The notes under the pieces: model-generated
Told to the model about the DNA's origin: nothing
What the model saw: the letters and a program-made list of their open reading frames with translations, nothing else
Databases searched by the model: none
Assembly: GCA_028554795.2 (NCBI GenBank)
Contig: CM068830.1
Coordinates: 109,505,214 to 109,569,213 of the forward strand
DNA from: Sinohyriopsis cumingii
Lineage: Eukaryota; Mollusca; Bivalvia; Unionida; Unionidae
DNA: 64,000 nucleotides
Direction of reading: 5' to 3'
Translations under genes and position numbers: made by a program
In this document: positions 1 through 64,000 of the stretch, one piece after another
Numbering within the stretch: the first letter of the stretch is position 1
How the letters are laid out: the number at the start of each line of letters is the position of its first letter

Positions 1-4
1 ACTT

Positions 5-217
5 ATGGATACTTTACAAGAGAACATTTTGGGCTTGCCTGAGGAGTTGAGAGAAAGGATTTACCGAGAGCTGGTGAAAATACAAGTGAAACGTAAAGAA
101 CAATTGCATCCGTTACCTCACCAGATCTTTAACCACTGGTACCTGAATGGTATAAGAGGACTGATTCGTCAGAATTTTTTCAGTGGTCAGACCTTGTTGA
201 ACACTTTCAGTGTATGA
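5..217 (+). CDS. Small ORF of unknown function, possibly cut by the window edge
   Basis: Open frame of 70 codons starting four bases into the window, so the true start may lie upstream. The product is charged and mostly helical (LPEELRERIYRELVKIQVKR). I do not recognise it. Its stop codon overlaps the ATG of the next ORF as ATGA at 214-217, an arrangement seen in coupled translation, but also what a simple frameshift within one gene would leave. The density and base composition match the downstream element genes. Confidence 0.4.
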   Translation: MDTLQENILGLPEELRERIYRELVKIQVKRKEQLHPLPHQIFNHWYLNGIRGLIRQNFFSGQTLLNTFSV

Positions 218-507
218 ATGATGATGATGATGGACCAGACGTTCGTAATTTTGGTTACTTAGAGATTCACTTACTGCAACGTATTGAGGAAGACGAGTTA
301 AAGGATTACCAACATTTGTTACATGGAATCTGCTTAGAAAAAGACGAAACATCTAGACAAACTCTGACGTTTCAGTTACAGTATGTAACATTTAAATTCC
401 CTACTGGAGAACGAACGTGTTTGGTTAGAAATTACCTTTACTGCTTCCGAAACAAAGACACTATAAAATCAAGTTGCCATGCCACGGATTATGTCACATA
501 TCATTGA
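214..507 (+). CDS. Small ORF of unknown function
   Basis: Encodes 97 residues beginning with an Asp run (MNDDDDGPD). It starts inside the stop codon of the preceding ORF and overlaps the next ORF by 29 bases. No family is recognised. It could be an independent accessory protein or the continuation of the upstream frame after a one-base change. Confidence 0.4.
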   Translation: MNDDDDGPDVRNFGYLEIHLLQRIEEDELKDYQHLLHGICLEKDETSRQTLTFQLQYVTFKFPTGERTCLVRNYLYCFRNKDTIKSSCHATDYVTYH

Positions 508-703
508 ACAGATTCCGTGGAAGGAACTCAATGACCATATTCAAACCGTGGATCATTACCATCAATTATTACAAGAATTTTATCCATTTAATTTGGGACG
601 ACAAGTGGTGTGTGTCTTAGTGACTTGTTTTCTGGGATTTCGTTTACCAGCCGATTCCTTGTGGACTCTTTACGATCAGTACTTACCACCTCAATGGCCT
701 TAA
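479..703 (+). CDS. Small ORF of unknown function
   Basis: Encodes 74 residues with a hydrophobic central stretch (RQVVCVLVTCFLGFRL) that could be a membrane segment or a buried helix. It overlaps its neighbours by 29 and 10 bases. The tiling of short overlapping ORFs across 1-1201 suggests either several compact accessory genes or one longer gene broken by frameshifts. The sequence alone does not decide. Confidence 0.4.
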   Translation: MPRIMSHIIEQIPWKELNDHIQTVDHYHQLLQEFYPFNLGRQVVCVLVTCFLGFRLPADSLWTLYDQYLPPQWP

Positions 704-1017
704 ATGGTCACGAAAAACTCCTTTGGCTCAAAGCCTTGCGTTTTCATCTGGATACTTCTCGACCTCAACAGGAAAAAAAGATTCGTCAACTTTTAGCTAC
801 CCAAAACGTGTATGACGATGTGTGTGTAGCTTGTGACTTACATCCCCATTGGACAGATGTCCGTGCCTGGAAAAAATGGGGTTTTGAGGCTTGGACCCAA
901 GAAGTGGCACAATATGCACGAGAGTTGTTCAAGGAAAAAGGTTACTTTTCAACCCGTGTTAGTGACGGTGCCAGAAGAACCCGTCACCCAGGACAGGACT
1001 GTTGTGGACAGACCTGA
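694..1017 (+). CDS. Small ORF of unknown function, Trp-rich
   Basis: An ATG at 694 gives about 107 residues with several Trp and Cys residues (KLLWLKALRF, VYDDVCVACDLHPHW, VRAWKKWGFEAW). The last part of this frame is Arg-rich and looks less protein-like than the overlapping frame, which suggests that coding passes to the next frame near position 950. Unknown family. Confidence 0.4.
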   Translation: MALNGHEKLLWLKALRFHLDTSRPQQEKKIRQLLATQNVYDDVCVACDLHPHWTDVRAWKKWGFEAWTQEVAQYARELFKEKGYFSTRVSDGARRTRHPGQDCCGQT

Positions 1018-1201
1018 AAGACCCTTTCGGGAGGACACTTGTGTGACCTTACCCCCTACTATAGAACTGGTTAGAACATTACCCAAAACATGTTGTAAAG
1101 ACACTTGTGTTTATTCCACGTTCATAGTTATCATGTGCCTTTTATCCTTGTACTTAAGCCTTTGGCTTTTATGTATTTTTGTCTTTCGTATTCATGTTTG
1201 A
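914..1201 (+). CDS. Putative C-terminally anchored membrane protein
   Basis: From the ATG at 914 this frame encodes about 95 residues: a polar, Pro/Thr-rich, Cys-containing N-terminal part followed by a strongly hydrophobic C-terminal segment (FIVIMCLLSLYLSLWLLCIF) that would span a membrane, then a short basic tail. This fits a tail-anchored or type II small membrane protein. It may be a separate gene, or the C-terminal half of the gene whose start lies in the overlapping frame upstream. A polyadenylation signal (AATAAA, 1214-1219) follows directly. Confidence 0.45.
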   Translation: MHESCSRKKVTFQPVLVTVPEEPVTQDRTVVDRPERPFREDTCVTLPPTIELVRTLPKTCCKDTCVYSTFIVIMCLLSLYLSLWLLCIFVFRIHV

Positions 1202-1213
1202 AAAAAAACATTT

Positions 1214-1219
1214 AATAAA
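1214..1219 (+). terminator. AATAAA polyadenylation signal
   Basis: Canonical AATAAA 13 bases after the stop of the membrane-protein ORF and just before the TATA box of the next gene. It implies a transcript end between the accessory ORFs and the packaging ATPase gene. Confidence 0.55.
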
Positions 1220-1236
1220 CGTGTTCTGAAAAAAAG

Positions 1237-1244
1237 TATATAAA
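1237..1244 (+). promoter_or_regulatory. TATA box of the ATPase gene
   Basis: TATATAAA, 47 bases before the ATG at 1291. The same spacing recurs before the next three genes (TATA-like boxes near 2041, 3020 and 3465, each about 40-60 bases upstream of an ATG). This indicates that each gene in the left half of element 1 has its own core promoter. Confidence 0.65.
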
Positions 1245-1290
1245 CTCTTGTCTTGTTTGTTTTCGTGTCACAAGTGACATTTCTCACACC

Positions 1291-2033
1291 ATGGCTACCT
1301 CTACTGTCTCTGCTCCCTCTTCCTCTACTGTCAAAGTCATCGACGAACACTTAGATCGTGCCAGTTGGGAGGCTTTGTATCTTCGCCATCCCTTTAACAT
1401 GCTCATTGCCGGACCTAGCGGTTCAGGCAAAACCGAATTCGTCAAACGTTTGATCGAACATAAATATCATTTGATCGATCGGCCACCTCAACGGATCGTG
1501 TGGTGTTACAAAGAGTGGCAATCGGCGTACAACCTCTTGCGAGAAAGTCAAGGCGATTCCATCGTGTTTGTGGAAGGCATTCCTAAAGAAGACGACGGCA
1601 TCGTCTCTGACTCAAGTCAAACCGATTTGGTCATTTTCGACGACATGTTAGGAGAAGACGAAGAAGAAATTAAATTGTGGTTCACGCGCAAAGGGCATCA
1701 CCGTAATGCCAGTGTCGTTTACATCACCCAAAATTTGTTTCAACAAAGTAAAGTCCATCGCACCATCAGTCTCAATGCGCATTAGTGGTCTTGTTTAAAA
1801 GCCCTCGAGATAAATCGCAAGTGCAAGTCTTAGCCAAACAGTTAGGAACTCCTTGGCTGACTCAGGCGTACGACGATGCCACTCAAACTCCACACGCCTA
1901 TTTACTCGTCGATTTGAAACCTACGACTCCCGAGGATTTGCGATTTCGTACCCACTTGTTTCACCACTGGTGCCAAGACGGAGGGCCTGTCCTGTACACG
2001 TCTCCGTCCTCGACTTCATTTCACTCCACATAA
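1291..2033 (+). pseudogene. Packaging ATPase (A32/FtsK-HerA type), one frameshift
   Basis: Drives genome packaging into the capsid in Polintons, adintoviruses and large DNA viruses of the same lineage. The first frame (1291-1785) has a Walker A motif GPSGSGKT at about residues 41-48, a Walker B motif LVIFDDML near residue 112 and the family's sensor-like YITQNLF. It stops right after the conserved ISLNAH. The rest of the family signature (VLFKSPRDKSQ) continues from 1785 in another frame, reached by a one-base change at about 1783-1785. Combined length is about 245 codons, normal for the family. A TATA box lies 47 bases upstream. The break is a real mutation or an assembly error. Family assignment is secure. 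Confidence 0.9.
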
Positions 2034-2040
2034 AAAAATC

Positions 2041-2048
2041 TATAAAAA
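2041..2048 (+). promoter_or_regulatory. TATA box
   Basis: TATAAAAA immediately after the ATPase gene stop and about 40 bases upstream of the ATG at 2087. Confidence 0.6.
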
Positions 2049-2086
2049 CCTCAGACCCTTTTTCGTCTGTCTCACACAGTGTGAAC

Positions 2087-3024
2087 ATGACGTCCCTTCA
2101 GTCGCATCTTCCCGTCAAATTGATTCGTGCCTTGTATGGCATCAGTCTAGAAAAAGATCCACAAACACGAGCTCGTGTCTTAGAAGCTAGTCTCAAAGAA
2201 GTCTTACGATGGTTCACGGTGACGGCACGTCAAATACTCCAAGGAATCATTCAGATTCCTCATCAAACCCAACGCTTTTTCGATCGAAACAAAGTCGCTT
2301 TGGTCCAACTGGCCGATCCCCGCATCGACACTCAAACCAAAAAACAAATCATTTTGAAACCTGGAGGAAGCGGTACTCTAGGAGGGGTCATCATTAGCTC
2401 TCTCTTAAGATGGGATCCTAATGCCCCCAAAGTTATCCCCAAGACAAAAGTCCAACGAAGCCCCAAGAAGAAAAAGAAAAAGACCAGGTCCCCAAGAAGA
2501 ACTTCTCCAGTGGCAGGACCCTCCTCTGACCAGACACCACCCCGGAAAAAGAAAAGAAGCCCCCAGAAAAAGAAACAGAAAAAAAGTCCCCAGAAAAAAA
2601 AAAAACTAGTCGCAAGAGAGGCACTTTGGCTAGGACGCAACCTTACACTCGCAAACCACGATCTGCCACAGCGGTGACTGCGTCTCCGGCATCCTCACGT
2701 TTGTCCACTTCTCCGTTGATGACACCAGGAACTGAAGAGTACTTGGAGACGTTGATCACACCAAGAACTTCTCCGTTGATGACCCCCAAAAGAACTTCCC
2801 CAGTGGCAGGACCCTCCCATTTAGCGGCAGTGGCTGCTCCTCACAAAGTACCTTCTCCAAAAATCAAAGTCCATGAAAGATCGGGCATGTTACAAAGTTT
2901 ACTGGATTTGTCCAAGCAAGAACTGGCTCGATTTAGTCCGTTGCGTACCCCTGCACGACGTGTCATGACTGTCCTCAAACTGATACGACGTAAAGACAAT
3001 CAGTGGCGACGCGTTCCAGTATAA
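2087..3024 (+). CDS. Lys/Pro-rich core-like virion protein, frame change at A12
   Basis: The N-terminal part (about 110 residues) is folded-looking and ends in a Gly-rich hydrophobic patch (GGSGTLGGVIISSLL). A long Lys/Ser/Pro-rich tail follows, with repeated TSPVAGPS and TSPLMTP motifs, as in DNA-binding core proteins. The frame opened by the ATG at 2087 runs to 2677, but the Lys-rich coding character and the TSPVAGPS repeat continue in another frame from the run of twelve As at 2594-2605 to the stop at 3024. I infer one gene broken in the homopolymer. By position and composition it may play a role like adenovirus core proteins; this is inference, as no motif proves it. Confidence 0.6.
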
Positions 3025-3028
3025 AAAA
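3020..3028 (+). promoter_or_regulatory. TATA box overlapping an upstream stop codon
   Basis: TATAAAAAA. Its TAA is also the stop codon of the preceding gene (3022-3024). The next ATG is at 3083. Confidence 0.6.
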
Positions 3029-3082
3029 GGCCTGTGACCAAGTAGGGTATCAGTGTTTTTTGGTGCTCCTGAAGACTCAAAG

Positions 3083-3469
3083 ATGTCACCCTCCAGAAAA
3101 CCCCAAGGAAAGAAAAGGAAAGGACTGCCACCACGTTTAGCCAAACATGGGGACATGTTATCTGTCCTGTCCAAAGCTTCTCCACCCCTACGAAAAAAAC
3201 TCATTCAAACGGCCTCCAAAGAGGTCATCGATACCGTGTGCGAATGTTGTTTGAACGTTTTGAAAGGCACGATCCCTTTGTCCAAACACCAGAAACAATG
3301 CTTAGGCAAACATCGTCACGTTCTTCGGAAAATGGTTCAAAAGAAAATTCCCATTCGTCAAAAAAAGAAGATGTTAGTGCAACGTGGAGGCATTTTACCT
3401 CTCTTGTTAGGCCCCATACTGAAAGGAGTCTTGGGAACCATGTTGGGAGGACTGGTGGGAGCAAGATAA
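3083..3469 (+). CDS. Small basic protein with hydrophobic Gly-rich C-terminus (pX-like)
   Basis: 128 residues. A basic N-terminus, a central helical part (VIDTVCECCLNVLKGTIPL, then KHRHVLRKM) and a very hydrophobic C-terminus (GGILPLLLGPILKGVLGTML). This layout (helical part with CxxN and IPL, a KHxxxLR stretch, then QRGG followed by a hydrophobic tail) recurs in a small virion-protein family of animal Polintons and adintoviruses, sometimes compared with adenovirus pX or pVI. The hydrophobic tail suggests membrane interaction during entry. TATA boxes flank it on both sides. Role is inferred. Confidence 0.65.
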   Translation: MSPSRKPQGKKRKGLPPRLAKHGDMLSVLSKASPPLRKKLIQTASKEVIDTVCECCLNVLKGTIPLSKHQKQCLGKHRHVLRKMVQKKIPIRQKKKMLVQRGGILPLLLGPILKGVLGTMLGGLVGAR

Positions 3470-3472
3470 AAA
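3465..3472 (+). promoter_or_regulatory. TATA-like box overlapping a stop codon
   Basis: GATAAAAA. It shares its TAA with the stop codon of the upstream gene, as at 3020-3028, and lies about 50 bases before the ATG at 3519. Confidence 0.45.
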
Positions 3473-3518
3473 GGCCCTCGGAAGTCCCAAGATCTCAGAA
3501 TCGACCGCTGACAACCCC

Positions 3519-4238
3519 ATGGAAGGACGAAAACTAGCTTTAGTGCCTTACAAACAATGGATGGAATACCATCGGTGGCAAGAACAACGCACCCCGCATT
3601 TACCTCCCAATCCCAATTTGAGCGAGATGTCCCAGTTACAACACGAACTGCAGTCTTTGATGGATCGCCAAGATTTGTCCGAAACAGAAAAATCGCAAAA
3701 GTACGGTCAACTCTTGCAACGACTGCAACTCTTTCACCAGAAAGCTTTAGACGAAACAGCTTTACCCACTCTGAAAGATTTTAAGACCTTGATGAAAAGT
3801 CCAGCACCATCATCATTACCACCACCACCACCACCACCACCACTACTACCATCCCCAAGGGTCACCAGAGATGCTACCCCACGAAGACCTGAGGAAGAAG
3901 AGATGCGAGAAGTGTTTCAAACACCGTCAGCAGCTCCCATTTCGAGTAAGATTGCAGCATCCTTGTTGACCCCGTCCCCCACACCCCAACGAGAAGAAAT
4001 GAAAGCTTGGGTTAAAAAGATGATGTCCACGCCTCCTTCGACAGAAGTGAAAAAGAAAGAAGGGAAACCAGAAGTGAAAAAAGAAAAGAAAACCAAAGCC
4101 ATTCCATTGCCACCTCCACCACCACCACCACTACCTTCGACTTCTACTCCCGTAGCCCATCGGACACGTAAATCCATTTCCAAACCACCCTTTCGACCCA
4201 CCCAAAGTAGCATCACCGAAGAGTGGGTGACTTATTAA
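3519..4238 (+). CDS. Pro-rich structural-type protein of unknown function
   Basis: 239 residues. The N-terminus (ALVPYKQWMEY) and the helical SEMSQLQHELQSLM/EKSQKYGQLLQRLQ part resemble a protein repeatedly found beside the integrase in animal Polinton-like elements. The rest is low complexity with two polyproline runs and mixed-charge linkers. No enzymatic motif is seen. Likely virion-associated or assembly-related by its position among capsid genes; not proven. Confidence 0.6.
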   Translation: MEGRKLALVPYKQWMEYHRWQEQRTPHLPPNPNLSEMSQLQHELQSLMDRQDLSETEKSQKYGQLLQRLQLFHQKALDETALPTLKDFKTLMKSPAPSSLPPPPPPPPLLPSPRVTRDATPRRPEEEEMREVFQTPSAAPISSKIAASLLTPSPTPQREEMKAWVKKMMSTPPSTEVKKKEGKPEVKKEKKTKAIPLPPPPPPPLPSTSTPVAHRTRKSISKPPFRPTQSSITEEWVTY

Positions 4239-4267
4239 CACACCAACCAGCACAAAAAAAATAAAAA

Positions 4268-5377
4268 ATGGAAAAAGTCTTAGCCAGCATTTACTACGAT
4301 CCTTCGCATCCTGCAGGTTACGCAGGAGTTCAAAAATTGTATCATGCTGCCAAAACGCGACTGAAAAGTCTCCGTTTACCTCAAGTGCAACGATGGTTAC
4401 AAGAACAAGCTACCTACACTTTACACAAACCCATTCGACGCAAGTTTGCCAGAAGTCGCACCCGAGTGGAAGGCATCGATCATCAATGGCAAGCCGATTT
4501 AGCCGATGTCTCTCATTTGGCCAGCTACAATCGTGGCTACAAATATTTGTTTTGTGTCATCGACGTCTTTTCCATATTTGCCTGGGTCGTGCCCTTGACT
4601 TCCAAATCGAGCAGCGAGTTAGTGCGAGCCCTGCAACGGGTGTTGAAACAAAGCGGTCGTCGCCCTCTTCGATGGCAAACGGACAAAGGCACCGAATTTC
4701 TGAACCAAGCTTTCCAAAAAGAATTAAAGAAACGTGACATTCATTTTTTTACCACCGAGAATCCCGAAACCAAAGCCAGCATCGTGGAACGTTTTCAACG
4801 CACTTTGAAAGAACGCATGTGGAAATATTTTACGCATCACCACACTCTGAAGTACATCGACATCTTACCGCACCTGGTGCAAGCGTACAACCAATCTTAC
4901 CATCGAAGCATCGGACGTGCCCCGCAAGACGTGACTCCCGACAACGAAGTGTTGGTGTTCGAGCGTCTGTTTGGTACGTCCCCGACGAGGGCTGTCCCCA
5001 AGAAAAGTGGAGAGTTGACCGTAGGAGATTGGGTGCGCATTGGCAAAACCAAACGCACTTTCGACAAAGGTTACTTACCTAACTGGACGACCGAATTGTT
5101 TCGCGTCACTGGACGAGTGCATGGCCGTCATCCTGCCGTCTATAAATTGGAAGACATGAACGGAGAAGTGCTCAAAGGAACGTTTTATTTGCCCGAGTTA
5201 CAACGTGTCACCAAAAAAGAAGACGACGTGTACGACATCGAAAGCATTCTCGAACGCAGAACCCGTAAAGTGGGCAAACGACGTGTCAAAGAAGTGAAAG
5301 TACGTTGGAAAGGATATCCGCCCAGTTTCGATTCTTGGATCGACGCTTCGCAAGTCATCGACTATAAAAAGAAGTGA
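4268..5377 (+). CDS. Retrovirus-type integrase with C-terminal chromodomain
   Basis: 369 residues, intact. The rve core has catalytic residues D77 (in HQWQADL), D139 (in WQTDKGTEF) and E174 (in SIVERF). An SH3-like region follows (GDWVRIGKTKRTFDKGYLPNW). The C-terminal chromodomain lies at about residues 317-365, with VYDIESIL, VRWKGYPPSFDSW and the aromatic residues that bind methylated lysine. It inserts the linear element DNA into the host genome, and the chromodomain should steer insertion toward marked chromatin. The integrases of elements 2 and 3 lack this domain, so element 1 belongs to another lineage. Confidence 0.95.
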   Translation: MEKVLASIYYDPSHPAGYAGVQKLYHAAKTRLKSLRLPQVQRWLQEQATYTLHKPIRRKFARSRTRVEGIDHQWQADLADVSHLASYNRGYKYLFCVIDVFSIFAWVVPLTSKSSSELVRALQRVLKQSGRRPLRWQTDKGTEFLNQAFQKELKKRDIHFFTTENPETKASIVERFQRTLKERMWKYFTHHHTLKYIDILPHLVQAYNQSYHRSIGRAPQDVTPDNEVLVFERLFGTSPTRAVPKKSGELTVGDWVRIGKTKRTFDKGYLPNWTTELFRVTGRVHGRHPAVYKLEDMNGEVLKGTFYLPELQRVTKKEDDVYDIESILERRTRKVGKRRVKEVKVRWKGYPPSFDSWIDASQVIDYKKK

Positions 5378-5382
5378 CCATC

Positions 5383-5796
5383 ATGCCCTTTCACACAGCA
5401 GACGCAGCTACGTCGACCACTCCTCCTTCCCCTAGTTCTTCTGTACAAGATTTACAAAAACAACCCTTGTGGGTGTGGTGTGGAGAACGTGTGCCTAAAA
5501 CGCAAATCGTCTTTTTCTGCCAAATCTTCGTGGTGTATTGTGTCATCGGGGCAGCCATCGCCAATTTGAGTTTGCAACAAGGAGACAAACAATTGTGGAC
5601 CATTTTATTGAGCAGTTGTATCGGTTACCTGCTTCCCAATCCCTCCCTGAAATTCTCCTCGAACGGGAACCTTGTGTCCAGTACCAGTGTCAGTCACCAC
5701 TCCAACAACCACAACCAGAACCCCATTTTGGGCGGAGACACGCCTCTGACGTCCAGTAATAACCCCTCGGACAGCCACAGAACTCTGGAATTATGA
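5383..5796 (+). CDS. Small conserved membrane protein of Polinton-like elements
   Basis: About 137 residues from the ATG at 5383. There are two hydrophobic segments: IVFFCQIFVVYCVIGAAIA and the region ending in SSCIGYLLPNP. The motif NLS-x(7-10)-W-x(6-10)-GYLLPNPSLK is a recurrent signature of a short membrane protein near the penton gene of adintovirus-like elements. The C-terminus is a Ser/Asn/His-rich tail. The stop overlaps the next ATG as ATGA (5793-5796), suggesting coupled expression with the penton-like protein. Function unknown. Confidence 0.7.
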   Translation: MPFHTADAATSTTPPSPSSSVQDLQKQPLWVWCGERVPKTQIVFFCQIFVVYCVIGAAIANLSLQQGDKQLWTILLSSCIGYLLPNPSLKFSSNGNLVSSTSVSHHSNNHNQNPILGGDTPLTSSNNPSDSHRTLEL

Positions 5797-6746
5797 GTCA
5801 TCAAAACCAATTTTACTTAACCTTACCCAGTGACAGTTCCATGGAGGTGTTTCCCCACAACACGTTGTGCTGTTACACGGCCAAATTACCTCAGGCCATC
5901 CCCTTAGATCACGAAGCCCATTGGGAAGTGGCTTTGGTAGAAATGATTCACCCAACACAAATCAAAAACATCACTGAAACCCAAAACACTTTTGAGGTTG
6001 AAATTCTGGACCCAACATTGCAGCAAACCATGACGGCCACTCCTCAACATAAATCACTTCCCAAGGTCCCAATACTCAGCAGTGACACTTCTCCTCCTCT
6101 TTACGTTTATCACTTTAAAATTAACCCAGGCCATTATTTTAGTGGCCAACATCTGGTGGAGGCCATCGCTGACAAATTATATGCAGCCTTTGACAAAGTT
6201 CTGACCAAAGTAGGTAAACGTGTCACCATTGAGTACCACAAACTGTCTCACCGTCTACTCATCAGATTTGAAAGTGAGGAAAAAAGTATACGTATTAAAT
6301 GTTGCCCTGGATTGTATGACATTTTGGGTGGAGACCTCAATATGGTCACGGATAAGCAGACCAAAACGATTAAAATGGCATAGATTGACAACGCCGGGCA
6401 TTTTGCAAGGTATTTTCGTTACCCGGTAGAACTGAACCAAGGACTGAATTTGATCTTCGTGTACTCCGATGTGGTGGAGTACAACGTGGTGGGACACACC
6501 TCCGTACCGTTACTGCGTGTCATTCCTTTCAAAGTAAATTCTGCCACGGCCACTGACGAGGAAGGTGGAAACACTTACCACGTCCACCGCGAATTTGTAC
6601 ATCCTCGCTATTTGCCTGTCAGCAAGTCGTATTTGGACACGGTCAACATTGCTATAAAAGGAGATTTGGGATAAAATATTCCATTCACCAAAGGAAAAGT
6701 CACGGTGAAACTCCATTTTCGAAAACGGTTCTCTCACGACTCGTAA
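5793..6746 (+). pseudogene. Penton-like minor capsid protein, two in-frame stops
   Basis: Single-jelly-roll vertex protein. The N-terminus (FYLTLPSDSS, HWEVALVEM) and the later VEYNVVGHTSVPLLRV and GKVTVKLHF stretches match the penton family of adintoviruses and Polintons. The reading frame is the same throughout but is interrupted by TAG at 6381-6383 and TAA at 6672-6674. The second stop falls inside the conserved C-terminal motif, so both look like nonsense mutations and not gene ends. With the stops the locus spans about 317 codons, normal for the family. The product would sit at the fivefold vertices. Confidence 0.85.
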
Positions 6747-6753
6747 ATAAGTC

Positions 6754-7170
6754 ATGTACCCAGTGTACCGAGGGGTTGCACGACTGCGAGGACACGGTTT
6801 AGGAGACATGTTAAAATCAGCCTTTCGTTCGGTGGCCCCGGTCTCGAAACCGATGGTGACACGCGGATTGCACGCATTGAAAGATGCGGCACTGACGCAA
6901 GGCAAAGAATTTCTCCAAAATGTCATCATCGACAAACAAAACCCTAAAGAAGCCTTCATGAGGGCAGGCAAAAATGTCTTGCTGCAAACGGGCAAAGACA
7001 TTTTGGGCCGACGAGACACACCTATAAATGCCCTGCACGCTACCGAGTCAGGCATTCAGCAAGGACAAGGCAGAAAGAGACGACGCAGAAAACACCCTTT
7101 CACCAGACTTCAAGCGAGAAAGGCCAAGAAAAGAAGAACCGTTCGAGACTTAGACGTTTTCGATTATTGA
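6754..7170 (+). CDS. pVI-like minor capsid protein
   Basis: 138 residues. The N-terminal motif RGHGLGDMLKSAFRSVAP matches the Polinton/adenovirus pVI-like internal capsid proteins, which bind beneath the hexon shell and help breach membranes. A helical middle is followed by a strongly basic C-terminus (RKRRRRKHPF, RKAKKRR) suited to DNA contact or nuclear import. It lies between the penton and major capsid genes, the usual place for this family. Intact. Confidence 0.75.
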   Translation: MYPVYRGVARLRGHGLGDMLKSAFRSVAPVSKPMVTRGLHALKDAALTQGKEFLQNVIIDKQNPKEAFMRAGKNVLLQTGKDILGRRDTPINALHATESGIQQGQGRKRRRRKHPFTRLQARKAKKRRTVRDLDVFDY

Positions 7171-7185
7171 GAAAGAAACAAAAAA

Positions 7186-8511
7186 ATGATGCACCGAGAG
7201 TCTTGCGCTTGTTCCAAGTCGGAACTGGATCTGTTTGCTATGCCACCCACCATGATGACGATGCAAGAATCCCAATGGGTGGAATTTCATCCCGTCTCCT
7301 CTTTGACGGAATCAGCTCCCATCGAGTTCGAAATCAAAGGACAGCCCGAAGATTACATCGATCTGAATAGCAGTTACCTGTATTTGAAAGTGAAAGTGAT
7401 CAAAACGGACAACACCAATCCTGGAGCCAATGATAGGGTAGCGCCCGTCAACAATTTCATGCATTCCTTGTTCAGCGAAGTGGACTTGTACTTGAATAAC
7501 AAACTGGTCAGCAGCAGCATTGATACTTACCCATATCGTGCCTACTTGGAAAATCTCTTGACGTACGGAAAAGAAGCCAAGAATACTCATCTGGATGCTT
7601 GCGTGGTATGGAAACCTGACACGGCCGGTGCAACCACGTTTAACGACACAGCCCTGACAGTAGATGACGATCCTCACAATGTGGGGTTTAACACACGTAG
7701 AACTAAAATTCTTTTAGGGCGAAGTTTAGAACTGATGGATCGTTTGCATTTGGACATGTGGTTACAAGAAAAGTATTTGCTGAACGGAGTGGATATCCGC
7801 CTGAGACTGAATCGTAGCACTGCTGCTTTCCATTTGATGTCTCATGATGCCACTTACAAAACCATCATTCAAGAAGCCCGACTTTACGTGCGTCGTGTGG
7901 AAGTGTTACCTAAAGTAGGAAACGACGTCAGTCAGACGTTGAGCAGAACGACCGCCAAGTATCCGATTCGACGCGTGGAAGTGAAAACCTTCACCATTCC
8001 CACTGGACAGCGATCCATGATCGAAGATCATCTGTTCCAAGGACAGTTACCCAAACGTTTGATCGTTGGTATCGTCAGGAATTCATCTTTCAATGGAGTC
8101 CACAACGAAAATCCTTTTGAGTTTCAACACTTTGGCGTGTCCAAGATCGAAGTCAGTCGCGATGGCAAGACCTTGTGTACCCGACCTTTCGAACCTACCT
8201 TTGCCCAGAACAATTACTTGAGGTCGTACTTGTCCCTGTACGAAGCCACGGGACAGTTAGGAACCAACACCAGTCACGGTATTACGTACGAGGATTATGC
8301 AGGAGGCTATGCTTTGTGGGGTTTTGATTTCACTCCAGACCAAGGCAGCGACGAGGGACATTTCCACCCTATAAAATCTGGCCAGATTCGTGTGGAACTT
8401 CAGTTTGCAATCCAAGACCCTGTTAATCCAACGTTGAACGTCATCCTGTATGCAGAATTCGATAACACCATAGAAATCAACAGTTTGGGAGAAGTCATTC
8501 TAGATTACTAG
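7186..8511 (+). CDS. Major capsid protein, double jelly-roll (hexon-like)
   Basis: 441 residues, intact. Shows the conserved N-terminal jelly-roll features of Polinton/adintovirus capsid proteins: YIDLNSSYLYLKVKV, the VNNFMHSLFSEVDLYLNN signature, YPYRAYLENLLTYG, then the second jelly roll with VEVKTFTIPTGQ and a C-terminal VELQFAIQDP...NVILYAEF strand pair. It would form the trimeric capsomers. Met codons near residue 19 could also serve as start. Its sequence is far from the capsid protein of element 3, confirming a different lineage. Confidence 0.9.
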   Translation: MMHRESCACSKSELDLFAMPPTMMTMQESQWVEFHPVSSLTESAPIEFEIKGQPEDYIDLNSSYLYLKVKVIKTDNTNPGANDRVAPVNNFMHSLFSEVDLYLNNKLVSSSIDTYPYRAYLENLLTYGKEAKNTHLDACVVWKPDTAGATTFNDTALTVDDDPHNVGFNTRRTKILLGRSLELMDRLHLDMWLQEKYLLNGVDIRLRLNRSTAAFHLMSHDATYKTIIQEARLYVRRVEVLPKVGNDVSQTLSRTTAKYPIRRVEVKTFTIPTGQRSMIEDHLFQGQLPKRLIVGIVRNSSFNGVHNENPFEFQHFGVSKIEVSRDGKTLCTRPFEPTFAQNNYLRSYLSLYEATGQLGTNTSHGITYEDYAGGYALWGFDFTPDQGSDEGHFHPIKSGQIRVELQFAIQDPVNPTLNVILYAEFDNTIEINSLGEVILDY

Positions 8512-8516
8512 AAACC

Positions 8517-9002
8517 ATGTTAGACTGTTATCCCTCTTTACCTAGTGGAGAAACTTTGGACATGAAATGTGAGGAGACCGTGGAAAAAGAAGAAGTGATC
8601 ATGATGAAGTCGAGATGGCCAGAACAAGAAGCCCATTTAGTCTCCTGTTTTGCCAAACACTTGGCTGAAAAAATAACAGAATTGGTCAAGAAAAATTGCT
8701 ATGGATGTCAAAACGATCATCCCAGTCAAATTCAACACGATAAATGTCTGATGCTGAGTCAAGAAGAAAAATTGGACGAATATCTGGACGAAGCTTGGAG
8801 TCTCATCTCGGACAAAGACGTGTTGCACCAGTGGTATAAAGACTTGCGTGAACATTCTTGTCCACCATTAACCACTCAAGAGATCCATCGTATCGAAGCT
8901 CTCCTGAATCAGAGTGAGGAAACAGAACGAATAACCGTTTATTCGTCAGACATTTTCAAGCAAAAAGTCAGGATCGAATTGACAACTTATTATTACCTGT
9001 GA
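8517..9002 (+). CDS. Conserved CxxC / HPSQ protein of unknown function
   Basis: 161 residues, acidic. The core motif CYGCQNDHPSQIQHDKC (two Cys, a His and a third Cys) recurs in a protein placed next to the capsid or protease gene of many animal Polinton-like elements, and could bind zinc. The C-terminus ends in Tyr residues (TTYYYL). It sits five bases after the capsid gene. Role unknown. Confidence 0.6.
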   Translation: MLDCYPSLPSGETLDMKCEETVEKEEVIMMKSRWPEQEAHLVSCFAKHLAEKITELVKKNCYGCQNDHPSQIQHDKCLMLSQEEKLDEYLDEAWSLISDKDVLHQWYKDLREHSCPPLTTQEIHRIEALLNQSEETERITVYSSDIFKQKVRIELTTYYYL

Positions 9003-9025
9003 AGAAGAAGAAAAAAACCACACAA

Positions 9026-9574
9026 ATGGATACCTGGGAACTTTATTACCTTTTGAACCACAGTTCGTATACGTCTTCTTGGAATCCTGTCGTCTGTGCT
9101 AAAGATGAACTCCCTCATCGCAAACCTAAAGACCATCAAGCTTACGTGATCAACACGGACGACAGTCATCTCCCAGGAACCCACTGGGTAGCCGTCTACT
9201 TTCCTCAAGAAGGATGTGTGGAATATTTCGATTCGTACGGATTGCCCCCTTTGGAAGACGATATCATTGACTTTATGAGAAGAAATGCTCAAACCACCCG
9301 ATTCAATAATGTGTAATTACAAGGCACAGATTCCTTGGTGTGTGGACAGTACTGTGTGTATTTTCTGCATCATCGCAGCCTGGGCTATTCCTTAGAACAT
9401 TTAGTGACTCATTTTGATCCTCGTTCTTCTGCTAGAAACGATGTGAAAGTAGATCGATGGTTTTATGACCATTATGCTTATCTTTTGTCTCAAGCTAGGA
9501 AACGTAGTGTCCATCAATGGCCTAATGATTTCCAACAGTGGAAATCACAACGTTGTCAGCCCTGTTTAAAGTAG
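9026..9574 (+). pseudogene. Adenain-like cysteine protease, one in-frame stop
   Basis: Maturation protease of adenovirus and Polinton type that cleaves capsid precursors. His53 in GTHWVAVYF, Asp69 in EYFDSYG and the catalytic Cys at about residue 106 in VCGQYC form the triad. The frame is continuous except for a TAA at 9314-9316, between the Asp and Cys parts and just before the conserved LQG. The stop separates the catalytic residues, so the copy is probably inactive. A start at 9026 gives the usual family N-terminus. Total about 180 codons, normal length. Confidence 0.88.
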
Positions 9575-9818
9575 ATTGTCAATTGAGAAAAAATGTTTGT
9601 GATTTGAAAAAAAATTGTTTGATGTTATAGTGTTGGATTATTGTTAAAAAATGTTAGAGTTGTTGTTTAGTGTTAAGTGATTTTTGAATAAAAAATTTTG
9701 TGTTTTGAAAAAAATGCCTTTGTCTTTTGTTTAGCTATAAGAATGTTGGATTGATGCTCTTTCATTTCTTACTATCCCTCTCATGACACTCACTGAACGT
9801 TGCGACTCGAAAACCGTG
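9575..9818. other. AT-rich 3' region of element 1 with AATAAA
   Basis: No ORF. T/A-rich leader-like sequence with repeated TTGTT/GTTTG words and a polyadenylation signal AATAAA at 9687-9692, probably the transcript end of the protease gene. The promoter cassette of the first histone-ended gene begins at 9820. Confidence 0.45.
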
Positions 9819-9819
9819 T

Positions 9820-9862
9820 GGGGGATGTTTTCCTTCACGTCCGCGCTTTGACTTTAAGAACC
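9820..9862 (+). promoter_or_regulatory. Promoter cassette, copy 1
   Basis: Contains GGGGGATGTTTTCC, TCACGTCCGCGCTTT and a TATA-like TTTAAGAACC, about 50 bases before the ATG at 9913. The same cassette occurs at 10688 and 11539 before the two sister genes, and as a partial copy at 11342. The CACGTCCGCGC core could bind a cell-cycle or CRE/E-box type factor (inference). Confidence 0.65.
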
Positions 9863-9912
9863 AGGGTTGTTTCCAGTCTAACCATCCATTGTCGACTCAT
9901 CCTCCTAAGAAG

Positions 9913-10281
9913 ATGTGCTCCAAACTAGCTAAACTCAACGAAGCCTACGTGAATTTGCATAGGGTCAGACACAGTCTGATACCGAAGCCAGAAGAAATAG
10001 AGAATGTGAGAATGTTAAAAATCACTGAAGACCTGATAGAAGAGCTCTTCAGAGAAGAAATGAACAGGGAGAAAGAAGAATGGACAGAAAAGTACAGACT
10101 TCAGAGACAGCAACAGCAGCAACAACAGCAACAACAACAACAACAACAGCAGCAACCTGAAGCTGACAGAGGCTTTGTCGATTGTCGTATCGACACCAAA
10201 GAGTTCTTCTTCTCTTTCCGAAGAAGCAGACCTATCGCCAGAAAGTCTATCCTCAGAGGACATCGCATTCTTAGAAACTAA
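9913..10281 (+). CDS. Histone-ended small gene A: charged helical protein with polyGln
   Basis: Start chosen at the ATG at 9913, the first ATG after the TATA-like box. About 122 residues: a basic-helical N-terminus (CSKLAKLNEAYVNLHRVRHS), an acidic/basic helix, an uninterrupted run of about 16 Gln encoded by mixed CAG/CAA codons, and a basic C-terminus. No histone fold is seen. The stop is only 33 bases before a histone-type 3' stem-loop. Member of a tandem family with the genes at 10784 and 11628, which share the promoter cassette, the N-terminal helix-plus-charged-helix layout and the 3' end. Unknown function. Confidence 0.65.
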   Translation: MCSKLAKLNEAYVNLHRVRHSLIPKPEEIENVRMLKITEDLIEELFREEMNREKEEWTEKYRLQRQQQQQQQQQQQQQQQQPEADRGFVDCRIDTKEFFFSFRRSRPIARKSILRGHRILRN

Positions 10282-10313
10282 AAAAAGAATGCCATAGCAA
10301 ACAAAAAAAAAAC

Positions 10314-10333
10314 AGCCTTTTCAGGGCTACCCA
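10314..10333 (+). terminator. Histone-type 3' stem-loop, copy 1
   Basis: AGCCTTTTCAGGGCT followed by ACCCA. This is the metazoan replication-dependent histone mRNA stem-loop layout, here with one C missing from the 5' arm. A purine-rich AGAAAAGAAA follows at about 10341-10350, where the U7-binding histone downstream element would lie. Confidence 0.7.
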
Positions 10334-10344
10334 ATACTCTAGAA

Positions 10345-10687
10345 AAGAAATAACGATCGATTTGCCAATGTGTGTAGGTAGAGTAGTGTGAAAATAAACA
10401 CTAACTCTTTTTAAAAAATGTGAGGGTATGTGTTTGTGTGTTTGTGTTTGTAAGTGCTCACGTACGTTGGTATGGATAGTAGATTAAAATGATGTCTTTT
10501 TTGGTGTTTGAGGTGTATATTTGGGGTTAGATTGGATTGCTTTGCGCATGTGGATAGTCCCTTGAAGTGATTTATAAAAAATTTTAAAATAGTGATGGGT
10601 AGCATAAAAAAAGTGAGTGAGTGTTTCTTTTAGGTCCGCGCGTTGTTGTTTGGTCATGATCTAGGTAAGATCAATTTTATGTTATTG
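10345..10687. other. Spacer between small genes A and B
   Basis: No supported gene. It holds a GT-rich stretch (TATGTGTTTGTGTG) and a conserved segment with CGTACGTT and ATAGTAGATTA that reappears after gene B (about 11203-11285). At 10633-10670 there is a partial promoter copy (GTCCGCGCG, then TGTTTGGTCATGATCTAGG) that recurs at 11362-11395. The spacer therefore belongs to a duplicated unit of about 850 bases. Confidence 0.55.
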
Positions 10688-10729
10688 GGGGGATGTTTTC
10701 CATCACGTCCGCGCTTTCAGTATAAATTG
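10688..10729 (+). promoter_or_regulatory. Promoter cassette, copy 2
   Basis: GGGGGATGTTTTCC, ATCACGTCCGCGCTTTC and TATAAATTG, with an ATG at 10784. Same order and spacing as copies 1 and 3. Confidence 0.65.
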
Positions 10730-10783
10730 AAACTCGTTCGGCAGTCCAGCTACCCTTGTTGATTGATCAACACCACCAGAAGA

Positions 10784-11092
10784 ATGAACACCAGAATTGT
10801 GAAACTGTTAGAACTCCAGATGCACCTGGAATATGCCAGGCGCATAGTAAATGAACTATCAGCGGAGGCTATCGTAGAAGAAGCAAGAATAAAGAAAGAA
10901 GAGGAGGAGAGAAGAGAGAGGGAAGAAGAGGAAAAGAAAATAGGAGAGAGGATGTCGTACAATATTCCCGAGACAGAGGATTGGGGTGCTGAAGCGAATC
11001 ATCCTCCCTCTGCGCTCCCCAGAAGAAAGGTGAAAGAAGACTGGGGAAGAAGATGCGTGTGTGGCGCCAGGCCAGGAAGGTGCAACCATTAG
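10784..11092 (+). CDS. Histone-ended small gene B: Glu/Arg-rich helical protein
   Basis: About 102 residues from the ATG at 10784. The N-terminal helix (RIVKLLELQMHLEYARRIVN) leads into a single charged Glu/Lys/Arg helix, then a less ordered tail with DWG motifs and a Cys/Arg-rich end (CVCGARPGRCNH). The charged helix is typical of coiled coils or single alpha-helices. The stop is 28 bases from a perfect histone-type stem-loop. Intact. No recognised family. Confidence 0.65.
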   Translation: MNTRIVKLLELQMHLEYARRIVNELSAEAIVEEARIKKEEEERREREEEEKKIGERMSYNIPETEDWGAEANHPPSALPRRKVKEDWGRRCVCGARPGRCNH

Positions 11093-11119
11093 ATAGGTGC
11101 ATCTAGGGTTAAAAAAAAC

Positions 11120-11140
11120 AGCCCTTTTCAGGGCTACTCA
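11120..11140 (+). terminator. Histone-type 3' stem-loop, copy 2 (perfect stem)
   Basis: AGCCCTTTTCAGGGCT, a six-base-pair stem with a TTTC loop, followed by ACTCA and, eleven bases after the stem, CAAGAAAAGAAA, matching the purine-rich histone downstream element. No AATAAA is seen between the stop codon and this element. Confidence 0.8.
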
Positions 11141-11149
11141 ATACTCAAG

Positions 11150-11538
11150 AAAAGAAATAACGATCAATTTGCCAATGTGTGTAGGTAGAGTAGTGTGAAT
11201 ATAAACACTAACTCTTTTTTTAATTGTGTGAGTGTATGTGTTAGTAAAGGCTAGCGTACGTTTGTGTGAATAGTAGATTATAGGTTTCTTAGCGTATGTG
11301 AAGAGTATAGTTTGGGTTTTATTATATGAAATGAAAAAGTAGGGGAATGTTTTCCTTCACGTCCGCGCGATGTTTGGTCATGATCTAGGTAAAAGCCTGG
11401 GGGATGAGGCTCCTTTTCCTTCCCCCAGGAGTAATTAAAAATCACGCAGTGCGTGAATAAAAAAGTGGTACATGTTCAAAAGAACGAAAACCACTATAAT
11501 CCAACTAACTAACTAACTAACTCAATTTTTATGTCTTA
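11150..11538. other. Spacer between small genes B and C with hairpins
   Basis: Repeats the layout of the A-B spacer, then has a partial promoter cassette without TATA box (11342-11370) and TGTTTGGTCATGATCTAGG. An extra block follows at about 11396-11520: an inverted repeat (CCTGGGGGA ... TTCCCCCAGG), the short palindrome CACGCAGTGCGTG, and five AACT tandem repeats. No gene seen. Confidence 0.5.
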
Positions 11539-11582
11539 GGGGGATGTTTTCCATCACGTCCGCGCTTTCACTATAAGAACCC
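11539..11582 (+). promoter_or_regulatory. Promoter cassette, copy 3
   Basis: GGGGGATGTTTTCC, ATCACGTCCGCGCTTTC and CTATAAGAACC. Nearly identical to copies 1 and 2. ATG at 11628. Confidence 0.65.
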
Positions 11583-11627
11583 ACAGTATTCGTCGTTCAA
11601 ACCATTCTACAAAGAATAAAAAAGAAG

Positions 11628-12004
11628 ATGGCTTCGAACCACCTTAACAAAATGGAAAAATTGCAAAACGTCCTGGACAATTTAGGAATGTTTGAGCAAT
11701 GTTGGTTAACCTAAACGAGGATCACTACTCTTATAGTCCCCATCGAGTGAAGATGGAGATAAACAATTTACGAAAAATGAAGGTAATCATCAGTGATCTG
11801 TTAAAAGAAATAAAGGAGGAGAAGGAGGATGAAGAGGAAAGGATAAGGATGAGAGCATGGAATAAAAAAATTGTAAAAGAAGAAGAAAATGAGAAGAGGA
11901 AGAAAGAAGAGGAGGAAGAGAAGAAAGAAGAGGAGGAGAAAAAAAAGAAGAAAAAGAATGTAGGTGAGAAAATAAGAAGTTGGTGGAGGAAAAGAAGAAA
12001 TTAG
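11628..12004 (+). pseudogene. Histone-ended small gene C: Glu/Lys-rich helical protein, probable frameshift
   Basis: The ATG at 11628 lies at the same distance from the TATA box as in the sister genes but opens only 28 codons (MASNHLNKMEKLQNVL...). A second frame, open from 11699 to 12004, has the expected helix followed by a very long Glu/Lys repeat helix and a basic WWRKRR end. One frame change near 11700 would place both in one gene; alternatively translation begins in the second frame. The stop is 20 bases from a perfect histone-type stem-loop. Confidence 0.55.
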
Positions 12005-12023
12005 AAGCAGAAGAAAAACAAAA

Positions 12024-12044
12024 GGCCCTTTTCAGGGCCAGCCA
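12024..12044 (+). terminator. Histone-type 3' stem-loop, copy 3 (canonical)
   Basis: GGCCCTTTTCAGGGCC, the textbook metazoan replication-dependent histone stem-loop form, followed by AGCCA and a purine-rich CGAAAAGAGA at about 12052-12061. Confidence 0.8.
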
Positions 12045-12108
12045 TATTTCTCGAAAAGAGATAGCCTTTCCATTGCCTACCCCTTTTTTTAAAAAAAAAA
12101 CAAAATCC

Positions 12109-12325
12109 CATGTTCCATTCCCCTTGTCCCTAAACAAACCCAAACTCTATTCCCCATGTTAAATTCCCCTTGTACGTAAAGTGACCCACGATTTATTCCC
12201 ATGTTAAATTCCCCTTGTACGTAAAGTGACCCACGATTTTTCGCCATGTTAAATTTCCATTGTACGTAAAGTGACCCAGGGGTCCCTGTAATGCTAATTC
12301 CCATTGTACGTAATGTGCCCCCCTT
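12109..12325. repeat. 45-bp tandem repeat
   Basis: Four clear copies of a 45-base unit beginning ATGTTAAATTCCCC and containing TTGTACGTAAAGTGACCC, starting at 12156, 12201, 12246 and 12291. A more diverged copy lies before them. Marks the transition from element-1-type sequence to AT-rich DNA. Confidence 0.8.
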
Positions 12326-12386
12326 TACTACTTTTAGATTATATTTATGGATCTGAATATGGGATGGGAAAATCAGAGGCTGCTTG

Positions 12387-12740
12387 GAAATATGTACAAG
12401 GAGATCAATATGTACTCATCGAAATCTGTACAAGAAGATCAATCTGTACTCATCGAAATCTGTACAAGAAGATCAATCTGTACTCATCGAAACCTGTACA
12501 AGAAGATCAATCTGTACTCATCAAAATCTGTACAAGAAGATCAATCTGTACTCATCAAATTCCGTGCAAGAAGATCAATCTGTACTCATCAAATTTTGTA
12601 CAAGAAGATTAATCTGTACTCATCGAAATCTGTACAAGAAGTTCAATCTGTACTCATCAAAATCTGTACAAGAAGATCAATCTGTACTCATCAAAATATG
12701 TACAAGAAGATCAATCTGTACTCATCAGTAGCTACAGAAA
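12387..12740. repeat. 34-bp minisatellite, about ten copies
   Basis: Unit CTGTACAAGAAGATCAATCT plus GTACTCATCGAAAT. Because 34 is not a multiple of three, all three plus-strand frames stay open and give the same peptides in rotation, so the long ORFs here are artefacts of the repeat. Confidence 0.9.
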
Positions 12741-12777
12741 CATATTTACAGAAAAAATACAAGGGCAAATTATAAGA

Positions 12778-13500
12778 TTGAATCTTGCATGAATATTACT
12801 GGAGATATAGCGTTTAAACCTGGTGATAAGCGCAGAATGATCGTTCAGATAAAATCATTTCACATAGTAAAAGGGTTCCATTTGTGCTAATAGTTGATGA
12901 ATGGCATGGAATACGACGACAGATATTCAAAAACGAGCCATCATATAAAATATATTGGAGTAAGTTTTGAAAGCTAGTTAGTGCATCTGGGCGTAATGTC
13001 ATCCTTGATGCAGACGCTAATGAAGATGATCTCAATTTATTTAAATTATACAGAACGAACATGAAATTTATCATTCATGATTATAAAACCGATCATGATA
13101 GAAAATTTATTGTTGAAAACTCAGATAATGATAATTTATATTTATTATTTAAAATAAATCAAAGATCTCCACGTGGCGAGAAGATAGCTGTGTTCAGACA
13201 TTATAGGTCCGGTACAGTTTATTCAGTGGAAGGTTTGGGCAAAATATTACAGTCACGAGGATTTCGTGTGCGATATCATCACGCTGATACAAGTCGTTAA
13301 GAAAACAATTTAGATTTCGCCGATGTCACCAATGCATATAATGATGTAGATGTCGTTATATACAATGATACACCTGAGGCTGGAGTTAGTATAACAGATG
13401 CGAGATTTTCTAACGTGTGTATTTTCATACGAATTAGGATCTGTAGAGGCAACAAAACAAGCATTACACAGATTTAGGTGCATAAATGAAATGAACTATT
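12778..13500 (+). pseudogene. Fossil of an origin-binding-protein-like SF2 helicase
   Basis: Conceptual translation over several frames gives a Walker B-like VDEWHGIRR, then NVILDADANEDDL, a long AT-rich middle (13061-13300), SVEGLGKILQSRGFRVRY, and VVIYNDTPEAGVSI, followed by a motif VI-like ALHRFRCINEMN. The order (DE box, LDA box, RecA2 with D-V-V-I-Y-x-x-T-x-x-AGVS) matches herpesvirus-origin-binding-protein-like helicases of large DNA viruses and virus-like elements. There are at least three frame breaks and stops, and the Walker A region is not seen. It may be a remnant of another integrated virus or of an element-1 relative. Confidence 0.5.
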
Positions 13501-16250
13501 CAGCCATGTCAAAAAAAAACATGCATAGTAAACTTCCCATGAATTGTGTAGATATTAGAAAATTAATAATTGATCGTGAAAGATTAATTAATAACGAAGT
13601 AAAGATGCGTATAGAGCCCCTAATTCTGATGAATTAACAAATCTATGTGGACTTACATATATGATGGATATTACCGAATCAATTAATTCCAGAATTTTTG
13701 TATAACCGATATTATTTGCAATGATGATGAAAGATACGAGATATAAAATTATACAAACACCAACAGATGATTATTATATCTGGTTGCTAAAAACAGTCAT
13801 GGTAAAGTGAGTCTCGAAAAAATCGATGTCGATGAGATTTTGAAGACCAGCATCGGCGATCGAATAAAAAAGGAACAACCCGATATTGATAAAGCTGACA
13901 ATGCAAGACAAATATAGTATGAATATGATTCAGAGGAGAAATTGAAGTCATATATGCAAAACAATCATAAATGAATAATTTATTTCAGTGTAACGTTGGA
14001 AAGTTGCCTGCAGATGAAATTCAAGACAAGACATTTAACCAATTAAAAAGAGCTCAGCAAGTGATTGTTGATCAATTGAATAAGGGCTACGTGATAGATA
14101 ATAAAATATTTCGATCAGATGAAATTGGTTAAATATGAGAATCTGATCACAAATTGGTTAAATATTTTTCCCGAAACAAGAATTCAGTCGATGAAATTAA
14201 CGACCAAAAGTATCACAGAGAAAATTAAATTGATATATAAGGAATTTGGAGCGACTGTAACATGAAAGAAAAAATCCAGATCGAAGTGATTATACACTGT
14301 TAGGTACTTAAGCTCGAAAAAAAACAGTAACATAGAAAAAGTGAAAAAAATCAAGCTTTAAAAATTTAACAAATAATTTATTTTCCCGGAAAGTTCTGTA
14401 GAAATGAAAGAAAAAGGAGAAGAACTTACGGTTTCAATTATAAAATCCAAAAATAATCTAGGAATAATCAGCGAATTAAATTACCAAAGTTCTGGTAATA
14501 AATGTTCTAATAATTTCAAGCTCGAATCCTGATTAAAAATCCAAGATGAATGACGATGACGTATACTGTAGTCAGTACTGTGCTTAGATACAGTTCCTCT
14601 TAAAAATGCAAATAATGGCACTCTGGTGTTGGAAATCCAAATTTAATTTGTAAGCAATGTCTTTCCAAATTTTCGGTGTGAGCACTCCTCAAAATATTTC
14701 CAGAGAAAAAAGAATGAATCCTTTTGAAATCCAACTGATCTGAAAAAAATTATAACTCAGAATCTGGCTACTCCAAAATAACTTCACATCAGTGTAAAAA
14801 GCCCAAAACTGAGAAATTTCTCTCAAAGCATCTCTATTAAAACTGACAAATGCGTAGTAATGAAAAAAAAAGGAATTCCGAAATCGAAAAGATCACTGAT
14901 CGTGTTTAAGTAACGTACACCAAAAATGACCCTGACGACAAAAAAAAAATCATTTTAAAATAAAATAGAACTTGCTTGCGAAGGTTGTTACAATTTCTGA
15001 AACATGGTTAAGATTTAGATCAACACTTGGTGTTTACGAAAGAATGATTCAGAATGAGATGTCTGGAAAAATATCATCTCCATTGAATACATTTACATTA
15101 TAATAGCATATAAATGAATAGAAAATTTAAAACTGACAAACAATTAAATTAAAATAAATAGAATTAAATCAGATACATATATATATAACATCACTAACAT
15201 ATCCTGTTTGGCCAAAATCAAACTTTACTGATGATGTAACATGGAGAAATTTAAAAATCAATTGTGAAGGATTTGACGGAGGAAATGATATCTAGATAAC
15301 ATATAAACATTCAGAAATACTGAAATTTCATATTTGGAGTGTCATCAGATTATTTAGTATATTTGATGAACAAAATATAATTTGATATGTATACGTAGAC
15401 TTTTAAAATGTCATAGAAGAGCGGTCAATTATTCATTCTGATGCTTATATTATCATTGTGGAAAGTGTATCTTGCAGGAGGAATATTGAAGTCTTGATGC
15501 TTCACTTGATGGAACCTAAGATAAACGTTGGCCTCATGGATGGATTCAGAGTAAACTTTCATCACATACCTGCCTCGGTTCCGTTACTGTTCTTACCCTT
15601 CATAGTGTCTTTTCTGTCATCACTGCGTGAAGTATTGGAAGATGGCTTTGATCAGCATTTCCATTATTTGAGTAAACTGAATTAGAACAAAATTGTATAA
15701 AGGAGACTTTGCTTTAAGATGTTTCTATAATTTACTTGACCATGCAATTATAGGAATACATTACCTATTTAAAGGGAATAACAATCATCCAACCAAACAG
15801 AATACCAATATAGATGACACGTAACAACAATTTATATTTGATATTGCTTTGGCAAGATATCCCCATCTCACATGTTGCCAGTCAATGTTTCCCCATTTAA
15901 GCATTACAAATAGACAGAATGAGGAACCCTTACTTGGAAAAGGAACACAATTACGTACAACTAACGTCTGATATGCACACCAATATAACCGCCTTCTTGT
16001 TCTAAATGCAGAATTATGGATGCAAAGGTGCCAAACATTGTATAAAGTAACGTGTACATGTATAATTCAACAGTACATCATCACAATCCTGTGTATATCA
16101 AACAAAGCACAATCTTGTAAAAATGGAAGAAATTAACAGCATGCTAAATTCTTAAGGAAGATAACTCTTCTATGGGTCTGATTACAATGGCTTAGAAAGA
16201 AAATATAATTTCATGGCATGTTGAAGGAAATCAAAACACAGTGTAATATC
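13501..16250. other. AT-rich region with no intact gene
   Basis: Short open stretches up to about 14300 may be the decayed C-terminal part of the helicase fossil (for example around 13980-14100, with KLPADEIQDKTFNQLKR). From 14300 to 16250 there are only short ORFs with many stops; the longest (15458-15685) shows no recognisable domain. Nothing further could be supported. Confidence 0.4.
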
Positions 16251-16254
16251 ATCT

Positions 16255-16520
16255 GATTGGTGCAGTTGTACTAGTACCTCAGTTAGTGTAGTAATACCAC
16301 ATTTAGTGTAGTAGCACCTCAGTGTAGTGGTGCCGCAAGTAATTTAATAATACATCAATTAGTGTAATAATACATCAATTAGTGTAATAATACATCAATT
16401 AGTGTAATAATACATCAGGTAGTGAAGTAGTATCTTAAGTAGTGAAGTAATACTCCCGTTTGTGCAACAATACATCAATTAATGTTTTGCAATACATAAC
16501 ACAATTAGTGCAGTAATACC
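16255..16520. repeat. Short tandem repeat, about 20-bp unit
   Basis: Imperfect copies of AATTAGTGTAATAATACATC, best conserved around 16350-16410. Confidence 0.8.
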
Positions 16521-16849
16521 ATCAACCAAGATGAACTGCTTTTAATTATTATCATAACTTCATTTACGTATTATTGAAGGTGTCTACGGTGAAAACAAAA
16601 ACCATTATAATATGTCAGCAAAACTGCACCGTTTAGTAAAGTGCAGTGTTGTCTCCCTTACACCTTGCAATTAGACATGCCTGGATTAATCACAGAGAAT
16701 CAACTGTAGACAAGAATCCCTTGCAGGGACTGATGCTCTACTCGACAATAAAAAAATCAGCAATTGAAGACCATTTTTTCCTTTTAACTGATGAGTGTTA
16801 AAACTATCTTGGAAATGTTTCTGCAATAACAAGATTTTCTAATTAGATT

Positions 16850-17500
16850 AAGTTGTGAACACAAGGGATGTCAGACTGGCACTGTTTTTTAGGACAAAGT
16901 ATACATCACTAGAAGTCTTTTAGGCTATCGCAATAATCATTCATTCAGGGGGAGTAGTCACCGGAAAGTTGTCTTGACGGCCAGTATATTGGAAGTCAGG
17001 TCAGTACCATTTACATTTAGGATGAAATAGACATCATAAGAAGTACTGTAGCGGAAAACCTCATAATGAACCTTCCATGTAGGAGGAGTAGCAATAACAA
17101 GATTTTTCAAGATGGACACTAGGGAGGACATATTGGACATTAGATCAGATCCATTTCCATTTCGGTCAAATGATATCATACCAAGTCTTTTAGTGAGAAC
17201 CCCATGTTGATGTGACCATTCCTTTGGTAAGAATCTCATGTTGATATGACCAGTCCTTTGGTGAGAATCTCTTGGTGATATGACCAGTCATTCAGGATTA
17301 ATAGCAACATCATGATTTTTAAAATGTCTGCCATGATAGATGTCAGACTGGCACCATTTTCATTTAGGACCAACTAGACATCATAAAAAGTCTTTTAGTG
17401 AAAATCCCATGATGATAACCCCACCCATTCTGGAAAAGTAGCAATACAATGATTTTCAAGACAGTAACCGTGGTAGCCATATTGAATATGCAAGAAGCTC
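16850..17500. repeat. Dispersed repeat family with CCATATTGGATG-like motif
   Basis: Several degenerate monomers containing a sequence like AAGATGGCCACCATGGTAG, then ATTGGATGTCAGA and a segment CATTTAGGACCAACTAGACA followed by TCTTTTAGTGAAAA. The same monomers recur at 22230-22480, 39530-40740 and 41640-42180, so this is a dispersed, partly tandem repeat family of the host. Confidence 0.65.
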
Positions 17501-17869
17501 CTTTTAATCTATGACCATGTAGACCGTGGGGTGCATGTGTGTGCAATGTTTCATGGCAATCCTCCAAGGCAATTACGAGGAGCAGGGATAGAAACCTTGT
17601 GCTAACAGACGGATGACAAAGAGAGACAATGAACAATCCCATACGCTGTTCTGGACTATGATCGTTGGAGCTCAAAGGTAAAATCTAAACAGCTTATAAA
17701 TTATTCATTTTTCTTAAAATCATAGAAAACTATTTTCATTAAATACAAATATAAATATAATGCACTTCTCAATACTTAAATGTTTATGAATTGGTATACC
17801 TTTCTTTGTAAACTTTAAAACATTCATTTTGTTCATTTACTGATAATGCAAGAAAAGACACATACTATT

Positions 17870-18690
17870 ATCTTAATATCAATAATAATGCATTTAATTA
17901 GCACTAAGGTCGTATCCTGACTATTATCTTAATATCAAGCAAAGACATTTAATTAGCACTAAGGTCATACCCTGACTATTATCTTAAAATCAATATAATG
18001 CATTTAATTAGCACTAAGGTCATACCCTGACTATTATCTTAATATCAAGCTAAGACATTTAATTAGCACTAAGGTCATACCCTGACTATTATCTTAATAT
18101 CAAGCTAAGACATTTAATTAGCACTAAGGTCGTACCCTGACTATTATCTTAAAATCAATATAATGCATTTAATTAGCACTAAGGTCATACCCTGACTATT
18201 ATCTTAATATCAATATAATGCATTTAATTAGCACTAAGGTCGTACCCTGACTATTATCTTAAAATCAATATAATGCATTTAATTAGCACTAAGGTCATAC
18301 CCTGACTATTATCTTAATATCAATATAATGCATTTAATTAGCACTAAGGTCGTACCCTGACTATTATCTTAATATCAAGATAAGGCATTTAATTAGCACT
18401 AAGGTCATACCCTGACTATTATCTTAATATCAAGATAAGACATTTAATTAGCACTTAAGTCATACCCTGACTATTATCTTAATATCAAGATAAGACATTT
18501 AATTAGCACTACGGTCATACCCTGACTATTATCTTAATATCAAGATAAGACAATTAATTAGCACTTAGGTCATACCCTGACTATTATCTTAATACAAGGG
18601 AAGACATTTAATTAGCACTAAGGTCATACCCTGACTATTATCTTAATATCAATATAAGGGATTTAATTAGCATTAAGGTCAATCCCTGAC
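17870..18690. repeat. 55-bp tandem repeat, about fifteen copies
   Basis: Unit contains CTGACTATTATCTTAATATC, then GCATTTAATTAGCACTAAGG and TCATACC. Copies are well conserved and alternate between two variants (CAATATAATGCATT and CAAGATAAGACATT), which suggests amplification of a dimer in part of the array. Confidence 0.9.
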
Positions 18691-19727
18691 ATGATAAATA
18701 CACAACCACCTCATCTGTCTGATTTGTTTTCTATAAGCGTTGTCACTCCATATTCCAAAGATTGCTTGTTGAGTTAGCTTTGCTAGTATTTTGCCAAACA
18801 TGTCAAATGTGCTAATTTAAATAATATCGTGATATAAATATCGAGAATCCAACATTCAGAATGGATAATTAGAAGACAACTATACCCGCTCTATCTTTCC
18901 TGTCATTACCTTTTATTTCAATGTGACCATGAAACCAACAATACTAGATATTTATTTACAGATTTTACGAAAAAATAGTGTTTCAGAAAGATTTTAGATG
19001 TTAATGAGTTATCACATTCAAGGCTTTGCAAGGATTTCAATCATGAAAAGGTATCTAAAAGGTTATGAAATTTCCGTTTATTTCATTTTTTAGTTTTGAC
19101 CTAGTTCCAAGATTTGAGCATGTCTGTTATTTATGCAGTAAAAGCGGAGGTTTCATCAATTATTCAGTTACAGATGGTGCTGCTAGGTGCCATTGGATGT
19201 TGCATCAGCAGCTGCCTATTTCAAACAATCTGATTACATGGATGTATGGAATATTAGATGATTGGTAGGCAAATCTTTTTAAATTACAAATATCCAACAT
19301 TATATTGCATGTATTTATTAACAAAGGTGAAATTCTTGGAATGGAAACTTTTACATTGTGACAAAATTGATTTTTTACTCTTCTAAATGATGGTAGATTC
19401 ATAAGCTAAATTAGGTTTCCTAGCATAGATGGCTTGGCATTTGGATCTAAAGATTACTTCTGTATACAGGATTAGAGGGATTAAAATAACTTGGGACTGA
19501 AGATTCAGTTTTGTTCATTTGCATGAAAGTGATACATCATTTTCTTGACCACAGAGGCTTTCTGAAAGTGAAGTTATACAAGCCACATGGCAAAATCTAA
19601 GTCCCTGATTGTGTATTGGATACAACAACCCTGATGTTGTGTATTGGGCACAACATGCGCAGGAAAGATTGCACAGTTGATGTATACATTAATGAGTTAA
19701 AGTCACATTTCTATCTAAATTAAAATC

Positions 19728-21110
19728 ATGTATAACCGTATCAACGCATTCTGGTATAGCTGTCACGTATAGCCATAGTTAGGCGTTCTGGTAGAGTTGT
19801 CACGTATAACCGTAGTAAGGCTTTCGGGTATAACTTTCATTTATAACCGTAGTAAGGCTTTCGGGTATAACTTTCATGTATAACTGTAGTAAGGCTTTCC
19901 GGTATAGTAGTCACGTATAACCGTAGTAAGGCTTTCTGATATAGTTTTCATGTATAACCGTAGTAAGGCTTTCGGGTATAGCTTTCATGTATAACCGTAG
20001 TACGGCTTTCTGGCATAGTTTTCATGTATAACCGTAGGAAGGCTTTCTGGTATAGCTGTCACGTATAGCCATAGTTAGGCGTTCTGGTATAGTTGTCACG
20101 TATAACCGTAGTAAGGCTTTCTGGCATAGTTTTCATGTATTAAGGCTTTCTGGTATAGCTGTCATATATAACCGTAGTAAGGCTTTCTGGTATAGCTTTC
20201 ATGTATAACCGTAGTAAGGTTTTCTGGCATAGTTTTCATGTATAACCGTAGGAAGGCTTTCTGGTACAGCTGTCACGCATAGCCATAGTTAGGCGTTCTG
20301 GTATAGTTGTCACGTATAACCGTAGTAAGGTTTTCTGATATAGTTTTCATGTATAACCGTAGTAAGGCTTTCGGGTATAGCTTTCATGTATAACTGTAGT
20401 AAGGCGTTCTGGCATATCTTTCATTTATAACCGTAGTAAGGCTTTCTAGCATCGTTTTCATGTATAACTTTAGTAAGGCTTTCTGGCATAGTTTTCATGT
20501 ATAAGCGTAAGAAGGCTTTCTGGTATAGCTGTCACGTATAGCCATAGTTAGGCGTTCTGGTATAGTTGTCACGTGTAACCGTAGTAAGGCTTTCGGGTAT
20601 AGCTTTCATGTATAGCCGTAGTAAGGCTTTCGGGTATAGCTTTCATGTATAACTGTATTAAGGCTTTCCGGTATAGTAGTCACGTATAACCGTAGTAAGG
20701 CTTTCTGATATAGTTTTCATGTATAACCGTAGTAAGGCTTTCGGGTATAGCTTTCATGTATAACTGTAGTAAGGCGTTCTGGCATAGCTTTCATTTATAA
20801 CCGTAGTAAGGCTTTCTAGCAAAGTTTTCATGTATAACCGTAGTAAGGCTTTCTGGTATAGCTATCATGTATAACCGTAGTAAGGCTTTCGGGTATAGCT
20901 TTCATGTATAGCCATAGTAAGGCTTTCTGGTATAGTTGTCACGTATAACTGTAGTAAGGCTTTCTGATATAGCTGTCATGTGTAAGCGTAATAAGGCTTT
21001 CGGGGTATAGCTTTCATGTATAACTGTTGTAAGGCTTTCTGGTATAGCTTTCATGTATAACGTAGTAAGGCTTTCGGGTATAGCTTTCATTTGTAAACGG
21101 AGCAGTATAA
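19728..21110. repeat. 37-bp tandem repeat, about 37 copies
   Basis: Unit TAGTAAGGCTTTCTGGTATA plus GCTTTCATGTATAACCG. Higher-order structure is visible: a multi-unit block containing the GCCATAGTTAGGCG variant recurs near 19770, 20060, 20280 and 20530. A short detached piece lies at 21300-21415. Confidence 0.9.
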
Positions 21111-21299
21111 CGAGGGATAATAAAACATTTAAGATTGACTTCTGGGTCATCAGGAATTTCAATTAATCAATAAAACTGAATACATACAATTTTAAATTTA
21201 GAAACCATGAACTCACTTTCTTTAGAGCATTTCTGAACACCTTTGATGCAAATTTGTCTCATTTGTTAACAGTATCCAACACTGACTACCAGTAGCTTA

Positions 21300-21415
21300 A
21301 GGTTTATAGTTTTCATTTATAACCGTATTAAGGCTTTCTGGTATACATGTCATGTATAATTTTAATAAGGCTTTCGGGTATAGCTTTCGTGTATAGCCAT
21401 AGTAAGGCTTTCCTG
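21300..21415. repeat. Detached copies of the 37-bp repeat
   Basis: Three further units of the 37-bp array, separated from it by about 190 bases of unique sequence. Confidence 0.7.
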
Positions 21416-21567
21416 TTTGCTCCCCAATCTTTGTTTGCACTACACTTGATAATTACTGATGTTTTGTCATACGTTTCCCTGAGGTATATAATATGTAGAA
21501 GGAAAGGTCATTTACAGTAAATATAAGGCCTACAAATGTGATCTACTCCAATGAAAGAGGATGTGGA

Positions 21568-21891
21568 TGTGTGTGTGTGATTTGGATTTTTAACGTAGCT
21601 TCAACACTATTTCACTCATATCGCTCTGATATCTGCAGTGTGGCAGTTATAATGATGTGTATCTAGCACTAGGGCGCCATGCAGCAGACATGTAGCATGA
21701 TGTCCCACACAGTCACAATATCCTGACACAAGGCGGAAAGGTCCTAACGCTAACCCGTTAATGCTGAGCGCCAGGCGAGGCAGGTGTTAGTACTATTTTG
21801 TGTAAGTCTTTGGTATGACCCTGCTGGGGATCTAACCCACGACCTCCCTCATCCGAGGCGGACGCTCTAACCGCTAGACCACCGGAGCGGT
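21568..21891 (-). mobile_element. tRNA-derived SINE, copy 1
   Basis: On the minus strand the element starts with a tRNA-like head (CCGCTCCGGTGGTCTAGCGG, then B-box-like GGGTTAGATCC) and continues through a conserved body with GTTAGCGTTAGGACC-like sequence. The same sequence, diverged, is found at 45455-45742. Shared head and body in two unlinked places mark a SINE family. A G/T-rich simple repeat lies at its 3' side. Confidence 0.7.
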
Positions 21892-22229
21892 ATTACGTGG
21901 GATAACAGAACATTTAAGACGGACTTCTAGATCCTCAGGAATTTCAATTAATCAATAAAACTGAATACATACAGTTTTAGATTTAGAAACTGTGAACTTA
22001 ATTTCTTTTAAGCATTTCTGAACTCCTTTGAGGCAAATTGATTTCATTTGTTGAACAGCATGCACAGACTACCAGTAGCTTAAGGTATAAAAATCCAATC
22101 ATACGTTTATATTATCACCTTACAAGATAGTACAGATAAAAGCCTAAGTCATATCTATTGACCTTAAAATAAATGTCCGAAGGTCAAATAAAACACCATG
22201 TCAACGTGACAATCCCTTTAAAAGAACTA

Positions 22230-22480
22230 GTCTTAACAATATTGGCAAGATGGTCAACACGGTGGCAGTCTGATCATCACCATTTTTATTTATGACCTAC
22301 TCAGTATAATTAGAATTCTTTGACTGAGACCATCATGTTACTCTGACTACCAATTTAAGAGAAGGACAAAACTATATTATCAAGATAGACACCACAGTGA
22401 ATGCCAGTCAGATCCTAACCTTCTTGATTACAACTAAATGACATCATATGGAGTATTTTAATAAACACCACATATCGATA
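22230..22480. repeat. Dispersed CCATATTGG-type repeat
   Basis: Diverged monomers of the family described at 16850-17500 (TATTGGCAAGATGGTCAACA, then GTCTGATCATCACCATTTTT). Immediately left of element 2. Confidence 0.5.
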
Positions 22481-22569
22481 TGGCCATGAGTTGAAGTGTA
22501 TCTGAAATTGCACACCAAGACAATTCCTCACACGGAAAATGGCAGCCAAAGATGACATGGAAAGCGGTA

Positions 22570-22718
22570 AGCAGCAGAGAGGGCGATCAGACCACTATAG
22601 GGAATGGTCACCCTTTGTTTTTAGACAAAAAAAATAGTGACCCTTCATAAAGGTCAATACCACGTCTACGGTTATTGTTTGTCCCAAACAGAATTGTAGA
22701 CGAGCCCTCTCTGCTGCT
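22570..22718 (+). repeat. Left terminal inverted repeat of element 2
   Basis: Reverse complement of 38508-38655 with few differences. It begins AGCAGCAGAGAGGGC and ends with the inverse GCCCTCTCTGCTGCT, so the repeat is itself framed by an inverted pair. Confidence 0.9.
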
Positions 22719-22751
22719 GCTATTAATTAAAAAATTGTTATATTAAAACTA

Positions 22752-23703
22752 ATGGTACATCCAGAATCTTATACTGCAAGAATAGCACGAGAACGATTGG
22801 AAGCAATTAAAAAATTTCTTCCCGTGCGAGATTCATTTAGAAAAAATCTACAAGCGCAGCAAGAAGCACAAGTTGAGTACGAAAAAGACACTAAAAAACT
22901 GTTTAAACCCGTCACTGCAGCTACTGAAAAAGTTACAACTGTCATCAAAGAAGATCTTCTTCCGGTATCAAAACAAACAGCAGAACAAACTGAAAAAATA
23001 GCAAGAAGAACTAAACAGACAAAGAAGATTTTACGAGATCTTTCAGCTAATATAGCTGCGGTTCAACCTCCAACTTTTGGTGAGGAAATACTTGAAGATA
23101 TTGGAAGACTTCGTGCTGAAGTCGCCGACGTGCAAAAAGAACATACACCTAAATCCAAGCCAGTAAAAGAAAATATAAAATTAATTGCAAGATTTAAGGA
23201 AGGGGTTGTTGAAGATATTGGAAATACTGAAAGAGAAAATTTACCCGAAAAACATATTTTAAACTACCCTCATAAAAGAATAAATGATGATAATCTTATT
23301 AAATGGATATATCGCATACATGCAAACAAAAGACAGGTTAGAAGTGATGATTCGAAATACAAAGATCTTTATAAAGAAGTAGAAATACTTTATAGAGAGA
23401 AGAAGTGACTCACCTGACATATCCCCGGTCACCACTGAAGTACTTTATCCGGTGATGCAACCACCAGTATTTAAAACACCTCAAGATGAACCTAAAACAG
23501 GATCTGGTTTATGTCCTGATAATATCATTAATGATGTGTCACGGTTAGAAGTTCTCATAGGAGTAAAACGTGCCGGAAATAATTCACCAGAAATAATTAA
23601 TGAAGCATCTGATATTTGCCGGCGATTATTTCAAGGCGGTATTATGGATATCGGAGTTTACCGAGAACTTATCGATGAACTTGCTGATGATTACAGTGAC
23701 TAG
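22752..23703 (+). pseudogene. RAGNNS-domain protein (element 2), frameshifted
   Basis: The N-terminal 218 residues (22752-23408) are helical and coiled-coil-like. The C-terminal domain VSRLEVLIGVKRAGNNSPEI, ending in VYRELIDELADD, continues in another frame that is open across 23401-23703. The homologue in element 3 (54005-54952) is one uninterrupted gene, so a frame change near 23400 is clear. The C-terminal motif L-x-VLIG-x-KRAGNNSPEIxNE recurs in animal Polinton-like elements next to capsid genes. Function unknown, probably structural. Confidence 0.7.
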
Positions 23704-23731
23704 TTGTTAGATAAATAGCAAATAACATAAG

Positions 23732-24177
23732 ATGATCATACATAATAATCATCGTAAACCCGTGCAGGTCAGAGCGGTAAACTCACGATTACCAATCTAC
23801 AGAGCTACTTACGGAGATGGATTGGTGATGTTGTACAGGGATTATTTACAAGGATAGCTCAAAAAGCAGCACCTATTGCAAAACAATTATCGATGAAAGC
23901 TATTGATATTGTTCGTGATAAAGCTCCTGGAGCAATTGTCAATGTTGCTGGTAAGGCGTTCTCGATGATCAAAGATAGACTAGCACGATTAATGCGACGA
24001 AAACGACAACCATCAGTGAAACTGGCAAGTACTGAAGTGATGCCAGCAGATGTCAGCAGAATAATAAATCAGGCTGCAAATCAAAAACTAGCGGCGTTAG
24101 CAGATCAAGGACTCGGTGAACCAGGGAATAATATTTCAAGTTTGATATCAGGGAGTGGAATTTCCCGAACGCGGTAA
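23732..24177 (+). pseudogene. pVI-like minor capsid protein (element 2), frameshifted
   Basis: The ATG at 23732 opens the conserved N-terminus (RAVNSRLPIYRATYGDG). The rest of the protein, SMKAIDIVRDKAPGAIVNVA onward with a basic RRKRQP patch, is in another frame to the stop at 24175-24177. The motif AYYGDGLG-x(n)-GLF in the element 3 homologue identifies the family. The frame of its end runs straight into the truncated capsid gene, showing that a deletion joined them. Confidence 0.65.
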
Positions 24178-24897
24178 TCGGTTGTTCTTGTAAGAAAGGG
24201 TGATGATAACGATGCTCTGTGGAGACCTGTTGGTGATCCTGGTAAAGTAGTATTATCGAAACTTTCACTATGGATGCCGGTAATGACTCCAGCGATCGCA
24301 GTAGAACAAAAATTAATTTCTTTCATGGACACTGGTGGTAAATCCTTGATGTCATGGTTAACAACATGTACAGATAGTATGCAAACTGACGTTAACGATC
24401 AGTTTACATGGCATATAGCATCACAACAGGGAGTTTCTGTACCGCGGCATATTTGTATTGTGTTTCAGAACATCAATCGATTAGGCTCACAAAACCACTC
24501 TCATATGATATTTGACAAACTAGGTATCACAGATATTTCTTTACGGATAAACGGACAACAAGAACCAGCAGAGAATATACAAGTAAATTATGAACAGAAT
24601 CGTATAGGACGTGCATATCATCGTTTAATGTCATTCATGGGACGTGATCAAAACGTGGATACTGGATTGCAAATATCACAACATGATTTTAAAAATTTAT
24701 ATCCGATTTATTATTTTTCACTAGAACATCTTGATCTATCAAAACAATCTGTCGTTGATATACATCTTAAAGCAACATTAGATACAGATGGTGCTAATTA
24801 TAGAGCAATCGCGGTCATACTCAGCGATAAAGCTATGTTACTTGAAGGTGGTAGTGGTCGAATGAGAGTCGTTGATGCACCATTGGAAAATCTTTGA
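24178..24897 (+). pseudogene. Major capsid protein fragment (element 2), N-terminal half deleted
   Basis: Corresponds to the C-terminal half of the 499-codon capsid ORF in element 3. It starts at the VRKGDDNDALW stretch and keeps ISLRINGQQEPAENI, FMGRDQNVDTGLQI, LYPIYYFSLEHLDL and IAVILSDKAMLLEGG. The upstream 250 or so residues, containing the first jelly roll, are absent. An ATG at 24274 is internal and is not the native start. Same frame as the upstream pVI-like gene, separated by its stop. Confidence 0.85.
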
Positions 24898-24930
24898 TCA
24901 TGTTATTTAGAAAAATGTATTTATATAAAA

Positions 24931-25814
24931 ATGTCGTATAGTCATGTTAATGTTACTCTGACTCCCGGTCAGGTCAAAAAGCTTCAGTCAAAAACCACCA
25001 GCAAATGCGGAACTAAAATATCACTAAAACGAGATCAGATGGGTGGTGGTCCAAACAAATTATCGTTGACAAATAATCAGATTAAACATTTCAATAAAGC
25101 CCTAGAATCAAAAACCGGAGTTCAATTACATCTTTCTCCCAGCGCCATCAAAGACATGGTTAAAACGGGTGGTATATTTCCATTTCTTGCGGCCATTCCA
25201 GCATTAATAGCTGCTGCCGCTCCAGCTGTAGCAAAAGCAGCCGGGTTAGGTGCTGTTGTAACAGCTGCTGGAATGGCTCTAAAGAAAGCAAAAGGAAATG
25301 GATACAAAAAAGGGACGCGGCCTAAGATTACCGGGATCTCGTTGGGGAAGAGGTCTGAGGCTTCCACGTTAGATGTTCCAGCATCAAATTTTGATTTACT
25401 TGATGCTGCTAAACGATTAAAAATAAAAAAAAAAACTTTAGAGGTGATTTTGTGCGAGATCAATTACCAAAACAACCAAACAAACTCGAAACAGGTATTA
25501 TTAATCTCGACTCGAATTCAGGACCCGGTACTCATTGGGTATCATACGCGGTTGATCCACGTGGAATCGTTTATTTTAATTCATACGGATTAGCTCCACC
25601 TGTTGAATTTATCAAGTATGTTGCACCACTTCACGCGCAAGTTTGATATTCAACGCTACCCACACAAACAATGACAGATCCGCCAATATGCGGCCGTGAA
25701 GTAATTAATGTACTTAACGCTGTATCAAAATCATCCAAACTGCCACATAAAGTCGTGCATGATTATACAAGCAAGCGATTCGTTGCGCGTAAAGTGTTTA
25801 AAACAGATCTTTAG
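24931..25814 (+). pseudogene. Membrane-active domain fused to adenain-like protease (element 2)
   Basis: The N-terminal region has repeated Leu/Lys motifs (TPGQVKKLQSK, LTNNQIKHFNKAL) and a hydrophobic Ala-rich segment (GGIFPFLAAIPALIAAAAPA) like virion membrane-lytic peptides. It continues in the same frame into the protease start SNFDLLDAAKRLKIK. After an A11 run (about 25425-25435) the frame changes, then RDQLPKQPNKLETGIINLD, GTHWVSYAVDP and YFNSYGLAPP follow. A TGA at 25644-25646 precedes the catalytic-Cys motif PPICGREV. Here the usual Asp of the triad region reads Asn (YFNSYG). Shows that the two domains form one gene. Confidence 0.75.
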
Positions 25815-25820
25815 ATTATA

Positions 25821-26843
25821 ATGGTTGATATTTACGGAAGAAGATCTTCACCCGTTGAGAAAAAATCCGGCGACGTTGATCTGTCAAAGTACGCGACTAA
25901 AGATGATCTCACTGATATCATGAATCTTGCTGGAGTTGGCCCAGATGAGGTTGTTATTTTTCAGGATCGACATGGTAAACTAAAAACGAGCAACATCAGA
26001 TGGAATGATATAATTCGACGAGTACTCGGTGAGGTCATGGATAATATTAATGTGTTTACTGACAGCGGCAAAATCAGGGATTCAAGTATATCGTTTACAA
26101 CCATCAGAAATGAAATTACAAAAAGTGTTGCTAATCGCGTGAAAAACACCGGCTACACAATGACGGGTGAACTCAGCATGAACGGATATAAGATAGTAGT
26201 TTTAAGAGATCCAACATCCGACGAGGACGCAGCTACAAAAAGGTACGTTGACGTCAACTACAACATCGTAGATGGTAAATTATCCACGTTGCGGGCCGAG
26301 TATGATGTTCACCTAGGCGCTTTTGGAAGATTTCGAAGAAACTTTCAAAAACCCGATGAATCTATAGATAAATTTTTCGGCACTCCGCACTCCGTTGACA
26401 TAAAACTTTCTGATATCAAGACGAACATCGACACGATCAAACAAACACAGCAAGACATCGTGGCGTGGATTCCTGAGTTCGTTAATAAAACCAGTCTGAT
26501 TAAAATTCCAGCCGGAAAAACTCCCGGACATATCACAAACATCGTATACACAGTATCATCGGGATTCGCAACATGGTCGCAGCAAAATAAAACTATCAAA
26601 TATACCGCAACAGCTACTGGCGTGTACAGGTTGTCTGTGTTCAGTGCTGCAAAATTTGAAGTATTTACAACGTATCCATGGCGTCATTCAACCGATAAGT
26701 TTTCCGGGGTTCTATCTGTTAAATTAAATAGTGGAACCGAAGAAATATTTATTTTGGAAGCAGCTGATAAGACATTAAATGCAACATCTTACTGGTGGTG
26801 TTTGGAATTTGTAGCTGAAACACCTCAATTATTTACTGCATAA
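25821..26843 (+). CDS. Fibre-like trimeric attachment protein (element 2)
   Basis: 340 residues, intact. The N-terminal peptide MVDIYGRR and the segment VGPDEVVIFQDRHGKLKTSN are shared with the fibre gene of element 3 and probably dock on the vertex. The shaft contains a classical tail-fibre motif, YTMTGELSMNGYKIVVLRDP followed by DEDAATKRYVDV, widespread in phage fibres. The C-terminal domain from about residue 240 is beta-rich (YTATATGVYRLSVFSAAKFE) and ends in WWCLEFVAE. Layout tail-shaft-head resembles adenovirus fibre. It is one of the few undamaged genes in element 2. Confidence 0.75.
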   Translation: MVDIYGRRSSPVEKKSGDVDLSKYATKDDLTDIMNLAGVGPDEVVIFQDRHGKLKTSNIRWNDIIRRVLGEVMDNINVFTDSGKIRDSSISFTTIRNEITKSVANRVKNTGYTMTGELSMNGYKIVVLRDPTSDEDAATKRYVDVNYNIVDGKLSTLRAEYDVHLGAFGRFRRNFQKPDESIDKFFGTPHSVDIKLSDIKTNIDTIKQTQQDIVAWIPEFVNKTSLIKIPAGKTPGHITNIVYTVSSGFATWSQQNKTIKYTATATGVYRLSVFSAAKFEVFTTYPWRHSTDKFSGVLSVKLNSGTEEIFILEAADKTLNATSYWWCLEFVAETPQLFTA

Positions 26844-26849
26844 AAATAT

Positions 26850-27334
26850 ATGGATGGTGCACAATACAGGTACAATCAAGCGCGTGAATGGCAGGCAGCA
26901 TTAAAAGATCGAGTTGAACAGTACACAGCAAAAGTAAAGAAATATCGACGACGATTAGTTATCGTGGACGTGATCGTTTATTCAGTATCTGCTGTTGTTG
27001 CTGGAACAAGTGTTATATTATCAGCGGTAACAGTGATGGCACCAGTAGCCGTAACTATTTGCATTTCAGCAGCAACAACGATTGCAGGTGTGCTCAATAT
27101 CATTGCAAAACAATATTCACCTGCACGAATGAAAAATTATCCGATTACATGATAAGATTACATACAGCGACGGTCGCATACTCGAAGTTATCCTCGTTGT
27201 TATCAGCGAGTCCCAGTGATGGAATTATATCTGATTTCGTGTTTTCAATGATGACTAAAATATATGACGAAGGTATCGGTATTAAAGACATAAATACTAA
27301 TAATGACAGAATTACTCCAGCAGATCGTGACTAA
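26850..27334 (+). pseudogene. Conserved hydrophobic membrane protein (element 2), frameshifted
   Basis: The first frame encodes a basic helix (RVEQYTAKVKKYRRRLVIVD) and a long hydrophobic region (VVAGTSVILSAVTVMAPVAV). The C-terminal part, VAYSKLSSLLSASP through ISDFVFSMMTKIYDE, is in another frame from about 27120. The homologue in element 3 is intact (48686-49168). A family of this shape (basic helix, Gly/Ala-rich membrane hairpin, then a KLS...ISDxEF helix) is common in animal Polinton-type loci. Function unknown. Confidence 0.65.
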
Positions 27335-28742
27335 TACAACTCCGCCAAAGATAACGATGATCTCGGTAAGTTCAACTAATCCTGAATTTAGTATTAACTT
27401 TCCTACTGCAATTCCAGTAAAGGAAATAGCACTAGCTCAATTACGGGTATATTACAGCTGGCCAAATATCAGATCAAAATCATTCAATGGTACACCAGCA
27501 AATAATTCGCTTGTATTTGCTAACAACAACAAACCAGATGGAACGCCTGACTGGATAGATGTTGGAATACCCACTGGTAGTTATGAGATCGAACAAATCA
27601 ATGAGAAATTTCAACGTAGAATAAAATCAATAACCGGAAAAGAAGCAAAAATATCAATTAACATTCATGGACCGACGCTGTCCTCGACGGTTGAGATACA
27701 TTCTCCTGATTATGCCGTTGATATTTATCAATCCTCGATAAGATCCGTACTAGGTTGGCCGGATGTTCCCCCAGTGTATGAAGGACCACCTGAACCGAAG
27801 TTAAGTGATTTTATCACGGACGATGCTAAGTTTATAATAACTCCAGAATACCGAAATTTGTATCCATGGGTTAGAAGGGAGGATAATACTCGTATTATTC
27901 ATGATGGAAAATATTATCCTATGGTACCGTTTTCTATCATTGATTTTGATAGAAAAACTTCAACTGGAATTATTTATGAAAGATATTTCAGATCAAGAGC
28001 TAACGAAATTAAAGCTGAGTACACAATTACATTAACGACATTAGTACGTTTATTTAAAAATTAAATCCTGGAGTATCCCAATATCGATCTAAAACATCAG
28101 ATCATTGCAACGATACAACATTTAAATCAGATTATTTCAGACATTAAATACGTTAATCAAACTATTGTTGAGGTAATAAATACTAGTACTTATGATGTTG
28201 GAATTGAAAAAGATAAAATAACAACAATCAAGCGGATGTACCTTGATCATTATAAAATAGCTGAAGGAGATTTATTAAAATTTACATTACCAGGATTTGA
28301 AGCTGGCGAATTAATAGGATCACTCAATGATCTTGTCGCGAAAAACTTTCCTGAAATACTAGCTATGTGGAGAAAACTAGCACCACCAGCAACTGTTCTC
28401 AGATACAATAACGATCCACACGGCGGCGGCAGGCACGTATCCCCGGGAATCGTTAATATAACCAGCACGATCGTGGTAAATCTGGTTTGTGACGTAGTCG
28501 ATGGCAGCTATCAAATAGATCTCGGAAAATCAAATCAGGCTCAACAAGGATATATTTTATATACATTAACACCACAAATGTCCCCTGGAAGTTTAATCGT
28601 GCAAGAACCAACTAATCGTGTGTATCTGCGGTGTCACAATAATATATTAACACGAATAAATTTTAAGCTCACAGACCACCTTAATCGCTTAATTGACCTA
28701 TGTGGAGAAGAGCTTGTAATAAATCTGTATGTGAAATCTTAA
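27303..28742 (+). pseudogene. Penton-like minor capsid protein (element 2), one in-frame stop
   Basis: Homologous over its length to the 440-residue gene at 47293-48615. The N-terminus (ELLQQIVTNTTPPKITMISV), IPVKEIALAQLRVYYSWPNI, the family motif IPTGSYEIEQINEKFQRRIK and the C-terminal jelly-roll strands VYLRCHNNILTRINFKLTD and ELVINLYVKS are present. A TAA at 28062-28064 interrupts an otherwise open frame. The start overlaps the preceding gene. Confidence 0.85.
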
Positions 28743-28763
28743 TTAATCAAGTAAATATTATAT

Positions 28764-29036
28764 AATGTACCAGCTCGTGAGGGTTTTTATACCGACAAAG
28801 AAGCACTTGAAAACTCCATCAGCACTGCGTTTTCACAAAACACAGAGCAATTTAACGTTAATTTAGTTATTGATGAATACGGAAGCGAGGATTTCTTATT
28901 AACACAAGAACAGTTAGATTAGCTCCGTCGAGAACATATTATCGAGATCATTTGTAACAGAGATCAGATTCTAAATTGTACACATTCCTGTATTAAACTC
29001 GATCAACTGAAAAAAATAATATTTCAGAATAAATAA
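28764..29036 (+). pseudogene. Remnant of a small gene specific to element 2
   Basis: A frame open for about 90 codons apart from one TAG at 28920: VPAREGFYTDKEALENSIST, then FNVNLVIDEYGSEDFLLTQE, the stop, and LRREHIIEIICNRD with several Cys. Composition is protein-like. No counterpart exists in element 3, whose penton gene ends at the terminal repeat. No family recognised. Confidence 0.4.
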
Positions 29037-29129
29037 ATAAATATAATCACTGATGGGATAAATTACACAAATTAATAAATTTTGTACAATCTGAAATAAT
29101 TTATTATTATTCTGAAATATTTAGTTTTT

Positions 29130-29850
29130 TATGAATTAATCTGATGGGGTGGTTGGTACTTAAAATTATACAAATCAATCAGTTTGTTAATTCTGATGGG
29201 GTGGTTGCTACTCAAAAGTATACAAATCAATCAGTTTATTAATTCTGATGGGGTGGTTGGTACTTAAAAGTATACAAATCAATCAGTTTATTAATTCTGA
29301 TGGGGTGGTTGGTACTGAAAATTATGTAAATCAATCCGTTTTCCAAAAAATACTACAAAAAAAATATTTTATTATTATTCTGAAATATTTTTATTATTTA
29401 TGTAAATTATTTAATTTATTAATTTTGATGGGGTGGTTGGTACTAAAAATTCATACAGATCAATTAATTTATTAATTCTGATGGGGTGATTGCTACTTAA
29501 AGTATGCAAATCAATTAATTTATTAATTCTGATGGGGTGATTGCTACTTAAAGTATGCAAATCAATTAATTTATTAATTCTGATGGGGTGATTGCTACTT
29601 AAAAGTATACAAATCAATTAATTTATTAACTTTGATGGGGTGATTGCTACTTAAAAGTATACAAATCAATGAGATTTGTATTTTAATGGGGTGGCTGCTA
29701 CTCAAAAGTATACAAATCAATCAGATTTGTAATTTTGATGGGGTGGTTGCTACTCAAAAGTATACAAATCAATCAGTTTTTCAAAAAATATTTTATTATT
29801 ATTCTGAAATATTTTATTGTTTTATGTAAATTAATCAGTTTATTAATTCT
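29130..29850. repeat. 52-bp tandem repeat inside element 2
   Basis: About twelve copies of a unit with TTAATTCTGATGGGGTGGTT, then ACTTAAAAGTATACAAATCA. They are interrupted twice by a T-rich block containing TTATTATTATTCTGAAATAT, which also borders the array. The array sits exactly at the junction between the structural and the replication modules. Confidence 0.9.
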
Positions 29851-29892
29851 GATGTGATATACAATGAGAGAAATTAATCAGATTTTATATTA

Positions 29893-30266
29893 CTACTCAG
29901 GGTTGCTTTGGTCGTTACCCGCTGCCATAATTTGTCTTAAGTATCTTATGCGGGTACTGATTGTTTTTTTCGTTTCGTACTCGCTGGATAATCCCGATCT
30001 GACCATTTCTACTGCGACAGAAAGAGGAATAAATTTATTTACTTGATCATCGTTCACCATAGCTAGTGATTGAAACATAGCTGCCTGAATCCGCTTTATG
30101 AACTTATATTGAGATGATAGAATATACTTATTTTCATTTTTAAGTTCTTCTAACGTTTCAAAATCAGATATTATTTTTTCAGGATTTAGTTCATCAGATA
30201 TATTAATTCCGTTTTCTTCTAGTTTTTAATAGCAGAAATAATGTCTTTGATATTTTCATGGTTCAT
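29893..30266 (-). pseudogene. Small helical protein (element 2 copy), frameshifted
   Basis: Minus-strand homologue of the 126-residue gene at 54975-55355. The ATG at 30266 opens MNHENIKDIISAIKN before a stop. The remainder (ELNPEKIISDFETLEELKNE, then YKFIKRIQAAMFQSLAMVND, and a C-terminal RIRYLRQIMAAG) is in another frame. Unknown function; conserved only in length and helical pattern. Confidence 0.55.
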
Positions 30267-30339
30267 TATATAATATATAAATCTTTAAAATAAAATAAAT
30301 TATCCCTATAGAACCCCTATCGAGTGTTTAGCGAGTTCG

Positions 30340-31660
30340 TCGGGATGTTTCAAGGACGGCACAACATATACAATGAATATATACAATGAAATGGATATAT
30401 ACAATGAATGACGAGCCCCTATCGAGTGTCTTAGCGAGCTCAGATTATGGATATATACAATGAATGAATATATACAATGGAATTAATATATACAATGAAT
30501 GAATATATACAATTTATGAAGGACAGCACAATGAAATGGATATATACAATGAAATGAATACATATAATAAATAAAGGAGATTACAAACATATACGCTCAG
30601 CAGACCCCACCCACAATAATCAAACCCGTGGGTGATACGAAAATATGTATCAATCACCAGTTGATATGTGGTTGAGGTTTTGCTGAGCGGAGGGGCTTTT
30701 TGTGGCTCCCTCCAATTATTATAAAAATCGCAATTATGCGCACCACCGACCAGTTGTCAGCCATGGGGATTCGATCCTGGACCGCGACCGTCACAGTCCA
30801 ATACGATACCGATTGAGCTATCGAAACTTCTTATATGTTTCGGAAGTTAATATATAGCTAATAATCATTGAAAAGGAACTAATTTCAAATATTTTTACTC
30901 CAAATACAATTCTGAATTCAAGAAATACGTTTATACATATATTCTCACCAAACAAGTTAGATTTATAAAGTTGGATTAAGAAATTTCCTATTTACTATAC
31001 CGCTTATGATCCACGCCATCTATGATAGAACATCCGGTCCAGATCATCTAACTGCTAGATTTTTCCATCCTCTCTATAACTGTTCAATGGAGAAATATAT
31101 ATTACGAGATTTTCCATTCGTAAATCTGTATCCGTGAAGAATATAGTCAAAGGGAGTGTTTAGTTGTTAATATTACTCGATAAAAAAATATAAAAAAATA
31201 ATCACACATACGTACACAATCTCGCATTATATTTCTGCACTGAAACAGAAAAATGAAACTAATTTTTAATTCCAAACATTATTGTACACGTATTTCTGTA
31301 ATCGAGTAAATGCATGCAGGATCCATGTATTGTACTGTAGATCTAAAATTAACCCGATGTGATCGATACAGACTAGACGCTGGATTCTGCACCCAATAAG
31401 CTGGAATATACATGTCATACTGCGCTCGGTTTTCTGTAGTTTAGATGAAATATACATGTATTTTATGTGCTGTCAATGTGTAGTGCGCTGTTCTAAATGT
31501 TTCACGAATAGAACAGAAAAATACACGAACTGTATATTTTTGTAAGTTAGAAACCATAAACGGGTATGTAGATGATTATGACCATATACCGAGGATCATA
31601 AAATTACCTCCCTTTCGTGAGTCAAAAAATAAGTAGTATAATAATGATAATTTCTGACCA
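30340..31660. other. Insertion in element 2 with short repeats and a SINE
   Basis: In element 3 the flanking genes are only 58 bases apart, but here they are 1.4 kb apart. The interval contains many ATATACAATGAATG repeats (30360-30560), an inverted pair CGCTCAGCA/TGCTGAGCG (about 30596 and 30678), a tRNA-like SINE head (30762-30832) and AT-rich filler. No gene is seen. Confidence 0.6.
30595..30832 (-). mobile_element. tRNA-derived SINE inserted in element 2
   Basis: The minus strand has an A-box-like GATAGCTCAATCGG and B-box-like GGATCGAATCCCC with tRNA spacing near 30762-30832, followed by a non-tRNA body. The T and acceptor stems do not pair fully, so it is a tRNA-derived retroposon and not a functional tRNA. 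Confidence 0.5.
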
Positions 31661-31673
31661 AAACAAATAAATA

Positions 31674-32192
31674 TTATTCGAGGTGGTGATGATAGTTAAC
31701 AATACTGAAAATTGATTCTCTGTTTATATTTTTTGAGAAATCGGTTTTGTATATATTTTCTGCTACTTTTTGTACTGAATATGAGTCAATATCAAAGTAT
31801 TTCGCAGCAGAACATATCGAACGAAATATAATTACTTCGCCAGTTTCTGTGTTTGTAGAATTTATCACCCTTCTAGAAAATGTCTTACATCTTCCAGTAT
31901 TACCACATGCAGAGTTCACACTTTGTGTGACAACTCGAAGGTTGGATAAACTATTATTTTGAGGATCCCAGTCAATATGATCAATAACAAGACCGTCATT
32001 GATCACTCCGAAGAAACATTCGTAGATGAAACGATGACAATGATAATGTTTCTTCCCAACAGTAAACATTAGATAAGCAGCATTAGTAATATAACGAACC
32101 GGTTTTTTTAACCTACAGTGTCTAATGACAAAAATACGATCTGATTCATAGTTTATTATGACAGGATGTGGGACAAATATATTTTGCTCCAT
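31674..32192 (-). CDS. HNH homing-type endonuclease with NUMOD1 (element 2)
   Basis: 172 residues, intact. The HNH_3-type core CHRFIYECFFGVINDGLVID followed by HIDWDPQNNSLSNLRVVTQS contains the HNH His and Asn residues. A NUMOD1-like DNA-binding segment (TGEVIIFRSICSAAKYFDID, then SVQKVAENIYK) follows. Such proteins cut DNA at specific sites and spread intron- or intein-like elements. Orthologous to 55414-55944. In both elements it lies between the structural and the polymerase modules. Confidence 0.8.
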   Translation of the reverse strand: MEQNIFVPHPVIINYESDRIFVIRHCRLKKPVRYITNAAYLMFTVGKKHYHCHRFIYECFFGVINDGLVIDHIDWDPQNNSLSNLRVVTQSVNSACGNTGRCKTFSRRVINSTNTETGEVIIFRSICSAAKYFDIDSYSVQKVAENIYKTDFSKNINRESIFSIVNYHHHLE

Positions 32193-32280
32193 TATACAAT
32201 AATATTATTTGTTTAAATCATTGTTTGTCTGAAATCTTGATATATAGTCCTCCAAGGATTTTATAGCGTTTTCACTATTA

Positions 32281-32484
32281 TTATTTTTTTTTGTCATAAT
32301 ATCTTTTAAGTTCTCTGAACCGTTTTCCACCGCACTTTCCACGTAATTCTGTTTTTGCTCGCACCCCAACACCACATCGGAGACATGGTATTGGTCCTAG
32401 ACTTCCTCGCCGTATATTTTGTAAGTGCATCCAACAAAATTCACTTCTACAGGATTTATTACATCGATTTACTGAACCGATCAT
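32281..32484 (-). pseudogene. Cys-rich zinc-binding-type protein (element 2), start damaged
   Basis: Cys pattern CNKSCRSEFCWMH, then PCLRCGVGV and GKCGGKRF matches the intact 113-residue protein at 55958-56299. The N-terminal MNHC part is disrupted by a one-base loss, so the open frame begins at MIGS. The C-terminus ends at KKK, shorter than in element 3. A second relative lies at 38159-38504. Confidence 0.65.
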
Positions 32485-32546
32485 GAGCCAAATGCATGAT
32501 ACATTGTATATATAATATTCTTTATTTAAATATTTGTTTTAATTAT

Positions 32547-35500
32547 ATGAACGAATTTGAGAGATTATCCCAAACTAGGCCTTCTAAATATAAATTTAAT
32601 GTCGACAGACTATCTCCTAACTTACCAGTACGAGATTTGGTTGATCCGAAAAATAAAAGTTTGATCAATAAAATTCACGACGCCAAGAAAGAATTTTACA
32701 CAGATGGTGCATCTCATGTATGGTCAACATTCAAGATTATACGCAATACTGTCAAGGACGCTGCAATGAATGACAAACGAGCGGCAACTATCATTATATA
32801 TATCAATGAATACGAGGGCAATCAAAAATATTTCTTCAGAGTAAAATTTATTGTACTAACAGAAACAGGTAGTTGGATTATCCGTGACAAATATGATCCT
32901 GTCCTTGGTAATAATAAAATTGCCATATTAAGTAAAAATTCCAGACCGGGTCTGTTGACGGGTATTGACAAACCGTATTATGAGCGAACGTATCCTGTAA
33001 CAGCAGTTATTTATGGAATCTATGAGATAAATAAAAAAAACCAACGTTGATAAATGACACCCATGAAATTTTCAAAAATAAATTGTGTAGCCGAACGAGT
33101 AATAGAACACTTTACAAACGCGATGCGTGGAAACGGATTAACTGATTTTAGACGTGAAAAAATAAACTAGTGGGCTGATTCAGTTAAGGATACCGGGGCT
33201 ACAATAAAAGATGTTGCTGAGTTAGGAAAAAATATTAAAATTTCCAATAAAAGTATCAACAATAACGGGAGAAGTACTTACGAATCAAAATATAAATCGA
33301 AAGGAGCTTCAATAAATATCATTGATCATAACGCGCACGCATGGACCAGCGCAGTAACAATATTTCCACGTGATCGAACTATTAGATTTTACCCCTCAGA
33401 TATAGGGGGAGGCATGTTTGATTTTATCAACGAAATAAGTAAAAACGATCCTGTATCGGTATGGTTATTTTAAAGTAATGAGGAAGGTTAATTTGATCAG
33501 TTTGTTAGACCAAACGGTGAAATATATCGAACAGAATCTCTCCATGACGAGATGAAAAATCTCGCGAAGAAGTTTTTCACGGAAAATGCTGACAAATTAC
33601 TATTTGCTTTACCGTTCCATCTGTTGCGGCTCATTTTGCCAGAGAAAAAAATTTATGGAAACCAACACGATTTGATTTACTTGAGGATGTACGCGCAAGT
33701 TGAGTCGAATACGGACACGGCGGATTGTGGAATACCAAGTATAATTACAATGATGTTATTTCGGTTGATATGGTTGCATGTTATCCGGGAAGTTTTCTAG
33801 GATACGGAGATTGTTCTGTGTACTTTAAAAGATTTGGTCACCCTACAAATGAGATGACGCGAGTGCCAATTAATGGACCATTACCTGATCTTGATCTGAC
33901 TGGATTCGCTTGTGTTGAATCATTCGAGCTTAACGAAAATCTTCACAAGATTTGTTATGTTTGGTTTGGCAGATATTTTTGTGAAAAACGTTGGGTGCCT
34001 ATAGTTTTATTACGATATATGCTAGATTGTGCGGTACTGACATCGTTGGATGTCATTGAGGCAATTATATCATATCACGCGCAGACCGAAGTTTGGTTGC
34101 CCATGCCAGATTCCATCAGTCTCGATGAAGTTATTAAGGAATTTAAGGAAAAATGTCCTTGTGTTTCCGAAGATGATATTATCAAAGAAGCTCCTAAAAT
34201 TCTCGAGATTAAACACAAAACCGCAAAAGATCTCGGTAGAAAAATTATAGGTAAATTTACTCAAGGTGGTGCATATGGTCATAAAAGACATCACGCACGA
34301 TTAATTCTAGATGATGCCGAGTACGATTTTATAATCGCTGATACAACAGCGAGAAATATATTTGTAAATCGAGAAAGTGTTTATTTATCCGACGGAACAA
34401 AATTGGGTACGATCGTTAGTTACATAAATGATATCTCCCCACAGTATACTCATCCAAGATCTTCTATGTTGGCTTATGTTTCTATAAATTTATTATCGAT
34501 GATTAATAGATTTCCTGAGACCGCAGTAAGAGTCGCAAGAGATTCATTTTATATTTCGAGTAAATATTTAGAATCTGTTATGGAATTCACAAGTAATGAT
34601 GAACGATGGAGTTGGTGGAGAATACAAAAAGAAATATTTCACAATTATACAGAATCAGCAGATGTTCCAATGAGAGATTTTTATCGTAAGGGTAATACAA
34701 TATCAGAAATGTCGAAGGCGCCGTCGTTGAGTGATCCAATAACTAGATATAAGACAGTATATCTCAATGGACCTGGTGCATGCGGCAAAACGACTCGAGC
34801 AATTAATGTTTTTAGAAATTCAGATATGATCGTGCTGACACATAGACTTGCACGGGAGATGAAACAACGGCAAGTACAATCGTGCACGTATCATAGTTTC
34901 TTTCGGTGGCGCGGGGATACATGGACTCCTGAACGAATGGGAGAAAACTATATACCTAAAATAATTATTTGGGACGAGATATGCACGGTGTCATTGGATA
35001 CATTAAAAACGTTTTTTGATTGGTTGTTGATGAAAAATACCTCCATAATAATGTGTGGCGATCATGGTCAGCCGCCGCCTTTTGTTGGACCATCTTCACA
35101 TGATTGGTTAAAAAATTTCGTTGATTATTACGAAGAAATAGATGATGATCATAGAGCTCGTGATGCAAATTTAAAGGAGTTTCAAAAATTAATCAGATTA
35201 CAATCAAACAAAATTCAGTGTGAAATAATACGTGGAGTGATCTCAGAGACCTCATTGAACGATTTTTTAAATTTATGGAGACCCAACGATTTGATAGTAG
35301 CAAGCAGAAAAATAATCAGAGACGCTTTACAACAGCAGTTATTTCAGCTGCATAAAGAAAAATATTCAGAATTACCCGTACCGTTGTGTTATAGACCATC
35401 AGATACATGAAAACAGAATATTAATGTTGATATTCCAGGACAGACTGAGAAACAAAAATCGTATTAAATAATATTGTCGCTGTTGATATCAGTGTGGTCG

Positions 35501-36003
35501 AAGATGCATTACGCGCCGACAAATCTCCATGGGTGTTGGGATACGCTATGACGATCCACTCGTCTCAGGGATTAACTATTTCTGATACACGAGTCTGGAT
35601 TGTAGACGATCGCATCGAGTGGTCAAATTTAGTCTATTTAGCGGTATCGAGGGTTAGAAAAATATCTCAATTACGGAGAATTATAATTCCTGAAATCGTT
35701 AATAAATTTAACATCATCGAGGATGATATAATGAGAAAAAATTAATCGGATACAAACAATCTGATAAAAAAAATAAACGCGACTTTGATCTAGATGTTGA
35801 ATTTATTATTGAGTTAAAACAGCAGCAGAATAATCATTGCGCAAGTTGTAATTGTATAATGCTGTGGAAGTATTCGAGTAATGATTCAAGACAATTTACC
35901 GTAGACAGAAAAGACAGTAGTCGCGGTCATACACGAGAAAATGTGATGTTGACCTGTCTCGAGTGTAATCGACGTCGGGGTGCTGACACCCTTGGCGCTA
36001 GTT
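32547..36003 (+). pseudogene. PolB - SF1 helicase - HNH locus (element 2), multiply broken
   Basis: Collinear with 56321-59793. In order: an N-terminal region (32547-33050) with DGASHVWSTFKI and RPGLLTGIDKPYYERTYP; a broken stretch to 33700; family B polymerase palm motifs (33725-35410) A VDMVACYPGSFLG, B-like KDLGRKIIGKFTQGG and C RVARDSFYISS; SF1 helicase Walker A GPGACGKTTRA, Walker B IIIWDEICT and III MCGDHGQPPPF; the helicase C-terminal part GYAMTIHSSQGLTI and VYLAVSRVRK (35494-35745); and an HNH domain CASCNCIM, FTVDRKDSSRG and LTCLECNRRRG. At least six stops or frame changes. In motif C the residue before DSF is Arg instead of Val. Confidence 0.8.
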
Positions 36004-36928
36004 CAGTGATCGCGGTGGTAGATGTGTATCCTCTGGAATTATTTGTAGTTGTTCACTTACAAATCCACGTTGAGGAGCAGCCGAATCTAATCTATAGATT
36101 GCAGGTCTACCTGAGGATCTTGTCACGGTGGATATTTTGTGTGTGGTAACACTCCAAATAGGATCAGTCGCTCTTTTTTACCACCTTCAAGTTCACCCGG
36201 TTCATATAAATATCTAACTGTAACATAACCCAATATTTTTTGTTTTTCAATATCTTTTCGTTGTGTTGGTATATTTTTTTTTGTAATTGCATTAATGGGT
36301 TTCATGTTGGTTGTTCGTGTAATCTCATTATTTAATGCAGCTATCACTCTTGGTAATCTTGCCACCCATTCGCGAGATCTTTTATCTTGAATAAATTCCT
36401 TTGCATATTGATATCCAAATAACCGCTCAGCAAGTATTCGATTAAATCGCTCAACAATTGCCTGATCACGTATTTTGGTATTATGTTGTTTCATCAACGA
36501 TGATACTGGACCAAGAAATTCCTTACCAGGATCAACCTGTAATAATTGTGGCCATCGTAATGGTCCCCGTTGATAAATTCGTTTAAACGCATCGGCTACT
36601 TCAGATGATGTTTTCGTTGATAGCGGTTCTGCCTCTTTATATCTACTTGCAACATCAACAACGGTTAGCGCGTATTTGTACGTTTTTCTACGTACAGTAT
36701 TATATAATAAAAACATAATATCAGCTTGATGAACTTCATTAGGAACACTAACATCGAAATACGCGTACTGAATTCGTTTCGATGGTGGTAGGTAAATTTG
36801 CCATATTGCTTGTTTGGATAACTACGCTTCAGCAGTAGAATGTTTAACCGTTGCTGCATCAGCAAGTTTACTAATTGCTGCTTTACCTTTCCAGTATCCA
36901 GGAGGGTGAATAATAAATCGATTCCATT
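35998..36928 (-). pseudogene. rve-type integrase (element 2), broken
   Basis: Catalytic residues are in HQADIMF, LLQVDPGKEF and IVERFNR, all retained. The flanks YKYALTVVDVASRYKEAEPL and FGYQYAKEFIQDKRSREWV are close to the integrase at 59786-60730. The N-terminus (ATG at 36928) and the C-terminus are in other frames, and a stop occurs in the N-terminal helix-turn-helix-like part. No chromodomain. Confidence 0.85.
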
Positions 36929-36949
36929 ATATACTACCAGACCCAAACG

Positions 36950-37431
36950 CTAATTTACTTTCATCGCGAATCTTACTAACCAATTAGATAATGGTTCTCT
37001 GATATTTTTATTTTTTATGGAATCTAGCGCGTGAATTAATTTCACATCTGCAATATGCCTGTCTTGTAGATTTTTACTCTTATACGCAACATCATGAACA
37101 TGACAAGCTTTATCAATAGCGTTTACTGGTCCCTCGCCTGGTTTTGGTTGATCTTGATTATCAAGTCTGATATCGAGTCGAGTACCAGGACCGCAATAAT
37201 TATATCCTGGTAGATGTTTTTCTCCTGAGTATTTAGCCCATGGAGTACCTGGAAACTTTGACATCAAATTAGCAATATCACCACCGCGCTTATCAGGTAA
37301 AAACGAAAATTTCTTTCTACCGCACACAGTACATTTTCCATCATACGCTATTTTTGTATTTTTTTTTTTGTAACCGTAGCTAAATCAGTAGTTGGAGTTT
37401 TAGATCTACAGCGTAAGCAATATAAATTCAT
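36950..37431 (-). pseudogene. Zinc-ribbon plus phospholipase A2-like protein (element 2)
   Basis: The N-terminus from the ATG at 37431 has CxxC pairs of a zinc ribbon. The frame changes at a T12-type run (about 37357-37368). The PLA2 part has the calcium loop YNYCGPGTRLDIRLDN and the catalytic dyad motif AIDKACHVHDVAY, like the parvovirus capsid-type PLA2 domain. Homologous to 60738-61261. Probably helps virion escape from endosomes (inference from parvoviruses). Confidence 0.75.
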
Positions 37432-37443
37432 GTTATAAAATAT

Positions 37444-38109
37444 ATGGATATAATTGATTTCTCAGCAACTCGGCAGCGAGAGCCAGTTAAACACCACCCC
37501 GCGTTACCAAATTCCATCAGAATGATTATCATAGGACCATCTCAATCGGGTAAGACGTAATTATTACTTAATCTGATAATGAGATGGTTGAAATGGGATA
37601 AATTATATTTGGTAGCACCATCCGTTGATGATCAGAGGTGTTATGATGTACTTAAAGATTTCAATGAAAACGCAAGATTACTGGACGAAGATAATGATGT
37701 TATAGATTTTATAACAGATATTGATGAAGCACCGTCCGTTGATGTTTTAGACGGATTTATTAATAATTTAGTTGTGTATGATGATGTGATGCTAGATAAA
37801 CAATCAAATCCAGCCAGAATATTTTCTCGCGGTAGACATACAAATACAGATGTGATCTATGTTACTCAACGATATAACAAATACCAAAAGTAATCAGGAA
37901 CAATTGTAATATTTTAGTTGTGTTTAATGGCATAGACACACACAAGCTGCGAAATATTCATCAAACTTGGTGCAGCGGTGACATGGATATAATTAAATTC
38001 AGAAATTTCTTTTCACGAGCGCAAGCTACTCCGCATGGATTTATAACAATAAATTTTTCATGATCCTAGAACAAGATATCGTGTGGGTCTTGATAAAATA
38101 TTTGGATAA
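37444..38109 (+). pseudogene. Packaging ATPase (element 2), stop in Walker A region
   Basis: Starts MDIIDFSATRQREPVKHHPA. Walker A is GPSQSGKT, followed at once by TAA at 37558-37560 where element 3 has CAA for Gln, a single C-to-T change. The rest, including Walker B NLVVYDDVMLDKQSNPARIF and ITQRY-like YVTQRYN, is open to 37893, then broken, ending with the family C-terminus near 38109. Confidence 0.85.
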
Positions 38110-38158
38110 CAGGAGTGATGATAAAATTAAATTGAATTAAAAAGATATCATTAATATA

Positions 38159-38504
38159 ATGAACAATTGTGCGTGGCTGCGTCAAGGAACCACTAACAAA
38201 TGTGATAAAAAAATGTCGTGGAGAATATTGCAAAAAACATAATTATCTTATAAAGAAAAACCCTCATGCTGATCCACGAAGTTGTGTTGGTTGTAACAAC
38301 GGCGTTAGAGGATTATATCAGATTTGCAAAAATTGCGGTGGAGATCGATACAGTAGTTTAATGATATATTACAGCAAAAGAAAGAACATAAATCCAAAAG
38401 TAGAAAAACCACCATCAGAACTTGAATATTACTTGAAACGTAGAACAAATGAGCATAAAGATTCCCAGGATTCAGATGAAGATTCCCAGGATTATTCTGA
38501 ATAA
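38159..38504 (+). pseudogene. Second Cys-rich zinc-binding-type protein (element 2 only)
   Basis: Cys pattern NNCAWLR..NKC, then KKCRGEYCKKH, SCVGCNNGV and CKNCGGDRY, related to the protein at 55958-56299 but divergent. The N-terminus (ATG at 38159) is out of frame with the rest across an A7 run near 38208. The C-terminus is acidic (SQDSDEDSQDYSE). It lies between the ATPase and the right terminal repeat; element 3 has no gene there. Confidence 0.55.
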
Positions 38505-38507
38505 CAT

Positions 38508-38655
38508 AGCAGCAGAGAGGGCTCGTCTACAATTCTGTTTGGGACAAACAATAACCGTAGACGTGGTATTGACCTCTATGAAGGGTCACTATTTTTTTTG
38601 TCTTAAAGCAAAGGGTGAACATTCCCTATAGTGGTCTGATCGCCCTCTCTGCTGC
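38508..38655 (-). repeat. Right terminal inverted repeat of element 2
   Basis: Inverse of 22570-22718. Both inner and outer edges carry AGCAGCAGAGAGGG in opposite orientation. Confidence 0.9.
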
Positions 38656-38659
38656 TTGG

Positions 38660-39520
38660 TAGATAGGAAACGACAAACATGGAAAATAGCATCCATAGAT
38701 AACATGGAAGATGGCAGACACTGAAAATGGAAAATGCATGGACTAGAATATAACATAAATGAATGACCTCAGTAAACACTATGTACACTGAAAATTGACA
38801 TAAATACAACAGTAAAAATTACAAACAATGATGTTTAACATGTACATCTCTGCATAACAGCAATGGAAAACACACAAACTGGAAAATGCCAAACAAGTTC
38901 TATACTGGACAATGCACAAGCTGGAAAAAGAAAAACAAACACAGCACTGAAAATGCACATGGGAAAATAACATATTTCAACAACCCGAAAATGCATACAC
39001 TGAAACGTGATAGATACATAGAAATATATCCTTTACATCAAAAGATAGCAATTATAACTAGCACCACTAATATGATTATGCTAGGAGAAGGAATAATAAA
39101 AGTGCACTCTCAGAATATACTGATGTTAACTAGAGATCAGACAAGGTTCAGTACATGACAATATCTACCTTAACTTAATCAGTTATGTCATTTTCAAGTC
39201 CATGCATTTGTTCGTAGTTTATATCTATGTTGCTTTCTCCACAGCTGTATTTGTTATTTTCAAGTGTGTGCCCAGAGTTTTCATTTTATATTGTTCTTTC
39301 ATTTTCCAGTGTGTTTCTTTTCCAATGGAAAAGATGCCTTTTCTTTTTCAGTAAGTGTATTGTTCAGATATGGTCTAGAGAGAGAGGCGTCTGTTTTTTA
39401 CAGTATTGTATTTGTCTTGTAATTTCCAGAGCATGCATTTTCCAAACAGAGTCATTAAATTCTATCTTATTTTCGTGTGTTTACAACTTCCATATGGATA
39501 CTGTCATGGTAGCTATACTG
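38660..39520. other. Intergenic, no gene seen
   Basis: AT-rich sequence with repeated words such as CACTGAAAATGG and GGAAAATGCA (38690-38980) and the complementary TTCCAGTGTG/TTTTCCA words at 39230-39330, which suggests a degenerate simple repeat folding back on itself. The ORFs here are short and low in complexity. Confidence 0.45.
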
Positions 39521-39529
39521 TGTCATTCA

Positions 39530-40740
39530 TTTCACACATCAATAATTGTTCATAGTCATGGATGGATGAGTAACATTGTGGTTATACTGAATGTTAGATT
39601 GGCATTTTCTTCATTTCAGACCAACATCACAAGAAGTCATTTAGTGAAAACACTGTGCAGATAAGAACATCTATTAAGTAGAAGTGGTGATGACAAGATT
39701 TTAAAGATGGTCACCATGGTGGACAATCGAGGTGTCCGATCGCAATATGCTCATCGGGGTCAAATGACTTAATACAGGGTATTCCATCAAAAACCCTCTT
39801 TCAATCCAACCAGCTATTCAAAAGGAGAAGCAATGAGATTTTCAAGATGGATGTAGGCCATCTTGGATGTTGAATATGTACCATTTACATTGAAGATCAG
39901 CTTGACAGCATAGGAAGTTATTTAGTAAACTACAGTAAGATTTTCAATATGGCCGCCATGGTAGCCATACTGGATGTTAAAGTAACATTATTTTTAAAGA
40001 TCGACATGACGCAAGTCATTTAGCGGAAACTCCATGTTTATGTGACAATCCATACAGCGAGTATTTTGCACCATTTTCTTTACGTATTTTTCAGACATAT
40101 CTAGTAAAAATTATATGAAGATATAAATATCCATTCAGCAGGATAAATGCCAAGATTTTCCAAATGGCAATCACAGAGGCAATAATGAATCTCAGATCAG
40201 CCCTATTTTCATTTAGGACTAACTAGATATCATTTGAAGCCATTCACTGAAATATACCATATTTTCAGGAAGATATTGCCAACACGATTTTCAAGATTGG
40301 GTGTGCACTGGATTGTCAGATCGGCAACATTTTTTGTTTAGCACAAAGTCGACATCAAAATAGGTCTTTTAGTGAAAACACTACGTTAATATGACCATCA
40401 ACTGGAAGGTAGTGATATGATTTTTAAGATCGCCGTCATTGTTGATATGTTGTATGCCTGACAGGTACCAGTTTCATTTAACCAACTGGACGTCATCAGG
40501 AGCCTTTTGGTGAAAGGCAATGTTGCTATGAGCATCTGTTCAGCATACGTTTTAACTTGTCATCATCCAAACATCGTAATACACCATGTAGTGAATACCA
40601 GTCATTGATATGGCTCGTCCGTTTAGGAAAAGTTGTGATAACATGATTTTCAAAATGGCTGACACCGGGGGCATACCGGATGTCCGAAATTATTTGTTTT
40701 TTTTTCATTTAGGATCAACTAGAAATTCAGATGAATGAGC
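39530..40740. repeat. Tandem block of dispersed CCATATTGG-type repeat
   Basis: Six or more diverged monomers with the motifs AAGATGGTCACCATGGTGG, ATTTTCATTTAGGACCAACT and TCATTTAGTGAAAAC, same family as 16850-17500. Confidence 0.6.
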
Positions 40741-41471
40741 TTAGAAAGCATGGTGTCAATCTTCCCAGTATTTCAGTGTAATCAAACATATGCAAGGGAT
40801 GATGTATGAAAGTCCATCCAGTACAACCATTTCTATAATGAAAAGCATATCTAGACCACTGGTGTAATAGGCTTATGAAGTTTAAAAACAAGTTTAAAAA
40901 GATACATTGAATGGCTTTTGAGTTACAGTGAACCTGCCCGAACTGTTCACTTGTATTATGCGATCACATTCTTCAAAAGTCACTTTACTTAGATATTTGA
41001 TCCAAAATGATTGTTGAAATAAACCTCCATTAAGCAACTGTATGTTATAAATATTCATGTTCTGCTAGTGTCTGTTTAGAATGGATTAGACAACACATTA
41101 CGTCGATAATACATATGTGATGAAGCAGGATGGATGTATGGCAAAATAAATGAGAAGATATTAAGATTAGCGAAGCCAAATAACTCTTGATAGCAAAGGT
41201 GTATATACAAAACCAAACCAAAGTGTTCATCAAGATTTAAAGATATCAGGCTTTGAGTTATGATATGTAAGCAAAATCTCATGGAAATTAATGGAATGAT
41301 GGAAAGGTAGATAAATAAACTAACAACAGCAACAAGTATATCTAAAGCACAAATCTTTTCACAGACATATCTTGAATGTTTTTGGAGTTGTACTCCTGAA
41401 TAAAGCAAGAGCATAATATGTACAGAGGATATTTTCTTCCAACTTGTTTAGCCTGAGGAAGAGGTAAAACC

Positions 41472-41936
41472 TTGCATGAGGTTGGTGAAGGCTGGAAGTT
41501 TATGTGCACATTAAAACAAGAGTCCCGAATAGGGTCTGAAGCTCTAATGGCCAAAATGAATTTCCAGGAATTAATGATAACGTCATTTCTTATATTTAAC
41601 TGCTAAGTGCTGAAACCATCTCTGATATTCTAGAGTAATACAATTTTCAAATCAGCCACTGTGACAGCCATATTGGATGAAAAAATTGGCATCATTTTTC
41701 ACTTGCATGAGGTTGGTGAAGGCTGGAAGTTTATGTGCACATTAAAACAAGAGTCCCGATAAGGGACTGAAGCTTTAATGGCCAAAATGAATTTCCAGAA
41801 ATTAATGATAACGTCATTTCTTATTTTTAACTGCTAAGTGCTGAAACCATCTTTGATATTCTAGAGTAATACAATTTTCAAATCAGCCACTGTGACAGCC
41901 ATATTGGATGAAAAAAATGGCATCATTTTTCACTTA
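41472..41936. repeat. Tandem duplication, about 232-bp unit
   Basis: Two nearly identical copies (41472-41702 and 41703-41936), each starting CTTGCATGAGGTTGGTGAAG and ending with the CCATATTGGATG motif and CATCATTTTTCACTT. Few differences, so the duplication is recent. Confidence 0.85.
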
Positions 41937-42199
41937 GAATATATTACCACATATGGAAGACATTTGATGATGTCAGACCAGCACCATTTTCATTTAGTAC
42001 CAAATAGACATCGGAAAACATCGTATGATCACAAAGCAATGTTGATACGATATCCCATTTACACTGTAGGAGGAGTGACACAAATATTTTCAAAATGGCC
42101 ACTGTAGCACCACATTGGATGCCAGATAGACATTATAGGTCTTTTCACGAAACCCATGCTGATATAACCTTCCATTCAACGTTTGTAATTTGCATAAGA

Positions 42200-42206
<7 letters not shown>

Positions 42207-42297
<91 letters not shown>

Positions 42298-42298
42298 C

Positions 42299-42346
<48 letters not shown>

Positions 42347-42348
42347 GC
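42207..42348. repeat. Compound microsatellite (TA)n(TG)n
   Basis: About 70 bases of TA followed by about 70 bases of TG with few interruptions. It opens long artefact ORFs on both strands. Confidence 0.95.
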
Positions 42349-43662
42349 ACACTAGATGGGGTTGGATTGTTATCCACAACTATTTGTTTACCAGATTTGA
42401 GTAACTGTTTACAATGTACCTGTCAGCAGAGTACTAAGATCATTAGATTATTGAGCTGTTGATACAGTAACTCTTAACCATCGACTTGCCTTCCATTGCT
42501 CGGAGTTTGACTTCATTTGGATATAACTGCCCTCAAAGATTGTTTTCTTGTTTTCCGTTTGAAAGCAGAATTTTGCTTTTCGCTTTTCTCCTGACGTCAA
42601 TCAGATCTTCCTCAATATGGACCCTATTTTAAATACCATCTCCGAAACTGTATTTTTTATATAATGCTCAATCCGGTCCCATTCCACCACGAGCTTTCTG
42701 ATAAGTATGTGTTCTATTTATTATTTAACAGATGCTTGCTGTAAAGAGCTTACTGATTGGTCAAACGTTTGTACTTGCTCAATGAATCGTCGCGTAACAG
42801 AACTGATGGGAATGAACATGCTTGCTAAACATGACGATTATAATTTTTGAACGGGATACGAGTTTGAATAACCATTTGCAAATATGCGACACTGAGAATA
42901 ATTTGAAAGCAAAGTCGATGGGAACGTAATTGGTCAATCTGGATGAAAACTGATCGCCAGGACTAGTATGTTGCATTTTGTGCCATAAAGAGCTTTATCG
43001 TAAGTGCTAACGTGCCAATTATAACAAAGAATTGAACCAGGATGGTTTTCGAAGTTATATAACTCCAAACTGATTAAGTAGCAGAGTTTAAGGCGGGTTC
43101 AACGTATAGATGACTGGTGGGAATTGTTGATATTGTTGCCAAATACCCATGTCTATCAAAGATAGTCATATCTTTGCGGAGCTTTCTCGGCCAATAAGCA
43201 GAATCATCCTAGTATTAATATTAGCACCCCTACTCCTACCTCGTGAACAGGGAACTACCATGAGCATATATGTGTCTATGGAGCAAGCAGTGTGTGTTTC
43301 CGAGTCTAATATCAACGATTTGAACACATATATAATGAAATAAATTGAGTTGTCCTCTTATTTAATACCGGAAGTATCGCAAATTATTTTTTCGTTTAGA
43401 CCGTCAGCCATATTAGTTCAAATAATGATTACTTCCGTTCCTATTCTCGTGTATGTGTGTGTGCCATATAAGGATATTGAGGCCTTATTTGGAAACGTAA
43501 ACACGTCGTAGTAAAAATACGGTGCGGGTTTAGTCAGAAATTCTGCTCATTAAAAGTAAATACGGTTTATAGGCAACTTTGAAATTCCAACAAAAAGCCA
43601 TTATTCGCCACTTGATTGATAATAAAATAGTGTAGAATATCGAAATGTGGTCTGGAAAGCCT

Positions 43663-43673
43663 TATATAAAAAA
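43663..43673 (+). promoter_or_regulatory. TATA box of a possible small host gene
   Basis: TATATAAAAAA, 33 bases before the possible ATG at 43706. Confidence 0.4.
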
Positions 43674-43705
43674 GGGGTCACGGCGAGAGTCTTGCGTTAT
43701 CTGTC

Positions 43706-43939
43706 ATGGCAGACACGGTGAGGTTAGTGTAACCATGCCAATTTATGTTATCGTGTAAGGGTTTAATAAATTCAAAATAAGCCAAACTTTTTTCACAGCA
43801 TGGTTATACTTATGTAGTAGATTTATACACTATTTGTTTTTCTGACTTAAGTGATGATTTATTTTTGCTCCATTGCATGTTACAGGATCAGTTCGTAGTC
43901 TCAGCTACAACAAATCAAGTTGAGGATACGACATCATAG
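43706..43939 (+). CDS. Possible tiny two-exon host gene
   Basis: Exon 1 would be ATGGCAGACACG (43706-43717), followed by GTGAGG, a good splice donor. Exon 2 would begin after a T-rich tract ending TTACAG at 43885 and run to TAG at 43937-43939. The spliced frame has 21 codons (MADT followed by DQFVVSATTNQ). A strong TATA box lies upstream and an AATAAA at 44592-44597 downstream. Such a short product may also mean that the exon model is incomplete or that the transcript is noncoding. No family recognised. Confidence 0.3.
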
Positions 43940-44591
43940 CTAGAATCATCCTTCAATATCGCGAGTGGTATTATTGTTTGTATTATCAAAATCTTCTAGT
44001 TGTGTTAGAATTCAGTGTCAAATAAGAGTAATTGTATCATGACAAACGTTATATGTCACGGCTGCTTATGGAACAAGGACTAATTCAATAGAACACAACA
44101 GCATTATAGTTTGTACATTAATCAAAAATCAAGTCTGCAGTACAACAGTGACATAAAGCAGGTTCCTAACATTTCTTTATTTCATAATCAGTGTCTCAGC
44201 GGATGTTTTTTCTGTAGTTTGGCTTCATTTTCACAATTGAATTTTACAATGCAGGATAATGTTTTATATTTCATATATGTTTATGTGTTCACAGATGCCT
44301 GTGGATATTATCTTCTAGGCTTGATACTTTGATTTTTAAAATCACTTAATTAGTTAGTGTCTAGCCAGATTCTTCACATCATGTTGTATATACTGTATAT
44401 ATTGCACGTAACAGATAGAATGCCTCAAGATAGATTAGTTCTGTAACTAACTGAGTTACCTTCGCTAAATAAATCTCCATTATTTATATTATTGTTATTA
44501 TTGTTATTAACTATATATCTTTCCTTGGATGTCATATAATTGCAGCATCTGTGTAATTTTGTTTCATGTACACTGAAACATCACCTTGGTT

Positions 44592-44597
44592 AATAAA
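44592..44597 (+). terminator. AATAAA polyadenylation signal candidate
   Basis: TTAATAAAGTCTTG, a typical 3' end context about 650 bases after the possible small gene at 43706-43939. Confidence 0.35.
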
Positions 44598-45059
44598 GTC
44601 TTGTTTAATTCATATCCTGCATTCATTAGATAACCTTCTGAAAGTTCTGAAAAATTACTCAACTAAAGTACAATATTATAAAATGATAATTATTTTAGTG
44701 AAAGCTCGCCAAAGTTTTAGTAAACTCTCACAAAACTTTCAATGAAATGTTAGAGATCTTACCAGACGATAAGTAAAAGTATGGTCAAATTTTTTGTGAA
44801 ACCTCACCAGAATTAAGGTGAAAGTTATGGTCAGAATTTTTGTCAAATTTCACAAATGTTTCCGTGAAATTTTAGTGAGATCTCAAATATTTTAGTAAAA
44901 TGAAAAAGACTTAAATGATGCCATCATGGATTAGGATTTACATGCAAAAAAGCAAATGAGGACAAGAAAAGCCTAAATCTTTTATAATGTCTGTAGAAAT
45001 AAAATTTAGAATTCATTACAAAAATTATTGTGAATATTTATCATTGATTTCCAATCTTG

Positions 45060-45905
45060 TCTAAGAATCGTTAGGCAGGAAGTTTAATAAAAGTCTGAAG
45101 CAGATTTTTTTTTTTATTGGATGATATTTGTGTTGACATTTAGGCAGACTTTTCTTAGACGAAAACCATAGGGCGATTTTTATTTCAGTTGGAAATCTTA
45201 GATGGAATTTTTTGTTTAAGAAGAACCTGAGGATAACTAATCTGCGTATTTCGCTTAAAAATCCGCCGGAAATCCACCTGGGCTTCTTTAAGTTTATGGA
45301 TAGGCAGAAAAGGCTTAAGAAACCCGTCTGACATCCGCCTAAAGTCCGCCTGGAAAATTTTGTACAGGATTTCAGACGCATTTTTATTTCAGGCGGAAAT
45401 CTTTCTATCGAAAGGAATATTAGGACTACTAATGTGTGTGTGAGTGTGTATGTGTGTGTGTGTGCTTTGGATTTGTAACGTAGTTTTAAAAAAATTCAGT
45501 CATATCCCTACGATGTCTGCAGTGTGGCAGTTCATAGTGATGTCTAGCACCGGGGCATCCTGCCAGACACATTGTCCTGACACCAGGCCGACATGTCCTA
45601 ACACTAACCTCTTAATGCTGAGCCCCTAGCGAGGCAGCTGTTAGTAACATTTTTGTAAGTCTTTGATATGACTCGGCCGGGATTCGAGCCCACGACACCC
45701 CGTTTCCGAGGCGGACGTTCTAAACCAGGCCACCGGAACGGTCCACCTAATTTTCATATTTCGCCTGAAATTCCGCCCTGAATCCGCCTTAATTCCGCTT
45801 CAAATTTGCCTAAGCATCCTTAATATGAGGAATTATAGTTTAGGCAGAAAGCGCTTAAAAAGCCCGTCGGAAATCCCCGTTAAGTCCGCCTGGAAAATTT
45901 CATAT
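45060..45905. repeat. AGGCGGA-type dispersed repeat split by a SINE
   Basis: Sequence rich in CCGCCTGGAAAATTT, AAATCCGCC and TTTAGGCAGAAA occurs on both sides of the SINE (45060-45430 and 45745-45905). The two sides end with the same CCGCCTGGAAAATTT motif. Confidence 0.55.
45455..45742 (-). mobile_element. tRNA-derived SINE, copy 2
   Basis: Minus-strand tRNA-like head with ACCGTTCCGGTGGCCTGG and B-box GGGCTCGAATCCCGG, followed by the body shared with 21568-21891 (GACTTACAAAAATGTTACTA). A G/T simple repeat lies at its 3' end as in copy 1. Confidence 0.7.
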
Positions 45906-45909
45906 GTAA

Positions 45910-47017
45910 AAAATATAAATATCATAGCAATAATTTTTTTCAAATATCTTCATCCAAATATGTCTTTAGGATTGATATATAATAAATTATAGCAGCGGCA
46001 GATCTAAGGCTAGAGGATGATGGCGGAACCACATCTTAAAATATTTATTAAAAATTCAAGAGAAATTAGATTAAAAATGTCCATTGAAACCCCTTCACTT
46101 TAAATTAGGTGAAACCCCTGGAAAAACAACTCCTTTTTTAAAACCCTGGATACACATTAGCATAGGGGTCTATAGTAGATATATTCTTCCCCGATATTAC
46201 GTTCATTCCCCATCCCCTTCTAATATATTTGATTTTGACATGTTAACTTCAATACATTCTGTTTGACAAATATGTACCTACTACATTGTATTATGACTGA
46301 CAAAAGTCACGTTTTACCGTAATATTCAATTGGCAGACAGTTGTGAACTCTCCGAGCTTCGCGTGCGGCTATTCGACAATGTAAAGTGTACGGCAGGTAG
46401 CTCATTTAAATATTCGTGACACCTTTCTTTCAACTGCCATTACATAAACAGCTTTTATCTATATAGCTCAATGTTTATATAGTTCAGGAAAGGTGTTATT
46501 GACCAAAGAAGTGGTCGTTATTCTATGCTTACTCACCTTTGACCGTGACATCTATTTCACATCGATTTCCAACTGTTCTTAAACCCCTGCATTCTAGCTA
46601 TCTCTTTAAATGAAGATTTCCTTAATCATCATGTTGATCAGTGTTGATTTTAGCACCCGGAACATCTTCAGAATTTAAATTAATTGCTTGAAAAGCTTGA
46701 GTGGACGCCATCAATTTGTTTGTATGAGGTTTGACCAAGTGATAAAGATATGAATAATCATGAGAGTGCTGTTACGTAGCGGTTGATCTTTCCTAATACT
46801 TCCTAACAGAGACCAATGTGGACTAAATAAAACCAATCAGCTCTGCTCGGCCCCTTTGGTGCCCTATTCTACCGACTTGACATTCATAGCTATTTTGCAG
46901 GTTGAAGTGAATATTGTTTACATTAGACATGTACAGCTAACTCCATTGCTTGGGCAGGGTAAGGTATAATCCATTGCTTGGGCTGGGTTATATATTTGTA
47001 AGCCAAACCCTGCACAA
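45910..47017. other. Intergenic, no gene seen
   Basis: AT-rich, no ORF above 60 codons. There is a short tandem duplication of CCATTGCTTGGGC at 46943-46985, just left of element 3. Confidence 0.45.
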
Positions 47018-47023
47018 TGGTTC
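47018..47023. repeat. Left target-site duplication TGGTTC
   Basis: Identical to 62221-62226. If one counts the terminal T as part of the element, five bases (GGTTC) remain shared. Confidence 0.75.
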
Positions 47024-47294
47024 AGCAGCAGGGGGGGGGGGGGGCGAATCGGACATTTTGTCCAAACGTCATTTGGCTTAATTAATACCTTCTGCACTCA
47101 GCGGATCCGGTGTCGTCAGCGCCCGGTAAAAAAAAAACGACGTCGTCGTCGTTGTCATCGTCGAGGGGCCAAATCGACAATTGTCCGGACGTCATTTGGT
47201 TTAATTAATACCTTCTGCGCGCCGATCCCAGCGTCGTCAGCGTCTGGTAAACACATCGACGACCGCGTCGATGTCATCGCCCCCCCCTGCTGCT
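47024..47294 (+). repeat. Left terminal inverted repeat of element 3
   Basis: Matches the inverse of 61959-62220. It begins AGCAGCAGGGGGGG and ends CCCCCCCTGCTGCT. Inside are two diverged direct repeats of about 120 bp (from about 47041 and 47164), both containing AATTAATACCTTCTGC and GTCGTCAGCG. Confidence 0.92.
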
Positions 47295-48615
47295 ATGATC
47301 TTACAAACAGAGTGATCACTAACTCCTCCTCTTGTAGATCAATTAGGTCATTTGACTGATCGGTAAGTCTGAAATTAATTCTCGTTAAAAACCGATTATG
47401 GCATCGCATATAGACCAGATTAATCGGACTCTCAACGATTAAGAATCCCGGAGGGGCTGTTGGTGAAAATGAATAAAGGATATACCCCTGTTGAGCCTGA
47501 TTTGATTGCTTGGTATCCACCTGGTAACTCCCTTCGATAGCATCACACACTAGATTGATCGCTATCACCGATGCGATATTTACGTTGTACGGGGCAATAT
47601 GCCTACCATCATCTCCGTTATCGTGTCTGAGGATATAAGTTGATGGACTGAGAAAATCATTAAGAGACTTTCTTAGTTCTGGCGCGTTGTATCCTGGAAA
47701 CTTGAAATCGGGTAAATCGGCTTCTGCGATATTATACTCGGTTAGGAATTTTTGTTTATTATCATCGCTGCTATCGGATATTGTTTTAACGATTTGTTCA
47801 TTGATATATTCCATGTCTGATATAAGTTGATTTAACACCTCAACGTGTTTTTGTGCTTTTGTTTCCCGTAGCTGTTCTAGTTGTGATTGGTAAATACGAT
47901 TAATCTCGATAAAATCACCAGCGATATCATTTAAACCAACTGTGGTCGACGCGAACAATTTAGGAGTTTTCTTATACGGAAACTCCCATTGCATGGTATT
48001 CCTGTCTCGAAATATAAACTTGCTGGGTAATAACGCGCCTTTTATAATAGACCAATCAGTTTGATACCGGGGGGTAATCTCATGATACGATTGCTTATTC
48101 GTGTGCAAGTCCGCGGAGATTTCATGAGGTGGATTCTTAGGCCATCCTAGTATGGTTCTTATTGAACTGTTATAGATATCAACCATATACCCCGGTGTGC
48201 TTATTTCAATCGTCGACGATAACGTCGGTTCATGAACCGTAATAGCGATTTTTGATTCTTTTCCTGTGATCGATTTTATCCTGCGTTGAAATTCTTTATT
48301 GATTTGTTCTATTTGGTATGACCCAGTTGGTATTGTAACCTCCTTCCAGTCTGGGGTTCCATCGGGTTTATTTGTCCATGCAAAAACCAGCGAGTTATTA
48401 GGTTGTTGTCCGTTAAATGCGTCCGCTTGAATATTAGGCCAACTGTGATATACTCGCAATTTTGCCAGCGCTATTTCCTTCACTGGAACCGGTGATGGGA
48501 AGTTCACACTGAATTCGGGTTTCGTTGACGTTATCGATATCATATTTGTTTGTACCGGAGTGGTGTTCTCCGCGATCCGCTGAAGTAATTGAAACCCTTC
48601 CGGGTTCAGCGACAT
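47293..48615 (-). CDS. Penton-like minor capsid protein (element 3)
   Basis: 440 residues, intact. The N-terminal strand pattern (PVPVKEIALAKLRVYHSWPN, IPTGSYQIEQINKEFQRRIK) is followed by a long helical insertion (about residues 240-300, rich in Gln/Glu) not found in element 1. The C-terminal jelly-roll part is NLVCDAIEGSYQVD, SNQAQQGYILYSFSP, VYMRCHNRFLTRINFRLTDQ and ELVITLFVRS. Its stop codon lies at the inner edge of the terminal repeat (47293-47295). Vertex protein that would hold the fibre. Confidence 0.88.
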   Translation of the reverse strand: MSLNPEGFQLLQRIAENTTPVQTNMISITSTKPEFSVNFPSPVPVKEIALAKLRVYHSWPNIQADAFNGQQPNNSLVFAWTNKPDGTPDWKEVTIPTGSYQIEQINKEFQRRIKSITGKESKIAITVHEPTLSSTIEISTPGYMVDIYNSSIRTILGWPKNPPHEISADLHTNKQSYHEITPRYQTDWSIIKGALLPSKFIFRDRNTMQWEFPYKKTPKLFASTTVGLNDIAGDFIEINRIYQSQLEQLRETKAQKHVEVLNQLISDMEYINEQIVKTISDSSDDNKQKFLTEYNIAEADLPDFKFPGYNAPELRKSLNDFLSPSTYILRHDNGDDGRHIAPYNVNIASVIAINLVCDAIEGSYQVDTKQSNQAQQGYILYSFSPTAPPGFLIVESPINLVYMRCHNRFLTRINFRLTDQSNDLIDLQEEELVITLFVRS

Positions 48616-48685
48616 TATTATTATTCGTTGTTTTTAGTGTCTAATTTCAACAACCAGAGCCCATTGAAGTGGTTCCGGCTTCCAG

Positions 48686-49168
48686 TTAAAAATCCTCGAT
48701 TTTTGACATCGCGGAGCTATACAACTGGACCATCGTGGAGAATTCAACATCGGATATGAACAAATTATCAATCGACAACGAGATCAACCCGGATAATTTC
48801 GAGTACGCGTCGGATACTATTTGATGTTTTACTGTATACTCGTTGAGTTTTTTCTGAAAACACGATGATATCTTCCTAGTGATTGCGTTGGCAACTCCAG
48901 CAATTGTTGTCATCGCGGAGATAGCGATTGGAACAGCGATCGGGGCTATCGTGGTCACCGTGGATAAAATAACACCGGTACCGGCTACTATACCCGACAC
49001 CGAGTACACGACCGCGTCGATGGCGGTTATTTTTCGGCGGTATTTTTTTATTTTTGCGCGGTATTGTTCGGAAAGCGTTTTCAAATTCGCGGAGAATTCT
49101 TTTGCGGTATCGAATCGATATTGATGTGACGTCGGTGATACCTCTGATTCAATTACCTTGGTGGTCAT
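48686..49168 (-). CDS. Conserved hydrophobic membrane protein (element 3)
   Basis: 160 residues, intact. A basic helix (SEQYRAKIKKYRRKITAIDA) precedes a 45-residue Gly/Ala/Val-rich hydrophobic hairpin (VYSVSGIVAGTGVILSTVTT, APIAVPIAISAMTTIAGVAN). The C-terminal helix KHQIVSDAYSKLSGLISLSI, then FISDVEFSTMVQLY follows. The same design occurs widely in animal Polinton-type loci. Likely a virion or host-membrane protein. Placed between fibre and penton genes. Confidence 0.7.
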   Translation of the reverse strand: MTTKVIESEVSPTSHQYRFDTAKEFSANLKTLSEQYRAKIKKYRRKITAIDAVVYSVSGIVAGTGVILSTVTTIAPIAVPIAISAMTTIAGVANAITRKISSCFQKKLNEYTVKHQIVSDAYSKLSGLISLSIDNLFISDVEFSTMVQLYSSAMSKIEDF

Positions 49169-49193
49169 TTTTATTTTAAAAGAGCTAGTGTTT

Positions 49194-50697
49194 TTAATTA
49201 ATTAGTTTCGCTACAAATTCCACATACCATGTGATGTTTGCCCCGGCTAAATTTCCATCAACGGCATAAATTGTAAACTGTTCAGTTGCGTTCCTGTCTA
49301 TAATTGTTGATATTGTATTGTTAAACCCGGATGAACTCGACGATAATATATTAAACTGCATCATTGAAACCAGTGTCAATCGATAAATGCCCTTAACAGT
49401 TGCGGTAATATTTACTGTATTCTGTGTAGGAGTCCAATCGAATGATCCATGCCGAATTGTGTATACTGTGTTGATGATGTTTTCATGAGGGGTTTTTATT
49501 TTTTCGAATTGCTCTGCTACTCTCGGTAGTCCGTCTTTAATCGCTTCAACATCAGTTCTAATTATTTCCATTCTCAGCAAATTCGCGTCCATATTATTCT
49601 TGCTCGCTGCAACATTAGTTTTGATTGTTTCTATTTCCCGTGTATTCTCGGTTATACTTTTTTTGTTCGCTGCAACATCAAGTTTGATTGTTCCTATTTC
49701 ATATGTATGCACGTCTATACCTTTTTTGTTCGCTGCAACATCAGTTTTGATTATTCCTATTCCCCGCCAATACGCGTCTATATCTTTTTTGTTCGCTTCA
49801 ATATCAGTTTTGATTGTTTCTATTTTCTGTGTATGCGCGTCTACACCCTTTTTGTTCGCTTCAATATCAGTTTTGATTGTTCTTATTTCCTGTGTATGCG
49901 AGTCTACATTATTTATGATCGTTGTAACATCAGTTTTAATTGTTTCTATTTTCCGTCCATGCGAGTCTACATTATTTATGATCGTTGCAACATTAGCGTC
50001 GATTATTTCTATTTCCCGCTCATGTACTACTACACCATTTCTGTTCGTTGCAACATCAAGTTTGATTGTTCCTATTTCCTGTCCATACGCAGTGATATCA
50101 TTTATAGTTGTTGTAATCTCATCCAGCTTGGTATTTTTTTTTACCAAAAAATTTATCAAAGTTGTCATCGATCCTGTTAACATTTTTTCGTAACGTGTAA
50201 AATTGGCCCGACAGCGTTGCAAAATCCAAAATAGTATTCCTTATTGTTGTAATATTCGGTTCGGTTACCGTCGGGGTCCCGAAAAAACTAGCGGTAGTGA
50301 GTTGTATATCGGTGATAGATTTTTTCACCTCGGTGGCAGATTTTTTCACCTGCGCGTCAAGTTCGGTCACCGATCTATCCAACCTTATAAAACCGTCTTT
50401 GACTAATGTTATCGTCGACAGATGTTCACCCGGTTTGAGTCGTCCGTCGCTGGTATACAGCGCGATAGTGTCCTCGGCGGCATCACGCTGTCGTGTTAAA
50501 ACGTCATCCAGCGACACATTACTGGATTTCAATTTACCCTGGCGGTCTTGAAATACAACTATTTCACCTGGGTCAACACTTGTTAAATTCAACGTATCAG
50601 CGATTTCATCCTCGATTAGTTTTTTTATGTCATCGGTGGCGGGCGTTTTTGTGGATTCTTTCAGCGCCGAAACCGGTCGTCCCCAAATATCAATCAT
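49194..50697 (-). pseudogene. Fibre-like attachment protein with repeat shaft (element 3), frame change at A9
   Basis: The N-terminal frame (50697 to about 50140) has the docking peptide MIDIWGRPVSA and the segment PGEIVVFQDRQGKLKSSN shared with element 2. At a run of nine As (complement of 50134-50142) the frame changes. The second frame (to 49194) has about nine degenerate 21-residue repeats of the form IxTIKTDIEANKKGVDAHTQ, predicted trimeric coiled coil, then a beta-rich head (VNITATVKGIYRLTLVSMMQ, ending ITWYVEFVAK) homologous to the head in element 2. The shaft repeats replace the phage-like TGELSMNG shaft of element 2. Confidence 0.75.
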
Positions 50698-50723
50698 CGT
50701 TATTGTAAAAAAAAACGGCGTTT

Positions 50724-51681
50724 CTAATTAACCCGCCGGGCCTCTACGACCCCACTAGTGTATTCGTTTACAACCACATGAGGTGGTTTCCGCGATGATG
50801 AAATCGTCGCGAGTACGTTCAATACCTCACGGCCGCATATCGGCGGGTCGCTTAATCGCTGTGTTGGCAGCGTGGAATAAAAAACCCGGGCTGAACACGC
50901 CCGGCTGAACACGCCCGGATATACCGCATGAACTCGTTCGGCGGGGCTAACCCGTATGAATCAAAATAGACGATCGCACGCGGATCAATCGCGTACGCAA
51001 CCCAATGAGTTCCCGCTCCGGAGGACCCATCGAGGTTAATTATGCCGGTTTCAATATTCCTTGGTGCCGCCGGTAATTGGTCCCTCATAAAAACACCTCT
51101 GAAGTTTTTTATCGCTAACGCGTCGGCGGCGTCTATTAAATCAAAATTAGACATAGGAGTCATTAAACGGTTCCCGGTAGTCTTAGACCCTTTCCCGAGT
51201 ACCATGAATACGGGCTTCCCGGTAGTCTTAGACCCTTTCCCGAGTACCATGAATACGGGCTTCCCGGTAGTCTTAGACCCTTTCCGGCCACGGATCGTTT
51301 TTTTTTATAGCCTTTCCCGGTTGCCTTTTTCAGTGCCATTCCCGCCGCGGTACCAACGGCCCCCAACGCAGCCGCCTTAGCCACTGCTGGTGCGGCCGCG
51401 GCAATCAACGCTGGAATCGCAGCTAACAGCGGAAATATCCCACCGGTCTTTTCCATGTTTTTAATCGCTGCGGCCGAGAAATCTATTTGAACACCCTTTT
51501 TATTCTTCATCGCATTATTGAAATGTTTTATTTGACGCGCCGTCAACGATATCTTATAATTACCACCCGCCATCTGCGACGGCTTCAGCGTTATTGTGGT
51601 CCCGCATTGTTTAGCCGACTTTGATCGTAATTTCTTGACTTGACCATCAGTCAACTCTACACTGACGACACTATACGACAT
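50724..51681 (-). pseudogene. Membrane-active domain fused to adenain-like protease (element 3), frameshifted
   Basis: The N-terminal frame (51681-51163) carries VELTDGQVKKLRSK, LTARQIKHFNNAMKN and the hydrophobic GGIFPLLAAIPALIAAAAPA. Repeats of GKGLRLPGSPYSWYS follow, encoded by 45-bp tandem copies (about 51177-51290). The protease frame (51250-50852) has SNFDLIDAADALAIKNFRGV, the His motif GTHWVAYAIDP and Asp motif YFDSYGLAPP. After a 14-bp tandem duplication (about 50888-50915) the Cys motif PPICGREVLNVL is in a third frame (50912-50724). By comparison with element 2, one polyprotein-like gene. Confidence 0.78.
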
Positions 51682-51709
51682 TTTATTGTAAACGCGTTTG
51701 TGCTTTCAA

Positions 51710-53209
51710 TTACATGTTTTCTACTGGCGCATCAATGATTCTCATTCGTCCGCCAACACCTTCCAACAGCATTGATTTATCGCTGAGAATGACAGCAACC
51801 GCTCTGTAATTAACACCACCCGGGGCTATACGAGCTCGGAAGTGTATATCAACGACGGATTGTCTCGTTAAATCAAGATGTTCCAACGAAAAATAATAAA
51901 TCGGATACAGCTTTTTAAAATCAGATTGTGATATTTGCAAACCAGTGTCGACGTTTTGATCACGACCCATATATGACAGCAATCGATGATACACACGTGC
52001 GATATGGTTGTCGCCGTAATTAAGCTGTATATCCTCGGATGGTTCCTGTTGTCCGTTTATTCTCAGCGAAACATCCCTGACTCCTAATTGATCAAATATC
52101 ATATGGCTGCGTTCTTGATTACCCAATCGTTCCCTATTCTGTAGCGCTATAAAAATATGACGCGGGGCTGAAACACCCTGTTTTGATGCCAGGTGCCATG
52201 TAAACGTATCGGCGACGTTATCCTCTTTAGCATCAGTTGTTACCGCTAGCCAACTCAACAACGATTTCCCTCCCTGTTCCATAAATGATAACAATCGTGC
52301 TTCCGTGGTAACTGATGGAGTCAGCACCGGCATCCACAATGCCATTTTAGTTAAAACAACCTTACCGGCAGCGACACCAGCAGCACGCCATATTGCATTG
52401 TTATCATCGCCCCTTCGCGTCAGCGCGATTGTATGCTTAGCCCCATAGATAACTTTTCTAACATTTCTGCAGAATCCAAATATGTGATGGAGTGGAATCG
52501 CGCATGAAAACTTTCGGCGTGGTCTTTGCAACATTGTTACTCGTGCTGCGAATCCCATATTGTAATTATCGTTAAGACTTTTTATAACAGTGAAATCAGC
52601 GCCTGGTTTTGCCCTGCGATCTGGATTGGCTGCTTCAGCCTGGTCAACTGCGGTATTTTCTTTCGTCAGCACGTTAACATACTGAAGATGATCAGCGTTA
52701 TCGGTGGAGTCCTTTGCGAACATCATAGATGGCCCCGCCGATCTTGTGTAATCATCCGAGTATCTCGCTAACCCAATTATCGTCGTTGCAACATCAACCT
52801 CGCGTTCTATTGATTCAATTTCTCGCCCGTCAATAAGATATCTGGCGCTCTCAAATAACGCCATGATACCGTTGTTGACGAAGCCAACTCGAACACGATC
52901 GTCATCTGCGTATGGTGCATTATCGGCAGCATTTGTCACGAGTTCTCCCTCAATTTCGATAAACGCTTCACACGGCAAAAAATATTTACTGGTATCTTGG
53001 ACTTGAAGTTCAATTCGCGATCGTAGGTCGGCTTGTGGTGGTTGATAGGAATAAAATTGATAATCGCGGACAGAATCATCCCTGCGCACTGGGGCATCTA
53101 TATCAAACGCGGGATCAGCGGTTCGCGCAAACATTTTATTATTATTCATGTCGATGTTTTCAATTGCGATTTTTTCGTCGTAAATTCTTTGAATTCTGTT
53201 TAAGACCAC
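51710..53209 (-). CDS. Major capsid protein, double jelly-roll (element 3)
   Basis: 499 codons from the first ATG. The internal ATG at 53149 (MNNNKMFARTADPAF) gives 479 residues and is the more likely start, because the upstream part resembles another gene. Conserved stretches: YQFYSYQPPQADLRSRIELQ, VQDTSKYFLPCEAFIEIEGE, GFVNNGIMALFESARYLIDG, then CAIPLHHIFGFC, SLRINGQQEPSEDIQLNY, MGRDQNVDTGLQISQSDFKK and YPIYYFSLEHLDLTRQSVVD. These are the features of the animal Polinton capsid group in which QDxxxxLP and VNN motifs mark the first jelly roll. Intact. Confidence 0.9.
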   Translation of the reverse strand: MVLNRIQRIYDEKIAIENIDMNNNKMFARTADPAFDIDAPVRRDDSVRDYQFYSYQPPQADLRSRIELQVQDTSKYFLPCEAFIEIEGELVTNAADNAPYADDDRVRVGFVNNGIMALFESARYLIDGREIESIEREVDVATTIIGLARYSDDYTRSAGPSMMFAKDSTDNADHLQYVNVLTKENTAVDQAEAANPDRRAKPGADFTVIKSLNDNYNMGFAARVTMLQRPRRKFSCAIPLHHIFGFCRNVRKVIYGAKHTIALTRRGDDNNAIWRAAGVAAGKVVLTKMALWMPVLTPSVTTEARLLSFMEQGGKSLLSWLAVTTDAKEDNVADTFTWHLASKQGVSAPRHIFIALQNRERLGNQERSHMIFDQLGVRDVSLRINGQQEPSEDIQLNYGDNHIARVYHRLLSYMGRDQNVDTGLQISQSDFKKLYPIYYFSLEHLDLTRQSVVDIHFRARIAPGGVNYRAVAVILSDKSMLLEGVGGRMRIIDAPVENM

Positions 53210-53625
53210 TCCCCCGCTATTGCGTTCATGGGCGCGTTGGTGGATGACTGAGCCGCCAACGACTCTAGTTTTTCTTCCACGGCGTTATTTATTACTTTAC
53301 TGACATTTGCAGACATCACCGTCGTTGATGGCATCACCGGTGGTTTTTGTTTTTTTCTTCTCACCAACGACATTAGTTTGTCCTTTGCTGCAGAAAGCGC
53401 CTTTCCGGCAACATCTCCAATAGCGCTGATTCCCTTATCACGAATAACATCAATAGCCTTCATTCCTAATTGTTTGGCTAACGGCGCTACTTTTGGAGCC
53501 ATTCTTGTAAATAACCCCGCAATGGTATTACCGAGACCATCTCCATAGTACGCGCGATAAACAGGCAATCGCGAGTTTACCACGTAGACGAGTACTGGTT
53601 TATCGTGGTTGTAATGTATAATCAT
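53200..53625 (-). CDS. pVI-like minor capsid protein (element 3)
   Basis: About 141 residues from the Met at 53625, chosen because element 2 starts at the same MIIHxNH. Motif AYYGDGLGNTIAGLFTRMAP is typical of Polinton pVI-like proteins. A helical middle, a basic patch (LVRRKKQKPP) and a C-terminal helix VSKVINNAVEEKLESL follow. It overlaps the longer capsid ORF start by ten bases. Intact. Confidence 0.72.
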   Translation of the reverse strand: MIIHYNHDKPVLVYVVNSRLPVYRAYYGDGLGNTIAGLFTRMAPKVAPLAKQLGMKAIDVIRDKGISAIGDVAGKALSAAKDKLMSLVRRKKQKPPVMPSTTVMSANVSKVINNAVEEKLESLAAQSSTNAPMNAIAGEWS

Positions 53626-53639
53626 CTTTATTATAAAAA

Positions 53640-54004
53640 CACCAGTTTTCCAATTAGTGATTGTGATCACCAGTGATTGATCACCCCCTTCCCCACCGCC
53701 ATGTGGAAAACCGGAATAAATTTTGTCAAAATTTCCTTGGGTTTTTGCCCTCGATAAAAATCCGGTTTTTTTCTGGTTTTTTCTTGATTTTTAGTCATTT
53801 TTGGTCGTTTTTTTGTTGCCTATAGTCGTTTTTTTTTTCGATTTTTCAGCAAGAACATCGATTTTCTCTAAATGATTTCCTAGGGTTTTTGCCCTCAAAA
53901 AATGGCAAAAAACAGTCAAAAAATGGCAAAAAATGGCAAAAAAACGACCAAAAACGACTAAAAAACGACCAAAAATTAACAAAAACGACAATTTTATAAT
54001 TTTT
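53640..54004. other. Low-complexity spacer with inverted symmetry (element 3)
   Basis: No credible gene. Left half is rich in GGTCGTTTTTT and TAGTCGTTTTTT, right half in AAAAACGACCAAAAACGAC and AAAAAATGGC, giving a long imperfect inverted repeat centred near 53880. GGGTTTTTGCCCTC occurs twice (about 53738 and 53884). Confidence 0.55.
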
Positions 54005-54952
54005 TTAATCATCCACTAACTCGTCTATGAGCGTTCGATACGCACTAATGTCCATGATACCGCCCGTAAATAACCGCTTGCAAATATCAGCGGCCTCATT
54101 GATTATTTCCGGAGAGTTATTTCCGGCTCGTTTTCCTCCGATTAGTACCTCTAGCCGTGATATATCACTGAGAACACTGTTAGGACAGGTAACGCCGTAG
54201 GATTCTTTACCAACAGAGTATCCTTTTCCTTTTTTTAGTTTTACCCTTTTTTCAACTTCCTTGTGGAATGCGTCGTAATCGGGATCACCACGATGTGGTA
54301 ATGCATTCTCGTGTTTACTCGCTAAATACACTATTCTTGTCCAATCCTTTAACGTCTTTATATTTTTCTCGTAATCGCTATTGATATGCTCCTTATCTCG
54401 TATGCTCTTAGCAAAATTAGAGGCAGTAAAATCAACTAATTCTTCCCTGCTGCTGAAGGCTCTAATTTGATCTATTGTGCTCTTCTTGAGTACATTACGG
54501 GGTATATTCCCCCTTTTCTCTTTTTCTTCCGGTATTTCTTCCGGTATTTGTTCCGGTATTTCTTCTTCTGGTTCTCTTGCGGTAGCACCTAGTTCTTCTT
54601 CGTCGGCCATTGTAACATAAGGTTCTTGTGGTTCCGTTATAGCGAGTGGTGGTGACCTCCGTGTTGTAGCAGCCGCTATTTTTGCAGGGAGTGTTTCTAA
54701 AGACCTTTTTGTTTGTTTTGTCTCTGCCGCTATCTTTTCAAGCGCATCGAGGACGGGTACAGTTGCCGCCGTAACATCTTTGGTCGCTTTAGTTACCGGG
54801 GCAAAGAGTTGTTCGCTTCCAACAGCAAAATCAGTTTGCATTTGTTGCCGCGTTTGAAGTTGTTCTCGGACCCTGTCTCGTAACGGTATGAACTTTTTAA
54901 GCGCTGCTAGCCGCTCTCTGGCTAGCCGAGTAGTAAGTGATTCGCCTACCAT
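54005..54952 (-). CDS. RAGNNS-domain protein (element 3)
   Basis: 315 residues, intact. The N-terminal helical/coiled-coil part (ARERLAALKKFIPLRDRVRE, KIAAETKQTKRSLETLPAKI) leads to an acidic EEEIPEQIPEEIPEE repeat and the C-terminal domain ISRLEVLIGGKRAGNNSPEI, with MDISAYRTLIDELVDD at the end. This domain is recurrent in animal Polinton-type elements next to capsid genes; its role is not known to me. Neighbour of the pVI-like gene in both elements. Confidence 0.75.
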   Translation of the reverse strand: MVGESLTTRLARERLAALKKFIPLRDRVREQLQTRQQMQTDFAVGSEQLFAPVTKATKDVTAATVPVLDALEKIAAETKQTKRSLETLPAKIAAATTRRSPPLAITEPQEPYVTMADEEELGATAREPEEEIPEQIPEEIPEEKEKRGNIPRNVLKKSTIDQIRAFSSREELVDFTASNFAKSIRDKEHINSDYEKNIKTLKDWTRIVYLASKHENALPHRGDPDYDAFHKEVEKRVKLKKGKGYSVGKESYGVTCPNSVLSDISRLEVLIGGKRAGNNSPEIINEAADICKRLFTGGIMDISAYRTLIDELVDD

Positions 54953-54974
54953 TATTGCAATTGCTCCGCAATTT

Positions 54975-55355
54975 CTAATTTCCCGCCGAGTGTACCATCG
55001 GGGGCTCCACGGAGTTTTCGTCTATAATCCTTCTAATGTTTTTGATCTTACTAGAAATCTCCCGGCGTCGTTCATAAACACGTCCAAGTTTTTTTCGTAT
55101 TATTTCAACGGCAGTAAATAGTCCAATGAATGCATTTGCGTCATTGTGGTACAAGTTTTCATTAATCGTATGTTGTAATCGTTTTATAAAAACGTACTTG
55201 CGGGCCAGGGTAAAACGCCCCCGTTTCGATTGTTCGTTAATAATCTCATAATCGGATAATATTTTTTCACTGTCGAGACCATCAGATAATTCAATTCCTT
55301 GATTTTTTAATTTTGAAATCTCGGCTAATATATTATTGATGTCTTCGATATTCAT
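54975..55355 (-). CDS. Small helical protein of unknown function (element 3)
   Basis: 126 residues, intact, mostly helical and charged (NIEDINNILAEISKLKNQGI, VFIKRLQHTINENLYHNDAN, RRREISSKIKNIRRIIDENS). A broken homologue lies at 29893-30266. No recognised domain. It is the first gene of the segment whose orientation is conserved between elements 2 and 3. Confidence 0.6.
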   Translation of the reverse strand: MNIEDINNILAEISKLKNQGIELSDGLDSEKILSDYEIINEQSKRGRFTLARKYVFIKRLQHTINENLYHNDANAFIGLFTAVEIIRKKLGRVYERRREISSKIKNIRRIIDENSVEPPMVHSAGN

Positions 55356-55413
55356 TATTCTTATAGAACATCTTGTTTTTAAATTAAAAAAAATTGAAAC
55401 CCCGCGCAGTGTG

Positions 55414-55944
55414 CTAATTCGTCAGCGCCATAGGCGCCGGTGGCCTTATTTCTGTTATATATGAAAATCGAATTCTGTGCCCAGTCTTTTTTGAGATCGC
55501 TGAATTCTGTATTCCTTCTGCAACAAATCGTACTGAGGTTATACAAATGTCGAAATATTTTCCTGCCGCATTCATGGAGTGAAATGTTTTTTCTTCGTGC
55601 GTTGATGTATCAAACGATTTGACACCCCTTGCTTGCTTTGAGCACTTATCATTTTGGCCTTTTTTACTGTTTTCACTCTGAGAGATGGCTTGCAGATTAC
55701 ACAGTCTGTTATTTTGAGGGCATCCATCAATATGATCAATAACGAGACCGTCCTCGATTGGTCCGTTAAACGCTTCATATACCACCCTGTGAACAAGATA
55801 AATTTTCCCTCCAGCATTAAATATCAAATACCCCTGATTATTTTTCCATCCAACCGGCTTCTTCAGTCTACAATTTCTAACAACACCGTCGCGAGATGTC
55901 TCGTAATTAACGAGCACAGGATGCGGCTGAAATTCTTGGTCCAT
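55414..55944 (-). CDS. HNH homing-type endonuclease with NUMOD1 (element 3)
   Basis: 176 residues, intact. HNH_3 core VHRVVYEAFNGPIEDGLVID then HIDGCPQNNRLCNLQAISQS. The NUMOD1-like segment EEKTFHSMNAAGKYFDICIT follows. The N-terminus (HPVLVNYETSRDGVVRNCRL) fits a NUMOD4-like region. Site-specific DNA nicking or cutting expected. Homologue at 31674-32192. Could promote spread of the surrounding DNA or processing of element DNA; not determined. Confidence 0.82.
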   Translation of the reverse strand: MDQEFQPHPVLVNYETSRDGVVRNCRLKKPVGWKNNQGYLIFNAGGKIYLVHRVVYEAFNGPIEDGLVIDHIDGCPQNNRLCNLQAISQSENSKKGQNDKCSKQARGVKSFDTSTHEEKTFHSMNAAGKYFDICITSVRFVAEGIQNSAISKKTGHRIRFSYITEIRPPAPMALTN

Positions 55945-55957
55945 TTGTATAATAATA

Positions 55958-56299
55958 CTACTTGTCTAATTCATTATTTGGTTTAATTATAAATCTTTCA
56001 ACGTAGTCCTGAGGAGTTTTGATGACGAAGTCGGCGGTGGGGTCAATGACGGCGTTTTTAATTCGCTTGTCATAATAGCGTTTTAACTCTCTGTATCGCT
56101 TTCCGCCACAATTAATACACAACTGCGATTTTCCTCTTACACCGACGTGGCAAACCAAGCACGGGAGGGGGCCAAGAGAACCATTACGAACGCTTTGTAA
56201 ATGATACCCGCAGAATTCACCTCTACATGATTTATTGCACGGGGTTGTCGACCCAATCATCAACCATTTGCAGTGATTCATTATACTATATTCTTTCAT
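55958..56299 (-). CDS. Cys-rich zinc-binding-type protein (element 3)
   Basis: About 111 residues from the ATG at 56279 or 56299. Cys pattern: WLMIGSTTPCNKSCRGEFCG, then YH, PCLVCHVGVRGKSQLCINCG, i.e. a CxxxCxxxxCxxH knuckle followed by a CxxC...CxxCG ribbon. A recurrent small protein in animal Polinton-type loci, located divergently next to the polymerase gene. Likely nucleic-acid binding (inference). Confidence 0.7.
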   Translation of the reverse strand: MKEYSIMNHCKWLMIGSTTPCNKSCRGEFCGYHLQSVRNGSLGPLPCLVCHVGVRGKSQLCINCGGKRYRELKRYYDKRIKNAVIDPTADFVIKTPQDYVERFIIKPNNELDK

Positions 56300-56320
56300 T
56301 TAAATACTTGTTTTAATTAT

Positions 56321-59300
56321 ATGGATGAGTTCGAGAGATTAGCAGCAATTAAGCCCTGGAAAAATATTAAGTTCAATCTCGATAGAGTCCTCAAGGACGC
56401 ACCAAAAACGTTAATAAACGATAGAACCCTGCTGAATAAAATACGCGATTGTATCGATGAATTCAAGCGTGATGGCGCATCTCATAGTTGGTCAACATTT
56501 CGAATTGATGGCGTTGTTGATGCTACCATGAACGACAACCGCGCAGCAACGATAATATCACAACTTGGCTCCAGCGAGTATTTCTTCAGAGTAAAATTCA
56601 TTGTCCGGGTGGAATCAGGTAATTGGATCATACGTGATAAATTTGAACCAGTTCTCAGCGACAAGAAAACAGTCATTGTTAGCCGCGACTCCAAGCCGGG
56701 GCTGTTAACCGGAATTGACAGACCATACTATGAACGAGCGTATCCTGAAACAGCAGTTGTTTATGGAATATACCCGTTAAATAAGAAACCTGATATCGGA
56801 AAACTAGCGCCGATGAAACAGTCAACGGGGATAAATTGTGTAGCAGAACGAATAATAGAGCATTTTGCAAATGCATGTCGAGGAAACAAATTGACTGATT
56901 TACGACGTAGCAAAATCAACCAGTGGGAGGAGACAGTGCGCGAGCGAGGAGCAACCATCAGCGACATAGCGAGATTAGAAACGTCGTTAAGATTTCCAAT
57001 AACCGTTACAACGATAACCGGTGAAGTATTACACGAATCGAAGTATAAATCAAAGGGAGCCCCAATTAAAATTATTGATCATAACGAACACGCGTGGACG
57101 CCCGCGATCACAATATTTCCACGGGATAGAACAGTAAAGTATATCCCAGGGGAATTTTTGGGAGAGGATGGTTTTCTCGCGGAGAGGAAACTATTTGATG
57201 CTATCGCTTATTTGTGTAAAAACGACCCTGTATCAATGTGGTTACTTCGCAGCGCTGATACCTTTGATCAGTTTGTAAGACCAAACGGTGAATTATACCG
57301 CACTGAAGCGTTTCACAACAAGATGAAAAAAACCGCCATAGAATTTGAGGAGCATGATGAACAACTGCTAACAAATTGTTTCACGATTCCATCGGTTGCA
57401 GCTCATGTTGCAGCAAAGAAAAATGCGTGGAGCCCAACGCGCAAGGAATTTCTACCGGATGTATAATCCAGTTGTTTGGAATACTATCACGGTGGACTAT
57501 GGAACACTGAATACAACCGCGACGCTATGATTTCCGTTGATATGGTTGCCTGTTATCCAGCGAGTTTTCTCGGGTATGGATCCGCCGCTGAGTATTTCAA
57601 ACGATTTGGACACCCCAGACATGAAATGACTCGTGTTGCTATTAATGGACCACTGCCTGATTTTGATTTAACCGGATTCGCTCGCGTAGTATCATTTGAA
57701 TTCGCAGCAGGACTTCATCGCTGTTGCTATATTTGGATCGGTAGGCACATGTCTGAAAAAAAGTGGTTGCCAATAGCGCTGCTACGGTATATGATTGATT
57801 GTAAAATGCTAATTTCGTTGATTGTCAGTGACGCGATCATATCATACCGAGCGCAGACTGAAGTCTGGTTACCAGAACCGGAGCGTCTAGATAGCATAAT
57901 TGACGAATCCAGAAAACACATCGATGCCGACGAGGAATATATCATCGAATGGTCCAAAAAGATATTCAACCAACGAAACCGCGAGGCAAAAGATCTCGGT
58001 AGAAGAATAATCGGTAAGTTCACACAAGGTGGAAAAAACTGCAATTACAAACGATATTGCTCACGGCTGATTGTAGATGACGCAGAATATGATTTCGTAA
58101 TCAAGGACGCAGTGGCGAAAAATAGATACGTGAACTGCGAAACAGCTTTCTTGTCCAATGGAACAAGGTTGGGTACAGTTGTTACCTACAGCGACGGAGA
58201 CAGCCCAGCATACCCGCATTTGAGGGCGTCTATGCTGGGTTATGCTTGCATAAATTTATTCTCGATGATAAATAGATTTCCTGACACCGCGGTTAGAGTA
58301 GCCGTTGATTCATTTTATATTGACGTAAAGTATAAGGAAAACATAGCCGAGTTTACTAGTCCGGACGAGAGTTGGGGCACATGGAGAATTAAAAATGAAA
58401 TACGACGCGATTATTCCCCGTCAGCAGATGTCACCGTTGAAAACAATTACCTACGCGGTAATGATCTATCAGAATGGTCTAATGCACCACCGTGTTCTGA
58501 TCCAATTTGTAGACACAAAACAGTTTATTTAAGCGGCTGTGGCGGGTCAGGAAAGACGACTCGGGCAATTGAATTATTTCGAACGCGGGCAAGTATAATC
58601 GTGCTTACACCGACCCATAGACTAGCGCGAGAGATAAAACAACGAAATGTTGACGCCGTTACTTATCACAGCTTTTTTCGATACAGCGGTGGTGAGTGGA
58701 CTCCTGATCGAATGGGGGAAAAATTTATTCCTGAGGTTATCATCTGGGATGAAATATGTACTGTTTCTTTAGACGTTTTACAAATGTTTCTTGAGTGGTT
58801 GCTGCGCGCGAATACAGCGGTAATCATGTGTGGCGACCATGGTCAACCACCACCATTTGTCGGCGAGGGCCCACATGATTGGTTAAAGGGTTTTGTGAAC
58901 TATTATGAAGAAACCGATACTGATTACCGAGCACTTGATGAACAAGTGCGCGAGGTTAAAAAATTAATCAGATTGCAGCCGGATAGAATTCAATGTGAAA
59001 TAATCCGCGAGGTGATTCCGGAAACGCCGTTAAATGAATTCTGGGAAACATGGAGACCAAACGATTTGATTGTAGCGAGTAGAAAGATAGTCAGAGACAC
59101 ACTTCAGCAAAAGTTGTTTACGTTGCATAAGGAAAAGTTTCCAACGCGTCCAGTGCCGTTATGTTATAGACACGCGGATACACGGCGGCAGAACATTGAA
59201 GTTGAAATCCCGGCCCCGACAGCGTCAGGGACAAAAAAAACAGGTTCTCGTGCTGAATGATATCGTGCTCGTTGATATCAGCGTCGTCGAGGACGCGCTA

Positions 59301-59793
59301 CGTGCTGATAAATCCCCGTGGACGCTAGGATACGCAACAACAATACATTCCTCGCAGGGACTAACCATCACGGACACAATTGTTTGGATGGTTGATAATC
59401 GCATCGAATGGTCAAATCTAGTCTATCTTGCAGTGTCCCGAGTACGGAGGATAAATCAGCTTCAAAGAATTGTTGTTGACGGAGTCAGTGACGGAGTCAC
59501 CAACGACAACGACATCATCGATGCAAGCGTCATTGATAGAAAACTCTCGGGTTACCGCCAACAGGATAAAAAAAAAACAACGGCGTTTTGATATTGATGC
59601 CGAATTAATAATTGCGTTACGACAACAACAGAATAATCACTGCGCGAGTTGCAATTGTATAATGAGTTGGCGCTATTCGGATAAAGACGCTCGCCAATTT
59701 ACCGTGGACAGGATCGATAACAGTCTCGGTCATGTTAAAAACAATGTGAGGTTGACCTGTCTTGAGTGCAATAGACGCAACGGCGCTAGTTAA
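56321..59793 (+). pseudogene. PolB - SF1 helicase - HNH locus (element 3), four segments
   Basis: Segment 1 (56321-57466): 381 residues with DGASHSWSTFRI, NCVAERIIEHFANA and PIKIIDHNEHAWTP, ending at an in-frame TAA (57464-57466). Segment 2, same frame, to 59260: polymerase palm motifs A VDMVACYPASFLG (about residue 21 of the segment), B-like AKDLGRRIIGKFTQGG (171-186) and C RVAVDSFYID (274-283); then helicase Walker A GCGGSGKT (354), Walker B VIIWDEICT and III IMCGDHGQPPPF. Segment 3 (frame changes at A8, 59233-59240): helicase end GYATTIHSSQGLTI and VYLAVSRVRR. Segment 4 (frame changes at A10, 59568-59577): HNH domain with CASCNCIM, QFTVDRIDNSLGH and LTCLECNRRNG. No 3'-5' exonuclease motifs recognised. 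Confidence 0.82.
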
Positions 59794-60730
59794 GACCACG
59801 CGGGGGTAATTGAGTATCGTCAGGTATCACTTGTAGTTGCTCGCGTGTAAATCCGCGCTGAGGAGCAGTTGAATCCAGTCTATAGATCGGTGGTCTACCA
59901 GTTGATCGTGTTATCGTTGATATGTTATGTGTGGTAACACTCCAGATAGGATCAGTAGCTCTTTTTTTACCGCCTTCAAGCTCTCCTGGTTCATACAGAT
60001 ATCTAACAGTGACATCGCCGAGAATCGGCTTGGAAACGCTATCTATTTTTGATCTTCCGGGTATATACTTTTCTTTAATCGCGTCGCTGGGCTTCATGTT
60101 GATTGTTCGGGTAATCTCGTTATTTAACGCGGCAATTACGCCTGGCAACCTTTTGACCCATTCACGAGATCGTTTGTCTTGGATGAATTCCTTCGCGTAT
60201 TGATATCCAAATAACCGTTCAGCAACAGTCCGATTGAATCGTTCAACAATTGCCTGATCACGATGTAGCGCAGTATGACCTCGTCGTATCGCGACGCTAT
60301 GATGTTTCAGCGTTGATAGAACAGCGCCGCGAAATTCACTACCGGGATCAACTTGTAATAGATTTGGCCAGCGCAGAGGACCTCTTCGATAAATCCGCTC
60401 AAACGCATCGGCTACTTCAGTTGCTGACTTTGTTTTTAACGGCTCCGCTTGTTTGTATCGACTCGCAACATCAACTACGGTTAGCGCGTATTTGTAACCG
60501 TTGTCATGCGGCAGAAATAGTATATCAGCCTGATGAACTTCATTAGGTACGCTAACATCAAAGCGCGAGAAGTTGATTTGTTTAGGCGGTGGTAGATAGA
60601 TTTGCCATATAGCCTGTTTGGATAACCAATTAGCCGCAGTGGCCCTCGTTACTTTTGCAGCGCTTGCAAGCTTACCAATTGCGGCCTTCCCCTTCCAGTA
60701 TCCTCTCGGAGAATAATAGATGGATTCCAT
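59786..60730 (-). CDS. rve-type integrase without chromodomain (element 3)
   Basis: 314 residues, intact. An N-terminal helix-turn-helix-like part (AAIGKLASAAKVTRATAANW) precedes catalytic D69 (HQADILF), D128 (LLQVDPGSEF) and E163 (AIVERFNR). The C-terminal SH3-like part contains DVTVRYLYEPGELEGGKKRA. Its stop overlaps the convergent PolB/HNH locus by eight bases. It would insert the element and generate the observed 6-bp target duplication. Confidence 0.95.
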   Translation of the reverse strand: MESIYYSPRGYWKGKAAIGKLASAAKVTRATAANWLSKQAIWQIYLPPPKQINFSRFDVSVPNEVHQADILFLPHDNGYKYALTVVDVASRYKQAEPLKTKSATEVADAFERIYRRGPLRWPNLLQVDPGSEFRGAVLSTLKHHSVAIRRGHTALHRDQAIVERFNRTVAERLFGYQYAKEFIQDKRSREWVKRLPGVIAALNNEITRTINMKPSDAIKEKYIPGRSKIDSVSKPILGDVTVRYLYEPGELEGGKKRATDPIWSVTTHNISTITRSTGRPPIYRLDSTAPQRGFTREQLQVIPDDTQLPPRGLN

Positions 60731-60737
60731 GTTGTTA

Positions 60738-61261
60738 TTAATTACCAGCGCCCATCATTAATTTACCTTTCATAGCCGATTTTACCAACCATGAAGCCAA
60801 TTTTTCTTTGAAGGATTTATCAGGAATAGCATTTAGCGCGTGAATTAATTTTACGTCCGCGATATGACGCTGTTGCAGATCGCTACTTTTGTAAGCAACA
60901 TCATGAGCATGACACGCCTTATCGATAGCGTTTATTGGATACTCACCGGGCCGGGGTTGATTTTGATCATCGAGTCTGATATCTAATCGCGTTCCGGGGC
61001 CACAGTAGCTATATCCTGGGAGGTGTTTTTCTCCTGGATACTTTGCCCACGGGGTTCCGGGGAGTTTTGATAACTTGGCTGCAATATCACCTCCTCGCTT
61101 TTTTTTAAAACATCCCCGGGTTTAATAGAAATAAATCTAAATTTCTTTATACCGCATTGTACACACTTGCCAGTAAGCGCCGATCTGTTATTTCTTGTTG
61201 TAACGGTTGTCATATCATTTGTGCCAGTACGCACTCTACACTTTACACAATATAGATCCAT
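60738..61261 (-). pseudogene. Zinc-ribbon plus phospholipase A2-like protein (element 3), frame change
   Basis: The zinc ribbon lies at the N-terminus: CVKCRVRT, then GKCVQCGIKKFRF. The frame changes at an A8 run (complement of 61099-61106). The downstream frame has LPGTPWAKYPGEKHLPGY, the calcium loop YCGPGTRLDIRLDD and catalytic AIDKACHAHDVAY. This matches the parvovirus capsid-type PLA2 fold, used there to breach endosomal membranes. The C-terminus LVKSAMKGKLMMGAGN ends at 60738. It lies divergent from the ATPase gene and just upstream of the integrase. Confidence 0.78.
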
Positions 61262-61278
61262 AATTTATGTATAGAGAC

Positions 61279-61941
61279 ATGAATATAATTGACTTTTCAG
61301 CGACTAAAACAAGAGAACCAGTTAAGCATGTTGCAGCGTTACCAAACTCGATCCGGATGATTATCATCGGACCATCTGGATCCGGCAAGACGCAATTGTT
61401 ACTTAATTTAATAATGAGATGGATGAAGTGGGATAAGTTGTATTTGGTTGCTCCTAGCGTGGATGATCAACGATGCTACGAGGTGTTGAAAGATTTCAAC
61501 GAGAATGCATCAGCGATCGCTAAAAAAAATGTCATCGAGTTTATTACAGATATCAATGATGTACCAGGTATCGATGATATTGATGGCGACGTTAACAATC
61601 TAGTCGTGTACGATGATGTTATGTTAGACAATCAAAAAAACCCAGCTAGGATATTTTCCAGAGGCAGGCATAAAAACACTGACGTGATATATGTCACTCA
61701 ACGATACACTCAGATTCCAAAAGTAATCAGAGACAACTGTAATATTCTTGCTGTATTCAACGGCGTTGATACACACACGCTACGAAATATTTGGCAGACA
61801 TGGTGCGGCGGTGACATGGACTTTAATGTTTTTCGAAACTTTTTTAGTCATGCTCAGTCGACCCCACATGGATTTGTAACGATAAATTTACATGACCCTC
61901 GGACACGATATCGTATCGGACTCGACCAAATATTCGGTTAA
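61279..61941 (+). CDS. Packaging ATPase (A32/FtsK-HerA type, element 3)
   Basis: Start chosen at the Met at 61279 (MNIIDFSATK), as in element 2; an upstream ATG at 61267 is also possible. About 220 residues, intact. Walker A GPSGSGKT at residues 31-38, Walker B NLVVYDDVM, sensor region DVIYVTQRYTQIPKVIRDNC. It would pump element DNA into the capsid. Ends 17 bases before the right terminal repeat. Confidence 0.93.
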   Translation: MNIIDFSATKTREPVKHVAALPNSIRMIIIGPSGSGKTQLLLNLIMRWMKWDKLYLVAPSVDDQRCYEVLKDFNENASAIAKKNVIEFITDINDVPGIDDIDGDVNNLVVYDDVMLDNQKNPARIFSRGRHKNTDVIYVTQRYTQIPKVIRDNCNILAVFNGVDTHTLRNIWQTWCGGDMDFNVFRNFFSHAQSTPHGFVTINLHDPRTRYRIGLDQIFG

Positions 61942-61958
61942 ATCGTAAATAACCACTT

Positions 61959-62220
61959 AGCAGCAGGGGGGGCGATGACATCGACGCGGTCGTCGATGTG
62001 CTTACCGGACGCTGACGACGCTGGGATCGGCGCGCAGAAGGTATTAATTAAACCAAATGACGTCCGGACAATTGTCGATTTGGCCCCTCGACGATGACAA
62101 CGACGACGACGTCGTTTTTTTTTACCAGGCGCTGACGACACCGGATCCGCTGAGTGCAGAAGGTATTAATTAAGCCAAATGACGATTCAGACAAATGTCC
62201 GATTCGCCCCCCCCTGCTGC
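61959..62220 (-). repeat. Right terminal inverted repeat of element 3
   Basis: Inverse of 47024-47294, with AGCAGCAGGGGGGG at its inner edge and CCCCCCCTGCTGC at its outer edge. Confidence 0.92.
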
Positions 62221-62226
62221 TGGTTC
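62221..62226. repeat. Right target-site duplication TGGTTC
   Basis: Perfect copy of 47018-47023. Confidence 0.75.
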
Positions 62227-62229
62227 TCT

Positions 62230-63630
62230 TTTTGGCTTTACGGCATTTCTCAGCGCCGGATAGTCTAAAAATACCTGACGACCTGTAAGACTTGTAAAGG
62301 GAAGACTCTGGTAAAAGCCTGTGGCAGACGGGAAGCCACTGACAAACTATAAGCGGATAAATCAAGATCGCGATCTTTTATTTCAGAGATGTAAAGGTTA
62401 TTTTTCGTAACTGAATAGTGTTGTACACAATCTGTACTATACTTTACATTGTTACTATTCCAAGTCGAATCCATATGGCTCATTTTACAACCATCTCTCT
62501 CTCTCTCTCATTTAATATACAATGCACTGTTGCATAATTGTTGGGATTGAGGTAGCCCGTAAATCCCCTGTAAAAAACAGAGACCCATGGGAAGCAAGTG
62601 GCAAGTTTTATCACATACCAACATTGGCCAAGGCCGAGATTTAAACCCACGCAAAGAGAGATGAGATGGCAGTTAAATGTTTTACATTGTCTACGTGCAT
62701 TTTTGCACACGTCAAATCAAAAAATTCTGTTTTATTTTGTTTAATTTTCTGACAAAAGTTTTATTTATAAGCGTCACGTGTGTGTTTATGTGCCATGCGT
62801 TGGAATTGTAACGACTGAACGGACATTTACAAATGTACTGACGAGAGAGAGAGAGACGCACGCACGTCCCCCCCCCCCCATATCTCCTTCTCTAAACAAT
62901 GCCTTCCATTTATTTCTGTATCTGAAACAAAAACCACATTATGTATAGGATACATGTAAATAAGCAGTAATATCTCGCAATTTTTCCCTGTGCCCTGATA
63001 TTTTAATCAGATAAAGAACAATTTCGTACATTTTGTAGATGTTTTCTATAACACTCCAAACCACCAGTAAACATTTACCTCGCAAGTATAAAATGTAAAC
63101 AAAAACAAGATGGAATTTTCCCACTGATCATTAAGGATTGTGATAACATACTAGTACGAACAGGTTTAATTCTTCCCTATGTGTGGTCTTCCAAGGGTAA
63201 TCACATGAGTCGGATAAACTTTGTTGTACTATCTGAACACTCGTGATTGTCGTGCCTTGTTTCAATAACACTTACATTATCTAACATGAGAGACGAGAAG
63301 AATGTATACATTATTTTTCAGTAAGCACATTACGTCATTTTCGTTCGACCAATTAAAGGGTAGTATTCAATTCAGTTCGCTTCACTTGTGTAATAAGCGT
63401 GCGAGATCATGGACTTGTGGATCTGTAGCGTGGGGAAATGATCTAGCTTCCGTTAAGGGTATACTAATAAGTTAAACTTTGTGTACGCATACAAAATCGA
63501 ATGCATGAACTAAAAATGTATTAGGCTACACGAAGTGTGGCTTGAAAGATCACCGTTGATTCTTAAATAGGTCGTTCGAGAAGATTAGTAAGTGTCCGCC
63601 GTTATACGATTATAATTTGTATTTGCAGTG
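62230..63630. other. Intergenic, no gene seen
   Basis: Host-like AT-rich sequence with a short CT microsatellite (about 62494-62510), a GA/CG-rich stretch with a C run (62842-62880), and no ORF with recognisable coding character on either strand. Confidence 0.45.
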
Positions 63631-63639
63631 TAAACAACA

Positions 63640-63970
63640 GTACAAACTCATGTGGGATTCATTAGAAGCTTGCCGCAAAAAGCAAGGATACGAACTCTTG
63701 TGGGAGTCATTGGACGTTTACCGCAAAAAGCAACGATAAGATCTCTGTGTGATTCATTAGGCTGATACCGCAAAAAGTAACGATACGATCTGTGTGTGAT
63801 TCATTTGGCTCATACCACAAAAAGTAACGATACGATCTGAGTGTGATTCATTAGACTGATACCGCAAAAAGTAACAATACGATCTCTGTGTGATTCATTA
63901 GGCTCATACCGCAAAACTTAATGATACGATCTCTGTGTGATTCTGATACCGCAAAAAGGAATCATTTAAA
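63640..63970. repeat. About 47-bp tandem repeat, seven copies
   Basis: Unit GATTCATTAGGCTGATACCG then CAAAAAGTAACGATACGATC plus TCTGTGT. The first two copies (from about 63655) are more diverged. Confidence 0.85.
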
Positions 63971-64000
63971 TTAGTCTTACAATGAGTAAAAATTCAAGCA

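Follow-up and report, generated by a model that had tools for sequence, protein, structure and literature searches.

In animals, replication-dependent histone genes (Rfam family RF00032, processed through SLBP and U7) are short open frames with a histone promoter box, arranged both in tandem and divergently, and they end in a 3' stem-loop with an ACCCA-type context and a purine downstream element. According to the abstract of an eLife article (PMC6303110), core histone mRNA is the sole known animal protein-coding mRNA in which a 3' stem-loop replaces poly(A). Animal DNA viruses touch histone biology through the 'histoid' genes of adomaviruses and tailtomaviruses, which encode histone-like proteins (PMC11071296); the term 'stem-loop' is absent from that text. 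Among the literature matches listed, which were weighted towards open access, no title or abstract described histone-type ends in viruses or Polintons. Here, we analysed a stretch of 64,000 nucleotides from Sinohyriopsis cumingii (the window), in which a tandem gene set (F1–F3) has the same short open frames, promoter box, stem-loop, ACCCA-type context and purine downstream element, the layout of the F genes likewise being tandem and divergent. However, the F proteins are not histones by Pfam, the genes lie inside an integrated virus-like element, and the outer stem pair of F1 and F2 is A-U; unlike in the 'histoid' case, the gene ends are histone-like here and the proteins are not histones. 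Judging from the sequence, we put at roughly 0.84 the probability that an integrated Polinton/adintovirus-like DNA virus runs its accessory genes via the host replication-dependent histone programme.

The element carrying F1–F3 (element A) is approximately 20.6 kb long. Like Polinton/Maverick elements and adintoviruses, it combines a type B DNA polymerase (PF03175) and an rve integrase with a chromodomain, an A32-type packaging ATPase, a putative capsid-type protein and terminal inverted repeats, of which the following lie in the window:

1291..1785, strand +: packaging ATPase, A32/FtsK-type (PF04665, PF01580)
4268..5377, strand +: integrase with chromodomain (PF00665, PF00385)
7186..8511, strand +: putative capsid-type protein, no stem-loop, no Pfam match
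12015..12343, strand +: right terminal inverted repeat, 98.5% identical to positions 1391-1719 of locus L064, inverted

The product of 7186..8511 may be the double jelly-roll capsid protein; it has 1872 relatives, and among the 120 listed none is named a capsid, the named ones being bivalve 'F54H12.2-like' proteins. Visual inspection suggested a candidate adenain-type protease at 9026-9574, interrupted by an in-frame stop (its part 9026-9316 has no Pfam match), and the search for a target-site duplication gave a common 7-mer, but one that overlaps the repeat end. What distinguishes this element from Polinton/Maverick elements and adintoviruses is the presence of five accessory genes with histone-type ends, namely F1–F3 and two further genes left of the window, F5 and F6; F4 has such ends in other copies of the element. 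The initial annotation had placed the genes beside or within a DNA-virus-like element, and they proved to be within it, between its inverted repeats. The features of the three genes are as follows:

9824..9847, strand +: gene 1, promoter box of histone type, differing from the host H2B box at one base and followed by TTTAAG in place of TATAA
9913..10281, strand +: gene 1 (F1), 122 aa, charged, glutamine-rich protein, no Pfam family above cut-off
10314..10328, strand +: gene 1, stem-loop of histone type that lacks one stem base in the window copy
10339..10353, strand +: gene 1, downstream element CTAGAAAAGAAATAA, identical to that of host H3, H4 and H2B over its first ten bases
10624..10644, strand +: H4-type promoter box 5' of gene 2, identical over 21 nt to sequence upstream of host H4
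10692..10715, strand +: gene 2, promoter box of H2B type, identical over 24 nt to the host H2B promoter, with TATAAA next at 10721
10784..11092, strand +: gene 2 (F2), 102 aa, long N-terminal helix, conserved C-terminal motif CVCGARPGRC
11120..11135, strand +: gene 2, stem-loop of histone type with six pairs, the outer one A-U
11146..11160, strand +: downstream element of gene 2, CAAGAAAAGAAATAA
11346..11369, strand +: further promoter box copy, three mismatches
11543..11566, strand +: gene 3, promoter box of H2B type, likewise identical over 24 nt, with TATAAG next at 11571
11628..12004, strand +: gene 3 (F3), frameshift in the window copy
12024..12039, strand +: gene 3, stem-loop of histone type with six pairs, the outer one G-C, located at the inner margin of the terminal inverted repeat
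12050..12064, strand +: downstream element of gene 3, CTCGAAAAGAGATAG

Recomputed positions agree with the earlier description of stem-loops at 10314, 11120 and 12024, starting 33, 28 and 20 nt past the stop codons. The three sites are real, but gene 3 is frameshifted in the window copy: its first frame ends in a stop at 11714 and its remainder lies in another frame from 11699. Of the loops, described as 'perfect or near-perfect', that of gene 1 lacks a stem base, those of genes 2 and 3 having six pairs. A strict pattern modelled on the three sites occurs exactly 3 times in 64 kb, on the plus strand only, and on average 0.0 times in 200 first-order random sequences, while a looser pattern, free of loop letters, was found 2 times against 0.26 expected in 64 kb. 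The covariance-model search that the initial annotation had proposed was run with cmscan against RF00032, whose gathering score is 34: gene 3 (12019-12064) lies above it with 35.4 bits, and the two others lie below it, with 29.8 bits for gene 2 (11115-11160, E 1.7e-4) and 17.2 bits for gene 1 (10309-10353, E 8.7). Of the features of that family, a six-pair stem with a TTTC-type loop shortly past the stop codon (damaged in loop 1 of the window copy), an ACCCA-type cleavage context and a host-like purine downstream element are present; a histone product is missing. A purine tract does follow each loop, as had been stated, but taken by itself the tract does not clearly exceed chance expectation (20 window matches at up to 3 mismatches versus 12.2 expected, a number as high in 3 of 100 shuffles); its weight comes from its place about 10 nt past each loop and from its likeness to the host histone element. 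No such loop was found after the polymerase, integrase and presumed capsid genes of the element, and by the pattern scan the window's elements B and C have none. U7 (RF00066) had 0 matches in the DNA scanned here, and likewise 0 in 14 prokaryote controls.

The earlier statement that the encoded proteins are not histones holds: a Pfam scan of F1, F2, F3 (as a fragment), F5 and F6 returned no family above the cut-off and no histone match, and host histones compared with the 55 fetched loci by tblastn gave 0 matches. AlphaFold predicts for F2 a single long helix with a poorly ordered tail. In five F families pN/pS was 0.22-0.45, these being raw values summed over non-independent pairs; F3, with one intact ORF, gave no value.

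Comparison with the genome's own histone repeat revealed where the likeness lies. Host H3, H4 and H2B have 3' ends of the form GGCCCTTTT(T/C)AGGGCC, then CTAGAAAAGA, with a common GGCCC...GGGCC stem and GAAAAGA downstream core. In the host, the promoter box found before F1–F3 precedes H2B and H1 and stands inverted before H2A; in the window it was found 4 times against 0.00 expected, and it is absent from the promoter common to F5 and F6. Apart from the 24-nt (H2B) and 21-nt (H4) matches, eight other promoter comparisons gave longest exact matches of only 11-14 nt. The sequence of the viral signals, their position, their conservation and their likeness to the host histone signals are matters of observation.

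The set is not confined to the window. Gene 2 has at least 150 genome copies of 94-100% identity, 148 of them without internal stops, and all 55 fetched loci, which represent 51 of 75 scored genome matches (75 of 589,472 candidates were scored), contain F1–F6 genes. When a loop had to have a minimum of 4 of the 6 pairs and 13 of the 16 letters, and with duplicate loci L008, L011, L012 and L021 dropped, a loop follows 114 of 118 gene copies and has six pairs in 100; the four misses are F1 of element A, F3 of L032 (where another loop lies further on) and F5 of L020 and L034. GAAAAGA follows 100 of the 114 loops, the full CTAGAAAAGA only 29. Since the first 55 loci were fetched by a high-scoring loop of one of F3–F6, only the F1 and F2 counts and a protein-based pick are free of this selection. 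Outside element A the loop is kept in 9 of 9 copies of F1 (six pairs in 7). The protein-based pick of gene 2, comprising 20 of 150 scored copies that are mutually close, gave 20/20 six-pair loops, 19/20 exact downstream cores and 19/20 exact boxes.

Could the stem-loops be relics of a histone 3' end acquired once, in genes whose mRNAs today receive poly(A) at AATAAA-type sites further downstream? An AATAAA does occur at 10393, 64 nt past loop 1, and a block 55-100 nt past the F2 loops, which may hold a poly(A) site, is 92% conserved, on par with the signals. However, the fetched host H4 gene itself has an AATAAA downstream of its loop, so that we do not count the viral one against histone processing. 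Moreover, 44.5% of synonymous sites differ in F2 (9 intact ORFs), whereas identity is 95% in its loop (14 copies) and 92-95% across loop, ACCCA and downstream core, and all 15 F2 copies outside element A retain the loop. We regard relic ends as unlikely. Against histone-type processing speaks that, even with loop-less copies omitted, the loop is less conserved than the coding part in F1 (88% and 91%, 6 copies) and hardly more so in F5 (96% and 94%, 33 copies). The profiles used 6/10 rows for F1, 14/16 for F2, 33/35 for F5, 9/9 for F4 and 35/36 for F6, omitting rows with weak loops, too near the locus end or identical. Covariation concerned one outer pair only (among 21 chosen rows, G-C in 14 and A-U in 6) and largely followed gene family, and 2 of 5 pair measures were no higher than in shuffles.

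That the F3 and F6 loops are located at the inner margins of the terminal inverted repeats would fit a palindrome serving transposition or replication as a DNA feature of element ends, with no RNA signal. Nevertheless, this is very improbable: the F1, F2 and F5 loops lie outside the repeats, and the loops are on the coding strand, shortly past a stop codon and accompanied by a downstream element like the host's. We give equally little credence to a recent, functionless pasting of ends and promoters by exchange with the multicopy host histone repeat. It is true that the signals are close to those of the host, that host repeats are numerous in the genome and that the likeness to the H2A 3' end runs past the downstream element (69 nt, 77%). 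The promoter matches, however, extend no further than 24 and 21 nt, and overall identity in the 3' matches is 70-81% (for one histone repeat and one element), which is unlike the traces of recent pasting. Least credible of all, host-like signals at both gene ends notwithstanding, is that ordinary host genes merely adjoin a virus insertion: the set lies between the inverted repeats, its members co-occur in the fetched loci, copies of gene 2 are spread over contigs C1 to C19, and F1/F2 relatives (for F1, P0001-P0009) are present in other public sequence sets.

Chance or bacterial-terminator look-alikes were tried as candidates and rejected: 7 IMG/VR stretches fit the loop pattern, and none has a GAAAAGA core within 45 bases past the loop. 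Six were scanned with Rfam, L005 reaching 24.8 bits, below the threshold; L007, one of the 7, has AGCCA. Queries of viral contigs with the capsid-type protein, F1, F2 and an alignment yielded no confirmed relatives.

Our results support the earlier reading that the viral genes may have borrowed histone-type mRNA processing, and they add to it the match of the promoters with host histone promoters, the like ends of F5 and F6, and the abundance of the family in the genome. SLBP/U7 processing with its cleavage and lack of poly(A), the S-phase timing of transcription, and the roles of the proteins are what we infer. F1–F3 would be transcribed together with histone genes in S phase from promoters with the host-type box, gene 2 also having the H4-type box. 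SLBP would bind the viral stem-loop, U7 snRNP would pair with the purine element, and cleavage past ACCCA would leave mRNAs without poly(A), stable only during DNA copying. The accessory proteins would then be made exactly when the host replication machinery is supplied. The host-type on-switch and mRNA ending suggest that the element couples the F genes to the DNA-copying phase of the cell. On this evidence it is likely that an animal DNA virus lineage placed a whole non-histone gene set in the replication-dependent histone class, with histone promoters, SLBP/U7-made ends lacking poly(A) and signals that track those of the host, so that activation of the accessory genes, and the stability and destruction of their products, would follow host S phase.

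If true, a viral gene set in the histone mRNA class would be an exception to the core-histone-only rule and would reveal a new means of coupling between a DNA virus and S phase. It would also offer a natural experiment on which histone signals are sufficient, because the virus and host versions are present in one genome and directly comparable in RNA data.

Genes 1, 2 and 3 were described in the initial annotation as three tandem genes ending in histone-type stem-loops. The three stem-loops are real and lie at the positions reported there, but three genes is not the full extent, since five genes of element A, the Polinton/adintovirus-like element which holds them, have such an ending. Pattern scans of the rest of this element gave no further histone-type loop. 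We regard as confirmed both the histone-type ends on these five genes, whose family includes no fewer than 150 close gene 2 copies, and, besides the ends, the histone-type promoters of families F1 to F3.

Features of element A (L063 and L064 are fetched pieces to the left of the window)
Window 9913-10281, + strand: gene 1 (family F1)
Window 10784-11092, + strand: gene 2 (family F2)
Window 11628-12004, + strand: gene 3 (family F3)
Window 10369-10413 and 11175-11219: conserved block 55-100 nt after the F1 and F2 loops
Window 12015-12343: inverted repeat; 12343 is the right end of element A
L064 1391-1719: inverted copy of this repeat, 98.5% identical
L064:1735-2766: divergent genes of families F6 and F5 at the left end, a perfect loop after each
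L063: type B DNA polymerase
L063:3839-4297 and 4358-4990: pair of neighbouring BIR (inhibitor of apoptosis) genes that follow the polymerase
Window part of element A: A32-type ATPase
Window part of element A: integrase with chromodomain
Window part of element A: capsid-type protein
Element A: putative adenain-like protease (identified by eye), interrupted by a stop codon in frame

The window begins inside element A, which measures about 20.6 kb from inverted repeat to inverted repeat. The inverted repeats and the virus-like gene set place the genes inside a DNA-virus-like element; the initial annotation had them beside or within one. The capsid-type protein is a candidate capsid; among the 120 matches listed, its named relatives are bivalve or plain hypothetical proteins, except one from a symbiont bin, and they point to a bivalve as the probable host. 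This copy of the element is partly decayed. In each inverted repeat the inner edge lies just before the stem-loop (window 12015-12024; L064 near 1710-1719), so the repeats give F3 and F6 a common 3' end. Two other elements of the window, both with inverted repeats and AAA-domain ORFs (22569-38657, 97% arms; 47024-62227, 99% and 88% arms), contain no histone-type loop by pattern scan, and long tandem-repeat arrays with 55-bp and 37-bp units are found between elements (17775-18734 and 19615-21016).

The covariance search that had been proposed, with the Rfam histone 3' model (threshold 34), supported one site and left two below threshold: 35.4 bits were obtained at 12019-12064 (gene 3), 29.8 at 11115-11160 (gene 2) and 17.2 at 10309-10353 (gene 1). 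The gene 1 loop is the weakest of the three, with one stem base missing in the element A copy. A strict loop pattern, derived from the three window sites themselves, had three matches in 64 kb, only at these sites (mean 0.0 in 200 first-order random sequences), and a looser pattern had 2 matches vs 0.26 expected.

The host carries its histone genes in tandem repeat units of about 8.3 kb; one unit was read, in three pieces. Host H3 and H4 end with GGCCCTTTTTAGGGCC and H2B with GGCCCTTTTCAGGGCC, in each case followed by CTAGAAAAGA, and H2A ends with GGCCCTTTTAAGGGCC and then CCGAAAAGGA; no loop was found by pattern scan in the piece with H1. The viral loops have mostly a GGCCC...GGGCC or AGCCC...GGGCT stem, then ACCCA-like bases. 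GAAAAGA occurs after 100 of the 114 viral loops and the full CTAGAAAAGA after 29/114, and the claim on the downstream element was narrowed to the GAAAAGA core, away from the full ten bases.

A 24-nt box of the host H2B promoter, GATGTTTTCCATCACGTCCGCGCT, recurs unchanged upstream of genes 2 and 3 and, with one mismatch, upstream of gene 1; a close form occurs in the host H1 promoter and a form in inverse orientation before host H2A. Four boxes were counted in the window (up to 3 mismatches) vs 0.00 in shuffles. A 21-nt stretch from upstream of host H4 matches exactly before gene 2, and the other 8 promoter comparisons against the whole window gave exact matches of 11-14 nt only, the 14-mer being H1's part of the same box. 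The common promoter of F5 and F6 (about 220 nt, within L064:1735-2766) has TATA-like and GTGACGTCACG sites, and the histone box is absent from it. Similarity between virus and host fades outside the motifs, a pattern that fits functional selection better than recent copying. The N-terminal extension of P0002, a public protein relative of gene 1, has letters that would be compatible with a translated promoter box.

The 2.9-Gb genome was searched with the Rfam model; 75 of 589,472 first-look candidates were scored, all above the Rfam threshold. The 55 loci fetched include 51 of these 75 hits, and each of the 55 holds at least one of families F1-F6 (F4 being found in other copies of the element). 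Host histone proteins matched none of these loci in tblastn, and the control histone piece matched H3, H4 and H2B. When a loop was defined by at least 4/6 pairs and at least 13/16 letters, and duplicates were dropped, it was present in 114 of 118 gene copies (F1 9/10, F2 16/16, F3 11/12, F4 9/9, F5 33/35, F6 36/36), with six pairs in 100 of them. As the loci were picked through a loop of F3-F6, the fair counts are those of F1 and F2, namely 9/9 and 15/15 with element A itself excluded.

When the genome was searched separately for the gene 2 protein, 150 of 20,348 candidates were scored, which revealed at least 150 full or nearly full-length copies at 94-100% identity (148 of the 150 scored without internal stops), spread over contigs C1 to C19 and some of the smaller contigs. 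Among 20 copies sampled at even ranks from those scored, the six-pair loop was present in all, the exact downstream core in 19 and the exact promoter box in 19. On contig C37, three copies (G000:C37:6668064-6710524) lie 21,093 and 21,062 bases apart, a spacing that suggests whole elements joined head to tail. Searches of viral contigs with the capsid-type protein, F1 and F2 confirmed no relatives.

Raw pN/pS of intact copies was 0.25 for F1 (4 ORFs), 0.30 for F2 (9), 0.34 for F4 (5), 0.45 for F5 (19) and 0.22 for F6 (20); F3 was left out for its too few intact copies. The mean difference at synonymous sites of F2 was 44.5% (9 ORFs). Across 14 F2 copies, identity was 95% in the loop, 92% in ACCCA and 93% in the downstream core vs 69% in the spacer between; the contrast was similar in F4 and F6 (loop 97% and 99% vs downstream flanks 50-62%) and hardly visible in F1 and F5 (loop 88% and 96% vs coding part 91% and 94%). 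In 21 chosen rows the outer stem pair is G-C 14 times and A-U 6 times. The covariation score of these rows was higher than in all 500 shuffles; neither pairs changed on both sides (1) nor further pair types (2) exceeded them. The A-U pair tracks families F1/F2 and may stem from one event.

Conservation is 92% in the block that lies 55-100 nt beyond the F2 loop. In the element A copy, the block contains AATAAA downstream of loop 1 and ATATAAA downstream of loop 2, and may represent a poly(A) or promoter signal. These candidate poly(A) signals downstream of the loops weigh against histone-like processing of the F transcripts, as do the missing box in the F5/F6 promoter and the partial decay of this copy. 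A U7 gene was not found by the Rfam model, which matched nothing in 14 prokaryote controls either.

Histone-like processing is the reading to which the signals point: they are present and conserved at their positions, and match host histone signals at both gene ends. Histone mRNAs depend on a pathway with SLBP, U7 snRNP and cleavage 5 nt after the loop, as set out in passages of PMC6303110, and, given these signals, the viral genes should be processed likewise. Of the F proteins, F2 is predicted to fold as a single long helix; its tail is poorly ordered in the prediction, conserved and cysteine-bearing. Judging from sequence, the F genes would be expressed in S phase, and their mRNAs would lack poly(A).
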